Positions 1 through 64,000 of a DNA stretch of 64,000 nt are shown here, one piece after another. Every line of letters starts with the position of its first letter. Position 1 is the stretch's first letter. The notes under the pieces were generated by a model that was not told where the DNA came from, searched no databases, and worked only from the letters and a program-made list of their open reading frames with translations. The position numbers and the translations under genes are program-made. Source of the stretch: a virus. Location: positions 1 through 64,000 of the IMG/VR virus record IMGVR_UViG_3300023175_000028, one strand, 5' to 3'.

Positions 1-3000
1 TAAACCTTCGCCTGTATTTCTTAATACATCATTATTAATGTTAATGTTGTTTTTAGTAAGTTGTCCAGGTAGTGTTAAGTTTCCGTCGATATCTATATTT
101 CCGGTTTGCGTAATATTTCCAGTTTGAGTAATATTACCAGTATGGGTTGTATCTCCGTTAATGTTAACTTGTACAGGAGTAAATCTTGTAACAAATCCAA
201 TATCTTCAAATGTAGAAACATTATCCCATTCAACAATATTGTCTACTGAACGAAAGATAATGTCAATTGCTGTGCCTTGAGGTGTAAAACTAAACGTTAA
301 AAGCTGATCAACAACTAATCCACTTGTTTCGTTCCATTCTTGTAATGTACCTACACCTGATTCAAATATTCTTAAGTAGAAAGGATTTCCGTTTGATGCA
401 CTTCTAAATTGTGCTTCAAAGTCGTATGTTTTTCCTGCTTCGACTGTAATTTCTTGCGCTACGTTTCTTGCTGATCCAGTAGCATCAATTCTTAAATTAC
501 CGTTTGTAGATGTTGCTGATCCGCCTCCTGTTTCTGCCCAACCAGAAAGATTTGAATCAAATGTTCCGTTAGTAATAAGTTCAGGACCATACTCGTATGT
601 TGTAGTTGATAATTCAAGAGATGTTTGTCCTGTTACAGTTAAATTATTATCAACAGTTGCAGAATCAGTAATATGTAAAATACCAGTTCCGCTTGCACGT
701 AATTCTAAATTAGCATCGTTAGTTCTTGTTTGAACAAAATTATCTCTAACTTGAATATTGTCAATTAACAATTCGTTGGTTTCAAGATCGCCGCCAAAAT
801 CTAAATCACCAGTAAGATTAATATCACCTGTAATCTCTACGTCATTATTAAATGTTGACAATCCGTTTACTGAAAAATCTTGTACTACATTTACATTATT
901 AGTTGGAATATAAATGCGTCCTACACCATTAGATCTTAATTCAAGATTTGCACTGGACACATCAGTAGTAATAACATTACCGTCAAAAGTAATATCACCT
1001 GATTGCATTTTGCTAAGATATGCATCAACCCATTGACGTTGTGTTTCGCCTAAATTAAATTTTAATGTTTGATTTGGATTAATGTTTTGTTCAAACTGTA
1101 CATTAAAAACTAATTTATCTGCTTCAGTATTTCTTCCTGGTTGATCACCTGCAATGTTTAGTGTTCCGCCAAAGCTAAAGTTGTCAATAATATCTAAGTT
1201 GCCAGTAATATTAGTATCACTGTTAATATTAATAGTGCCTGTACTACCTTGTAAATTTAAATCACCAACTGTAGTAATAATATCATTATCTGAAATTCTT
1301 ATGTTGCCTGTAGTTATATAACTGCTATCGATAACTGATGTTCCGCCAGGTGAGTTAATAGTCAAACCTGTTAAAGTGTCGATATCAGCAGTATCAATAT
1401 TTAAACTTGTATTTCCATCTTCTAAGTTAACAAAGAAATTATCGCCTACTCTAAAATTACCAATTTGGTCTGTAGACACATAATGTATTTGTCCGCTGTT
1501 TAGTTCAACTACTTCGTTTGCTTGTATAACTAAATCTAAATCGTTTGTTCTGTCAGAACCTGCACCTATATATGCAAAGTTATGCTGTATTAAATACATT
1601 AACGTATCAGCACCGTCTGCTACTGCACCGTATGTACCATATACGTTAGCTGAACCAATTGAGCGCAATTCTGCACCATATATTACTGTACTACCATCTT
1701 CACTTGTTCTACCTGTTGCACCGTTAAATGCATACAATCCTCTGTTTGCAAAATATGTAAAACTGTTTAACCATTCGACCCTAACACCGTTTGTCATATT
1801 AATTACATCTGCGCCTGGAGTTATAAATGTACAACTATGGAAAAGCATTGTAGCATTAAAACTTGATGAATTTATTTCTGCGCCGTCAATCCAAGCTCCT
1901 CGTCCTGCATCTCCATCACCCGGATTAGTTTCTTGTGTAATTACAGTAACATTTTGAATATAAGGACTGCGTTCAGTCATTATAGCATTAGGTGCAAAGC
2001 GGAAAGCATATCCTGTATTGTTTGTGCTATCGTAATAAAAATCTTTAACTGTTAAATTAGCAATAGTTGTTTTATCATTTAAATGAAATACGTCTTCGCT
2101 TTGACTACTGGTGTCTGGTAAAATTACTGTATTTCGAATATCTTGTCCAATTATACTAACGTTTTCAGGCACTACTAAAGGAAGCTGTTCTTGATATTCG
2201 CCTGGAGAAACAAAAATAGTAAATGGTTGATTGCCACTTGGTTCTGCTCTTGATAATGCTTCAGATATTGTTGCTAAGGGACCAAAGAAATGATCTCCAA
2301 CATTATTATCATCGCCGTGTGTAGCAACATAAACAACACCGCCAACTCGAGTGTTTAAATCAATAAATCCTGCAGTGATTGCTCCTGAATCAACTGCCGA
2401 TCCATTAATTAAATTTGTATAAAAGACGTCCCATCGATTTGATGCACTACCAAGGTCAAATCTCCTATCTTGAGCTGGAATAATATGAGAATTTACATCT
2501 GCTTCAATTGCAACAGTATCAGTAATTTGATCACCAAATGTAACTGTTCCGTCAAAAGTAAGTGTTCCTGGAGTATAAATGTTTCCAAACACATTTAGAT
2601 TGTTTATTATTTCCGTTGTTCCGGTACCATTAGGTGTTATATCTATATTGGCATTTGAACTAATAGTACTAATAATATTATCACTAATACGTATAGTACC
2701 ATTTTCCATGTTAGCCATAACAATAGCTTCAGAAGCATTTAAATAAATGTCTCCTAAGAGTACTCTAAATGTACTATCAGTAATATCAAACCCCGGTACA
2801 CTTGCTCCGTTATTAGAAATAAGATTTGTAGTGCGTGTTGTACCAAGTATTTGAAGTTCTTCTGTAGGCACAGAATTATTAACACCAATTTTATTGTTGT
2901 TAACATCTAAATATAATAGTTGTGTAGTGTTTAAGTCATTACGAAAGGCTAAATCTTTGCCTTGTCTTTCAAGATTTTCTTGTAATAACGGACCGGATAT

Positions 3001-3018
3001 TCTACCTACTTGTGCCAC
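1..3018 (-). CDS. Large tail-fibre protein with beta-helix and CBM-like domain (3' end beyond window)
   Basis: Reading leftwards from a GTG at 3018, the frame is open for 1,006 codons to the window edge, so the C-terminus is missing. An ATG 4 nt upstream (3022) leads to a stop after six codons, while GTG has AAGGAG 7 nt away, so GTG is the start. The N-terminus (AQVGRISGPLLQENLERQG) is fibre-like. Residues about 240-500 read like a pectate-lyase-type parallel beta-helix (VATHGDDNNVGDHFFGPL, VSIIGQDIRNTVI, ISDN repeats). Residues about 800-930 resemble a CBM4/9-type carbohydrate-binding module (LITNGTFDSNLSGW, later an aromatic-rich strand set). Near the end the unit ITQTGN is repeated. The likely role is host-surface glycan recognition at the tail. 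A late box lies 20 nt upstream. Domain calls are from motif resemblance only. Confidence 0.85.
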   Translation of the reverse strand, partial: MAQVGRISGPLLQENLERQGKDLAFRNDLNTTQLLYLDVNNNKIGVNNSVPTEELQILGTTRTTNLISNNGASVPGFDITDSTFRVLLGDIYLNASEAIVMANMENGTIRISDNIISTISSNANIDITPNGTGTTEIINNLNVFGNIYTPGTLTFDGTVTFGDQITDTVAIEADVNSHIIPAQDRRFDLGSASNRWDVFYTNLINGSAVDSGAITAGFIDLNTRVGGVVYVATHGDDNNVGDHFFGPLATISEALSRAEPSGNQPFTIFVSPGEYQEQLPLVVPENVSIIGQDIRNTVILPDTSSQSEDVFHLNDKTTIANLTVKDFYYDSTNNTGYAFRFAPNAIMTERSPYIQNVTVITQETNPGDGDAGRGAWIDGAEINSSSFNATMLFHSCTFITPGADVINMTNGVRVEWLNSFTYFANRGLYAFNGATGRTSEDGSTVIYGAELRSIGSANVYGTYGAVADGADTLMYLIQHNFAYIGAGSDRTNDLDLVIQANEVVELNSGQIHYVSTDQIGNFRVGDNFFVNLEDGNTSLNIDTADIDTLTGLTINSPGGTSVIDSSYITTGNIRISDNDIITTVGDLNLQGSTGTININSDTNITGNLDIIDNFSFGGTLNIAGDQPGRNTEADKLVFNVQFEQNINPNQTLKFNLGETQRQWVDAYLSKMQSGDITFDGNVITTDVSSANLELRSNGVGRIYIPTNNVNVVQDFSVNGLSTFNNDVEITGDINLTGDLDFGGDLETNELLIDNIQVRDNFVQTRTNDANLELRASGTGILHITDSATVDNNLTVTGQTSLELSTTTYEYGPELITNGTFDSNLSGWAETGGGSATSTNGNLRIDATGSARNVAQEITVEAGKTYDFEAQFRSASNGNPFYLRIFESGVGTLQEWNETSGLVVDQLLTFSFTPQGTAIDIIFRSVDNIVEWDNVSTFEDIGFVTRFTPVQVNINGDTTHTGNITQTGNITQTGNIDIDGNLTLPGQLTKNNININNDVLRNTGEGL

Positions 3019-3037
3019 TCATATTCTCCTTGACACA

Positions 3038-3046
3038 GTATTTATT
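3038..3046 (-). promoter_or_regulatory. T4-type late promoter box (AATAAATAC)
   Basis: AATAAATAC on the minus strand lies about 20 nt upstream of the GTG start of the large tail-fibre gene. It matches the T4 late consensus TATAAATA recognised by gp55, and the same box recurs before many virion genes in this window. Confidence 0.7.
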
Positions 3047-3050
3047 GAAT

Positions 3051-3584
3051 TTACTTGTCGAAGTTATGTAGGACTGTTATAGGTTTTGCTAAGTCAGGAG
3101 CAGATGTGAATTTAATATACCAGCCGTCTGCATAAGGTGCTCCCGGACCTGTTAGGTTACCGCCAACACTTTGTTCAAGTGTATAGTTAGAACCTGAAAT
3201 TTGAAAAACGTTTTCAACAAATACTAATATGTTTTGTGCAGATGCAGGAACTGGAAAATCTGTATCTTGACTGTCTAAAGGACCAAACACGGTTTCAGTT
3301 GCATCACCGTTTCCTAAATTTTGTTGTACAATGCCTGGATCTTGGTTTGGTTCTTTGAAGCGTAATTCTCTCCAAGCACCATTTTGATATGCTTCAAATT
3401 GATCGTCGTCTGTATTATAACGCAAATGACCATTGTTTGGACTTGCAGGGCGTTGTGCTGTTGTTCCTTTAGGGACAAGCATAACATTGTTGCTGTCTAC
3501 AATTACTTGATCGTCTATATCGTACTTAACACCTTTTCCGTAAATGTTACGTAGATTTGTATTTTGCGCTTTAATAAGTCTCAT
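3051..3584 (-). CDS. Fibre/decoration-type virion protein, 177 aa
   Basis: 177 residues, starting with MRLIKAQNTNLRN, one nucleotide downstream of the preceding gene and so co-transcribed with it. The segment ASPNNGHLRYNTDDDQFEAY is the short 'GxLRYNTD..QFEgY.ngaW' signature common in fibre and collar proteins of T4-like marine phages. The C-terminal part has a beta-rich pattern ending in a phage-fibre-like module (VFVENVFQISGSNYTL). No catalytic motif is seen. Position among other fibre genes and under late control supports a virion role; the precise place in the particle is unknown. Confidence 0.75.
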   Translation of the reverse strand: MRLIKAQNTNLRNIYGKGVKYDIDDQVIVDSNNVMLVPKGTTAQRPASPNNGHLRYNTDDDQFEAYQNGAWRELRFKEPNQDPGIVQQNLGNGDATETVFGPLDSQDTDFPVPASAQNILVFVENVFQISGSNYTLEQSVGGNLTGPGAPYADGWYIKFTSAPDLAKPITVLHNFDK

Positions 3585-3926
3585 TTATACTTCCAAATAG
3601 CTTACTGTTGCTACTAAGTTTGTTGCGCCGCCACCAATATCTGGTTCTGCAACAAAACTTACTTTGTCACCAGGTTCTAAAATAATTTTTTCACTGTCAA
3701 ATGTAAATGTTTCACCGGCTGGTAAATCAAGTTCTTTAACAATTATTGTTTTAGTATTGCTTAAGGCTTCGCCACTTTTAATCAAATGCATGTCAAAAGA
3801 TGCCGAGTCTGTTGCGTGTGTATTACAAACCATAACTGTAGTAATAGCGTATCCGTTTTGTACACCGCCTGGGACTGTTAAAAGATCTAATTGTGTTGTG
3901 TTTAATTGTGCGTTTTCTATTGCCAT
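3585..3926 (-). CDS. Small virion structural protein, 113 aa
   Basis: 113 residues, beginning MAIENAQLNTTQ. The alternating hydrophobic/polar pattern throughout (TTVMVCNTHATDSASFDMHL, LEPGDKVSFVAEP) suggests an all-beta, immunoglobulin- or jelly-roll-like fold. Similar small beta proteins are found beside fibre genes in marine T4-like phages. It sits between two fibre-type genes with almost no spacing, so it probably belongs to the same late operon. Function is not established from sequence; an accessory fibre, collar or head-decoration protein is possible. Confidence 0.7.
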   Translation of the reverse strand: MAIENAQLNTTQLDLLTVPGGVQNGYAITTVMVCNTHATDSASFDMHLIKSGEALSNTKTIIVKELDLPAGETFTFDSEKIILEPGDKVSFVAEPDIGGGATNLVATVSYLEV

Positions 3927-3937
3927 CTTTTATACCT

Positions 3938-5218
3938 TTAAAATATCATACTAAACAACAAAGATCTATTTCTACTTACAATCTCGTCGCTTGTATTGTT
4001 ACTATTTACATAATATAGCCCTGTTTGGCCTGGTCCTTCGACTTTAGCATACATTTTAATACCTTCTACTGGTGCTAAAGGATCAATTGCTAAATCGTTT
4101 TCATAAGGCGAAAAAGGTATTTCTAAATTATCATTAATTTTTACACTTCCAGTACCAGGTGCTCCTATTTCTAAGTCTTGGTTACTTGAAGTTGTTGTAA
4201 TTGCACTACCTTCAATTCTAATATCTTGCGTTTCAAATCTATCGTCATAAACATTAGTATTGTTTACACCGTCTACAGTAATTTTAACCCTACTTGGTTC
4301 AAATCCTGTTTTTCTAACAGTACCTGAATTGATTACATAATTAGCAACATTTGCTCCTGTAGTATCAACATTAACTCTAAATGCTGTAGCCGAAACAATT
4401 TCTGTTATTTGAATAGCTGTTCCATTCAAATTTTCAATTGCATCTCCGCTACTAACACCAAAGATATCTACAGTGTCAGCTGTATTAAATCCGTGCTGTC
4501 CTAATGTTTCTATTGTAGTTACACCATTTCCAGATGTTACAGAAACAATAGATCCTAAAGTATGCGTCTGGTCAATAATTTCTACACTTGTGTCACCTTC
4601 AGCAATCGTGTCATAAAATTCGTTAGCAAAAACATATTCAACGTAATCTTTAACTGCTTTAGCATTTGGAATATTATCATCATCGACAATAATTGCACCT
4701 GTAGTAGGATCTGGTGTAATAACACTATTTGCATAATTCCAAACTTTTTCTTCGTAGTTAACTGTGTTTGTAACTGTAATTACGCCTGCACCTGTGTTTA
4801 CATAAAGGTTACCTTGTGAAACAATTCCTGGAGTATTAATAGGAAGTTTTTGAGCACCAATTGTGCCTCTTCCTGTAATTGCATAAAATGTTCCTGTTCC
4901 TGAAGTACCGCCAAGGTCCCATGAAACTTGTTCATCGAATAACCATTCAGCATTTGGTAAATCACCACGATCAATTTCTATACCAGAAACATATCCTACA
5001 CTTGCTGGTAATCCACTATCAGTTCCTGCGCTTAAAACAATTATGTTATCTGCAATAGTTACTACTGTTGAATCAACTGTTGTAGTTGTACCTTTAACTT
5101 CTAAGTTACCTGTAATAACAGTATTTCCGACTAAGTCTCCGGTGTCAAGTTTTATTTCGCCGCCTGGTTGTACAGCAACTTTGTAATTACTATTATATAC
5201 TTTTACTACTCTTGACAT
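3938..5218 (-). CDS. Tail-fibre/structural protein, 426 aa
   Basis: 426 residues. The N-terminal 100 residues contain the motif VITGNLEVKGTTTTVDSTVV followed by TIADNIIVLSAGTDSG, a signature widely seen in fibre proteins of T4-like cyanophages and pelagiphages. The middle holds a beta-rich region with repeats of the form 'VxSxTAFRVNVDTTGA'. No enzymatic motif is visible. It ends 11 nt before the next gene in the same direction, consistent with one late transcript of fibre proteins. Assignment is by motif and neighbourhood; attachment site in the particle is unknown. Confidence 0.75.
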   Translation of the reverse strand: MSRVVKVYNSNYKVAVQPGGEIKLDTGDLVGNTVITGNLEVKGTTTTVDSTVVTIADNIIVLSAGTDSGLPASVGYVSGIEIDRGDLPNAEWLFDEQVSWDLGGTSGTGTFYAITGRGTIGAQKLPINTPGIVSQGNLYVNTGAGVITVTNTVNYEEKVWNYANSVITPDPTTGAIIVDDDNIPNAKAVKDYVEYVFANEFYDTIAEGDTSVEIIDQTHTLGSIVSVTSGNGVTTIETLGQHGFNTADTVDIFGVSSGDAIENLNGTAIQITEIVSATAFRVNVDTTGANVANYVINSGTVRKTGFEPSRVKITVDGVNNTNVYDDRFETQDIRIEGSAITTTSSNQDLEIGAPGTGSVKINDNLEIPFSPYENDLAIDPLAPVEGIKMYAKVEGPGQTGLYYVNSNNTSDEIVSRNRSLLFSMIF

Positions 5219-5236
5219 TTAAAATTCCTTAGTAAA

Positions 5237-5258
5237 TTAGGGGAGTTGCCTCCCCTAA
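5237..5258 (-). terminator. Hairpin, probable transcription terminator
   Basis: TTAGGGGAG-TTGC-CTCCCCTAA, a perfect 9-bp stem with a 4-nt loop, lies just after the stop of the 145-aa gene. On the minus strand it is followed by TTTACT, a weak T-run, so termination or 3'-end protection of that transcript is likely but read-through into the fibre genes is plausible. Confidence 0.6.
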
Positions 5259-5271
5259 TATATTTTTATCC

Positions 5272-5709
5272 TTACGGAGCGTCTACTGGATCGTCTGATT
5301 CAAAGTCGTCTGCATCTGGTGCGCCGTCAACGTTATCAATAGTTGCATCGTCACCTGCTTCTTCCATTTCAACTGCGCCGTCAGATGTGCTGTCTGACAT
5401 ATTCCAAGCAATAGTTGCTCCTGTATCAAGCGTAACTTTACGTCCTGCAATTTTAGTTACTTGACGAGCAGTGCCGCCGTCGTCTTTAACTGTGATAGTC
5501 ATTTCATCTGCACCTAAAGCGGCAGATGCTTTGTCTACTAAGAAACAATCCTTAGTTGTAGTACCGTCAGTTACACGAAACTTTTTAGATCCTAACTGCT
5601 TTACGATCCATCCGTTTACTGATGCAGAACCATCATAGAATTGTACTTTGATTTCTTCGCCGCCTGCTGTAGGTGGTCCAAAATATCTTTTATTAAGTGG
5701 TCTTCCCAT
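5272..5709 (-). CDS. Conserved-type small virion-associated protein, 145 aa
   Basis: 145 residues. The N-terminus MGRPLNKRYFGPP is basic; the middle (INGWIVKQLGSKKFRVTDG-like strands) is beta-rich; the last 35 residues are strongly acidic (EEAGDD, DDFESDDPVDAP). The start has GGAGAAAAC upstream. The gene has its own late box about 100 nt upstream, directly after the terminator of the structured RNA, and a hairpin after its stop, so it may be a single-gene late transcript. I do not recognise a characterised family; similar proteins near gp23 in marine T4-like phages are annotated only as structural or hypothetical. Confidence 0.7.
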   Translation of the reverse strand: MGRPLNKRYFGPPTAGGEEIKVQFYDGSASVNGWIVKQLGSKKFRVTDGTTTKDCFLVDKASAALGADEMTITVKDDGGTARQVTKIAGRKVTLDTGATIAWNMSDSTSDGAVEMEEAGDDATIDNVDGAPDADDFESDDPVDAP

Positions 5710-5811
5710 TTGTTTTCTCCTATATAAGTAGTCCTATCCGGGTTCTATCCGGTACGCTGTGGGTTAAACAGCATAAGTCCGCCACATGATGCGGCTCGCT
5801 ATCTGACATAT

Positions 5812-5820
5812 GTATTTATC
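5812..5820 (-). promoter_or_regulatory. T4-type late promoter box (GATAAATAC)
   Basis: GATAAATAC on the minus strand, between the terminator at 5831-5862 and the 145-aa gene starting at 5709. It would give a 5' leader of about 100 nt containing a short CCGG-n7-CCGG hairpin (5738-5752). Confidence 0.6.
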
Positions 5821-5827
5821 AAAAGAG

Positions 5828-6087
5828 AAAAAAGGCTTACAAAGTTTCCCTTGTAAGCCTTTAATTGGAATAAGCAAAATAGGGAGGATTCGGTTATACC
5901 TCCAACCCCTCGCCGCAGATACCATTCTGAAACCAGGGAGCCTGTTTCCGCTCGGTAGAGCGATGTGACACAGCGTATTTCTACTACCACGCCTGGGTAC
6001 CACCCCTAAACAGCCAAGTTCGACGCTCTGGTAAACGCCTCTTCCTTGCACTATATACATTGGACCGCTAAATCCTTTGTAGCTTAT
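5828..6087 (-). ncRNA. Structured non-coding RNA of about 260 nt, family not recognised
   Basis: A free-standing unit: consensus sigma70 promoter (6094-6121), then about 260 nt, then a strong terminator. G+C over 5881-6060 is about 53% by my count, far above the flanking A+T-rich genes. The ends pair: ATAAGC(6087-6082)/GCTTAT(5875-5870), GGATT(6075-6071)/AATCC(5890-5886), CGGT(6067-6064)/ACCG(5894-5891), CCAA(6063-6060)/TTGG(5905-5902). Inside are CCAGG(5996-5992)/CCTGG(5937-5933) and CGCTC-TACC-GAGCG (5962-5949). The closing stem recalls 6S, RNase P or tmRNA-like RNAs, but I find no RNase P signature and no T-arm plus alanine-rich tag of a tmRNA. A 98-codon frame spans it but reads through the terminator and has no ribosome site. 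Confidence 0.75.
5831..5862 (-). terminator. Rho-independent terminator of the structured RNA
   Basis: Perfect 12-bp stem AAAGGCTTACAA / TTGTAAGCCTTT with an 8-nt loop, followed on the minus strand by TTTTTTCTCTTTT. It closes the transcription unit that begins at the sigma70-type promoter near 6095. Confidence 0.9.
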
Positions 6088-6093
6088 GTATAC

Positions 6094-6121
6094 ACTATAA
6101 CATCTTTTATAGTTATGTCAA
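6094..6121 (-). promoter_or_regulatory. Sigma70-type promoter of the structured RNA
   Basis: TTGACA (6116-6121), 16-nt spacer, TATAGT (6094-6099) on the minus strand. The -35 box overlaps the TGA stop of the small peptide gene. The start of transcription should fall near 6087. Confidence 0.8.
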
Positions 6122-6219
6122 CCAGAAAAATACATTTTTTTTAAAAAAATGTCATTTATTTTTTTGATGTGGTGCTGTCTGATTAGTTGCTTGTAGCACC
6201 AAAGGGTATAGTTACTCAT
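6118..6219 (-). CDS. 33-residue peptide downstream of glutamine riboswitch
   Basis: Too short for normal gene calling. ATG at 6219 with an almost ideal ribosome site AGGAGGAG 5 nt upstream; 33 codons, then TGA. The peptide starts MSNYTLWCYKQLIRQHH and is basic. It follows a glutamine-type (Downstream-peptide) riboswitch by about 25 nt; in cyanobacteria and their phages this RNA class characteristically controls short reading frames, some of which inhibit glutamine synthetase. I see no identity with a known inhibitor, so role is open. The very strong ribosome site and the riboswitch context are the reasons to call it real. An A/T-rich inverted repeat (about 6131-6152) lies inside its 3' half. 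Confidence 0.65.
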   Translation of the reverse strand: MSNYTLWCYKQLIRQHHIKKINDIFLKKMYFSG

Positions 6220-6246
6220 ACACTCCTCCTATTTAAAGGGTTAAAG

Positions 6247-6290
6247 TGCGTTCCTTCGCAATATGCTACTTCCGGCCGTTGGGCTGAACG
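6247..6290 (-). promoter_or_regulatory. Glutamine riboswitch, Downstream-peptide type
   Basis: The minus strand reads CGTTC (6290-6286), AGCCCAACGGCC, GGAAGTAGC, ATATTGC, GAAGGAACGC (6256-6247). CGTTC pairs with GAACG; GCC/GGC and GCA/TGC form the two inner hairpins. The unpaired blocks GGAAGTAG and CGAAGGAACGC are the conserved core of glnA/Downstream-peptide RNAs, which bind L-glutamine. It stands immediately before the 33-codon peptide gene, as in the known class. Confidence 0.85.
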
Positions 6291-6310
6291 TAATATTATT
6301 TATCATTGAA

Positions 6311-6328
6311 AACCCGCCGAAGCGGGTT
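6311..6328 (-). terminator. Terminator after pqqA-like gene
   Basis: AACCCGC-TTCG-GCGGGTT on the minus strand: a perfect 7-bp stem closed by a stable UUCG tetraloop, followed by TTCAAT (four T including the stem end). It separates the pqqA-like gene from the riboswitch. Confidence 0.75.
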
Positions 6329-6345
6329 ATTTGTAGTCTTGCGTT

Positions 6346-6417
6346 CTACTTGTTCATTACATACATTGTAACTTCAAATCCAAAACGCATTTCTGTAAAA
6401 GTTGGTGTTGTCCACAT
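6346..6417 (-). CDS. pqqA: PqqA-like peptide, precursor of pyrroloquinoline quinone
   Basis: 23 codons, ATG at 6417 with AAGGAG 7 nt upstream. The peptide MWTTPTFTEMRFGFEVTMY... ends VMNK. It has the whole PqqA pattern: start MWxxP, an acidic/basic middle, GFEVTMY, and total length 22-24. In the known pathway the radical SAM enzyme PqqE joins the Glu and Tyr of E-x3-Y (here Glu15 and Tyr19), after which PqqF, PqqB and PqqC complete the cofactor. None of the other pqq genes is visible here, so host enzymes would have to act on it. A TTTAAATA late-like box lies 22 nt upstream and a UUCG terminator follows, so it seems to be a single-gene unit. The radical SAM gene at 58.9 kb is not a PqqE by its layout. 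Confidence 0.8.
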   Translation of the reverse strand: MWTTPTFTEMRFGFEVTMYVMNK

Positions 6418-6438
6418 ATGCTTTCTCCTTTCACTTAT

Positions 6439-6446
6439 TATTTAAA
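6439..6446 (-). promoter_or_regulatory. Possible late promoter box (TTTAAATA) for pqqA-like gene
   Basis: TTTAAATAAT on the minus strand, 22 nt before the pqqA-like ATG and downstream of the gp23 terminator. It departs from TATAAATA at one central position but resembles the CTAAATAAT boxes at 10653 and 22927. Confidence 0.4.
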
Positions 6447-6495
6447 CACAAATAAAAGCAAAAGTCATACGTATAATCATTAAAAGGTCATAAAA

Positions 6496-6521
6496 AAAGG
6501 GCAGTGTTGCCACTGCCCTTT
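6496..6521 (-). terminator. Terminator of the capsid gene
   Basis: Perfect 11-bp stem AAAGGGCAGTG / CACTGCCCTTT with a 4-nt loop, followed on the minus strand by a run of seven T. It lies 27 nt after the stop of gp23. Confidence 0.9.
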
Positions 6522-6547
6522 AATTTTGTTATACTACTAAGTAGATC

Positions 6548-7708
6548 TTAGCTGAATGAAACGTTACCGTTATCAATTCCAACAAGACCTAAGTAGTCAG
6601 CCGCGTTACCAAGTGAAGACGCAGTGTTTGACAACTCAACATAACCATAACGTGTCATAAATGATACGACTGGCTCGAATGATGATGGGTCAAGTACTGT
6701 TCCTGAGCTCATTAGCGGAATGTATGGGCAATAGAACGCTGCCGCATCTGATTCGCTTGAACCTTTGTAACCGATCAATACTGGTGCATTGTCTGCTGAG
6801 TAAGTATTAACGTATACTTTCATTGCGTTGTTTAAAGTACCAACCATCTTAGTGTTAGTAGGTGCTTCAAATGTACCTTCAGTTGTACGAGCGAACGCTG
6901 AAGTAGTTGCTGACTGAAGAATTGTTAGCGCGAATGGCGAAACAACTGCCCAGTTACCAGCACCACGTCTTGTACGCTGTGCAATTAAGTTACTTACGCG
7001 GTTGATTTGAACTGCCAATGCGGCATGCTCGTCACCAACGAAAGTAGCTGTACCACTTACAGCCGCTTGGTCGTAAGTTTCAGCCGCTGTACCAGCAAGT
7101 GTTTGCAATGAAGCAAGTACTTCCTGATCAATTTCAGCAGTAATTTCTTGAGCAAGAGCAGCCATGATTTCTGCTTCAACATCAATACCGTGCATTGACT
7201 GAGCATCTTGTGCCGCTTCAAATGTCCAACGAGCACTCAACTTACGAGTTTTCGCTTCGACAGTTTGTTTCAAGATTTGAATTGACATTCTGTTACCAGC
7301 TTGTCCTTCAAGTGATGCAGTTGCATCTGCTTTACCGCTTGCGTTACCTGAATACGCTTCAGCAATTTTGAATGGGCTTAGAGCCTCTTCACCTGCTGTA
7401 GCACCATTTGCTGTGTCGCTGTAACGAACACGTAGCGTATGGATCTGGCCCACAGGACCAGTCATTGGCTGTACGCCTACCAACTCGTTAGCAATAACTG
7501 TTGGCATTACACGTCTGATCACTGGAAGGATCACACGATTTAGTGTTGCAACATTACCGGCAGAAGTAGCACCTGCGGTTGCACTCTCTGACAAATACTT
7601 GCGTGTATTTTCAAGAGTTGTTTCCATTACCGCTTTTTTGTTACCTTGTAGGCCTTCAACAAGTGCTTGCTTAGTGTCCTGCCAGCGGCTTTCTAATAGT
7701 TCTGACAT
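6548..7708 (-). CDS. 23: Major capsid protein gp23
   Basis: 386 residues, a compact version of the T4 protein (521 residues). It forms the hexameric head lattice. The stretch NRVILPVIRRVMPTVIANEL and GVQPMTGPVGQI are typical of gp23 of marine T4-like phages. An LSE motif (Leu39-Ser40-Glu41) fits the gp21 cleavage rule [LI]-x-E, so about 41 residues would be removed on maturation. It directly follows gp22 (19 nt gap) with GGAGAAAACC before the ATG and is ended by a strong terminator, consistent with very high late expression. Identity is secure from sequence and gene order. Confidence 0.97.
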   Translation of the reverse strand: MSELLESRWQDTKQALVEGLQGNKKAVMETTLENTRKYLSESATAGATSAGNVATLNRVILPVIRRVMPTVIANELVGVQPMTGPVGQIHTLRVRYSDTANGATAGEEALSPFKIAEAYSGNASGKADATASLEGQAGNRMSIQILKQTVEAKTRKLSARWTFEAAQDAQSMHGIDVEAEIMAALAQEITAEIDQEVLASLQTLAGTAAETYDQAAVSGTATFVGDEHAALAVQINRVSNLIAQRTRRGAGNWAVVSPFALTILQSATTSAFARTTEGTFEAPTNTKMVGTLNNAMKVYVNTYSADNAPVLIGYKGSSESDAAAFYCPYIPLMSSGTVLDPSSFEPVVSFMTRYGYVELSNTASSLGNAADYLGLVGIDNGNVSFS

Positions 7709-7727
7709 TTTGGTTTTCTCCTATATT

Positions 7728-8819
7728 TTATAAACCTGCTAATCGACGAAGCTCAACTACGTTTTCGTCTTTTGCGTTTTTTTCTGTGACACTTGCGTCA
7801 CGATTGCCTGTTACTTCTTTTGCCTCTGATAGTATTGCCTTCTGCTTGGCTGGACCTTTACCGTCAATAACTGCCGGTAGATATTTGTCAAACGCAGATT
7901 GTAGTCTGCTTGTTTGTACTGATTCCAGTAAGTCTGTCATAATATCTTTTTGTTCCTTTGATAAAGGATCAATTAGACTATTAATTGTTTCTTTGCGCTC
8001 AACTGATTCAATCAACTTCTGCTTTTCAGCTTCTTTTGATTCTGCTATTTTCTTAGCTTTTTCAGCAAGTACTTTTGCTTCTGATAGTTGTTTTTCTTTA
8101 ATGTCAACAACTTTCATTAGCTTCGCTACTTCTGATTTCTCATTTAAGTAGCTGTTTGCATATTCGTTGCTAAATGCTTCAAATAGTCTGCGACCAAAGT
8201 CGTTTTGACGAGCTGATTCGATATCTTCTTTCAGTGAGCTAATTTCTCTGTTAAGAGACTTGCTAACTGTTTCTGATACTGCTTCAGCACTGCGCTTAAT
8301 GAAGTTCTTTTGAACTTCAGCAAATTTAGTTTTTGCTTCTCTGATAAGTCTAACTTTAGTTTCAGCTAAGTCTTTCTTATCTTCATAGAACTCTGCAATT
8401 TCTTTCGATAGTGCTTCTACAACAAATTCTTCAAGTTTAGCAAATTTATTTGCCATATCTTTCTGATCGTTGTGTAATTCTGAAACTTCTTCGCTTAATT
8501 GCTTAGTAACAAATTTCTGTAGTAACTTTGCATTTTCACGCATTGCTACTGCATATTTTGCTTTTGCTTCTGCAAGCTGTTTGCGATCATCTGCAAACTC
8601 AGCAATTTCTTCTGCAAGACGCTCGGAAAGCATAGTGTCAATTGCTTCAACCATAGTTTTTTTATCGTGCTCGTATTTTTGTGCAAATTCTTCACGAAGT
8701 TCAGCAGTTACCTGCTGTTTGTTTTCTTTGATTTTAGCATTCCAAGCTTCTTCAATTTCAGAACGCACTTCTTCGGAAACTACATCGTTTTCAAAAAGTG
8801 TTTTTAGTGCATCCAACAT
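7728..8819 (-). CDS. 22: Prohead core scaffold gp22
   Basis: 363 residues, very rich in Glu, Lys and Ala, with heptad-like periodicity from about residue 20 to 280, so a long coiled coil is expected. It repeats a motif 'xLSxEIAEFxxDKKxLAExKxxxx' three or four times, a likely internal duplication. In T4, gp22 fills the prohead and is then degraded by gp21. Position between gp21 and gp23 and composition agree with that role. Start is the ATG with AGGAGAGATAAAC upstream. Confidence 0.9.
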   Translation of the reverse strand: MLDALKTLFENDVVSEEVRSEIEEAWNAKIKENKQQVTAELREEFAQKYEHDKKTMVEAIDTMLSERLAEEIAEFADDRKQLAEAKAKYAVAMRENAKLLQKFVTKQLSEEVSELHNDQKDMANKFAKLEEFVVEALSKEIAEFYEDKKDLAETKVRLIREAKTKFAEVQKNFIKRSAEAVSETVSKSLNREISSLKEDIESARQNDFGRRLFEAFSNEYANSYLNEKSEVAKLMKVVDIKEKQLSEAKVLAEKAKKIAESKEAEKQKLIESVERKETINSLIDPLSKEQKDIMTDLLESVQTSRLQSAFDKYLPAVIDGKGPAKQKAILSEAKEVTGNRDASVTEKNAKDENVVELRRLAGL

Positions 8820-8833
8820 GTTTATCTCTCCTT

Positions 8834-9469
8834 TTATTGGAGTCTACTGATTATATTAATCAGCGATTCTTTTAAATATTTTTGTGCCTTTGCGTCTTCT
8901 TTAGTCGCCTGTGCTAATTCGTATGCCTTATACCCACCACGAGTATTCATTAGATGCTCGTAAATAGGCGTAGGATACGCCCCCGGAGCACTTGGTTGAG
9001 CAACGACATCAACGGTGATAATTTCAAAATCTGAAACTTCACCGCTGCCGTCCTCTTTAACATTACCGCTACCTCTTGAAGAGACGCCTAATTTAACACC
9101 ACTTTGTATCATAGTGCTAACTAATTGCCCCATTGGGGTAGGTAAAATTTTTAACTTGCCGTAGCCGTTTGGGCCATCCATCCACATTTCTGTAATCATA
9201 TGGCTTACACGATCTAAGTTAATGTTAAGTCCTTCTGGATGATCCACTTCGCCGAGAACACTATAACCTCCGCTTACTTGATCGTTGAGAGTTTTGACAG
9301 CCCTACCAATTTCATTTACAGGATATACACGTTGGTTTGCATTACGCACACCGCCTTGTATGCAAATACCTTTCATAAAAAGGTCTTTGCCACCTGTAGC
9401 ATTATCGGTAGACTCTACGACCATTCCTGCTTGGTCAAATGTCAAATGCTCTCGTAAGAAATTATTCAT
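8834..9469 (-). CDS. 21: Prohead core protease gp21
   Basis: 211 residues, like T4 gp21 (212). It is a serine protease of the herpesvirus-assemblin type that matures the prohead. The expected catalytic residues are visible: His77 in GEVDHPEG and Ser130/Ser131 in LGVSSRGSG. N-terminal KGICIQGGVRNANQRVYP is characteristic. It lies between the acidic core protein and gp22, with short gaps, in the T4 order. The initiator ATG follows AAGG with a short spacer. Confidence 0.95.
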   Translation of the reverse strand: MNNFLREHLTFDQAGMVVESTDNATGGKDLFMKGICIQGGVRNANQRVYPVNEIGRAVKTLNDQVSGGYSVLGEVDHPEGLNINLDRVSHMITEMWMDGPNGYGKLKILPTPMGQLVSTMIQSGVKLGVSSRGSGNVKEDGSGEVSDFEIITVDVVAQPSAPGAYPTPIYEHLMNTRGGYKAYELAQATKEDAKAQKYLKESLINIISRLQ

Positions 9470-9479
9470 CCTTTAGTCC

Positions 9480-10607
9480 TTACTTAGCGCGAGTGCTTAC
9501 ATTATTAAGTGTGCTACCTGCGCCTTTATCTGCAGATTCTGGCTTACCTTTTTTCTCAGCGCCATGTCCTGCTGGCTGGTTCTTCATCGACTTCGATGCT
9601 TTACCGCCTGGTACATTTACGTTACCAGCATTATCTTCTTTTGTTGAAGGTTGTGATAGTCCGCCTTGTGTACCGCCACTGCCTCCGTCTGCACCTTGTG
9701 CAATATTGGAAGCTGTACCGCCCATGTCGTTAGCGCCTGCTACTGCTGACTTTGTGCTTTTATCGCCATCGTCACCCATTGAAGCATTTACTTTTTCGAC
9801 ATATTCTCTCATTGTTTCGCTTACAGATTTTTCAGCTTTTTTATCTGTGCTTTTATCTGCTTTTGGATCTGCAACTTTCTTTTCGTCTTTCTTTTTAGGA
9901 TCAACTTTTTCTTTTGCTTCAAACGCAAATGACTCATCTTCTGATTCTTCATCATCGCCTTCGTCATCCATGTCCATGTCCATGTCCATGTCGTCGCCGC
10001 CTTCGTCGTCGCCGCCTTCTTTATCCATTAGCTCAGCAAATTCTTGTTGTAATTGGTCTAAAGCATCTTCAAGGTCTTCAATACGATCTTCTACGTCACC
10101 TTCGTCGCCGTCCATGTCATCCATGTCGTCGCCGCCCATGTCCATATCTAAATCGTCGCCTGCATCTCCGCCCATCATAGGATCTTCGTCACCCATGTCC
10201 ATTGGATCTGCTTCAACTTCAAACTCATCAAGATCAAAGTCTTCTTCTAAGTCGTCATCGTCTGACTCATCAACTTCGTCTTCGTCTTCTTTTACTTTAG
10301 CTGGCTTTTTAGCCATTGCTGGAGGTGCTTTTTTACCTTTTACACCAGTTGCTTTTCCGCCAGTAGCATCGCCCACTTCGCCTTCGTCTTCGCCGTCAGC
10401 ATTTTTTTGTGGTTTACCGTCGCTACCGCGTGTTCCATCATCTGGACCAGCTTCATCAATATCTTCATCTTCCTCTTCAGCAAGTAGATTTTCGTAAATA
10501 TCACGTGATTTTTCTACCACGATTTCGTGGAAAAGCTCTTCAGCGCCTTCCTTGTCTTCGTTAACAAGACGCTCGAGCATTTCTTCAAATTTGGTTAGAT
10601 CTGCCAT
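9480..10607 (-). CDS. Acidic prohead core protein (gp68 position)
   Basis: 375 residues. The first 45 residues (FHEIVVEKSRDIYENLLAEE) match the conserved start of prohead core proteins lying between portal and gp21 genes in T4-like marine phages. The rest is low complexity and extremely acidic, with DMD repeats around residues 130-220 (MDMDMDMDDEGDDEE) and a Gly/Ala/Lys-rich tail. T4 gp68 is only 141 residues, so this is a much enlarged homologue or functional counterpart. The repeat-coding DNA (about 9955-10160) is a CATGTC/GTCGCC simple repeat, prone to slippage. Likely internal scaffold, with the acidic region perhaps mimicking DNA charge or binding gp21/gp22. Confidence 0.75.
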   Translation of the reverse strand: MADLTKFEEMLERLVNEDKEGAEELFHEIVVEKSRDIYENLLAEEEDEDIDEAGPDDGTRGSDGKPQKNADGEDEGEVGDATGGKATGVKGKKAPPAMAKKPAKVKEDEDEVDESDDDDLEEDFDLDEFEVEADPMDMGDEDPMMGGDAGDDLDMDMGGDDMDDMDGDEGDVEDRIEDLEDALDQLQQEFAELMDKEGGDDEGGDDMDMDMDMDDEGDDEESEDESFAFEAKEKVDPKKKDEKKVADPKADKSTDKKAEKSVSETMREYVEKVNASMGDDGDKSTKSAVAGANDMGGTASNIAQGADGGSGGTQGGLSQPSTKEDNAGNVNVPGGKASKSMKNQPAGHGAEKKGKPESADKGAGSTLNNVSTRAK

Positions 10608-10652
10608 TTTTTTCTCCTATAAATGTTTTACCTATGGTAAGGCTGTCAATAT

Positions 10653-10659
10653 TATTTAG
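10653..10659 (-). promoter_or_regulatory. Possible late promoter box (CTAAATA)
   Basis: ACTAAATAAT on the minus strand, about 45 nt upstream of the acidic core protein gene. CTAAATA is a known variant late box in T4-like cyanophages. Confidence 0.5.
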
Positions 10660-10713
10660 TTATATGAAGAAAATATGCGTAGATATAGGCTATTTTTACG
10701 CCGTTTTGATAAT

Positions 10714-11436
10714 TTATGTACAAAGATTAAACATTTGTTTAAATTCTTTGATTGTAATATGTTTTAAATTACTAAATTTATTTAGTTCCGGAGGAATAAT
10801 GTTATCTGGTAATATTACTCTATAAAATGTAATTTGTGGATTAGTTTTAAGTATTGTTGTAGTTTGTCTTAGCCAATTTCCGTAATAAGTAGCGCCATCG
10901 TTTTGCTTTTTATAGTTAGGTGATCCGGCATATATGTTGTTAACTTTCTTTAAATTGTCGCCTGTTCCTGCATAATCAAAGCCTAAAATAAAGATTTTTT
11001 TGTAACTTGGTAAGTGTTGTGTTGCTAAAAATAGTGCTGTTGGACCTGAACTCCAGCCTTTAGATGGCTTAAAATAGTTCAAACCTTCAATATTTTTATA
11101 GGCTTTATTAAGGTTAGTCCACACATTTTTGTTCTTTTTTTGGTAGTTTTTACCTGTAATTTCTAATATCATTTTAACATCTACAGCTACCAAATAGTCA
11201 GGATCCATCTCTCGATATATAGCATTACATCCGTAAACTTTGCCAAATTCTTTTAATTGTTCTGGATCTATACCTTTACGTGATAGACCATTTCCTAAAA
11301 CAAAACCGTATGTTTTGTTCGTATGATCATTTACAAGATTAGGCGTATAAGACTCTAACGCTTTTTGTCTTCTACGTTCTGCTAATAATGTTTGTATTTG
11401 TTGTTTTGTGTATTTAGACTTGTCTAACTTTGGCAC
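10714..11436 (-). CDS. Rossmann-like protein of the MAF/MptE-like kind, function unknown
   Basis: 240 residues; GTG start overlapping the TAG of the upstream gene by one base (TAGTG). The core reads YGFVLGNGLSRKGID, GKVYGCNAIYRE, YLVAVDVKM, then SSGPTALFLATQHL and KIFILGFDYAG. This order of glycine-rich loop, 'D'-strand and SSGP helix resembles the DUF115/MptE-like and related sugar- or pterin-phosphate transferase folds; I place it there tentatively. It sits inside the head operon between gp67-position and prohead core genes, where it has no T4 counterpart. An enzyme in the capsid operon is odd; modification of a virion component is one possibility. Confidence 0.7.
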   Translation of the reverse strand: MPKLDKSKYTKQQIQTLLAERRRQKALESYTPNLVNDHTNKTYGFVLGNGLSRKGIDPEQLKEFGKVYGCNAIYREMDPDYLVAVDVKMILEITGKNYQKKNKNVWTNLNKAYKNIEGLNYFKPSKGWSSGPTALFLATQHLPSYKKIFILGFDYAGTGDNLKKVNNIYAGSPNYKKQNDGATYYGNWLRQTTTILKTNPQITFYRVILPDNIIPPELNKFSNLKHITIKEFKQMFNLCT

Positions 11437-11684
11437 TACACCATTCCCGCTTCTGCTTGAGCCGCTATTCCATACATTTGTCTAACAAACTCAAGTTCGT
11501 TTTGTTTTTCTCTATTATGAAGTTCTGCGGCTTTGCGAGCGCGGTTAATTTGTCTTAAAGACAAACGTGTTTTTCGTGTATCACTAAGGTCTACAACACT
11601 ATCGTCGTAAACTGGATCGTAGCGATCATCTTCTGCAGGCAGAAGTGTTTCTTTATCGTAATAAAAAAGCTCTCTTAGTATCAT
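11436..11684 (-). CDS. Small head-operon protein at the gp67 position, 82 aa
   Basis: 82 residues, starting MILRELFYYDKETLLPAEDD, with the motif DSVVDLSDTRKTRLSLRQIN that is strongly conserved in T4-like cyanophages. It lies directly after the portal gene, where T4 has gp67 (80 residues, prohead core), but it is not rich in acid residues at its C-terminus as gp67 is, so homology is unproven. No ribosome site precedes the ATG; a GATAAATAC late box ends only 5 nt upstream, which would place a transcript start at or next to the ATG. Confidence 0.75.
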   Translation of the reverse strand: MILRELFYYDKETLLPAEDDRYDPVYDDSVVDLSDTRKTRLSLRQINRARKAAELHNREKQNELEFVRQMYGIAAQAEAGMV

Positions 11685-11688
11685 GTAA

Positions 11689-11697
11689 GTATTTATC
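11689..11697 (-). promoter_or_regulatory. Late promoter box abutting the gp67-position gene
   Basis: GATAAATAC on the minus strand in the 13-nt gap after gp20. The predicted transcript would start at about 11683, at the ATG of the 82-aa gene, giving a leaderless message or serving the genes downstream. Confidence 0.5.
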
Positions 11698-13449
11698 TTA
11701 TATCACTTGATCTGTTGTTGGAGGTGCTGTTCCTCCAGCATCGCCGCCTGTTGCTGTTTCTGGAGGTGTTCCTTCTCCTCCGTCAACTCCGCCTTCACCG
11801 GCAGGTACTTCTTCTTCACCGGCAGCTAAGTCTGATCCCATTCCTGCTGAACTTATTCCAACGCCTCTCATTTCTGCGGCAGCGTCAGCTGAATTAGGTT
11901 CTATATCTTCGTCGTTTTCTTCTCGCCACAGTCTTTCGTTTTCTGCAATTTCTTCTGCACTCATTCCTAAGAATCGTTTTAATGCAAATCTATTTGATAC
12001 GTAAGGTATTGCACTCATTTGAGTAAATGTTGGTACACGAGCATTGTCAAGTTCTGATTGTCTATAAGCCGCAAAGTTTTGCGGAGGTTCAAAACTAATA
12101 TCAAACATATTAGTATCAACATTAATGCCTTTTTCTAATAGATATCTTTTAAACTCTTGATTAAGTTCTTCAATTAGTAGACCTTGTAAACGTTCACAGT
12201 AAGTATTAAAACGTAGTTCTTGAATATATGCAGTACCTACTCTACCATCATTGTAGGATGTTGCTCCATCATCAGCGCCTGTAGGGAGATAGCTGGAAGG
12301 TATTCGTAAGCCGCGTACGAGCTTATTAGTAAAATATCTAAGATCATCAATTTCTCCAAGATTAGTTCCTCCTGGCAATGTTTCCACTTTTGAGCCGCGG
12401 CCTTCTGCTGTTTGTGGGAAGAAGTAATCTTCGTTGATTGACAGTGGATTATAACTCGAGTCTATGACATTCTGACCGCCACCTGTCGCGGATGGGATAC
12501 GTCTTTGATGTATTTCCGTTTTAACACGCTCCACAAATTGCATAGCAAGGTGTGATGGCATGTTGCCCACATCAACGTAGAATACTCTTCTTTCTGGAGC
12601 TCTTTGAACACGATATATAATAATCGCATCTTCAAGCAATTCTTTTTGTTTGTAAACTTTAAAAATTGTTTCTAATAATGAATTACCAAACGGAAAATTA
12701 TTGTCTAAACCTTCTGATAAACTTAAATGTACAACATGCTTTGCATCAACAGCAACTTCTCCGTCGTCTAAAGTAAATCTACTTTTTCCAATGTTAGCAG
12801 TGCCGCCAACCATGCCAGTTGCTCCGCCTGTTGGAGTGTATGCTCCGCCTGTAGGTCCATTAATGTTTCCATTAGTTTGATGAGGAGTGGTAGCTACTAA
12901 ATCTTTAAAGTTAAAGTTTACATTTTTAATAATGTATTGTTCAGGCGTCTTGCCTTCACTTTCGTTAACAATAATTCTAATAACATTAGCAGGATCAATA
13001 TGAAACAGTTTTTTAGTTTCTGGATCTCTTAAGAAAAATTGATCTCCATATTTAAATGTATTTCGTAATACACGAAACATTCTTGTATCAAAATTTTGAA
13101 GTTTAGTCCATTGTTTTAAGTATTGACCAAGAATCTGTACTTCGGCATTTGTTGATTTTTTATTAAAATTAAATTTAAAGTTGGTTCCGTTAGAATCATT
13201 TTTTTGTGTACAAAATTCAGCAAGAATATCAAGTGCGGCATTAACTTCGCTGTCCATATCCATAGTATTGTATTGACCGTAACGTTCAACACGATTAGGA
13301 GTACCAACATAAACATCAGGTAAAAAAGAACTATAATTTGATCTTGCAGGGCCAGCTTGAGATCCGTTGTTTGAATTACTTAATACACTATATGAACCTG
13401 CTGGGTTATCGCTTGTTCCAACTGGTGTGAAATATTTTTTCCAACTCAT
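11698..13449 (-). CDS. 20: Portal vertex protein gp20
   Basis: 583 residues (T4: 524). It forms the dodecameric ring through which DNA enters and to which the tail binds. Diagnostic stretches include GQYNTMDMDSEVNAALDILA, IIVNESEGKTPEQYIIKNV, and RVQRAPERRVFYVDVGNMP, all typical of gp20 used as a marker gene for marine T4-like phages. The extra length is partly a Gly/Thr-rich insertion near residue 215 (NGNINGPTGGAYTPTGG) and a Gly/Glu-rich C-terminal tail. It heads the head-assembly genes and lies 4 nt after the tape-measure gene. Confidence 0.97.
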   Translation of the reverse strand: MSWKKYFTPVGTSDNPAGSYSVLSNSNNGSQAGPARSNYSSFLPDVYVGTPNRVERYGQYNTMDMDSEVNAALDILAEFCTQKNDSNGTNFKFNFNKKSTNAEVQILGQYLKQWTKLQNFDTRMFRVLRNTFKYGDQFFLRDPETKKLFHIDPANVIRIIVNESEGKTPEQYIIKNVNFNFKDLVATTPHQTNGNINGPTGGAYTPTGGATGMVGGTANIGKSRFTLDDGEVAVDAKHVVHLSLSEGLDNNFPFGNSLLETIFKVYKQKELLEDAIIIYRVQRAPERRVFYVDVGNMPSHLAMQFVERVKTEIHQRRIPSATGGGQNVIDSSYNPLSINEDYFFPQTAEGRGSKVETLPGGTNLGEIDDLRYFTNKLVRGLRIPSSYLPTGADDGATSYNDGRVGTAYIQELRFNTYCERLQGLLIEELNQEFKRYLLEKGINVDTNMFDISFEPPQNFAAYRQSELDNARVPTFTQMSAIPYVSNRFALKRFLGMSAEEIAENERLWREENDEDIEPNSADAAAEMRGVGISSAGMGSDLAAGEEEVPAGEGGVDGGEGTPPETATGGDAGGTAPPTTDQVI

Positions 13450-13453
13450 CTTT

Positions 13454-15892
13454 TTATACCTGTCTCATTAAATTACCACTAAGTCCGCCTAACGACCTTA
13501 ATTGTTTTGAGGCAATTTTGTGACCCTTCTCGGCAATTTGAGCCATTCTGTCGTTACTATTACTTATTAATTCTGCAACTTGTTGCAGTCCGTCTTGAGT
13601 TTGTGGTGAATTCATCATACCATTTATATCTGTACCTACCTTTTCAAAAGCAGTTTTTAATCCTGTAAATGACGCAGTTAGTTGTCTTCCTAAATCGTCA
13701 CCTTGTACATTTTGCATTACACTACCTATAGCACTTGGTAATTGTTCTGTTAATTGCGCAATTTGTGGTCCTGCCGCACTAACCATATTACCTACACCTG
13801 TAGCAAGGTTCATTATTTGTTCTTCATTAAGAACTGCTTCTTTATTATGAAGCATTGTTAATGTTCCCTTACCAAAATCTTGCATCAGTGACCCAAATGC
13901 AGGTGTCCCTCCATTAAACGATGCTCCGTTCATATTAGCAACTGTCATATTTTGTACTACAAAATCTGAACCATCAATAAGAGCATCTAATGGTACTGCT
14001 GAAAGACCTGCCATAGACTGCTGGAAAAGGTCTTTATCAATTTGATTATTAGGATCATTTCCTTGGTTTAACTGATCTATAATATCAAAGGCAGCATCTC
14101 TAATCTGTGTCGAACTGCCTTGTGTTAGTCTGTCATTTACAACTTCAGTTATTGTTTTGCCTTCTGCCTCAGCTACTGCCATAAACTTTTCAGCCAGTAT
14201 TGGTCCAATATCAGTTCCTAAAATATGCGCTAAATCTTTTGCTTCGCCTAATTGCATACCATTTCTTGGAGCATTTTTTAGATGATCAAGAATTTGTTGC
14301 ATTGCTTGTTGAGTATTTTGTTGAACTTGAATATCATCTGGTGTAGTAGTTGGAGCTGTAGTATCTCCGCCAACAACTAAACTTGACGCGGCATTAAATA
14401 CGTCTTCTGCACTTCGTGACTCGACATTTGCGGCTGCGCCTCCTCGATTCATTCCGCCTAATTGTTCTGCTAATGGTAGCATTGCATCACTAAGTTTTGT
14501 AAATGCTCCGTTTGGTCCAATTAGTTTATCATTAACAACAGCACCAAGATCTCTCAATGCTTTTTCACCGTTTATTACTGTTGACGTAATTCCGTCTCTA
14601 TTTTCCTGTTCAGTTTGTGCGGCGGCATTTAACCTTCGTATTGCTTCTTCACGTGTAACATTTTCTCGTTGCATTAATCGTTGAACATTATCAGAATAAG
14701 TTCCTGCCCCTGTAATTATTTGTGCGGCCGCATCAGCTGTTGCATTTCCCATACCACCTAATGTTGCCATTTGTAAAAAGTTTGGATCTCGTACTCTTGC
14801 CGCAATAGCACTGTTAAAGCTGTCAATACTGTTGGTCATTCCTTCGATGCCTCCAGGACCTTGTGCGTAATTGACCATATTTTGTAAATCGTTAAATGCT
14901 GGTCCAAGTGCTACTGCCGCTTGTCTACCTTCTTCAGATACAACAGCACCTTTGGTGAATAGATCTTCTACAGCTGCCAATGCTCCAGGGCCGGCTTTTT
15001 CTGCTTCAGCAAGAGCTCTACGCATTTTATCAGCGGCTTCTTTGTTACCGCTTGCTTCAAGCATACGTATCTTAGCGTCAACTTGTCCTTTACGCATACG
15101 GTCTTGTATTTCTTTTTCCATCTCTTTGCGGTTTTTACCAGTAAGTTTTGCAATTTTATCCATTTCGGTACTCATTGCAATCATATTTTTTGCCGCAGTG
15201 CCGTTGCGCATTTCTTCTTCCGTGTATCGACGTCTGTTGCTTATCATGTATTCTGCTAAGTCTTCGTTAACTTCTTCAAACGTCATACCCATGTTTAGTA
15301 ATGGTGTTGCAAGTCCTTGATCAAACATATTTTGACTTGCCATTGTAAACTGTTTAGCACCTTGCGTTACTGTGCCACCAAAGGCTGCAAATCCTTGAGT
15401 ATTACTTGATACGATGCCAGCAAATTCGTCTAAAGTTAGTCTTGACTGTGCCGCTGAGTTTTTCATTTCTAATATGTTATTATTAAATGACGCACCACTT
15501 GTTGATAGTGTTCTAAATGTGTCAACGCCAGTTTCAGCAGCCTTAATAAGGGCACCGCCACCTTCAGTAACCATTTGTCCAAACATTTTTAGATTTTTGT
15601 TATCGCCAGCAAGCTCGCTACCAAATGCTCCTACAATGTTTGTTAATGAAGTGTACGAATCAGATATTCTGGCATTACTACCAAAAACAGTTGATCCAAA
15701 TTTTGCAACTTCTTTAGTAGCAGTTAAAGAGGCGGCGGTAAAATCCATTTGATTTTTACCAGCTTCGTCGCCACTTTTACCAAGATTGTCAAGACCTTGT
15801 TGAACACCACTGAAGTCAAGATTAAGTCCTCTAAGGGTACTATCCTGTGCTACGTTTTCTAAGGCGTCTATTGCCTTTTGTGTAAGTTCCAA
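13454..15892 (-). CDS. Probable tail tape-measure protein (gp29-like)
   Basis: 812 residues, alanine- and glutamine-rich and mainly helical, with the mixed helical N-terminal pattern LTNIVGAFGSELAGDNKN typical of tape-measure proteins. T4 gp29 has 590 residues. The start is a TTG at 15892 with GGAG 7 nt upstream; an in-frame stop lies just before it, so no ATG start exists. It has a late box (15939-15947) and is transcribed divergently from the gp26-like gene, an arrangement consistent with a tail-length protein beside its assembly factors. Identification rests on size, composition and neighbourhood. Confidence 0.7.
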   Translation of the reverse strand: MELTQKAIDALENVAQDSTLRGLNLDFSGVQQGLDNLGKSGDEAGKNQMDFTAASLTATKEVAKFGSTVFGSNARISDSYTSLTNIVGAFGSELAGDNKNLKMFGQMVTEGGGALIKAAETGVDTFRTLSTSGASFNNNILEMKNSAAQSRLTLDEFAGIVSSNTQGFAAFGGTVTQGAKQFTMASQNMFDQGLATPLLNMGMTFEEVNEDLAEYMISNRRRYTEEEMRNGTAAKNMIAMSTEMDKIAKLTGKNRKEMEKEIQDRMRKGQVDAKIRMLEASGNKEAADKMRRALAEAEKAGPGALAAVEDLFTKGAVVSEEGRQAAVALGPAFNDLQNMVNYAQGPGGIEGMTNSIDSFNSAIAARVRDPNFLQMATLGGMGNATADAAAQIITGAGTYSDNVQRLMQRENVTREEAIRRLNAAAQTEQENRDGITSTVINGEKALRDLGAVVNDKLIGPNGAFTKLSDAMLPLAEQLGGMNRGGAAANVESRSAEDVFNAASSLVVGGDTTAPTTTPDDIQVQQNTQQAMQQILDHLKNAPRNGMQLGEAKDLAHILGTDIGPILAEKFMAVAEAEGKTITEVVNDRLTQGSSTQIRDAAFDIIDQLNQGNDPNNQIDKDLFQQSMAGLSAVPLDALIDGSDFVVQNMTVANMNGASFNGGTPAFGSLMQDFGKGTLTMLHNKEAVLNEEQIMNLATGVGNMVSAAGPQIAQLTEQLPSAIGSVMQNVQGDDLGRQLTASFTGLKTAFEKVGTDINGMMNSPQTQDGLQQVAELISNSNDRMAQIAEKGHKIASKQLRSLGGLSGNLMRQV

Positions 15893-15917
15893 ATCTAATC
15901 TCCAGCAATTTTAGTTT

Positions 15918-15925
15918 TATAAATA
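15918..15925 (+). promoter_or_regulatory. Late promoter TATAAATA for gp26-like gene
   Basis: Exact T4 late consensus TATAAATA, 36 nt before the ATG of the gp26-like gene, inside the 68-nt divergent spacer. Confidence 0.75.
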
Positions 15926-15938
15926 AAACTATATGAAA

Positions 15939-15947
15939 GTATTTATC
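15939..15947 (-). promoter_or_regulatory. Late promoter GATAAATAC for tape-measure gene
   Basis: GATAAATAC on the minus strand, 47 nt upstream of the TTG start of the tape-measure gene. Together with the plus-strand box at 15918 the two late promoters face past each other, so their predicted transcripts overlap at the 5' ends. Confidence 0.7.
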
Positions 15948-23719: not shown

Positions 23720-24021
23720 TGGCAAAATATTCAGAATCAAGTCCTTGGAAAGATACAAGAGAAATAAGCGGACAATATCTTGGCATATTAAGCATTAGAC
23801 CAGTTCCGTCTGAATCAGATGACATCGAATATGAAATTGGTCCGCAGTATACATATAGACCAGATCTATTAGCATACGACTTATATGATGATCGTAATCT
23901 GTGGTGGGTATTTGCTCAAAGAAATATGGATGTTCTTAAAGATCCAGTGTATGACTTTATTGCAGGTACAAAAATTTATCTACCTAAAAAATCAAATCTA
24001 ATAACAGAATTCGGAGTTTAA
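23719..24021 (+). CDS. 53: Baseplate wedge protein gp53-like
   Basis: 100 residues, about half of T4 gp53 (196). The motif LLAYDLYDDRNLWWVFAQRN followed by DFIAGTKIYLP is the LysM-like core of the gp53/baseplate wedge family. The first codon overlaps the previous stop (TAATG). gp53 links wedges around the hub; gene order, next to hub genes, agrees. Confidence 0.8.
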   Translation: MAKYSESSPWKDTREISGQYLGILSIRPVPSESDDIEYEIGPQYTYRPDLLAYDLYDDRNLWWVFAQRNMDVLKDPVYDFIAGTKIYLPKKSNLITEFGV

Positions 24022-24022
24022 T

Positions 24023-26806
24023 ATGCCCGAACCTCAAAATCAACAAGAACGTTTAAGACTCGCAGGGATAGATTCAGAAGACGTAGCCGAGCAAGGCGGC
24101 CTAAGTGAAGCATTGGCTCAGCCAGTTGTTCAATCGGCTAATATTACTCTTGATGGTTTAGGACAAGCACTTTCGGGACCTATGGCAGACGTTAAAGGTG
24201 CAATTAAATCTTTAGATAGACTTGGAGATGTAGTTAAAAATCCAGGAGCAGCCTTAGGAAATGCTATTGGCGGCGAATTTGGAAATATAGTAAGTGGACT
24301 ATTAAGCGGTTCTGGGATAGCGTTTGGCGGCGGGATACAAAAAAATCCTTTGAGCAGATTTGCAAGTTATAATAATATTTTTACATTAGGAGTTTTGTCT
24401 ACAGCAGAAGTTAATAACCCAGATTTAACTTATAGAAAAAGAGGCCCAAGCATTGTTATTTTAAAATCTGGCGGTACTGGAGGAAATCAAGTTAAAACAC
24501 CTTTAGAAAAGGCAGCAGGAATTACAGGTGAATACTTTATTGATGATGTTGAAATTGGTTGCTTAATAGCTCCTAATCCAAAAACTAAACAAACAAATGC
24601 TACTAATATTAGTTTTAGAGTAATGGAACCTTATTCAATGGGTCAATTTTTAAAAGCAATGCATTCCGCGGCAATCCAAGGCGGATACAAAAATTACTTA
24701 GATGCACCATACCTTTTACAAATTGAATTTATTGGCTGGGACGATAATGGAAGACCTGTAAACGACTCTCGTTCTCGCCGAATGTTTCCTCTTAAATTTT
24801 CTAACGTAACATTTGATGTTGACGAAAACGGAAGTAACTACGAAGTTACTGCTATACCTTGGCATGAGCAAGCACTTACTGACGAAAGACAGCAAACTCC
24901 TAATGATACTGATATAAAAGGAACAACACTCCTTGAGCTTTTACAAACAGGACCTGAAAGTTTATCAACAATACTTAATACAAGAGAGCAAGAACAAGTT
25001 CAAGCAGGTAACAAAAAAGTTGCAGACGAATATGTTATTATGTTTCCTAAAGAATTAGCTTCAGCAACATCTCCAGGAGCAGAACAAACTGAGTCTAATC
25101 AAGGTGCAACTACATCAAGCACTCCGGCAAACGGCAGTGCAAGCGGTAATGCATCATCTGAAGAAAGAAATCAAGAATTATTTGATCAATTAACAGGTAC
25201 GACTGGCGGCGATGTACCAGAAGATTTTGATGCTGAAGTTAGTAAAATTTTAGGCATTGTTGTTCGTCGAAGTCAGTTAGGAGAATCTATTAGAGAATCA
25301 GCTGAAAAAGAAGAAAACGTTAATGCTATTGGCAAAAGTAAAATTGTAAAAAGTTTCTTAGATGAAGGAACACAGTTTTTTGGTAAACCGGCATTTGTAG
25401 AAAACGAGGAAAATCCTGGAAATCTTAATAGAGCATTAATTCAAACTTCGGATGAAGGTCGACGAATAAACTTTAAACAAGGTACACGAGTACAAGATAT
25501 TATTGAAGAAGCAATACTTATTTCAGAATACGGAAGACAATTTCCAACACAATCACCTGACTCTAATGGCATGAAACAATGGTTTAGAATAGAAAGTGAT
25601 GTTTTTGCAATACCGGGAAATGACAATGTTGCACAAACAGGAACACAAGCAAAAATTTATGTTTATAAAGTTGTTCCGTTTCAAGTGCAAACATCAAGAC
25701 TTACTTCGCCAACTCAGTCTCCAGCAGGATTTGCAGGATTACGAAATCAGGCTGTAAAAAAATATGATTACATCTATACTGGCGAAAATGACGACATTAT
25801 AAATTTTGATATCAATATTAATACAGCATTCTTTAATGCTCTTAATGGCGATTTTGGTCAGTTAACACAGTCACAAAAAACACAAGGTTCTGGCGGAACT
25901 GTTGCATCACCGGATGCGCCTGTACACGGAGCCGCAGACGGCGACGAATCTAATTCTTCTTCTGCTGGCGTTTCTGGAGCACAATCTGTTCCAAGTACAA
26001 ATACAGGAGAATCAGGTTCAGGACCGCAAAATCATCCAGAAACGCAAGTTGCAAGATCTTTTAATGATTCAATTGTAAATTCTAATACAGATTTAGTTAG
26101 TGTAGAATTAGAAATTTGGGGCGATCCTTACTATATTGCAGACAGCGGAATGGGAAATTATAGTGCAGGCAACGATTTAGGAAAAATTAATTTAACCACT
26201 GATGGCACTATGAATTATCAAAATGGTGAAGTTGATATAGAATTAAACTTTAGAACTCCAATTGATATAAGAGATCACGGGTCAATGAAATTTCCAGCAG
26301 GCGCTACAAAAGCGATCGGCGCTTTTAGTGGATTATATCAAGTAACACAGGTTACAAATAGTTGGAGTGGTAATCAATTTAAACAAACATTAAAAACAAT
26401 TAGAAGAAGGAACCAGCCTGAAGACACTGGTGTTGTACCTCTTGATATTGCAATTGAAGCAGTAATTGAAAAAGGTATTGATGCAATTATTTCGCCTTTG
26501 GCTTCAGCTCCGGTAGCCGCGTTTAATGGTGCACTTCAAGATATTCAAGGTGAAATTGATGCGGCAGCGGCAACATTATCAACTGGTTTAGGAGGTGCTC
26601 TTGCTAATGGAGCAGTAGCACTTGACGCAGGAATTAACGAAGTAACTGGAAACTTAGCCGCAGCCTTAAAAGAAAATATTCCCACTATTCCTTCTCTTGA
26701 TGTAGAAGGTTCGTTAAGTAGTGCATTAAGTGAAACACCTGTAAATGTTACAAATACTACAACAGATGCTCAGGGCGAAATTGATGATTTTGCAGAAGGA
26801 CTATAA
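24023..26806 (+). CDS. Baseplate hub protein, gp27-like, enlarged
   Basis: 927 residues (T4 gp27: 391). Residues about 150-300 (GEYFIDDVEIGCLIAPNPKT, SMGQFLKAMHSAAIQGGY, PYLLQIEFIGWDDNGRP) and 690-790 (VELEIWGDPYYIADSGMGNY, YQVTQVTNSWSGNQFKQTL) match hub-type tail proteins that form a trimeric torus with gp5. Between them is a Ser/Gly/Asn-rich linker (about 625-675), and the last 130 residues are alanine-rich. It sits directly upstream of gp5, as expected for its partner. Assignment is by these motifs and position. Confidence 0.7.
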   Translation: MPEPQNQQERLRLAGIDSEDVAEQGGLSEALAQPVVQSANITLDGLGQALSGPMADVKGAIKSLDRLGDVVKNPGAALGNAIGGEFGNIVSGLLSGSGIAFGGGIQKNPLSRFASYNNIFTLGVLSTAEVNNPDLTYRKRGPSIVILKSGGTGGNQVKTPLEKAAGITGEYFIDDVEIGCLIAPNPKTKQTNATNISFRVMEPYSMGQFLKAMHSAAIQGGYKNYLDAPYLLQIEFIGWDDNGRPVNDSRSRRMFPLKFSNVTFDVDENGSNYEVTAIPWHEQALTDERQQTPNDTDIKGTTLLELLQTGPESLSTILNTREQEQVQAGNKKVADEYVIMFPKELASATSPGAEQTESNQGATTSSTPANGSASGNASSEERNQELFDQLTGTTGGDVPEDFDAEVSKILGIVVRRSQLGESIRESAEKEENVNAIGKSKIVKSFLDEGTQFFGKPAFVENEENPGNLNRALIQTSDEGRRINFKQGTRVQDIIEEAILISEYGRQFPTQSPDSNGMKQWFRIESDVFAIPGNDNVAQTGTQAKIYVYKVVPFQVQTSRLTSPTQSPAGFAGLRNQAVKKYDYIYTGENDDIINFDININTAFFNALNGDFGQLTQSQKTQGSGGTVASPDAPVHGAADGDESNSSSAGVSGAQSVPSTNTGESGSGPQNHPETQVARSFNDSIVNSNTDLVSVELEIWGDPYYIADSGMGNYSAGNDLGKINLTTDGTMNYQNGEVDIELNFRTPIDIRDHGSMKFPAGATKAIGAFSGLYQVTQVTNSWSGNQFKQTLKTIRRRNQPEDTGVVPLDIAIEAVIEKGIDAIISPLASAPVAAFNGALQDIQGEIDAAAATLSTGLGGALANGAVALDAGINEVTGNLAAALKENIPTIPSLDVEGSLSSALSETPVNVTNTTTDAQGEIDDFAEGL

Positions 26807-26809
26807 TAT

Positions 26810-28681
26810 ATGGTAGATAAGGTTAATACTAATCAACAAGAACGTACATCCAGTGCTGGGTTTAAAGAAAAATTCCCTTCGCAACCTTGTATTGCTATTG
26901 TAAGAAATCATTTAGATAGCACATTTATGGGAAGTTTAGAAGTTGAACTATTAACAAAAAGTAATTCTGGTAACTCTACTAATGCCCCAGGACAATTATT
27001 AGTAGTCAAATATTTAAGTCCTTTTATGGGTGTTACATCACTTAATGGTACAACTGCAAACGAAGGAGCACAAAATAGTCAACGTAGTTATGGTTTCTGG
27101 GGAGTACCACCAGACATTAATTCAAAAGTTCTTGTAGTATTTGCAGAAGGCGGACAAGGATTTTGGATAGGATGTATTCCCGAAGAACATGTTAATATAA
27201 TGACGCCAGATAGTTATGTTTCAAGTACATACAACGATACTGATCGTACTAAAAAATTACCTGTTGTAGAATATAACAAAAAGGTAGAAACAGGTCAAGG
27301 GCGTAACAGTACTAAATTTATAAAACCTGTAAACAAAGATGTATTAGATATTCTAACAGCACAAGGCCTTAACAGCGACGAAGTTAGAGGAACAACAAGT
27401 TCAAGTTCGAGAAGAGAACTACCGAGCAATGTTGTTGGACTAAGCAGTCCTGGACCAGCAGATCGCCGTCCAGGTGCACCAAGGGTGCAATATGGGGAAA
27501 ACTTTGCACAAACACCAATGCCGCAAAACCGTTTAGGTGGAACAAGTTTAGTAATGGATGACGGAGATACAACTTTACTAAGAACAGTACCAGCAAAGGA
27601 TGGCGCACCTGTATATAAGAATGTAGAAGCCGGCGAAACTGGAGGTGATCCTACACTACCTCATAATGAACTTTTTAGAATTCGAACAAGAACAGGTCAT
27701 CAAATATTAATGCATAATACTGAAGATTTGATTTATATTGCAAATGCAAGAGGAACAACTTGGGTAGAATTAACAGCAAATGGAAAAATTGATATCTATG
27801 CAAAGGATAGTGTCAATGTTCATAGTGAAACAGATATAAACATTAAAGCTGATAAAAATATTAATATTGAAGCAGGTGAAGACATTAACTTAAAAGCAGG
27901 TAAAAACGGAAATCTTACAGCCGCTGAAAATACAAATATACGATCAAAACATCATTATGAAACAGCCGATCGTATTGATATGAACGGACCAGAAGCAACA
28001 GAAGCTCAAGCATCTCAGAGAGTTCCAGAACACGAACCTTGGGCAGGACACGAAAATTTACATAATTCTACAGTAACTACTCCAGATACATTTAGTCAAA
28101 GTAGTACAAGACCTGCTGATTCACAGCCTAATCAGCAAACACCAGATCAAGAACAAGATGAAATTGATGCAGCCGCAGATGATCTTGACGGAGACGGAGT
28201 TGAAGCAACTGAAACAACTACAGGAGTGCCAGCAGAAGTTACTTCTGCCGCAGAAGCAGTTCAAGAAAGTTTAAGTATTTCTTCTGTAGGTGATTTAGTA
28301 AATGCAGTAGTAAGCACTGCTGAAAAAATTACACACGGAATTGGACAAGCAATAGTTGGAACTATTGATGCAATAGCAGGACCAAGTTTTTTAACAAACA
28401 TTAAAAATGTTGGCGGCGAAATAATTCAAGATGTATCAACAGCGGCCGGAGATTTATTAAATTTAAGAACAACACTTGCTAAAGGACAGTTACCTACACC
28501 TATAAATCCAGCCAATAGTGCTGAAAGTTTATTTGGCGGACCTGAAGATAGACAATTAATAGCCGATGTTGGAGCAGGAAAATATAGCAATGGCGAAACA
28601 GTTACTATGTCTAATGGTGATAGATTGCGTGTAACAGAAGAAGATGGAAAATTTAGTTTAGTGAATTTTAATGTAGGTTAA
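26810..28681 (+). CDS. 5: Baseplate central spike gp5, without lysozyme domain
   Basis: 623 residues (T4: 575). Residues about 25-135 form the OB-fold (CIAIVRNHLDSTFMGSLEVE, YGFWGVPPDINSKVLVVFAE, QGFWIGCIPEE). From about 298 to 390 are short repeats of the type NINIEAGE / DINLKAGK / NGNLTAAE, the eight-residue unit of the gp5 beta-helical needle. The T4 lysozyme domain that lies between these parts is absent: no E-x8-D-x5-T pattern is seen. A Gln/Asp/Thr-rich C-terminal part follows. The murein-cleaving activity must reside elsewhere or be dispensable. Confidence 0.88.
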   Translation: MVDKVNTNQQERTSSAGFKEKFPSQPCIAIVRNHLDSTFMGSLEVELLTKSNSGNSTNAPGQLLVVKYLSPFMGVTSLNGTTANEGAQNSQRSYGFWGVPPDINSKVLVVFAEGGQGFWIGCIPEEHVNIMTPDSYVSSTYNDTDRTKKLPVVEYNKKVETGQGRNSTKFIKPVNKDVLDILTAQGLNSDEVRGTTSSSSRRELPSNVVGLSSPGPADRRPGAPRVQYGENFAQTPMPQNRLGGTSLVMDDGDTTLLRTVPAKDGAPVYKNVEAGETGGDPTLPHNELFRIRTRTGHQILMHNTEDLIYIANARGTTWVELTANGKIDIYAKDSVNVHSETDINIKADKNINIEAGEDINLKAGKNGNLTAAENTNIRSKHHYETADRIDMNGPEATEAQASQRVPEHEPWAGHENLHNSTVTTPDTFSQSSTRPADSQPNQQTPDQEQDEIDAAADDLDGDGVEATETTTGVPAEVTSAAEAVQESLSISSVGDLVNAVVSTAEKITHGIGQAIVGTIDAIAGPSFLTNIKNVGGEIIQDVSTAAGDLLNLRTTLAKGQLPTPINPANSAESLFGGPEDRQLIADVGAGKYSNGETVTMSNGDRLRVTEEDGKFSLVNFNVG

Positions 28682-28688
28682 ATACAAT

Positions 28689-29141
28689 ATGAGCACAACA
28701 GAAAAAAATATTTACAAGCAAATAGTAGTACCGGGTAATCAGTCACAAAACGAAGTTCCGGAGCAGAGAGCATATAGAGGAATTAGTACTGTTGATCCTG
28801 ATGCTTCTGATTTTGTGCTTTATGATATTGCTTTAATAAAACAAGATATTATTAATCATTTTCATATTAGACAAGGTGAAAAATTAAGTGATCCGGGATT
28901 TGGTACAATTATTTGGGACGTTTTGTTCGAGCCATTAACAGATCAATTAAAAGAAGCAATAGCTAATAACGTTACTCGAATAATTAACTACGATCCTCGA
29001 GTATCTGTTGAAGAAGTAGTAGTAGATAGTTATGAAAGCGGAATACAAATAGAGTGTACATTAACTTATAAACCATATAATATTTCTGAAAGTATGAAAA
29101 TGAAGTTTGATGAAGATGCAGGCTTTGCAGTTAGAAATTAA
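28689..29141 (+). CDS. 25: Baseplate wedge protein gp25
   Basis: 150 residues (T4: 132). The GPW/gp25 family core is clear: HFHIRQGEKLSDPGFGTIIW, DVLFEPLTDQLKEAIANNV, INYDPRVSVEEV. gp25 is the sheath-initiating wedge component. It is placed between gp5 and gp6, a common order in marine T4-like phages. Confidence 0.95.
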   Translation: MSTTEKNIYKQIVVPGNQSQNEVPEQRAYRGISTVDPDASDFVLYDIALIKQDIINHFHIRQGEKLSDPGFGTIIWDVLFEPLTDQLKEAIANNVTRIINYDPRVSVEEVVVDSYESGIQIECTLTYKPYNISESMKMKFDEDAGFAVRN

Positions 29142-29161
29142 GTGCGTATATAATTTAAAAA

Positions 29162-29170
29162 AATAAATAC
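29162..29170 (+). promoter_or_regulatory. Late promoter box (AATAAATAC)
   Basis: AATAAATAC, 20 nt before the gp6 ATG in the 49-nt gap after gp25. Confidence 0.7.
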
Positions 29171-29190
29171 ACTATAACGAGGAAAGCAAC

Positions 29191-32100
29191 ATGTCATCAA
29201 CAGATAGACAAAACAGATTATTATTAGCGGAAGATTGGAAAAGAATCTATCAGTCATTTCGCAATGCAGATTTTAAGTCTTATGATTTTGATAATCTAAG
29301 ACGCACAATGATTTCTTACTTACGTGAGAATTACCCAGAAGATTTTAACGATTATATTGAAAGTTCAGAATATCTGGCACTTATTGATATGATTGCTTTC
29401 TTAGGTCAAAATATTGCTTTCCGTATTGACCTAAATGCCCGTGAAAACTACTTAGAATTAGCAGAGCGCCGTGAGAGTGTACTACGTTTAGCAAGATTGC
29501 TTTCCTACAATGCTAAACGTAATAGAGCAGCCAACGGCTTACTAAGAATTGAAGCAGTAAGTACTACAGAAGAATTAACAGATTCTAACAATATTAATTT
29601 AGAAAACCAAACAATTCAATGGAACGACCCTTCTAATCCAGATTGGTACGAACAGTTTATTAGAGTTATAAATGCTTCGCTGCCAGTTAACGGAACATAC
29701 GGTAGACCTATTAAAAAAGGTACTGTAAATGGTATTCCTACAGAACAATATAGAATGAATAGTACAAATACTGACGTTCCTGCTTATAGTTTTACTAAAA
29801 CAGTTGACGGCAAATCAGTACCATTTGAAATTGTTTCTACAGATATTAACGACGGATCTATTGCAGAAGAAGCACCTTTTCCAGGAAATAATTTTGCATT
29901 TCTTTATAGAGAAGATGGCCGAGGAGTAGCAAGCTCTAATACAGGATTTTTTGCACACTTTAGACAAGGTAAAATGGATCAAGGACAATTTAATGTTTCT
30001 AATCCTTCTACAAGTCAAGTTGTTGCTATTGATGCAAGAAATATTAATGAAACAGACGTTTGGCTTTATAAGTTAGATAGTTTAGGTAATGAACAAGAGT
30101 TATGGTCTAAAGTTGATACAGTTGAAGGCAATAATGTTATCTATAATAGCCTTAATAAAAATATAAGAAATATTTACAGTGTTCTTACACGAATTGAAGA
30201 CCGAATTAGTTTAATTTTTAGTGACGGTGTTTTTGGAAATTTACCGCAAGGAAATTTCCGAGTATTTTATCGTACAAGTAAAAATCAAAGACTTATTATT
30301 ACTCCAGATAATTTAAAAGGAATTGCAGTTCGTATTCCTTACATATCCAGAGCAGGTAAAACAGAAACTGTTACACTAACATTTGCATTGAAATATACAG
30401 TTGACAATTCGTCAATTTCAGAGTCTAATGCAAGTATTAAAAGAAATGCACCATCAACTTATTATACACAAAATAGAATGGTTACGGGAGAAGACTATCA
30501 ATTAGGACCTTTAACTGTAAGCCAAGAAATTGTAAAAGCAAAAAGTGTAAATAGAACTTCCAGTGGAATTAGTAGATTTTTTGATCTTGTTGATGCAACC
30601 GGAAAATATTCTACAACTAATCTATTTGGCACAGACGGTGCAGTATATAAAGATTACCTATCAATAAAAAACAGTTTTACATTTGATAATTTAACAGATA
30701 TTGAAGGACAAATAGTAAACACAGTACAACCTATTTTATCAAGTATTAATATAAGAAATTATTACTATGATCAATTTCCAAAAATTTTAATTGAAGATTT
30801 AGGAGCAACATGGGTTCCATTAAGTAGCGATACTAATTATTTTACAGGACGTTTAGAAAACGCCGCAGGAGTATTAGTTAAAGTAGGCACATTTACAGGT
30901 TCTAATATGAAATTTGTAAAAGCAAATTCGTTACTTAAATTTGTTCCACGTGACGGTTATCATTTTCTTAATGGTAAAGAAGAACCAGGAGAACCAGATT
31001 ATAGAGGCGGCACAAATTATAAATGGGTTAAAGTTGTTAGCGTTATTGGAGATGGAACAGAACAGCAATTAGACGGCACTGGACCAATTCTATTTAATGA
31101 TGAAATTCCAGCTAATTCAAAATTAGTTGAAATACGAACAGCATTACCTTCAACACTTACAGATGATGTACAATCTCAAGTAACAAATCAAATTTTTGCA
31201 TATAAAACCTTTGGCTTAAGATATTCAAGAAACGACGGAGAGTGGAGAGTTATAACAGAAAATAACTTAGACGCAAGCGGTAATTTTAGCACAGGTAAAA
31301 CTGGAGATACAACAAACCAGCAATTAGACGCCAGTTGGCTATTAAAGTTTAACACAGACGGCGAAAAATATACAATAACTCATAGAGCTATGAGATATGT
31401 TTTTGAAAGTGATAAAGATATACGTTTTTATTATGATTCAAGCGACAAAATTTTTAATAACAAAACTGGAAAAATTGTAAAAGATAAAATTAATGTTTTA
31501 AACATAAACACTAAGCCTGATAGTAGTGAACCGTTTAACTTAGATTATACTTGGGAAATTGTCGAGGAATATCGTGATGCAGAAGGCTATGTAGATAGTA
31601 AAAAAATTCAAGTTAGTTTCTTTGATGATGATTCCGACGGTGTTGTTGATAATCCAGAAATTTTTGATGACATTGTAGATGAAACTACAAATCCAATAGA
31701 TAAAGTTGTAGTACAAAAGAAAATTACAACAACCGACGGCGTAGAAGATTATGTTTATATTGACAAAAACAGTATTAATTTAAAAATACTTGAAACTAAA
31801 GAAAGTCTCGGAGCATTAAGTGCGTATGATGATCAAACGGTATTTTATTATATTAAGGAAGATATTTTTGAAGTACTTAACGGAACTACCAGCACATTGT
31901 CAATAACAACTGATTATAAAGCAAACATTGGCAGAGACGGATTAAAATTTCAATATATACATGCCGCAGATCAAAATAGTAGAATTGACCCAAGTGCAAG
32001 TAATATAATAGATACATATCTTTTAACCAGAGGTTATGATACAGAATTCCGTAAATGGATTGATGATGCTATAGCAGAAAAACCACTTCCTCCAAGTAGT

Positions 32101-32646
32101 GACACTTTATATTTGACCTATGCATCAGATCTTAATAAAATTAAATCACTTAGTGACGAAGTTATCTATCATCCAGTTAAGTACAAAGTACTATTTGGAA
32201 ATAAGGCGTCTACAGATTTGCAAGCTACATTTAAAGTTGTTAAAAACCCAGACTTAGTGTTAAACGATAACGAAATTAAATCAGAAGTTATCAGTGCAAT
32301 TAATAAATTCTTTGCATTAGATAATTGGGACTTTGGAGAAAGATTCTACTTTAGCGAATTATCAACATATGTAATGAATCAACTGGCGCCAAAAGTTGTT
32401 ACTTTTGTAATTGTTCCGGTACAAGAAGATCAAACATATGGTTCTTTACAAGAAATTAAATCTGAATCAGATGAAATTTTTATCAGCGGTGCAACAGTGC
32501 AGGATATTGAAATGATTGATGCTATTACAGCAGGAAGATTAAAGGCATCAGGTGCCTTAACTACAGGAATAGAAAATTCTACTACTGGAATACAGAGTAG
32601 TACATCTATTATTAGTACAGACAACAGTGGAGGTCTTAGTTACTAA
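29191..32646 (+). CDS. 6: Baseplate wedge protein gp6
   Basis: 1,151 residues, nearly twice T4 gp6 (660). The N-terminal 110 residues (YIESSEYLALIDMIAFLGQN, IAFRIDLNARENYLELAERR, ESVLRLARLLSYNAKRN) are the gp6/baseplate-J-like core that dimerises to hold the wedges in a ring. Additional beta-rich domains fill residues about 400-950, and the C-terminus (NWDFGERFYFSELSTYVMNQ, FVIVPVQEDQTYG) is again of gp6 type. Start has GAGGAAAGC upstream. Overlaps the next gene by one base (TAATG). Confidence 0.92.
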   Translation: MSSTDRQNRLLLAEDWKRIYQSFRNADFKSYDFDNLRRTMISYLRENYPEDFNDYIESSEYLALIDMIAFLGQNIAFRIDLNARENYLELAERRESVLRLARLLSYNAKRNRAANGLLRIEAVSTTEELTDSNNINLENQTIQWNDPSNPDWYEQFIRVINASLPVNGTYGRPIKKGTVNGIPTEQYRMNSTNTDVPAYSFTKTVDGKSVPFEIVSTDINDGSIAEEAPFPGNNFAFLYREDGRGVASSNTGFFAHFRQGKMDQGQFNVSNPSTSQVVAIDARNINETDVWLYKLDSLGNEQELWSKVDTVEGNNVIYNSLNKNIRNIYSVLTRIEDRISLIFSDGVFGNLPQGNFRVFYRTSKNQRLIITPDNLKGIAVRIPYISRAGKTETVTLTFALKYTVDNSSISESNASIKRNAPSTYYTQNRMVTGEDYQLGPLTVSQEIVKAKSVNRTSSGISRFFDLVDATGKYSTTNLFGTDGAVYKDYLSIKNSFTFDNLTDIEGQIVNTVQPILSSINIRNYYYDQFPKILIEDLGATWVPLSSDTNYFTGRLENAAGVLVKVGTFTGSNMKFVKANSLLKFVPRDGYHFLNGKEEPGEPDYRGGTNYKWVKVVSVIGDGTEQQLDGTGPILFNDEIPANSKLVEIRTALPSTLTDDVQSQVTNQIFAYKTFGLRYSRNDGEWRVITENNLDASGNFSTGKTGDTTNQQLDASWLLKFNTDGEKYTITHRAMRYVFESDKDIRFYYDSSDKIFNNKTGKIVKDKINVLNINTKPDSSEPFNLDYTWEIVEEYRDAEGYVDSKKIQVSFFDDDSDGVVDNPEIFDDIVDETTNPIDKVVVQKKITTTDGVEDYVYIDKNSINLKILETKESLGALSAYDDQTVFYYIKEDIFEVLNGTTSTLSITTDYKANIGRDGLKFQYIHAADQNSRIDPSASNIIDTYLLTRGYDTEFRKWIDDAIAEKPLPPSSDTLYLTYASDLNKIKSLSDEVIYHPVKYKVLFGNKASTDLQATFKVVKNPDLVLNDNEIKSEVISAINKFFALDNWDFGERFYFSELSTYVMNQLAPKVVTFVIVPVQEDQTYGSLQEIKSESDEIFISGATVQDIEMIDAITAGRLKASGALTTGIENSTTGIQSSTSIISTDNSGGLSY

Positions 32647-35600
32647 TGGCTTATAATGATGATCAAAAACCGCAAAATTTACCAGCAGGAAACACTACTC
32701 CTCGTAGAAAAAGTGCTGATCACTTACCTCGATATTTTAGAACAAATGTAAACAATAAGTTTTTATCGGCTACAGTTGATCAATTAATTCAGCCTGGTGT
32801 TGCTGAAAAACTAAACGGATATTATGGTCAAAAAAATGCTAAAGGATACCAAAAAGGCGACTTTTATATAGGTGATGTTTCTAAATCAAGAGAAGATTAT
32901 CAACTTGAGCCAGTATCACTTGTTAAAGACGATCTTAATAATATAGATTTTTATGCAGATTATAACGATTATATTAATCAATTAAATTCGTTAGGATCTG
33001 CAATTGATGATCATAGTGTTTTAAATAGACAAGAATATTATGCATGGAATCCACATATTGATTGGGATAAATTTGTAAATTTTCGAGAATATTATTGGCT
33101 ACCTAATGGTCCGCAAACTATACAAATTGCTGGAGAAACTGACGAGGTAACTAAAACATATCAAGTAACCAGTGTTAACAACGGTGAACATTATGGATAT
33201 GTATTCAATCCAGACGGTCAAACTCAAAATCCAACATTAACGTTATATAGAGGTGTTACTTATAGATTTGAAATTGATGCATCAGGAAATCCGCTATCTT
33301 TTAGAACAAGAAAAGAAACAGCACCAATATTTAGACCAAACATAAGTTATTTTAGAGGAGACAAAGTACAATATGAAGGCTCAATATATTTGTGTACTGA
33401 TAATCACAATGCAGGTAATGAGCTTGACATAGAATTTTGGGATTTAGACACTACATTTAATTTAACTACTAATGTTTCTGCACAAAGTATTGATAATGGA
33501 GTTATTGAATTAACTTTAGATGCAAGTACGCCTAATTTAATTTACTATATGTCAGATAATGATGTATTTGCCAGTGGAACAATTAATGTATTAGACTTAG
33601 TAGAAGCATCGTCTATTAATGTTGAACAAGAAATTTTAAAATTAAAAACTTATACTACAGGAACTGGAGTATCGTTGTCAAATGGTATGAAAGTAGAATT
33701 TGTAGGAAATGTAACACCTGAAAAGTATGCAGAAGGTGCATGGTATGTAGAAGGAGTAGGTTCTGAAATTGATTTAATATCAGAAGTTGATTTAAGTACA
33801 CCGAGTGCATATACTGATGATATAGAAATAGGATTTGATAATGACGAAAACGGCTTTGGAGTTTTACCGTTTTCCGAAGCAGTTGGATATCCATTAAACA
33901 AAGATTACCTTACTATAAACAGAGGAAGTCGAGACGGAAACTTATGGTCTAAATATAATAGATGGTTTCACAAAGATGTTATTGAAAAATCAGCAGAAGC
34001 AAACAAACAAGTATCTAACATTGATCAAAGTCAACGTGCAACACGACCTATTATTGAGTTTAACGCTAATTTAAAATTATATAATTTTGGAACTAAAAGA
34101 AAACTAACAATAGACTTAGTTGACTCTTTTACTAAAGATGTTTTTAGTACTATTGAAGGCTCTGTAGGTTATAATATTGACGATGTTGATGTTACTAACG
34201 GAATGAGAATTCTGTTTACAGCAGATCCAGATCCACGAGTTTACGGAAAAATATTTGAAGTTAAATTTATAACTTTCCAAAACAAGAGACAAATTACATT
34301 ACAAGAAACTGAAGACACAGACCCATTACTTAACGAAGTATTATTATGTAATCAAGGTACTGTTAATAGAGGTAGAATGTTATGGTTCGATGGAAGTGTT
34401 TGGAAATTAGCACAACAAAAAACTGAGATTAACCAAGCACCTCTTTTTGACGTGTTTGACGAAAACGGAAATAGTTATTCAGATACAGAAGTATTTGATT
34501 CTACAACATTTGCTGGAACAAAAATATTTTCTTATGCACAAGGGTATGGAGCAAATGATACAGAGTTAGGATTTCCGTTAGAATACAGATCAATAGAAAA
34601 TGTAGGCGATATAGTTTTTAAATTTAACTTACTTGATGATGTTATTAATTGTGCTTATATTGGTGAAGATGTAATAACTAAACCTTTGTCAGTTGGATAT
34701 ATTAGACAATATCCTAAAAGAAATACTTGGAAAACATTAAGTGGTTGGACTAAGGCAAGTTTATTAAGTAATCAGCCCGTCATTAGACAATATATTAATG
34801 ATAACACAAGAACATTTTTTACACTTGATGTTTATGAAAATAGTGCTTTGTTAGATGACTTATGGTTAAGAGTTTTTGTTAACAATAATTTAAAATTTGA
34901 AAATACAGATTTTACTATAGGATCAGACAATAATAATAATTTAACAATTACATTTAACTATGAATTATCTGAAGGTGATGTAATTATTCTTAAAACAAGA
35001 TCGTCTGCGGAAAAAACACAATACGGCAAATATGAAATTGCAAGTAATTTAGAACGAAATCCGTTAAACCAAGATATTACAGAATTTACATTAGGTGAAG
35101 TTAACGACCATGTTGGTACTATTATAGAAGAATTGACTACGTTTTCAGGAGTGTATCCTGGATTTAGTAACCTAAGAGATTTAGGCGAAGTGTCTCAATA
35201 TGGTAAAAGAATTGTAAAACATTCGTGTCCAATAAATTTACCTTTATATCATATAGTTGATAAAGAAGCTAATATAGTTAAATCATTAAAATTTGCACGT
35301 AGAGAATACGGAAAATTTAAAAGATCCTTTTTACAAAAAGCAAATGATCTTGGATTTAGCGGCCCTGTTAAAGATCATGTTGATTTAATTTTAAACGAAT
35401 TAACAAAAGATAAAATAAAAACAATGCCGTTTTATTTTAGTGATATGGTTCCTTTTACAGGATCTGTAAGATCAACAACAGAAGTTTTAGATGAAGAAAA
35501 TAACTTCTTTGCATTAAACAAAATTTATAATTTTTCACAACCAAGTTCAGATGCAGTACAAGTGTATCTTAACGGAATTCAATTAATATTAAACAAAGAT

Positions 35601-38600
35601 TATACATTTAATGATCAAGGGTTTGTAATTATCACAGCAAATAAATCGCCAGGCGATATTATTGATATTTACGAATACGAATCAACTAACGGAAGTTATG
35701 TTCCACCGACTCCTACAAAATTAGGAATTTATCCAAAGTATGAGCCTAAAAAATATATTGATAACACATACTTAGAACCTCAAGAAGTAATACAAGGACA
35801 TGATGGAAGTATTACTGTTGCATATGATGATTTTAGAGATGACTTAATATTAGAACTTGAAAAAAGAATTTATAATAATATTAAAGTTGACTATGACCCT
35901 GATATGTTTGACATCTATGATTACATACCAGGACATAGTAGAAATACAGGAATAGAACAATCACAAATTAACGATTCAATGATTAGTGATTTTATTCAAT
36001 GGATTCAATTAGTTGACGAAGATTATACAAACAATACATTTTTTGAAAGAGAAAACTCGTTTACATTTAATTATACAGGAGTGTTTGATCCGCAAGATAG
36101 ACCGTTAAACGGTTGGTGGAGAGCAGTTTACAAATACGCTTTTGATACAGACCGTCCTCATACACATCCTTGGGAAATGCAAGGGTTTAGTATTAAACCA
36201 GATTGGTGGGAAGACCAATATGGGTCTGCACCTTACACAAGCAATAACCTATTAATGTGGGAAGATATTGAAAAAGGCATTGTGCGTTTTCCAGATACTC
36301 CAGGGGTAAGTGTTCCTAAATTTGCAAGGAATAATATAACAAATAATATACCAGTAGACGAAGACGGAAATCTACTAAGTCCAGTTTATAGTAGTTTTGT
36401 TAAAAGTTATAACACAACTGAGTTAAATCGTAATTTTGTTTTTGGAGATCATAGTCCAATTGAAACAGCTTGGAGGAAAGGTTCTGAATACCCATTTTCA
36501 TTAATTACTGCTTTGGTTTTAAACCAGCCAGCAAGAACATTTGCGTCAATATTTGATAGAGTTAGACAGACAAAAAATTTATTAGGTCAAAGAAATTATC
36601 TTGGTCCTAATGAACATATTACTTTACAGAAACTTGTTTTTCCAAATGACGTTAATGAAACTAACAGAGTATTTACATCTGGTTTAATTAATTATGTTTA
36701 CGATTATTTGGCAAGTAGTGTTACTACTACTTTTAATAATTATAAAAATCGTTTATCAACAATTAATAACCAACTTGGATTTAAAATTGGTGGTTTTACT
36801 ACCAAAGATAAATTTAAACTAATATTAGATTCAAGAACACCTTTAAATAAAGGTAATGTTTTTGTACCAGAAGAAAACTATAATATTTTCTTAAACAAAA
36901 GTTCACCTGTAAAAAGTATTACATATAGCGGTGTAATTATAGAAAAACAAAGTTTTGGTTTTATTGTAAGAGGCTACGATCAAGTAGCGCCGTATTTTAC
37001 ATATAATCCTGCAATACCCTTACAAAATGATCCTCTTATTAATATTGGAGGAATAAATGCAAGTTTTGTTGAATGGGATAGTAGAAAAACTTATGTTGCA
37101 GGTGCAATAGTACAGCATCAAAATAGTTTTTATAGAGTTGTAGAAACACACGACAGCGGTCAAGAATTTGACGAAACTAAATTTGTAAAAATTCCTGAAT
37201 TACCAGTACAAGGCGGCCGCGAAGCGTATTTTAGAAAAGCATTTAAAAACAACTCAGAAAGATTGCCATACGGTACTGTGTTTAAAAATATACAAGATTT
37301 AGTTGACTTTTTATTAGGATACGGTTATTGGTTAGAAAAACAAGGTTTTGTATTTGATTTTTATTCAGCAAAAGACGAATTTGTTTCTAATTGGCAAACA
37401 AGTGCAAAAGAATTTATGTTTTGGACTACACAGAATTGGAATGCTGGTAGTGTAATTACATTAAGTCCGGGAGCATTTCAAATTAAATTTATTAGTGAAT
37501 ATTCTGTAGTTGATGATATTTACGATACATTTTATGGATATAGTTTATTAAAAGCTGACGGCAAAAAGTTACAACCAGAAAATGTTACGTTAACAAGAGA
37601 AAATCCAAAAGAATTTATTATTAAACCTAAAGCAACAGAAGACGGAATTTATTCTGTTCGCTTGTCGTTAGTACAAAAAGAACATGCTTTGATTATAGAT
37701 AATAAAACAGTATTTGGCGATATTATTTACGATCAAGAACCTGGTTATAGACAACAAAGACTTAAAGTTTTAGGATATAGAACAGATAATTGGGACGGAA
37801 GTTTAAATATTCCTGGGTTTGTTTTTGATGACGCCAAAATAACTGAATGGAAACCATGGCAGGATTATGCAATTGGAGACCTTGTAAAGTATAAAGAATT
37901 TTATTATAGTGCAAAAAATAAAGTAACAGGAACAGAAGTATTTGTAGCTTCGGAATGGGTTAGGTTGTCTGAAAAACCCGAAATGGGTCTAATTCCAAAC
38001 TTTGAATATAAAACTAATCAGTTTGCTGATTTTTATGACTTAGATACAGATAATTTTGATGTTGAACAACAAAAATTTGCACAGCATCTAATTGGATATC
38101 AAAACCGTGACTATTTGGCAAACATTATTAATGATGATGTTAGTCAGTACAAATTCTATCAAGGAATGATCCAAGATAAAGGTTCAAAGAACGCTCTTAC
38201 TAAACTTTTTGATGTTCTTGGCAGTGCAGACAAAGACAGTTTAGAGTTTTATGAAGAATGGGCAATTAAACAAGGTCAATACGGTGCGGCACAAGGGTTT
38301 GAAGAAGTTGAATTTATTTTAGATGAAGATCAGTTTAAATTACAGCCTCAAAGTGTAGAGTTAGTAAATCAAATTCGAGGTGACGAAACAGACTTAGTTT
38401 ATAGAATACGTCCGTTTGAAGTATTTTTACGTCCAACCGATTATGATCATAAACCGTTCCCAACAACATATGTTGATAAAACATATACAAAAAATAGCGG
38501 CTATGTTAATCCAGAAGACGTTGACTTTACAGTTTCAACATTTGATAATATTACAAACATTGATTATACTAAATTATCATACGGAGATATTGTTTGGGCA

Positions 38601-41600
38601 GGAAATGTTGGATTAGGATGGGATGTCTATCTGTATACAAGTGCAGACATTGTTTTAGAATCTGTAAGTGCAGAAAAAGAATTTGTATTTAAAACATTGC
38701 CTACAATGTTTAGCGAAGGCGACATTATTGGTATAGAATATACCGATGCTGAAGGAGTAGAAGTTAAAGAACTTGCAAAAGTTACTCAAGTTCTTAATAA
38801 TAAAATTAAAGTTAATAATACATCTGCTCAAGAGTCAGAAACAATAACTAATCCGATTATTTCAAGGTTTATTAGTGTGCGTGTAAAAGACTTTGACGAA
38901 GCTTCTAAATTAGTCCAAACTTTTAAAACAAATATTGGAAAGATTTGGATTGATGAAGATTTAGATAAAAAATGGAGAGTTATAGAGCAGAAAGCCTCAT
39001 TTGAAGAGCATCAAGTTATATCAAATACTGAGTCTGGATTACGTAATCAATATGGGATTTCAATAGACGCAAGTGATAATAATACACTTTTAGTAGTTGG
39101 CTCGCCAGATGACGATGACGGAAAAGTTTTTGTTTATGTTAGAGCTGGTAACTCAGGTGCTTACTCGCTAAATCAAGTTGTAGAACCAGAGTTAGGAATT
39201 GCAGATTCTAATCAAAAATTTGGAGCATCAGTTGCAGTTACTGATAATGGAAGATATTTAATAGTTGGTTCTCCTGAAGCATCAAATGTTCGTAGTACAT
39301 TTAAAGGCGATTATGATAGCTCTCAAGATTATAGCCAATTTGATATTGTTACTTACAAAGATAATAATTGGCAAGCAACAAAAGACATCGAAGGCGCCGA
39401 AGTAAACATTAATTTTGGCAGTTTTGAATCAGTACCTGAAATATTAAGAGACTTGGGCCAAATAGAAAGTAACGCCGATATTAAACCTGCGCTACTCACA
39501 GGTGATTATCCTTTCACAAATATTAATACAGATCACTTTTTAATTAAAGCACCGTTTGATATGTATGAAGGGTCTGGAATTGGCGATACAGTAAAATTAG
39601 TTTGGAATAAATTAACCCAAGCAAACCAAGATATTGACACATTGCAAGAAGTTTTACCTTTTGCTGATCAAGTACCTGATTTAAGTGCTGAATTTTTAAC
39701 TGCTGGACATATTATTTCTGAAAAAATTGATAGTATTCTTTATGTTGAAAATAGTAATACTATTCCATTAGTAGGTCAAATTGTAGAAACACAAACTGGA
39801 TTTGGTGAAGTTTCTTATACGTTTAATGACGGTGCAAAAGCAACAATTTATATTAAAAATCAAAACGGTACATTTGGATTCTTTGGATCGTTAACTACAA
39901 GCATTGGTGAATTTGTTGGTGAGTATGTTACTGTTGCACCAAATGATACTGTAGCCGATGCAGACGAAAAATGGGGCGGTTACTGGAGAGTTGAAAAAGC
40001 ACCTTATCTTGTAAGTTCTATAAATTCTGATGTAGGACGAGGTTTAGTTTACACTGATGTTATTCCGTCTGGTAATCCTGATCCAAATAGATTTTACTAT
40101 AATATTTTAAATTATCAAACTGATATATCTTCAAGTTTAGATTCAATTCATAGTCAAATTACTACATTAAGTTATCGAGGTAATCCTGGCCCAGGCGGGG
40201 TAACAGATGACTTTGAATCGTCTTTATGGGTAGCAAGAGCACCTAAGCCGTTAACGGATGTGTTAAATGTAGTTGCTCCAGGAGATCAAAGTAATGATAC
40301 TGTTGATTTCTTCTATAATGATTTGCCTAATTATAATACAGGTAATTTTAATAATCCAGAAGATATTGGTCTTGGCGTTGAGCAAATGAATAAAACGCAC
40401 ACAATATATGATGTGTGGGATGGATACATTGATTTTAGAATAACTAAAAACTTAGGCGGAATTCCAATTGAACCTAAAGTTGGACTTACTGTTAGAGATG
40501 TTACTAATCTTGGAACAGCCGAAGTTATGTTTTATCAAAGATTTGATACAAATAATGGTAGAATATATGTTAAAAATGTTACAGGTAACTGGGCAGTTGG
40601 TAATTTATTTGGCGAAAACAGAGAAATTGAGTTTTTAGCAGATGGTTCTGGAGATGCACTTTATGATCCAATTTCGGGATCTCGTGTTTTTGGTCAGATT
40701 GAACAAAGAGCATTTCCGTTAGATGAAGCAAATATTGGTAAACTTGTGGTGTTTGATAACTCTGCAACTATTAATGTTCAAGATGTTGATGCTGATGTAA
40801 CCACAAAAGAAGACACTATTTTAGATAACGAATATTGGTTCTATAGAGAAGAAACAGTATTAGGTATTGCTCGTCCTGCAAACATTCCTACTATAGCCAA
40901 TAACGATTGGGAATTAATTTATAACATTCCTGCATCTATTGACGGTGTGCAAAGTGGACTTACAAAAGAAGGAATGTTTTCTATCTACGAAAGAAAAGGT
41001 ATTGGAGCATTTGTAAAACTTAATTCGTTTACAGTTACAGAACGCGGCAACAATCAATATTTAGGTAGTGAATTAAAAGTTTCAAATAATAACGAATTCT
41101 ATAGACTAATTGTTAAACAAACAGGTGACGGAACAAATACAAATCCTGGCAGACTTTATATGTTTAACAATGGTGAATTTAACGGTATTGACTACGGCTG
41201 GGAATCAGCAAGAGATAAAAATTATAGAGGCCCATTTGACGATACAACATTATATTATCCACAAGAAATTGTTTATTATAATAACAAGTTATATCAGGCA
41301 GAGATACTAAATGGACCCGGAACATTTGATGTAAGAGATTGGAATGAATTAGATCAAAATGTTAATTACTTAGGATTTATTCCAAATAGATCAGCAAACA
41401 TTGTAACAGATGCAGATCAAATTATTGAAGACGAAAATTTATTAGAATTTGCAAGAGCTTATGATATAAGCAAAGACGGTGAAGTAATTGTTATAACAAC
41501 AACATACAATGAAAATGCTGAAAATACTGTAGAAATTTATCGTAATATAAATGGACTATTTTATAGAGATCAAACAATATTATCACCAAGTAAATTAACT

Positions 41601-44600
41601 CAATATGGAAGTAATATTGCATTAAGTAATGATGGAAAATTAATTGCAGTAGGCGCACCATACAATGATGATGAAGGATTAGACCATGGTACTGTTTATG
41701 TTTATAAACAACAAGATGGATCTTTCTTAGAGTCACAAAAACTTTATAGTCCAAAAGATGATAAAACAGAATTGTTTGGATGGTCAGTTGACTTTGATGG
41801 TGATAGACTTATTATTGGTTCTGCTAACGGAGATTCGTTAATTACAACTACTTTTGACGGAAGCAGTGTTGGAAATGAAAAACCAGTTACTACATTTGAC
41901 AAAGAATTTACTACTTTTAAAAATATAACTCAAGATACAGGAAACATTAGAGTATATGAAAGACTAAATGACTATATGTTATATTCACAAACTATTGATT
42001 TTGATAGAGATAACGTTAGTTTATTTGGACGTAGTGTATTATTAAGAAAAAACCATGTTTATGCAGGACTACCAACATTTAAGTCAGGCATATATACTGG
42101 CGCAGTAGTTGATTATAGATTAGACGATAATACTACAATATGGGAAAATCTTCGTGTAACTAAAAATCCTGTAGATGTTAGCAAAATTAAACGTGCTGTA
42201 TTATACAATACAAAAACAAATACTATTCTTCAGTATATTGATTATATAGATGTACTACAAGGAAAAATTGCAGGACCAGCAGAACAAGAGTTGACATATA
42301 AAACACCATATGATCCTGCAACATATAATACTGGTATTGCTCCAAATACTGACAAAACAAATAGCTGGGGAGAAGCCCAAGAAGGTCAACTATGGTGGGA
42401 TTTAACAAATGCTAAGTTTAGAAATCCTTATCAAGGAAATGTAATCTTTAGTTCAAATAATTGGAATTCAAGTTTTTCAAATCAAAATTCTATCGATGTT
42501 TATGAATGGGTAAAATCAAAATATCTTCCAAGTGAATGGGATGAAAAATCTGGTACAAATGAAGGTTTGAAGCAAGGTATAACTGGCAAAACAAGATCAG
42601 GCGACGATGCTTATGTTCTTAAACGTGTATATGATACTGCATCAGGTACCTTTACTAATTATTATTATTACTGGGTAAGAAATAAAACTACATTACCTGC
42701 TATTGAAGATAGAAAAACAACTGCAAGAGATGTTGCAAGATTAATTAGAGACCCAGCAAATGAAGGCTATAAGTTTATTGCACTAATTACTGAAAATGAA
42801 TTTGCCGTATTTAACTGCGAAAACATATTAAGTGATAGAGATATTGCATTAAGTATACAATATTGGACCATTGAAGATCAAAATATTAATATACATAATC
42901 AATATCAAATTATTACCGAAGGATTAGAGACAAGTCTTCCAAGTACTGACATTCAAAGAAAATGGTTTGATAGTTTAGTTGGCTACGATGAGAAAAATAG
43001 ACAAGTACCTGCTCCGGAATTAAGTGCAAAAGAAAAATATGGTATTTTAAATAAACCAAGACAAGGATGGTTTATAAATAGAGAAGAAGCACTTAAAGAA
43101 ACAATTGAAAGAATTAATAGTGTTTTAAAAGACAACCTAATTAGTGATGATAAAGATATTACTAATCTTACAGACATAGATCCAGAGCCAACTAAGTCAT
43201 CTAAGGTCTGGGATAGAAGTGTAGATACAAAGATTGAATTACAATTTGTTGGTGTTGCTAAAGCAGAACAAGCAACACTGGAACCTGTTGTCGAAAACGG
43301 AAAAATTGTTCGTGTAAACATTACTAACGGCGGTCGAGGCTATTTGCAAGAACCAACAGTTACAGTTTTAGGAACAGGTAAAGATGCAGAAATTAAAACA
43401 GTAATTAACAATCAAGGCACTGTTACAGATGTTATTATTGAAAATGCTGGAACTAACTATGCACAAGATAATACAAGATTAGCAGTTAGACGTTATACGG
43501 TATTAGTTAAAGCAGACGAATCATTAAATAACAAATGGGCATTATACGAAAGAGATACTGTTGCTAAAGAATGGATTTTAGTTGAAAGTCAAGCATACGA
43601 TGTAACTAAGTATTGGGATTATATTGACTGGTATGCTCCGGGGTACAATTCATTTACAAAAATTGATACAGTAATTGAACAATCATATGATTTAAGTAGA
43701 CTAAATGATAGTATCGGTGATATTGTAAAAATACAAACAGTAGGTACAGGCGGCTGGCTACTGCTTGAAAAGATTAATAATCAAGAAGGCGAAGACTATT
43801 CAGTAAATTATAAAACTATTGGTAGAGAAAACGGTACTATACAATTTAAAGAAACTTTATATAATGTTGAAGATTCTAAAGTTGGATTTGACACTACTAA
43901 TTATGATGCCTTAACTTTTGATAGTCTACCAACAACAGAAACAAGAATTATTTTAAACACTATTAAAGACAATGTCTTTATTGAAGAATTAGCATTAGAA
44001 TATAATAAATTGTTTTTTGCAAGTTTGCGTTATGTTTTTGCAGAACAAAATTATGTTGATTGGGCATTTAAATCGTCGTTTATAAAAGCAAAACATAATG
44101 TTGGTGAATTAGAACAAAAAGTAAACTTCCAGAACGATAATCTTCCAAGTTATGAAGAATATATTAAAGAAGTTAAACCATTTAAGACTAAAATTAGAGA
44201 ATATCTAAGCTCTTACGAAAGTACTGACGTTGCAGGAAATAATGTATCAGATTTTGATTTACCTGCAAGATACGTTTTAACATCAGACGGAATTGAACCA
44301 TTAAGAGTTAAATCTTATAATACAGGAATTGTTGCAGACAATCCTGAAGAACTTGAAAATTATCCAAATAAAAACTGGATTGATAATTCTGGATATAAAG
44401 TTGTTAAAATTGAATTAGATGATCCAGGTCAAGGATATACATCACCACCTACTGTTACAATTGAAGGAAATAAAGGTGCAGTAGCAAAAGCGTCATTAGG
44501 TAAAAATGGTTCTATTAGCGGAATTCGAGTATTTGATCAAGGAGAAGGATATCTTGAGTCGCCAAAGATTACACTAAATGGTTCTATTTCTCCTGGAGGA

Positions 44601-47600
44601 AGAGAAGCAAGTGCATATGCTATTATAGGAAATAGTCCTGTAAGAAGTATAAAAACAATCATAAAATTTGATAGAGTATCTGGAACATATGAATTTGTAA
44701 ATTTAGACACAATACAAAACTTTGTAGCATCTGGATCTATAATTACATTTGATTTAGATTGGCCTATGGATTTAAGAACAACAACTGTTCGTGTTTTTGA
44801 AAATGACGACGAAGTCCTTGCAAGACGTTATACATATTCTAACCAACTTGATAAATCTAAAGGATATGATAGATACTTGGGTCAATTAAAGTTTGTTGAT
44901 CCACCAGTTGCAAATTCAAACATTAGAATTGAATATTCTAAAGATATAAATTTATTAAAAGCACAAGATCGTATTAATTTAGCATATCAACCAACTGGCG
45001 ATAACTTTGGTAAAACATTAGGACAACTAATGGACGGCGTTGACTACGGCGGAGTTCAAGTAAGATCTTTTGATTTTGGCGGAACAACTGGCTGGAATAC
45101 AGCACCGTGGATGACACAGGGTTGGGACGTATTTGACACTGCATTTGAAGATGAAATATTCTTATTTAAAACAGTAATAATAGAATTTGATTCGCCAATT
45201 AGTGTTAGACCTAATGAAGTACTAACACAAAACAATACACTTGCATCAGGTAAAGTAATTGGATCTACCGAAACAACTGTAACATTGCAAGCAGACTTTG
45301 ATTCTAATTTTTCAACAGAAGATGAAATATATGGAGAAGATAGTACGCTAATTGGCGCAGATAGCTCTGTTAGAACACCAATTAATGTTAGTAATACATT
45401 ACCTTTAAACACTCCGCTTGAAGAAGGAATAGAATATAATGTTTACAGAACAGCATATGATGCTAATGGGCAAGTCTTAACAAATTATAGAGTTGATGAT
45501 TCTGAATGGGACGGCTCTACAGTAGGTACACAGGATAATCCGTATGCAAATATGCTACCAATACAAGGAAATCAAGAAACTGAACTTGATGTTAATGATT
45601 TAGGTGTAGATACTGAATTACAAACAGGAGAAGTAAGACTTGCAATAGTAATTCGTAAAGTTACTTCAGACGGATCGTTTATTCCTGATCCAGATAGTTT
45701 TGACACATCAATTGATGGCGGCAATTTAATATATGGAACAGCTACAGGATTAGATTCTGCAGATATTAATATTGACGGCGACGGATTTGTTACGCCAACA
45801 ACATCTAAAGGTCCTGAAGAAATTGTTCCAGGACAAACATTAGACACTGTAGATATCCAAGTTTACGAAAAACCATCTGGTGGTAGTAGTCAAATTACTT
45901 GTAGAAATTATATTGGTAATGGAGTAAAATCTAATTTTGACATAGGAACACCAATAGGTCAATTTGCCAACTTGTTTGTTAAAGTTGATTACACAGTAAT
46001 GAACACAAATGATTATACAGTAGACGTTGCAACTAATCAAGTAATTTTCTTTAATCCGCCTGCAGATAATTCAAGAATTAATATTATTAATCTTGGAGTT
46101 AGTGCAACAACAATTTTAGATATTGATACATTTATTGGTAACGGAACTACAATAGATTTCTTAACTAATGCAAGATTTGAAGATAATGCAAACGGATTAG
46201 TAACTGTAGATGGCGAAGTTGTAGACATAACTTTAGTTGAGTCCGATGACACATACGAAAATAGTGGTAATTTTGTAGTAAGATTTGCTACGCCGCCTAA
46301 AGATGGCGCAATTATACAAATGATGTTAGCAGTAGGCGGCGTTGAAATATTCCAGCAATACAGTACTGTAAATATTGATACATTTACTGCCGATGGAAGC
46401 ACAACACAATACGAATTGTCTCAAGCACCATTTGAACAACAGCCAGAAAGTGCTTATGTGTTAGTTAAAGTAAACAATAAGATTTTAGATCCTGGTTACA
46501 GTCAAAAATTTGAAGTTACTACTGCACTAAGAGAATACCAATTAGATTTAACACAAATTCCAACTGCAACAGTTAACTCTTTTGACTTGGCAGTATACCT
46601 AAACGGTATTGAACTTGAGTATTTACAAAACTGGACATTTGAAGGCGCAGGATCGTTTAATCCAAATGTACCTCCTCAATCGCAGCCAGGTAGCACTGTT
46701 ACACTTGCCGCAGGTATTGGCGAAGATGGTGATGAATTAACAGTATATGTTCTTACTTCGGGTGAATACAGAATGGGGTATTATGAACAAGATAATACAT
46801 ATGTTAAAACGCCAAAAGTATTAAACTTAGATAATGCATTTAGCGAAGATGATACTATTACAGTTTACCAATTTAGTAATCACGATAGTCAAGGTTTTGA
46901 AAGACAAAGTTTTGAAGTTACAGAAAAAACTGAAACTACACCTGGTACTAAATTATATTACGATTTTAAACTACTTGAAAAAGGCTATATTACATTACGT
47001 AAACCTGCAAGAGACGCAGAATATGTTTGGGTAGTTAAAAACGGCGATTTACTATCTCCAAGTGTTGATTATAGTATTACTTCAAATAGACGTTATGTTA
47101 AATTAGTTCAACAACCAAACGAAGGTGACAAACTACAAGTATTACATTTTTCTGATAATACAGTAGTTGATAAGTTTGGCTGGCGTCAGTTTAAAGACAT
47201 TCTTAATAGAACTCATTATAAACGTCTTGAAGAAATTTATCATTTAGAAGAGCCATTAAATTGGTATGATAAGACAATTAAAGTTGTTGACGGTAACGGA
47301 TTACCGGAGCCTGAAGTTGGAGCAAAATATCCAGGCGTTATCTTTATTGAGGGTGAGAGAATTGAATACTTTAGGAAAGTAGGTAACGAACTATTACAAC
47401 TTCGCAGAGGAACACTTGGAACAGGTGTTAAAGATGTTTATGACGCTGGCACAATGCTTATGGAACAAGGTGTTGATACTACATTACCATACAAAGACGA
47501 AGAAGAAATAATTACAGTTACATCTTCTGGATTTAGTACTGGAAGCGACAGTTATGAAAACAGCCCAGGAATGGGCGTAACCAGTATTACATATGACTTT

Positions 47601-48236
47601 AATAATAATACGGCATTTCCATTAGGCGGACAAGTAACAACAGTTATTGGAACAGGATTTACAGATAGGGTAGAAATTTACGTTGGAACAACAAAATGCG
47701 AAGCAACATTTATTTCAGAAAATGAATTAACCTTTGTAACTCCTGCACTACCTGTTGGATCATATGACTTGATTGTTGTAAATCCGTTTACAACTGTACC
47801 TATTGATACTCCACAAACAAGTTTTGTTGTTCCTGGAGGTATTAAATATGTTCAAATTTTATTACCATTTGCACCTATTCCTAACCCAGCAAGTGCAACA
47901 GATTGGTATAAAGACACTATTCCAGAAGAATATTGGGAAGCACAGGATATTGAAGTTTTCGTAGCTGGTAGGCGTTTACGTAAAACTCCGATAAGTAAGT
48001 ATAATTACGATGCACAAGATAGTCCAGAAGGGGACATAATCTTAGAGGCAGAGTATGCTGTAAATAAAAATATAGGAGCATATGTGCGTTTAACAACTCC
48101 ACCACCAGAAGGGACAACAGTAACTATTATTAGAAAGATCGGTACAACATGGTCTGACAGAGGAACTACTATAGCAAATAGCGATTCTAACATTGCTAAG
48201 TTCTTACGTGCTAAGACAACTGAGCTACCACGATAA
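32646..48236 (+). CDS. Giant mosaic baseplate/fibre protein, 5,196 aa
   Basis: One uninterrupted 15.6 kb frame. The first 200 residues (HLPRYFRTNVNNKFLSATVD, QLIQPGVAEKLNGYYG, EYYAWNPHIDWDKFVNFREY) belong to a structural family found after gp6 in marine T4-like phages, where T4 has gp7 (1,032 residues). Modules: at least five CBM5/12-like units (near residues 235, 1480, 1740, 2235, 2870; pattern YxxGdxVxYxxxfYxa...W); FG-GAP/integrin-type propeller repeats at about 2120-2220 and 2970-3160 (YLIVGSPE, KLIAVGAPYNDD); two GxGYxxxPxVT modules (about 3540-3620, 3915-4000); many 'VYLNGIxL...YTF' fibre units; and an IPT/TIG domain at about 4975-5065. Likely a baseplate-anchored host-binding giant. 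Function beyond that is inference. Confidence 0.85.
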   Translation: MAYNDDQKPQNLPAGNTTPRRKSADHLPRYFRTNVNNKFLSATVDQLIQPGVAEKLNGYYGQKNAKGYQKGDFYIGDVSKSREDYQLEPVSLVKDDLNNIDFYADYNDYINQLNSLGSAIDDHSVLNRQEYYAWNPHIDWDKFVNFREYYWLPNGPQTIQIAGETDEVTKTYQVTSVNNGEHYGYVFNPDGQTQNPTLTLYRGVTYRFEIDASGNPLSFRTRKETAPIFRPNISYFRGDKVQYEGSIYLCTDNHNAGNELDIEFWDLDTTFNLTTNVSAQSIDNGVIELTLDASTPNLIYYMSDNDVFASGTINVLDLVEASSINVEQEILKLKTYTTGTGVSLSNGMKVEFVGNVTPEKYAEGAWYVEGVGSEIDLISEVDLSTPSAYTDDIEIGFDNDENGFGVLPFSEAVGYPLNKDYLTINRGSRDGNLWSKYNRWFHKDVIEKSAEANKQVSNIDQSQRATRPIIEFNANLKLYNFGTKRKLTIDLVDSFTKDVFSTIEGSVGYNIDDVDVTNGMRILFTADPDPRVYGKIFEVKFITFQNKRQITLQETEDTDPLLNEVLLCNQGTVNRGRMLWFDGSVWKLAQQKTEINQAPLFDVFDENGNSYSDTEVFDSTTFAGTKIFSYAQGYGANDTELGFPLEYRSIENVGDIVFKFNLLDDVINCAYIGEDVITKPLSVGYIRQYPKRNTWKTLSGWTKASLLSNQPVIRQYINDNTRTFFTLDVYENSALLDDLWLRVFVNNNLKFENTDFTIGSDNNNNLTITFNYELSEGDVIILKTRSSAEKTQYGKYEIASNLERNPLNQDITEFTLGEVNDHVGTIIEELTTFSGVYPGFSNLRDLGEVSQYGKRIVKHSCPINLPLYHIVDKEANIVKSLKFARREYGKFKRSFLQKANDLGFSGPVKDHVDLILNELTKDKIKTMPFYFSDMVPFTGSVRSTTEVLDEENNFFALNKIYNFSQPSSDAVQVYLNGIQLILNKDYTFNDQGFVIITANKSPGDIIDIYEYESTNGSYVPPTPTKLGIYPKYEPKKYIDNTYLEPQEVIQGHDGSITVAYDDFRDDLILELEKRIYNNIKVDYDPDMFDIYDYIPGHSRNTGIEQSQINDSMISDFIQWIQLVDEDYTNNTFFERENSFTFNYTGVFDPQDRPLNGWWRAVYKYAFDTDRPHTHPWEMQGFSIKPDWWEDQYGSAPYTSNNLLMWEDIEKGIVRFPDTPGVSVPKFARNNITNNIPVDEDGNLLSPVYSSFVKSYNTTELNRNFVFGDHSPIETAWRKGSEYPFSLITALVLNQPARTFASIFDRVRQTKNLLGQRNYLGPNEHITLQKLVFPNDVNETNRVFTSGLINYVYDYLASSVTTTFNNYKNRLSTINNQLGFKIGGFTTKDKFKLILDSRTPLNKGNVFVPEENYNIFLNKSSPVKSITYSGVIIEKQSFGFIVRGYDQVAPYFTYNPAIPLQNDPLINIGGINASFVEWDSRKTYVAGAIVQHQNSFYRVVETHDSGQEFDETKFVKIPELPVQGGREAYFRKAFKNNSERLPYGTVFKNIQDLVDFLLGYGYWLEKQGFVFDFYSAKDEFVSNWQTSAKEFMFWTTQNWNAGSVITLSPGAFQIKFISEYSVVDDIYDTFYGYSLLKADGKKLQPENVTLTRENPKEFIIKPKATEDGIYSVRLSLVQKEHALIIDNKTVFGDIIYDQEPGYRQQRLKVLGYRTDNWDGSLNIPGFVFDDAKITEWKPWQDYAIGDLVKYKEFYYSAKNKVTGTEVFVASEWVRLSEKPEMGLIPNFEYKTNQFADFYDLDTDNFDVEQQKFAQHLIGYQNRDYLANIINDDVSQYKFYQGMIQDKGSKNALTKLFDVLGSADKDSLEFYEEWAIKQGQYGAAQGFEEVEFILDEDQFKLQPQSVELVNQIRGDETDLVYRIRPFEVFLRPTDYDHKPFPTTYVDKTYTKNSGYVNPEDVDFTVSTFDNITNIDYTKLSYGDIVWAGNVGLGWDVYLYTSADIVLESVSAEKEFVFKTLPTMFSEGDIIGIEYTDAEGVEVKELAKVTQVLNNKIKVNNTSAQESETITNPIISRFISVRVKDFDEASKLVQTFKTNIGKIWIDEDLDKKWRVIEQKASFEEHQVISNTESGLRNQYGISIDASDNNTLLVVGSPDDDDGKVFVYVRAGNSGAYSLNQVVEPELGIADSNQKFGASVAVTDNGRYLIVGSPEASNVRSTFKGDYDSSQDYSQFDIVTYKDNNWQATKDIEGAEVNINFGSFESVPEILRDLGQIESNADIKPALLTGDYPFTNINTDHFLIKAPFDMYEGSGIGDTVKLVWNKLTQANQDIDTLQEVLPFADQVPDLSAEFLTAGHIISEKIDSILYVENSNTIPLVGQIVETQTGFGEVSYTFNDGAKATIYIKNQNGTFGFFGSLTTSIGEFVGEYVTVAPNDTVADADEKWGGYWRVEKAPYLVSSINSDVGRGLVYTDVIPSGNPDPNRFYYNILNYQTDISSSLDSIHSQITTLSYRGNPGPGGVTDDFESSLWVARAPKPLTDVLNVVAPGDQSNDTVDFFYNDLPNYNTGNFNNPEDIGLGVEQMNKTHTIYDVWDGYIDFRITKNLGGIPIEPKVGLTVRDVTNLGTAEVMFYQRFDTNNGRIYVKNVTGNWAVGNLFGENREIEFLADGSGDALYDPISGSRVFGQIEQRAFPLDEANIGKLVVFDNSATINVQDVDADVTTKEDTILDNEYWFYREETVLGIARPANIPTIANNDWELIYNIPASIDGVQSGLTKEGMFSIYERKGIGAFVKLNSFTVTERGNNQYLGSELKVSNNNEFYRLIVKQTGDGTNTNPGRLYMFNNGEFNGIDYGWESARDKNYRGPFDDTTLYYPQEIVYYNNKLYQAEILNGPGTFDVRDWNELDQNVNYLGFIPNRSANIVTDADQIIEDENLLEFARAYDISKDGEVIVITTTYNENAENTVEIYRNINGLFYRDQTILSPSKLTQYGSNIALSNDGKLIAVGAPYNDDEGLDHGTVYVYKQQDGSFLESQKLYSPKDDKTELFGWSVDFDGDRLIIGSANGDSLITTTFDGSSVGNEKPVTTFDKEFTTFKNITQDTGNIRVYERLNDYMLYSQTIDFDRDNVSLFGRSVLLRKNHVYAGLPTFKSGIYTGAVVDYRLDDNTTIWENLRVTKNPVDVSKIKRAVLYNTKTNTILQYIDYIDVLQGKIAGPAEQELTYKTPYDPATYNTGIAPNTDKTNSWGEAQEGQLWWDLTNAKFRNPYQGNVIFSSNNWNSSFSNQNSIDVYEWVKSKYLPSEWDEKSGTNEGLKQGITGKTRSGDDAYVLKRVYDTASGTFTNYYYYWVRNKTTLPAIEDRKTTARDVARLIRDPANEGYKFIALITENEFAVFNCENILSDRDIALSIQYWTIEDQNINIHNQYQIITEGLETSLPSTDIQRKWFDSLVGYDEKNRQVPAPELSAKEKYGILNKPRQGWFINREEALKETIERINSVLKDNLISDDKDITNLTDIDPEPTKSSKVWDRSVDTKIELQFVGVAKAEQATLEPVVENGKIVRVNITNGGRGYLQEPTVTVLGTGKDAEIKTVINNQGTVTDVIIENAGTNYAQDNTRLAVRRYTVLVKADESLNNKWALYERDTVAKEWILVESQAYDVTKYWDYIDWYAPGYNSFTKIDTVIEQSYDLSRLNDSIGDIVKIQTVGTGGWLLLEKINNQEGEDYSVNYKTIGRENGTIQFKETLYNVEDSKVGFDTTNYDALTFDSLPTTETRIILNTIKDNVFIEELALEYNKLFFASLRYVFAEQNYVDWAFKSSFIKAKHNVGELEQKVNFQNDNLPSYEEYIKEVKPFKTKIREYLSSYESTDVAGNNVSDFDLPARYVLTSDGIEPLRVKSYNTGIVADNPEELENYPNKNWIDNSGYKVVKIELDDPGQGYTSPPTVTIEGNKGAVAKASLGKNGSISGIRVFDQGEGYLESPKITLNGSISPGGREASAYAIIGNSPVRSIKTIIKFDRVSGTYEFVNLDTIQNFVASGSIITFDLDWPMDLRTTTVRVFENDDEVLARRYTYSNQLDKSKGYDRYLGQLKFVDPPVANSNIRIEYSKDINLLKAQDRINLAYQPTGDNFGKTLGQLMDGVDYGGVQVRSFDFGGTTGWNTAPWMTQGWDVFDTAFEDEIFLFKTVIIEFDSPISVRPNEVLTQNNTLASGKVIGSTETTVTLQADFDSNFSTEDEIYGEDSTLIGADSSVRTPINVSNTLPLNTPLEEGIEYNVYRTAYDANGQVLTNYRVDDSEWDGSTVGTQDNPYANMLPIQGNQETELDVNDLGVDTELQTGEVRLAIVIRKVTSDGSFIPDPDSFDTSIDGGNLIYGTATGLDSADINIDGDGFVTPTTSKGPEEIVPGQTLDTVDIQVYEKPSGGSSQITCRNYIGNGVKSNFDIGTPIGQFANLFVKVDYTVMNTNDYTVDVATNQVIFFNPPADNSRINIINLGVSATTILDIDTFIGNGTTIDFLTNARFEDNANGLVTVDGEVVDITLVESDDTYENSGNFVVRFATPPKDGAIIQMMLAVGGVEIFQQYSTVNIDTFTADGSTTQYELSQAPFEQQPESAYVLVKVNNKILDPGYSQKFEVTTALREYQLDLTQIPTATVNSFDLAVYLNGIELEYLQNWTFEGAGSFNPNVPPQSQPGSTVTLAAGIGEDGDELTVYVLTSGEYRMGYYEQDNTYVKTPKVLNLDNAFSEDDTITVYQFSNHDSQGFERQSFEVTEKTETTPGTKLYYDFKLLEKGYITLRKPARDAEYVWVVKNGDLLSPSVDYSITSNRRYVKLVQQPNEGDKLQVLHFSDNTVVDKFGWRQFKDILNRTHYKRLEEIYHLEEPLNWYDKTIKVVDGNGLPEPEVGAKYPGVIFIEGERIEYFRKVGNELLQLRRGTLGTGVKDVYDAGTMLMEQGVDTTLPYKDEEEIITVTSSGFSTGSDSYENSPGMGVTSITYDFNNNTAFPLGGQVTTVIGTGFTDRVEIYVGTTKCEATFISENELTFVTPALPVGSYDLIVVNPFTTVPIDTPQTSFVVPGGIKYVQILLPFAPIPNPASATDWYKDTIPEEYWEAQDIEVFVAGRRLRKTPISKYNYDAQDSPEGDIILEAEYAVNKNIGAYVRLTTPPPEGTTVTIIRKIGTTWSDRGTTIANSDSNIAKFLRAKTTELPR

Positions 48237-48240
48237 ATAG
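48232..48240 (+). promoter_or_regulatory. Late promoter box (GATAAATAG)
   Basis: GATAAATAG overlapping the stop codon of the giant gene, 18 nt before the next ATG. Confidence 0.6.
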
Positions 48241-48257
48241 TATAGCAGGAAAATAAA

Positions 48258-48872
48258 ATGGCAGACAAATTTAAAGATTTTAATGGAACACTGATACAAG
48301 GTCATATTAAGATAACTGACCCAGAATCAGGAAAAGTTATTGTAGATAAGCGTAATGCTATCCACTACGAAAACATGAGTATTTCGTTAGCTGAATCATT
48401 AGCTAATAATGGTAGCGGCTGGATATACGAAATGAGCTTTGGTAATGGAGGAACATCAGTGGATCCTACAGGTATTATTACGTACCTTACTCCTAACAGT
48501 ACTGGAACAAATGCAAGTTTGTATAATCAAACTTATACAAAAGTTGTAGATGACAGAAGTGTTAACAATATTGATCCAATTAGAAATAAAATTGAAACAA
48601 GACACATTAGCGGTACTAACTACACAGATATTGTTGTTACTTGTTTATTAGACTACGGAGAGCCAGCAGGTCAAGATGCATTTGATAATGCAACTGACGA
48701 AGCAAGTTCATTTATTTTTGATGAACTGGGACTAAGGGCTTATTCAACACAAGGTACAGGACGTCTGCTTACACATGTTATTTTCCATCCTGTGCAAAAA
48801 TCATTGAATAGATTAATCCAAGTAGATTATACCGTAAGAATTCAATCATTATCAGGTTTTAACGAGGTTTAA
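48258..48872 (+). CDS. Conserved-type virion structural protein, 204 aa
   Basis: 204 residues. The C-terminal third (FIFDELGLRAYSTQGTGRLL, THVIFHPVQKSLNRLIQVDY, TVRIQ) is a segment often seen in T4-like marine phage structural proteins, next to collar or fibre genes. The remainder is beta-rich with no catalytic motif. The ribosome site is AGGAAAATAAA. It opens the fibre block under its own late box; the exact place in the baseplate or fibre network is unknown. Confidence 0.75.
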   Translation: MADKFKDFNGTLIQGHIKITDPESGKVIVDKRNAIHYENMSISLAESLANNGSGWIYEMSFGNGGTSVDPTGIITYLTPNSTGTNASLYNQTYTKVVDDRSVNNIDPIRNKIETRHISGTNYTDIVVTCLLDYGEPAGQDAFDNATDEASSFIFDELGLRAYSTQGTGRLLTHVIFHPVQKSLNRLIQVDYTVRIQSLSGFNEV

Positions 48873-48875
48873 TAA

Positions 48876-50906
48876 ATGCCATATACTATTCCATATACAG
48901 ATGAAGCAAACAATGGTACTATTACTGTAATTGATAATACTATTGATCAAAGTACTTCAATTAAATTTCCTGGTAAAAACGTAACATCATATGGTAGTGC
49001 TATTGCTGAAAACTTCCTGCATATGCTTGAAAACTTTGCAAGTGCAACAGAACCTCCAAGAGCAACAGAAGGTCAGTTATGGTATAATACTACTCCGGGA
49101 GCAGAACAACTTAAAGTATATGACGGAACAGTTTGGGTTCCAGCAGGCGGTTTAAATAGAGCTCCGACAGCACCAGATGTTGCATTTTCTCAAACTGGTG
49201 ATCTTTGGGTTGACACAGATAATCAGCAACTTTATTTAAACTCAGGTTCTGGTTGGGTACTTGTTGGTCCTACATTTAGTGATGGTTTAGCAACAGGTGC
49301 AACACCTCTAACATTAACAGGTGTTGATAATCAGGATTATACAGTTTTACAGGTAGAAGTTGAAGCACAACCTGTAGCAATTATTTCTGCAGATACCTTT
49401 ACACCTAAAGTAGTTATACCAGGATTTACAGTTATTAATCCAGGTATAAATTTATCCACAAGAGATTTTACAGGAGAAGGCGGATCTCCTAAATTTTATG
49501 GCACAGCAGAAAAAGCAGAAAACTTAATTGTTAATAATACTCCTGTTGACGCTGGTAACTTTTTACGTGGTGATGTAAGTAGTACTACGCTATTTCCTGT
49601 AACAGTACAAAATAATACAGGTTTAATTATTGGTACAGATGCGGCACTAAACGTAGGTGTTGACGGCCAAGCTGGTGTTATTAGACACCAAATTGAAGGC
49701 TCTAATATTGACTTACAAGTTAAAAATTCTGGTTCAACTCGTACAGTTTTGCGTGTTGATTCTAATTTGCGTGTAGGTATTAACAATCTTGCTCCAGACG
49801 AAGCACTTGATGTTATTGGAAATATTCAAACAGATTCAGACTTATTTGTAAATGGCACTACACAGAGTTCTACAATTAATACAGGAAGTGTTATTGTTAA
49901 AGGCGGCGTAGGTATTGCAAGAAATTTAAATGTTGGCGGCAATACACAAGTATTAGGAATTACTACATTAGGACCAACAATTCCAGATGGCAATAACACA
50001 AGAGATTTAGGAGCACCTGCTTCTAAATGGCGTAACATTTATTCAACTACATTTATTGGTAACTTAACTGGTAATGTTAACGGTACTGTATCAGGTATTG
50101 CAGGTTCAGCAAATAAATTAACATCTGCAAGTTCGTTTAGAATTGCAGGTGACGTTGCAACAACAGAAGATGTAGTATTTGACGGACAAACCGGCGGATC
50201 GTTAAAAACATTCCAAACAATTATTTCAAATGAGATTGTTTCTGGTAAGGATGAAACGTTTGAATCTCAAATTGACGACGAATTACTTATTAACAGAACT
50301 ACAGGTAATACTGGATTATATAAAATTTCAAGACGTAACTTATTAGATTCAGTGCCAACTAATCCGCCAGGGGTTGTATTGCCATATGCAGGTTCAGCAG
50401 TTCCACAGGGTTGGTTACTATGTGACGGAAGTGAAGTAAGAATTTCAGAATACGGATTACTATTTGAAGCTATTGGATATTCTTTTGGAGCTCGTGCTAC
50501 AATTACAGCAGGATTTTTTAAAGTCCCAGACTTAAGAGGTAGATTGCCTCTTGGTGCAGATAACATGGGTGGCCAAAGTGCAGATACTGTTACCGCAGAT
50601 TATGCAGACGGTGTTGGACAGATTGGCGGATCAGAAACAGAAAATATTGCAGTTGAAAATTTACCAGAACACAAGCATGATATGAGAGGCGACAGCGGCG
50701 ATCAGTACTATGGCATTAGAGATATTAGCGGCACACCAAATGATAACGAAGCTATCGTTTATGACGCACCTAATGCAAGCGGCAACGGCCAGGCTCTACC
50801 AAACAGTGGTGGTATTTTAACTGATGCAGAAGAATTAGGTATTCCGTTGAATATTATGAATCCAACATTAACGATGAATTATATTATTTGGACAGGCAGG
50901 GTATAA
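48876..50906 (+). CDS. Tail fibre with C-terminal collar domain, 676 aa
   Basis: 676 residues. The N-terminal 140 residues form a module shared with the two following genes (TVIDNTIDQSTSIKFPGKNV, NFLHMLENFASATEPPRAT, GQLWYNTTPG, GDLWVDTDNQQLYL). Middle repeats include GVGIARNLNVGGNTQVLG, a trimeric-fibre type. The last 170 residues are a phage tail collar domain (PQGWLLCDGSEV, KVPDLRGRLPLGADNMGG, GSETENIAVENLPEHKHDM), as in T4 gp12. Likely a short or collar-type fibre that binds the cell. Confidence 0.88.
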   Translation: MPYTIPYTDEANNGTITVIDNTIDQSTSIKFPGKNVTSYGSAIAENFLHMLENFASATEPPRATEGQLWYNTTPGAEQLKVYDGTVWVPAGGLNRAPTAPDVAFSQTGDLWVDTDNQQLYLNSGSGWVLVGPTFSDGLATGATPLTLTGVDNQDYTVLQVEVEAQPVAIISADTFTPKVVIPGFTVINPGINLSTRDFTGEGGSPKFYGTAEKAENLIVNNTPVDAGNFLRGDVSSTTLFPVTVQNNTGLIIGTDAALNVGVDGQAGVIRHQIEGSNIDLQVKNSGSTRTVLRVDSNLRVGINNLAPDEALDVIGNIQTDSDLFVNGTTQSSTINTGSVIVKGGVGIARNLNVGGNTQVLGITTLGPTIPDGNNTRDLGAPASKWRNIYSTTFIGNLTGNVNGTVSGIAGSANKLTSASSFRIAGDVATTEDVVFDGQTGGSLKTFQTIISNEIVSGKDETFESQIDDELLINRTTGNTGLYKISRRNLLDSVPTNPPGVVLPYAGSAVPQGWLLCDGSEVRISEYGLLFEAIGYSFGARATITAGFFKVPDLRGRLPLGADNMGGQSADTVTADYADGVGQIGGSETENIAVENLPEHKHDMRGDSGDQYYGIRDISGTPNDNEAIVYDAPNASGNGQALPNSGGILTDAEELGIPLNIMNPTLTMNYIIWTGRV

Positions 50907-50909
50907 TCA

Positions 50910-52766
50910 ATGAGCTATAAATTAAATAAAACTGATGGCGAACTTTTAGTAGAATTAGCAGATGGTATCATTGATAATTCCACTACTGACATAACGTTAG
51001 TTGGTAAAAATTATAAAGGTTTTGGCGAGTTTATAAACGAAAACTTTATTAAAATGGTAGAAAATTTTGCCGGAACTAATACTCCAGGCAAACCATTAGT
51101 AGGTCAATTATGGTATGATACTGGCCAAGCACGATTGAAATTATATGATGGAAGTACTTTTAGAACTGCTGGCGGACCAATAGTATCAAATACTCAACCA
51201 GATATGGTTGCAGGTGATATTTGGATTGACAACGAAAACAATAAAATGTATTTCTTTGACGGTACAGATTTAGTACTTGTAGGTCCTGAATATGATGCGG
51301 CACAAGGACAAACTGGATTTGAAGTAGCATCAGTTATTGATATTTCAGCACGTGAACGTGTTGTTCTTAAAATATGGATTGGTGGTACATTATTTGGTGT
51401 AATTACAAAAGAAGAATTTTTACTTGCAGGTGAAAACAAAATACCTGGATTTCCTGATGATGAAGATGATATTGTTATACCAAAAAGACAAAAGTACAGT
51501 CAAGGATTTAATTTAGTAGATTCAAATTTTTGGTATAGAGGAACAGCTTCAGAAGCAAGATCTCTTGTTGATACAGACGGAACTGCATACTCATCAGCTG
51601 ACTTTTTACCTACAGGCGAAAATGGTGAGACAACTGGTTCTATAAAAATTAAAAATAGTGCAGGTTTAAGTATTGGTATTGCTGATACTGAATATATGAC
51701 ACTTAAAATTGTAGGTACAACTACTACACTTGAAACACAACAAAGTGGAACTGATGTTGCTATTAGAACAAGAAGCGGAAACCAGTTTACTGATGCTTTA
51801 AAAATTGATGCAATTAATAGTCGTATGGGCATTTTTAAAAGTGAGCCAGAATATACACTTGATGTTGCAGGAACAATGCACACATCGTCAAGTGTAATAA
51901 TTGATGGCGACTTAACAGTAAACGGTGATGCCACATATGTTAATGTACAAAACTTACAAGTTGAAGATATTAATATTGAATTAGGAGTGTCAGACGGTTC
52001 AATAGAGAATGATGCAGGAGTAGACGGCGCAGGCATTATTATTAAATCATCAGAAGGAGACAAGACGTTTGTTTACGATAATAGTACAACGTCATTTGAT
52101 TCAAATTTAAATTTTAATCTTGAAGCTGGAAATGAGTTTAGAATTAATGATACACTTATAGCAAGTTCTACTGAATTAGGATCAGGTATAACATTAGCAA
52201 GTGGTCTTTCACAAATTGGCACATTAGTTAATCTTAATGTAGACAACATTAACTTAGATGGAAATACTATTAGTACATCAGTTACTGGTCTAACATTTGA
52301 TTTATCTGGTCCAATGAACGTATCAAATACACAAATTAAAGATGTTAATGATCCAACAGATCCACAAGATTCTGCAACTAAGGCATATGTTGATAGGGTT
52401 GTTGACTCAGAACCTGTAGTAATGGCATTAGATACTACTGGATTAGCATCTCCAAGTGCTGGAAATCCTTATACAGATGTAATTGGTATTTTAGAGACAC
52501 TTTTCCCAGCATCAGAGAAAGAAGAAAATACTGTTGCAAGAATTCATTGTACATCATATACAGGTGTTGAAGTTACAGGTATTGATGTACAATCTGCTAT
52601 GAGTAAAAGCTATTTGTCAGTGCTGACAGACGATTCAACAGCACAGTCGGTAGTACAAGACGTTAACTTTAGTCCAGTTGATGCACTTGCAAATTTAACA
52701 CCATCCAGACAAACTATGACATTTAGGGTAACAGGTGGTGTTTGGTCTTGGATCGGAACAGCGTAA
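50910..52766 (+). CDS. Tail-fibre paralogue, 618 aa
   Basis: 618 residues. The N-terminal module repeats that of the preceding gene (GELLVELADGIIDNSTTDIT, LVGKNYKGFGEFINENFIKM, GQLWYDTGQARLKLYDGS, GDIWIDNENNKMYF). Its centre has a fibre shaft with DGDLTVNGDATYVNVQNLQV, and DPQDSATKAYVDRVVD is the short motif often seen before a C-terminal fibre tip. No collar domain. It lies 4 nt after its paralogue, same strand; a tandem duplication followed by divergence of the C-terminal part is likely. Confidence 0.85.
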   Translation: MSYKLNKTDGELLVELADGIIDNSTTDITLVGKNYKGFGEFINENFIKMVENFAGTNTPGKPLVGQLWYDTGQARLKLYDGSTFRTAGGPIVSNTQPDMVAGDIWIDNENNKMYFFDGTDLVLVGPEYDAAQGQTGFEVASVIDISARERVVLKIWIGGTLFGVITKEEFLLAGENKIPGFPDDEDDIVIPKRQKYSQGFNLVDSNFWYRGTASEARSLVDTDGTAYSSADFLPTGENGETTGSIKIKNSAGLSIGIADTEYMTLKIVGTTTTLETQQSGTDVAIRTRSGNQFTDALKIDAINSRMGIFKSEPEYTLDVAGTMHTSSSVIIDGDLTVNGDATYVNVQNLQVEDINIELGVSDGSIENDAGVDGAGIIIKSSEGDKTFVYDNSTTSFDSNLNFNLEAGNEFRINDTLIASSTELGSGITLASGLSQIGTLVNLNVDNINLDGNTISTSVTGLTFDLSGPMNVSNTQIKDVNDPTDPQDSATKAYVDRVVDSEPVVMALDTTGLASPSAGNPYTDVIGILETLFPASEKEENTVARIHCTSYTGVEVTGIDVQSAMSKSYLSVLTDDSTAQSVVQDVNFSPVDALANLTPSRQTMTFRVTGGVWSWIGTA

Positions 52767-52779
52767 TATTTACAAAAGC

Positions 52780-52788
52780 GATAAATAT
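52780..52788 (+). promoter_or_regulatory. Late promoter box (GATAAATAT)
   Basis: GATAAATAT, 25 nt before the third paralogous fibre gene. Confidence 0.6.
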
Positions 52789-52812
52789 TAAATATAACAG
52801 GGGTTAGAACAG

Positions 52813-54327
52813 ATGGCATATACTATCGACAGATACAATAGAACGGTCTTAACAGTAGTTGAGGACGGGACATTAGACCAGACTACTGACATTAAATTAG
52901 TTGGTAAAAACTATGCTGGTTACGGTGAAATACAAAATGAAAATTTTGTTTTCTTATTAGAAAATTTTGCAGGATCAACAGCACCACCTAAAGCAATTAG
53001 CGGTCAAGTTTGGTTTGATACAAGTACAAGTAAACTTAAATTCTTTGACGGCACAAAATGGCGTACTACAGGCGGCGCAGAAGTCCTTAACACTGCACCA
53101 TCGGGCTTAACACAAGGCGACTTTTGGTGGGATACTACAAACGAGCAATTATATGCATATAATGGTTCAGACTTTGTTCTTGTAGGTCCACAAGATGCTG
53201 GCGACGGCGTAACTCAAATGCAGTCAAGAACTGTTCGTGACACAAACGATATAAATCACCCTGTTATTGTTTCTGTTATCAACGATACTGTTGTTCATAT
53301 TATTTCTAATGAAACGTTTACTATTGATAGTTCGGATGCAGAGAACAGAATTCCTGGATTTACTCTTGTTAAAAAAGGTATTACATTAATTAATACTTCT
53401 GCTACTACTGGTGTTACATCTACAGATCATATATTCTGGGGAACAGCATCTAACGCTAAAAAACTTAACGGAATTGACGCAGACAAATATGTTGTTTCGT
53501 CAGTTGGTTCGCCTACAGTATTTTCAGAAATTGTAGAATTTTCCGATAACGGTTTTGCAGTTGGTGATGCAAACGATTTACGTGTGTTTGTTGACAATGA
53601 TAATGAAGTTAAAATTGAAAATACAGCTACAAAAATTTTCCTTAGAGCACTTACTTTAAATACTGATGATGCTAACAGACCGTCAGATACTCCAGGATCT
53701 TTAGTTGTTAAATCAAATAGTTTTGAACCTGGATTTACTGGTGACGGAGCAACAATAGCAACAATGGACTTAGGTGCAGAAACTGCTCAATTTAATAGAG
53801 TGTATGCAAGTAACTTTATAGGTACTTCAGAAAAAGCAACTGCTCTTGTTGTTAACGGTGATTCACGAACAGGTGACACTGCAATTTCTGCAAATACTGT
53901 AGCAGTTCGCGATGCAAGTGGCGATTTACGTGCAAACTTGTTTAGAGGTACTGCATTAACTGCAAAATTTGCTGACTTAGCAGAAAAATATACAACTCCA
54001 GGTGATTTAACTCCAGGAACTGTTGTATCAGTTTGCGAGCACGAAGATCATGAAGTTGATGTTGCAAATGTAGGAAACATTGCAATGGGCGTTGTTTCAA
54101 CACAACCTGCACTTATTATGAATGAAGATTTAGACGGACAGTCAATTGCACTTAAAGGGCGTGTTCCTGTACGTGTATTAGGCGCAGTTAAGAAAGGTGA
54201 TGCAGTATACGTTGACAAAGATGGTTGTGCAAGCACAGCAATTAACGGTGGAAGCATTGTAGGTGTAGCATTAGAATCAAACGACAACGAATCAGAAAAA
54301 TTAGTTGAATGCGTATTAAAGGTATAA
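52813..54327 (+). CDS. Third tail-fibre paralogue, 504 aa
   Basis: 504 residues. Shares the N-terminal module (DGTLDQTTDIKLVGKNYAGY, NFVFLLENFAGSTAPPKAI, GQVWFDTSTSKLKFFDG, GDFWWDTTNEQLYAYNG). The C-terminal 130 residues (FADLAEKYTTPGDLTPGTVV, GNIAMGVVSTQPALIMNE, VPVRVLGAVKKGDAVYVDKD) form the 'DLAEkY..d..y.pGtVv' domain used as a fibre tip or chaperone-like region in many marine phages. Separate late box. Confidence 0.85.
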   Translation: MAYTIDRYNRTVLTVVEDGTLDQTTDIKLVGKNYAGYGEIQNENFVFLLENFAGSTAPPKAISGQVWFDTSTSKLKFFDGTKWRTTGGAEVLNTAPSGLTQGDFWWDTTNEQLYAYNGSDFVLVGPQDAGDGVTQMQSRTVRDTNDINHPVIVSVINDTVVHIISNETFTIDSSDAENRIPGFTLVKKGITLINTSATTGVTSTDHIFWGTASNAKKLNGIDADKYVVSSVGSPTVFSEIVEFSDNGFAVGDANDLRVFVDNDNEVKIENTATKIFLRALTLNTDDANRPSDTPGSLVVKSNSFEPGFTGDGATIATMDLGAETAQFNRVYASNFIGTSEKATALVVNGDSRTGDTAISANTVAVRDASGDLRANLFRGTALTAKFADLAEKYTTPGDLTPGTVVSVCEHEDHEVDVANVGNIAMGVVSTQPALIMNEDLDGQSIALKGRVPVRVLGAVKKGDAVYVDKDGCASTAINGGSIVGVALESNDNESEKLVECVLKV

Positions 54328-54331
54328 ATAC
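54323..54331 (+). promoter_or_regulatory. Late promoter box (TATAAATAC)
   Basis: TATAAATAC overlapping the previous stop, followed 7 nt later by a second TATAAATG. Both precede the 337-aa fibre-type gene at 54372; two closely spaced start points are possible. Confidence 0.65.
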
Positions 54332-54371
54332 TTGAAGTATAAATGTACGCATATTATAAGGAACACAAATT

Positions 54372-55385
54372 ATGGCAGTTAACGTAGGTGATGCAATTAC
54401 CGCCGCTCAATATAACGGTTTACAAAGTAGAATTGAACAAGTTTTAGGAAACGGATCTGGTAATTTTGGTTATGGTCAAGCTGTAACCAGTTCACAAGTC
54501 GCTAACCCATCCTCGCCAGGCGCCGGAGACGGTGATTCAGTCACAGCACAACAGATGATTGACTTAAGAATAGATATGAATAAAGCCTGGACACACCAAA
54601 CTGGTCAAAATATTCCAGTAAAAAATATTGCTCAAGGTGATGTTATTGGTGCTGATCAAACAGGCGATGATTTAATTTTTGCAACAGACGGCAGTTATAC
54701 ATTTGATAATCCTGATATTACAGGCGGATTTAATGATTATCTATCTAAAATGGACGAGCTTGAATTAAATAGATTTGATATTGACGACGGTGAAGACGAC
54801 ATATCGGATATTGCAACAAGTACTCGTACAAGTTCGTGGAATGGTAATATCAACTGTACTTTTACTTGTACATTTACAGATGCTGATCATAGACGACACT
54901 TTTTTAACTCTGGCGGACAAATAAGAATATCTACTACAGGATCAAACGGAAGTGGTTCTAAAGATTCTGACTGGATTACAATGATTACTAACCCTGGTCA
55001 AATACAATTTGGATATAACTATACTACATTATCAGGTTCGACTTCTGGTGTTACATTAACTTCAGATGGAAATTATGATTTATCTGGAACTGGATTTACT
55101 GAAATAATGGTAAAAGAAGGCCAGGCAGCAGTTTATTCTGAAAATAGATATCGTGTTGAAGTTCGTCAACCAGACGGCGACAACGGAGCCAGACTCCAAT
55201 TTAGAGTTCAACTTGAAGACAACGATACTGGTGACAGACCAAATCCAAGTCCACCGTCACCATTTGGTCCATTAGAAGATGAAGATGTCACTGCTGACAT
55301 TACAGTTACTATTGGAACAAGAAGAGCATTTGGAAGTAATGTTCAAGTTGCAAATCCTTCTATTGCAGTAACAGATCAACTTTAA
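54372..55385 (+). CDS. Virion/fibre-type protein, 337 aa
   Basis: 337 residues. MAVNVGDAITAAQYNGLQSR and DSVTAQQMIDLRIDMNKAW are short helical motifs found in structural proteins of marine T4-like phages; the rest is beta-rich (INCTFTCTFTDADHRRHFF, GGQIRISTTGSNGSGS). No enzymatic signature. It is the last gene of the late block, and the next gene is preceded by an early-type promoter. Precise role unknown. Confidence 0.75.
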   Translation: MAVNVGDAITAAQYNGLQSRIEQVLGNGSGNFGYGQAVTSSQVANPSSPGAGDGDSVTAQQMIDLRIDMNKAWTHQTGQNIPVKNIAQGDVIGADQTGDDLIFATDGSYTFDNPDITGGFNDYLSKMDELELNRFDIDDGEDDISDIATSTRTSSWNGNINCTFTCTFTDADHRRHFFNSGGQIRISTTGSNGSGSKDSDWITMITNPGQIQFGYNYTTLSGSTSGVTLTSDGNYDLSGTGFTEIMVKEGQAAVYSENRYRVEVRQPDGDNGARLQFRVQLEDNDTGDRPNPSPPSPFGPLEDEDVTADITVTIGTRRAFGSNVQVANPSIAVTDQL

Positions 55386-55392
55386 ATATCTC

Positions 55393-55421
55393 TTGACATA
55401 GCCTACCTATTCATGTATAAT
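55393..55421 (+). promoter_or_regulatory. Consensus sigma70 promoter of the sugar cluster
   Basis: TTGACA (55393-55398), 17-nt spacer, TATAAT (55416-55421): both boxes match consensus exactly. It stands between the last late fibre gene and the first gene of the glycan cluster. Confidence 0.92.
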
Positions 55422-55444
55422 ATACAAAAGAATAGAGGTTTCTT

Positions 55445-55798
55445 ATGGACGAAAGATTAAGTAAAGCATTAGACTTTTCTAACTACATGGTAACGCTAAA
55501 CAATCAAAAGCGTGTACTAAAAGAACGTTATCGTGAACAAACTGTTTTCTATCATCAAGGCGGACAGTTTACAATTACTAAAGAATTAATTACATTTGTC
55601 AACATGTTAGTTGAAAGAGATAATTCTGAAGATATTGTATTAATTGACGATAATGAAACTCCGATTATGATTAAGAACTTAGAAGAATTTTTAAGTGATC
55701 TTGTTGACAGTTATTTTTCTGCGGCAAATGAATATCATGCAGAGTATACAAAATTAAAAACAAATCGAAGTGTAGAGAAGTTAGTAGAGTATGAGTAA
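55445..55798 (+). CDS. Small protein of unknown function, 117 aa
   Basis: 117 residues, mainly helical (MDERLSKALDFSNYMVTLNN, LEEFLSDLVDSYFSAANEYH). It resembles short proteins found near fibre genes in T4-like cyanophages but I recognise no named family. It follows the consensus promoter with TAGAGG upstream of the ATG and overlaps the next gene by 8 nt, so it is the leader gene of the sugar cluster. Confidence 0.7.
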   Translation: MDERLSKALDFSNYMVTLNNQKRVLKERYREQTVFYHQGGQFTITKELITFVNMLVERDNSEDIVLIDDNETPIMIKNLEEFLSDLVDSYFSAANEYHAEYTKLKTNRSVEKLVEYE

Positions 55799-56681
55799 AG
55801 GTGTATTATTATTTGCTCGTAATAATGCACAGATTGATTATTGCAAGCAAGCATATTTTCTTGCAAAACGTATACGCAAATACTTAAATTTGCCTACTAC
55901 TATTGTAACAGATAGTACAGCATTTTTATTGTCTGAATATCCGGATGCAACAGATGTATTTGATAATATTGTTAGTATTGTTTGGAAAGAAGAGGATTTA
56001 AAAAATAATACAACTTTATCAAAGACAGAAAAGCATGGGATTAGAACTTTTAATGATGGCACATTAATTGAGAAAAAGTTAGAGTTTAAAAATGAAACAC
56101 GAACACTTGCATATGATATCTCTCCATATGACGAAACATTAATTTTAGATACAGATGTTGTAATTTGCAATGACATTTTTACTAAGTGCTTTGATCAAGA
56201 ACACAACTTTTTAATTTATAAAACTTCATATGATCTTGCACAACAAGATCGATCTAATGTTTTTGAAAGAATTTCAGATACAAGTGTAGATTTTTACTGG
56301 GCAACTTGTGTCTTTTTTAGAAAGACAAAAGAAAATAAAATTTTCTTTGATCTGCTTCAACATATACAAGAAAATTGGACACACTATAATAACATATTCC
56401 AAATTAATACTCCGTATTATAGAAATGATTATAGTTTTGCAATCGCTATTCATATTATGAACGGATACCAAAAAGGCGACTTTGCAAAACCAATGCCGGG
56501 TACATTATATTATACAACAGATAAAAGTATATTATGGACATTAAATGATACTTCTATGTTGCTGTTATTAGAAAAACAAGAACATAAAGGAGAATATACC
56601 CCAATGCGTGTTAAAAACGCCAATGTTCACGTTATGAATAAATTTAGTTTAAATAGGTGCATAGATGAAATTACCGAATAG
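55791..56681 (+). CDS. Glycosyltransferase, GT-A fold, GT8-like
   Basis: 296 residues. The GT-A signature SPYDETLILDTDVVICND contains the DxD metal/nucleotide-sugar site Asp120-Thr-Asp122, and HYNNIFQINTPYYRNDYSFA precedes a C-terminal acceptor region with conserved His. The N-terminus GVLLFARNNAQIDYCKQAYF matches its neighbour, so the pair are paralogues. The likely reaction is transfer of a sugar to a surface glycan or virion protein; donor and acceptor cannot be read from sequence. Confidence 0.82.
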   Translation: MSKGVLLFARNNAQIDYCKQAYFLAKRIRKYLNLPTTIVTDSTAFLLSEYPDATDVFDNIVSIVWKEEDLKNNTTLSKTEKHGIRTFNDGTLIEKKLEFKNETRTLAYDISPYDETLILDTDVVICNDIFTKCFDQEHNFLIYKTSYDLAQQDRSNVFERISDTSVDFYWATCVFFRKTKENKIFFDLLQHIQENWTHYNNIFQINTPYYRNDYSFAIAIHIMNGYQKGDFAKPMPGTLYYTTDKSILWTLNDTSMLLLLEKQEHKGEYTPMRVKNANVHVMNKFSLNRCIDEITE

Positions 56682-57501
56682 AGGCTTTTTAGTATATGCA
56701 TCAGGCGAAACATATGTAAAGCAAGCATATTTGTGTGCATTAAGTCTTAAAGCCAGCGGAAATCAATATCCTATAAGTATTGTTTCTAACGATAATATCT
56801 CAGACACTTATAAAAAGGTGTTTGATAAGGTAATTGACATTCCTTGGTATAAGAAAACTAACAGCAGATTTCAAGTAGAAAATCGTTGGAAGTTGTATCA
56901 CGTAAGTCCTTATGAAGAAACCATAGTTTTAGACACTGATATTCTTGTACAACAAGACTTAGAGCACTTTTGGTCTTTAATGGAAAACTATGATCTTTAC
57001 TATCCAACCAGAGTTTTTACATATAGACAAGAATTAGTTACCAGTAATTTCTATCGCAAGGCATTTGTTGCAAATAATTTACCAAATGTATATAATACTT
57101 TACATTTCTTTAAAAAATGCGATAAAAGTAAACAATACTTTACATGGGTAGAACTTATTTCAAATAACTGGGAGTTATTTTACGGTAATTTCTGTAAAAA
57201 CTTTTATCCTAAAATGCCAAGTATGGATGTTACTTGTGCTATTGCCGCAAAAATTTTAGATATTGATACAGAAATAACCAATGCTAAACACGATATGCCA
57301 TTAATAGTACATATGAAACCTGCCATTCAAGGATGGAAAAATAGTGTTTCTGAATGGCAAAGCAGAGTTGGCGTTTATGTTTCTAATGATTTAAAGTTAA
57401 AAATTGGTAATCATTTACAAGATTCAATTTTTCATTACACTGAAAACAATTTTGTTACTGATGATATAATAAGGAAGTATGAAAAATGTCTGACAGAGTA
57501 G
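56665..57501 (+). CDS. Glycosyltransferase paralogue, GT-A fold
   Basis: 278 residues, start overlapping the previous gene by 17 nt. DxD site Asp90-Thr-Asp92 in SPYEETIVLDTDILVQQD, and a matching opening GFLVYASGETYVKQAYLCAL. It lacks the insertion that the first copy has near residues 70-95. Overlaps the following gene by 16 nt. Probably acts in the same glycan pathway with a different donor or acceptor. Confidence 0.82.
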   Translation: MKLPNRGFLVYASGETYVKQAYLCALSLKASGNQYPISIVSNDNISDTYKKVFDKVIDIPWYKKTNSRFQVENRWKLYHVSPYEETIVLDTDILVQQDLEHFWSLMENYDLYYPTRVFTYRQELVTSNFYRKAFVANNLPNVYNTLHFFKKCDKSKQYFTWVELISNNWELFYGNFCKNFYPKMPSMDVTCAIAAKILDIDTEITNAKHDMPLIVHMKPAIQGWKNSVSEWQSRVGVYVSNDLKLKIGNHLQDSIFHYTENNFVTDDIIRKYEKCLTE

Positions 57502-58070
57502 CTTATGTAGTTTTTAATAAAGAAAACGGAAAAATAATTAGTATATCAAATATAGTTACTAAAGAAGATACTTATATTACTGTACCTTTGTCAGATGTTA
57601 TGTCTTTAAAGAAAGGTATAGAACCATTAAGTAACTATAGTGTTCAGTATAATCCTAAAACAAAGGAATTAGAACTGCAAAGTAAATATGAACACTTTTT
57701 AGATTCGATATCAGTTAAAGATTTTATATACGAAATACCAGAAAATGAAATTGACGATGCTGATATACAGTTAGTACAAGACATACCAAATACTTGTTGG
57801 AAAATTAAAGTAGGAAATCAGCTTAAAAAGAATATTAGAGCAAAAGGTGTTAATTTAAATTCTTCAATATTGTTTAGTGTAACAGCTAAAGGTGATCCTA
57901 ACATACTTTATAAAACTCTTTCTGTCCATGTCGGCCAAGCAATGAGCGATAACTATTATGTAGTACCGTTTAGTATGCCTTTTGAAACAGAAAAACAGGT
58001 ATTAAGTGTTTATACTGCAAGAAAGTTTGACACTTACAGTTTAACAAGGATATTTAATGAGCAAGATTAG
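57486..58070 (+). CDS. Unknown protein inside the sugar cluster, 194 aa
   Basis: 194 residues, beginning DRVAYVVFNKENGKIISISN, a beta-rich start repeated in part by LSNYSVQYNPKTKELELQSK. No known motif or membrane segment. Both ends overlap neighbouring genes (16 and 14 nt), so it is translated as part of the operon. It could be a glycan-binding or assembly factor, but this is a guess from context. Confidence 0.7.
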   Translation: MSDRVAYVVFNKENGKIISISNIVTKEDTYITVPLSDVMSLKKGIEPLSNYSVQYNPKTKELELQSKYEHFLDSISVKDFIYEIPENEIDDADIQLVQDIPNTCWKIKVGNQLKKNIRAKGVNLNSSILFSVTAKGDPNILYKTLSVHVGQAMSDNYYVVPFSMPFETEKQVLSVYTARKFDTYSLTRIFNEQD

Positions 58071-58950
58071 AGTTGTTGACCAAGATATAGTTTTTTTAAG
58101 TTATGATGAACCTAACGCAGAAAAGAACTATGCTGATTTGTGTCAAAAAGTTCCTTGGGCTAAACGTGTACATGGTGTACACGGAAGTGATGCCGCACAC
58201 AAAGCGTGTGCAGACATAAGTGAAACTGAATATTTTGTTACTGTAGACGCAGACAATATTATTAATCCTGAGTTTTTAAATCAGGAGATAGATTTAGATG
58301 AATTAGGCGTTACACCTGAGCATGTTTTTAGTTGGTGTGGCAAAGTACATGTTAATGGACTAATGTACGGCAACGGCGGACTTAAAATGTGGACACGTAA
58401 ATTTGTTCACAACATGAAAACGCACGAAGCAAGTGAAGATGGCGACGATAAAGGACAAGTGGAGTTTTGTTTTGATGACAAGTATTACCAGTTTAACGAG
58501 AACTACAGCGTTTCTTATACTAATGCGACACCTTGGCAGGCTTGGCGGGCGGGTTTTCGTGAAGGTGTTAAGATGTGTTTGGATCAAGGGACTAAAGTAG
58601 AAGATCTTCGCAAAACTTGGTGGCAAAACTTTGACCGTTTGCGTATTTGGTGCTCAGTAGGTGCAGATGTAGAACACGGACTTTGGAGCATTTTAGGTGC
58701 TCGTCAAGGATTATATAAAACAATGTGTACTGATTGGAACCATGCAGAAGTAAGAGACTTTAAATGGTTAAATGATTATTGGTCAAACAACGTTGAAGGC
58801 ATTAATGACATCAATAACGAAATTAAAGAGTTAGGCGATAAACTTAGAGAATCTTTAGGCATAGAAATTGGAGAGTTAGACGCAGAGTCGAGTCATTTTT
58901 TTAAGTCAATTTATAGAAATACTCCTCGTGTAGTTAGGACTTATAAATGA
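58057..58950 (+). CDS. Glycosyltransferase-like protein with DxD motif
   Basis: 297 residues. IVFLSYDEPNAEKNYADLCQ is the opening of a GT2-like family found in marine T4-like phages; the DxD-like site is Asp64-Ala-Asp66 in FVTVDADNII. A Trp-rich C-terminal half (TPWQAWRAGFREGV, KTWWQNFDRLRIW) follows. Its stop overlaps the next start (ATGA). Sugar transfer onto host-surface or phage glycans is the likely role. Confidence 0.78.
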   Translation: MSKIRVVDQDIVFLSYDEPNAEKNYADLCQKVPWAKRVHGVHGSDAAHKACADISETEYFVTVDADNIINPEFLNQEIDLDELGVTPEHVFSWCGKVHVNGLMYGNGGLKMWTRKFVHNMKTHEASEDGDDKGQVEFCFDDKYYQFNENYSVSYTNATPWQAWRAGFREGVKMCLDQGTKVEDLRKTWWQNFDRLRIWCSVGADVEHGLWSILGARQGLYKTMCTDWNHAEVRDFKWLNDYWSNNVEGINDINNEIKELGDKLRESLGIEIGELDAESSHFFKSIYRNTPRVVRTYK

Positions 58951-60329
58951 ATAACGAATTAATTAAAATTAAAAACATTTTGCCAATTACAGATAAAGAA
59001 ATAAGTCCTACATTCTGTATGGCTAAATGGCATCACACAACAATATATTTACAAACAGGCGAAACGCATTCGTGTTATCATCCTGCACCTCATCCTATTC
59101 CTTTAGAAGAGATTGCAGATAACCCAAGTGCATTACATAATACAAAAGAGAAAAAAGATCAACGCAGGCAAATGATAGAAGGCCAAAAGCCTACTGGTTG
59201 TAACTATTGCTGGAAAATTGAAGCAATGGGTAAAGACTATGTAAGTGATAGACATATTAAAACAGCGAGTATATATACTCCTGAAAGATTAACTGAGATT
59301 AAAGAAAACGGATTTAATTATGATATCAACCCTGAATATATTGAAATATCTTTCTCGAATGAATGTAACTTTAAGTGCGGTTACTGTCACCCGAAAGCCT
59401 CCAGCAGATACTGGAACGAAATCAAACAACACGGTCCTTACGAAAAAAGCACCGACCACAGACAAGACATAGATTGGTTTAAAGTATATCAACGTGAAGA
59501 AGACAACCCCTATGTAGATGCCTGGTGGAAATGGTGGCCTGAAGTAAGCAAGACACTTAACATTTTGCGTATTACAGGAGGTGAACCTCTTATGCACAAA
59601 AGCACATGGGAGCTTTTTGAACGGTTAGATAATGATCCTAAGCCGCATATTCAAATAGAACTTAATAGTAATTTAGGTGTCAAACATAAATTAGTACAAA
59701 AACTTACTGATACAGTAAGACGTTTAAAAGACGAAAATAAAATTCGTAGTTTTAAATTGTATACAAGTATTGACACTTGGACAAAACGTGCAGAATATAC
59801 ACGCACAGGTTTAGATATTGGTCTTTGGGAAAAGAATTTAGATTATTATTTGTCTAATACAGGTTGGCCAGTAACATTTATGATTACTTTTAATTTGTTT
59901 AGTGTAACAAGTTTTGATACATTGCTTGCTAAGATTTTAGAATGGCGTAAGAAATATAACGGAGATAAAAATGAAACACAATGGCAACGTGTAAGATTTG
60001 ATACTCCGCATTTAAAAGAGCCTACAATTTATGATATGAATATTCTTCCAAAAGAGGAATATATGCCATATATGCATAAACATTTGCAATTTATTAAAGA
60101 TAATGTAAATGATTCTGATCGTACTAAATTTACATCTTTAGAATACGAAAAATTTAAAAGAGTTGTTGATTACATGGAGTCGACACATTATGAAGAATCT
60201 AATTTAAAATTAGCAAGAAAAAATTTTTATAATTGGTTTACAGAACATGATCGTAGACGTAACACTAATTTGATAGACACATTTCCAGAATTAGAAAATT
60301 TTTGGAAATTAACACAGGAAGAACTATGA
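58947..60329 (+). CDS. Radical SAM enzyme with twitch/SPASM-like cysteines
   Basis: 460 residues. The radical SAM cluster motif CNFKCGYC gives Cys140, Cys144 and Cys147; GGEP (211-214) and the TSIDTW strand follow as expected. Before the core are four further cysteines (Cys24, Cys43, Cys85, Cys88 in FCMAKW, HSCYHP, GCNYCW) that could bind an auxiliary iron-sulfur cluster; they lie N-terminal rather than in the usual C-terminal position. Such 'twitch' radical SAM proteins are known from cyanophages without an assigned substrate. Gene order suggests a sugar or peptide substrate in the same pathway. Confidence 0.88.
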   Translation: MNNELIKIKNILPITDKEISPTFCMAKWHHTTIYLQTGETHSCYHPAPHPIPLEEIADNPSALHNTKEKKDQRRQMIEGQKPTGCNYCWKIEAMGKDYVSDRHIKTASIYTPERLTEIKENGFNYDINPEYIEISFSNECNFKCGYCHPKASSRYWNEIKQHGPYEKSTDHRQDIDWFKVYQREEDNPYVDAWWKWWPEVSKTLNILRITGGEPLMHKSTWELFERLDNDPKPHIQIELNSNLGVKHKLVQKLTDTVRRLKDENKIRSFKLYTSIDTWTKRAEYTRTGLDIGLWEKNLDYYLSNTGWPVTFMITFNLFSVTSFDTLLAKILEWRKKYNGDKNETQWQRVRFDTPHLKEPTIYDMNILPKEEYMPYMHKHLQFIKDNVNDSDRTKFTSLEYEKFKRVVDYMESTHYEESNLKLARKNFYNWFTEHDRRRNTNLIDTFPELENFWKLTQEEL

Positions 60330-61354
60330 GTAAAACAGTATTAGTAACCGGCGGAGCAGGATTTATTGCACATCATTTGATAGATAAAATTCTATCAGAA
60401 ACTGATTGGAGAATTGTTACATTAGACAGATTAGATTACAGCGGCAACTTAAATAGGTTGCATGAAGTAATGATGACATATCCAGAACAAGAACGTAAAC
60501 GTGTTCGCATAGTACATCATGATTTAAAGGCAGAACTAAATCCGCAAATTCGTGCAATGATAGGCAAAGTAGATCTTATTGCTCACTTAGCCGCAGGATC
60601 ACACGTTGATCGCAGTATTTCATATCCAATGGAATTTGTGTTAGATAATGTAGTTGGAACAACAAATTTGTTAGACTATGCTCGAAACTTAGATAGTTTA
60701 GATATGTTTGCCTACTTTAGTACAGATGAAATTTTTGGCCCTGCACCGGCCGGTATTAGTTATAAAGAGAATGATAGATATAATAGCACAAATCCTTATA
60801 GTGCTACAAAAGCGGCAGGCAACGAATTAGTTGTTGCTTACGAAAACACTTACGGCCTACCTGCTATTATTACACATACTATGAATGTATTTGGTGAAAG
60901 ACAAAATGCAGAAAAGTATATTCCTATGTGTATTAAACGAGTAAGAGATAACGAATTAGTAACAGTGCATTCAAACGCAGAAAAAACAGTTGCAGGAAGT
61001 CGACATTATATTCATGCAAAAGATGTTGCAGATGCATTATTATTTTTATACCAGTATGATTTAAGCAAGTTAAAGCCAGACGAAACAGGAGCTAAGTGTC
61101 AAAAGTTTAATATTGTAGGTAGTACAGAAATTAACAATCTTGAACTTGCACAGTTTATTGCAGATACACAAGGTAAGCCTTTAAATTATGAAATGGTCGA
61201 TTTCCATAGCAGTCGTCCGGGGCATGATTTACGTTATGCACTTGATGGAACAAAGATGGCAGATATGGGATGGAAGCCAAGTAGTGCATTTGATAAACTT
61301 GAAAAAGTAATTCATTGGACTTTAGATAATAATAGGTGGCTGGTTAATGGTTAA
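60326..61354 (+). CDS. NAD-dependent nucleotide-sugar dehydratase, RmlB-like
   Basis: 342 residues from the ATG at 60326; an in-frame TTG 24 nt upstream lies within the previous gene, whereas the ATG has AGGAAG upstream and overlaps the stop as ATGA. The Rossmann loop TGGAGFI is residues 8-14. The RmlB triad STDE (132-135) with Thr-Asp-Glu and the YxxxK pair Tyr158/Lys162 are intact, so a dTDP- or similar NDP-glucose 4,6-dehydratase is likely. The product would be a 4-keto-6-deoxy sugar for the cluster's transferases. Confidence 0.88.
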   Translation: MSKTVLVTGGAGFIAHHLIDKILSETDWRIVTLDRLDYSGNLNRLHEVMMTYPEQERKRVRIVHHDLKAELNPQIRAMIGKVDLIAHLAAGSHVDRSISYPMEFVLDNVVGTTNLLDYARNLDSLDMFAYFSTDEIFGPAPAGISYKENDRYNSTNPYSATKAAGNELVVAYENTYGLPAIITHTMNVFGERQNAEKYIPMCIKRVRDNELVTVHSNAEKTVAGSRHYIHAKDVADALLFLYQYDLSKLKPDETGAKCQKFNIVGSTEINNLELAQFIADTQGKPLNYEMVDFHSSRPGHDLRYALDGTKMADMGWKPSSAFDKLEKVIHWTLDNNRWLVNG

Positions 61355-62114
61355 TGTGTGCAGTCTGGAAACACAATTTAAAGATTTTTCTAAAAAAAAG
61401 CCTTTTAATTATTGTGTTATAGACAACTTTTTAGATCAAACAGTTGCTGATAAGGTAGCACAAGAATTTCCTAATTTTAATTCTAAAAGTTATAACGGTA
61501 ATTATGATAACGAAATTGAATTAAAGAAGACATGTAATGTTTGGGATAAATTTTTGCCTAATACTTATAAATTATTACACGAATTAAATTCTCCTGAATT
61601 TATTAAAATTATTTCAGAACTTACAGGATGCAATGATTTATATTCTGATCCAGGATTACATGGCGGTGGTTGGCATACACATCCTGCAGGCGGAAAGTTA
61701 AATCCTCATTTAGATTATAGTATACATCCAAAGTTAGGACTACAAAGAAAATTTAATTTGTTAATTTATCTAACACCTGATTGGCAAGAAGAATGGGGCG
61801 GACACTTTGGACTTTGGGATAAAGACAAAAATTTAAAAGAAAAAATTGCTCCTTTATTTAATAGAGCAATCTTTTTTGATACTACGCAGGATAGCTGGCA
61901 TGGCCTTGCAACAGAAGTTAATTGCCCAGTTGATAAAACACGTAATAGTATTGCAGTATATTATCTAACACATCCTGATAAAGATGCAGACAAAAGACAG
62001 CGAGCATTATTTTTGCCAACAGATGCTCAAAAAAATGATAAAACAATATTAGACTTAATTGAACGTAGAAGTAAAGTTACTGGTACTAATGTTGAGGAAT
62101 GGGTAAGGAAATGA
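61347..62114 (+). CDS. 2-oxoglutarate/Fe(II)-dependent oxygenase
   Basis: 255 residues. The iron-binding triad is visible: His121-Leu-Asp123 (NPHLDYSI) and His185 (DSWHGL), with Arg199 (KTRNSIAVYY) placed to hold 2-oxoglutarate; the jelly-roll strands RKFNLLIYLTPDW and GGHFGLWD lie between. Similar to prolyl-hydroxylase-type oxygenases common in marine phages. It overlaps the dehydratase gene by 8 nt. The substrate could be a sugar, a peptide or a lipid-linked glycan. Confidence 0.87.
   Translation: MVNVCSLETQFKDFSKKKPFNYCVIDNFLDQTVADKVAQEFPNFNSKSYNGNYDNEIELKKTCNVWDKFLPNTYKLLHELNSPEFIKIISELTGCNDLYSDPGLHGGGWHTHPAGGKLNPHLDYSIHPKLGLQRKFNLLIYLTPDWQEEWGGHFGLWDKDKNLKEKIAPLFNRAIFFDTTQDSWHGLATEVNCPVDKTRNSIAVYYLTHPDKDADKRQRALFLPTDAQKNDKTILDLIERRSKVTGTNVEEWVRK

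Positions 62115-64000: not shown

Follow-up and report, generated by a model that had tools for sequence, protein, structure and literature searches.

A glnA-type glutamine riboswitch likely to gate translation of a small helical peptide of a new family from a late transcript of an aquatic phage

The type 1 glutamine riboswitch of cyanobacteria (the glnA RNA, RF01739) lies before gifB/IF17 and IF7-like genes. The type 2 switch, the Downstream-peptide RNA (RF01704), precedes an unassigned ORF of 17–100 aa (PMC2864571), likewise the arrangement at the locus described here. We analysed positions 1 to 64,000 of a viral contig of 67,472 bases (IMG/VR record IMGVR_UViG_3300023175_000028; this whole 64,000-nucleotide stretch is hereafter the window), in which an initial annotation had placed a riboswitch of the glnA/Downstream-peptide class together with its peptide gene at 6118–6290. 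When the whole window was searched with cmscan, RF01739 matched at 6292–6245 on the minus strand, its 47.5 bits lying above the gathering cut-off of 35 (E 2.7e-7), whereas RF01704 gave no match in the window even at E up to 5 in a sensitive Rfam scan, and it is therefore the glnA half of that assignment that stood. The aptamer shows the conserved blocks GGAAGTAG and CGAAGGAACGC and the CGTTC/GAACG stem, as had been described, and its P1 strands are 6290–6286 and 6253–6249. We are in practically no doubt that this element belongs to the glutamine riboswitch class. The only other Rfam match above cut-off in the whole window is a freshwater-2 RNA at 5796–5707.

The aptamer is thus the same as that of the cyanobacterial type 1 switch; both also drive short basic proteins, and in both the hairpin that masks the Shine–Dalgarno (SD) site begins at the base after P1. 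The window differs in that the switch serves a phage rather than a host gene, in its late-promoter box, and in a peptide without detectable IF7 homology. The site annotated at first was real, but its strand had not been stated – the riboswitch, SD site, peptide ORF and all neighbours discussed below are on the minus strand – and the neighbouring pqqA gene, manA-type RNA and freshwater-2 RNA had been missed.

The next ATG after the aptamer, at 6219, is preceded by the SD site AGGAGGAG and opens an ORF ending at 6118 that encodes a 33-aa peptide, MSNYTLWCYKQLIRQHHIKKINDIFLKKMYFSG (6118–6219), which bears out the expectation of a short phage gene with a ribosome site behind the riboswitch. We found that such an arrangement is far commoner than by chance: by strict rules, an ATG-initiated ORF of at most 70 aa led by GGAG or GAGG lay within 60 nt of 83 of 94 viral glutamine aptamers sampled, compared with 49 of 4800 positions picked at random from those contigs. 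An aptamer-pattern scan of viral contigs gave at least 120 contigs, and in the 120 listed a ribosome-site-led ORF stood behind the aptamer in 108, being no longer than 70 aa in 107. Among the matches listed, these peptides fall into at least seven families, with 17 contigs carrying the [YF]xxWC[YF] family to which the window peptide belongs.

The [YF]xxWC[YF] family comprises about 40 distinct members, which in dozens of viral contigs stand directly behind a glutamine aptamer, and a Trp-Cys near the N-terminus is invariant in the 28 members that were aligned. Among the loci examined the peptide stood behind a glutamine aptamer in every instance, and of 80 contigs obtained solely because they match a 145-aa gene downstream in the window, six have the peptide, each behind the riboswitch. 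Close pairs show purifying selection (pN 0.079 vs pS 0.373), and at W-C-[YF] the amino acids are conserved despite synonymous change. The window peptide is predicted by AlphaFold2 to form a single helix over residues 3–32 (mean pLDDT 88.7), and it is basic, with a pI of 9.8. We conclude that the conserved peptide is very probably translated. Pfam, PHROGs and NCBIfam all lack the family, in keeping with its earlier description as unassigned, and a search of solved structures gave no match. With the window peptide as query, isolated phages gave chance matches only (E 7 or worse), and a pattern joining the riboswitch end to TGGTGYTWY was too loose when run over a genome collection, giving 115 matches that were mostly chance. 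A second family behind these riboswitches, WxxYCR, aligns with [YF]xxWC[YF] with an hhalign probability of 93.8%. The riboswitch is therefore of a known class, and the peptide family is new, undescribed and common to many aquatic phages.

Between aptamer and start codon, the expression platform (6221–6248) can form a hairpin in which CACTTT (6248–6243) pairs with GGAGTG (6226–6221) and so masks the SD site (6230–6223). Across viral platforms, CACTT directly after P1 pairs with AAGTG or GAGTG across the SD site. We examined covariation in 76 viral platforms, with the register anchored by the SD site alone and 2000 shuffles, which ignore relatedness. Against these shuffles, pair 3 (C-G 59, T-A 8, T-G 7, A-T 1) was standard in 75 of 76 platforms, the shuffle maximum being 70, and pair 4 (C-G 40, T-A 32) in 74 of 76, with a shuffle maximum of 63. 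Cyanobacterial platforms have CGCCTC/GAGGCG at the place where the phage hairpin has CACTT/AAGTG, and pair 2 is G-C there and A-T in the phages, a two-sided change. The cyanobacterial platforms with this hairpin precede DUF4278/IF17-like genes and genes that we take to be IF7-like, from their riboswitch context and a motif. The SD site is also masked in the unconstrained minimum free energy fold of the window RNA (RNAfold). It is thus highly likely that the platform contains an SD-masking hairpin. In the fold of a longer RNA, GUAGCA of the aptamer pairs with the Trp-Cys-Tyr codons; as Phe variants break this pairing, we do not regard it as a general feature.

Without glutamine, CACTTT right after P1 would pair with GGAGTG and keep the SD site masked, a pairing that the covariation supports. 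In the published crystal structure the bound aptamer reportedly includes the base next to P1 in its fold, and at high glutamine the closing aptamer would take this base and weaken the hairpin, allowing ribosomes to start. A bound-like constraint, in which P1 was forced and the next two bases were blocked, made the fold weaker by 2.9 kcal/mol and left the SD site paired with CCUUU (RNAfold). This persisting pairing would suit a switch by which glutamine turns the peptide off. However, activation is the rule for related riboswitches that share this platform layout, glutamine having been shown to increase expression through both the type 1 and type 2 switches (PMC6316151), and we regard an OFF switch as improbable. 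Since energy modelling shows no release of the SD site, the ON direction rests on that published work, by analogy with which glutamine probably turns translation of the peptide on.

A late-promoter-like box, GATAAATA, is present just upstream of the aptamer at 6297–6304. The late promoter of T4, TATAAATA, has the sequence TAAATA as its core. Of 159 viral aptamers, 104 have TAAATA in the 40 nt preceding them, compared with 2.5% of random 40-mers, and in 93 of these 104 the distance to the aptamer is 11–14 nt, most often 12 nt before P1. When [TG]ATAAATA sites in the window were compared with the ORF list, eight of nine lay just upstream of a same-strand ORF. A late box about 12 nt upstream would place the 5' end of the RNA at the aptamer, within a base or two. 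From the position and conservation of the box, transcription late in infection would start there and the aptamer would be made first; the riboswitch–peptide unit is, in our judgement, probably transcribed late. Taking the locus as a whole, we consider it likely that a late phage transcript begins with a glnA-type switch and that this switch controls whether the 33-aa helical peptide is translated. A TAAATA sequence is also seen just upstream of pqqA, and a GATAAATA box just upstream of the freshwater-2 RNA.

The same module is present in one cultured phage of methanol-consuming bacteria. Contig L094 is 87% identical over the riboswitch region to the four Melnitz genomes, T4-like phages of Methylophilales H5P1, and Melnitz, an OM43 methylophage, resembles the window in having RF01739 with a [YF]xxWC[YF] peptide directly behind it. 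Its riboswitch follows a tmRNA, whereas that of the window follows gp23. In the Melnitz sequence examined (L458) the tmRNA match extends to 1557 and is succeeded at 1565 by the riboswitch, after which come the platform and a 32-aa ORF, MTLYQQWCYLKAQKEYRRRQKILMYFRIRLKG; the stretch from riboswitch to peptide is 1565–1734, or about 46398–46567 of MZ577097.1. A family profile built without Melnitz recovers this peptide at E 5.4e-9. GenBank has an opposite-strand ORF at the site and leaves the peptide itself unannotated. The Melnitz tmRNA has been published as riboswitch-controlled, with the riboswitch placed in the 3' domain of ssrA (PMC9004378). ARAGORN calls a longer tmRNA that extends into the aptamer, which may explain that placement. 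The arrangement points to control of the downstream peptide. The published ssrA assignment probably needs correction, and we suggest that the tmRNA-control reading give way to control of an overlooked 32-aa gene. Pelagibacter phage Mosig likewise has RF01739 before a small basic protein; unlike that of the window, this is a 51-aa peptide of another family (A5 type).

In the window, the riboswitch and peptide sit in a gap of 840 nt between gp23, the major capsid protein gene (6548–7708; PHROG 138, 4.4e-100), and an unassigned 145-aa gene, together with pqqA, the manA-type RNA and the freshwater-2 RNA. The upstream neighbour of the riboswitch, pqqA (6346–6417), encodes 23 aa, MWTTPTFTEMRFGFEVTMYVMNK, and is over the cut-offs of both models (Pfam PqqA, 6.7e-11, 42.3 vs 21.1 bits; NCBIfam TIGR02107, 5.5e-12, 45.2 vs 20 bits). 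Downstream of the peptide, a manA-type structured RNA (5873–6079) matches RF01745 over its full length at E 3e-11 in the sensitive Rfam scan, with a score of 49.6 bits that misses the gathering cut-off of 55.2; it is 77% identical to the manA RNA of phage Mosig, which is itself over the cut-off. A permuted tmRNA at this position was rejected, as ARAGORN gave no match and the manA match was found instead. The RNA has a sigma-70-like promoter (TTGACA-16-TATAGT, 6121–6094), and an intrinsic terminator (5831–5862; a 14-pair stem and T tail) ends the riboswitch–peptide–manA stretch. With its own promoter and terminator and no likely ORF, 5831–6121 looks like a free small RNA. In Rfam manA is a cis-regulatory class; the same free-RNA-like layout is seen in contigs L062, L172, L261, L265 and L283. 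Freshwater-2 (5707–5796, over the Rfam cut-off) stands directly before the 145-aa gene and is kept in all 50 of the relatives tested. Its use as a marker of Methylophilales phages was dropped, since the matches cover pqqA (query 52–134) and not freshwater-2.

The riboswitch–peptide module lies just behind gp23 in most [YF]xxWC[YF] contigs with enough sequence, and other peptide families are also found behind gp23-like genes. The gp23-to-145-aa gap ranged from 154 to about 4000 nt over 57 distinct intervals, six of which have a glutamine riboswitch, 19 a manA core and eight pqqA. The gap has the look of a cargo slot in which one small gene can replace another. Near position 4365 of contig L200, a GTSGY-type peptide of 63 aa is in the slot and behind the riboswitch, as in the window. 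In contigs L031, L035, L058, L059 and L095 the glutamine riboswitch, a WxxYCR peptide and pqqA form one overlapping operon, and supply of the PQQ precursor may be glutamine-gated in these phages.

The latter operons raise the question of whether the short ORF acts chiefly for coupling or as a leader, the riboswitch serving what follows: pqqA in some phages and the manA RNA in others. In those five contigs pqqA and the ORF behind the riboswitch overlap in different frames, and in the window we found no terminator separating the peptide from the manA RNA. However, pqqA is upstream of the riboswitch in the window and in L062, the manA RNA has its own promoter, the next annotated same-strand gene in Melnitz starts more than 100 nt past the peptide, and the conservation of W-C-[YF] despite synonymous change is at the level of amino acids. 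We therefore think it unlikely that the ORF is mainly a leader, and prefer the peptide itself as the product that is controlled.

With regard to the host, a tblastn search of 50,697 phage records with phage PqqA gave 12 matches: nine were Methylophilales/Methylophilaceae phages, one was an uncultured virus, and the other two records bore the name Acinetobacter phage. One of the latter two was inspected (CAKLQF020000010.1, L460); its pqqA is beside pqqB, pqqC and a polyphosphate kinase gene, and since it carries pqqB and pqqC it is a bacterial sequence. PqqA has been reported in a methylotroph virus from Lake Baikal (PMC7678222). Given the distribution of pqqA and the link to Melnitz, a Methylophilales host is likely for the window phage, judged from sequence comparison. 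Phage pqqA, otherwise confined to Methylophilales isolates and mostly unannotated, is a possible host marker. The cyanobacterial setting implied by the initial annotation is unlikely on these grounds; in addition, psbA was found in none of 27 contigs carrying the [YF]xxWC[YF] peptide, many of which are fragments, and a search for the family in 292 cyanobacterial genomes gave nothing beyond chance level. All three psbA-bearing contigs have DUF4278-like YRG peptides behind the riboswitch, and on these limited data the peptide family seems to track the host group.

As to the function of the peptide, the proposal that it tunes glutamine synthetase was unsupported. Homology to IF7 was rejected, hhalign giving a probability of 0.2% against the IF7-like peptides behind cyanobacterial glutamine riboswitches, and it was likewise rejected for the other phage peptide families; the analogy with glutamine synthetase inactivating factors is therefore one of circuit and not of sequence. 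According to the Melnitz authors, neither OM43 nor Melnitz encodes glnA (PMC9004378). If so, glutamine synthetase is excluded as the target in that host, and the peptide could act elsewhere in nitrogen or carbon metabolism. The basic helix with its invariant Trp-Cys would then bind a host protein, and by analogy with the cyanobacterial IF peptides under the same switch we tentatively suggest an enzyme or regulator of nitrogen assimilation. The change of peptide family in L200, with the same gp23 slot and riboswitch, is as expected if the peptides are interchangeable effectors. A signal for lysis or late timing, in which high glutamine would show that protein synthesis is over and the next stage would be triggered by the peptide or its operon, has been speculated on by the Melnitz authors (PMC9004378) and would fit the late box and the position next to gp23. 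Against it, searches of Pfam, PHROGs and NCBIfam gave no lysis homology, and the families differ by phage – DUF4278-like with psbA, another in pelagiphage Mosig – which a host-specific target fits better; we judge such a signal rather doubtful.

Aquatic phages of bacteria that lack glutamine riboswitches might possibly share a common late module, often behind the capsid gene, in which one glutamine switch is combined with an exchangeable, host-tailored effector peptide of at least seven families and, at abundant glutamine, reshapes the nitrogen or carbon metabolism of the host. Phages in general would then use this RNA, so far described mainly in cyanobacteria, to sense the nitrogen state of their hosts. 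The analysis yields a set of conserved small peptides as starting points for target searches and, because Melnitz is a phage in culture, the question of what the riboswitch controls is directly testable there. Elsewhere in the window, a Twitch-domain radical SAM protein (58947–60329, plus strand; NF033640, 1.4e-94) is encoded among glycosyltransferase-like genes, and a single ORF of 5196 aa (32646–48236, plus strand) matches a virion structural protein PHROG in its N-terminal part.
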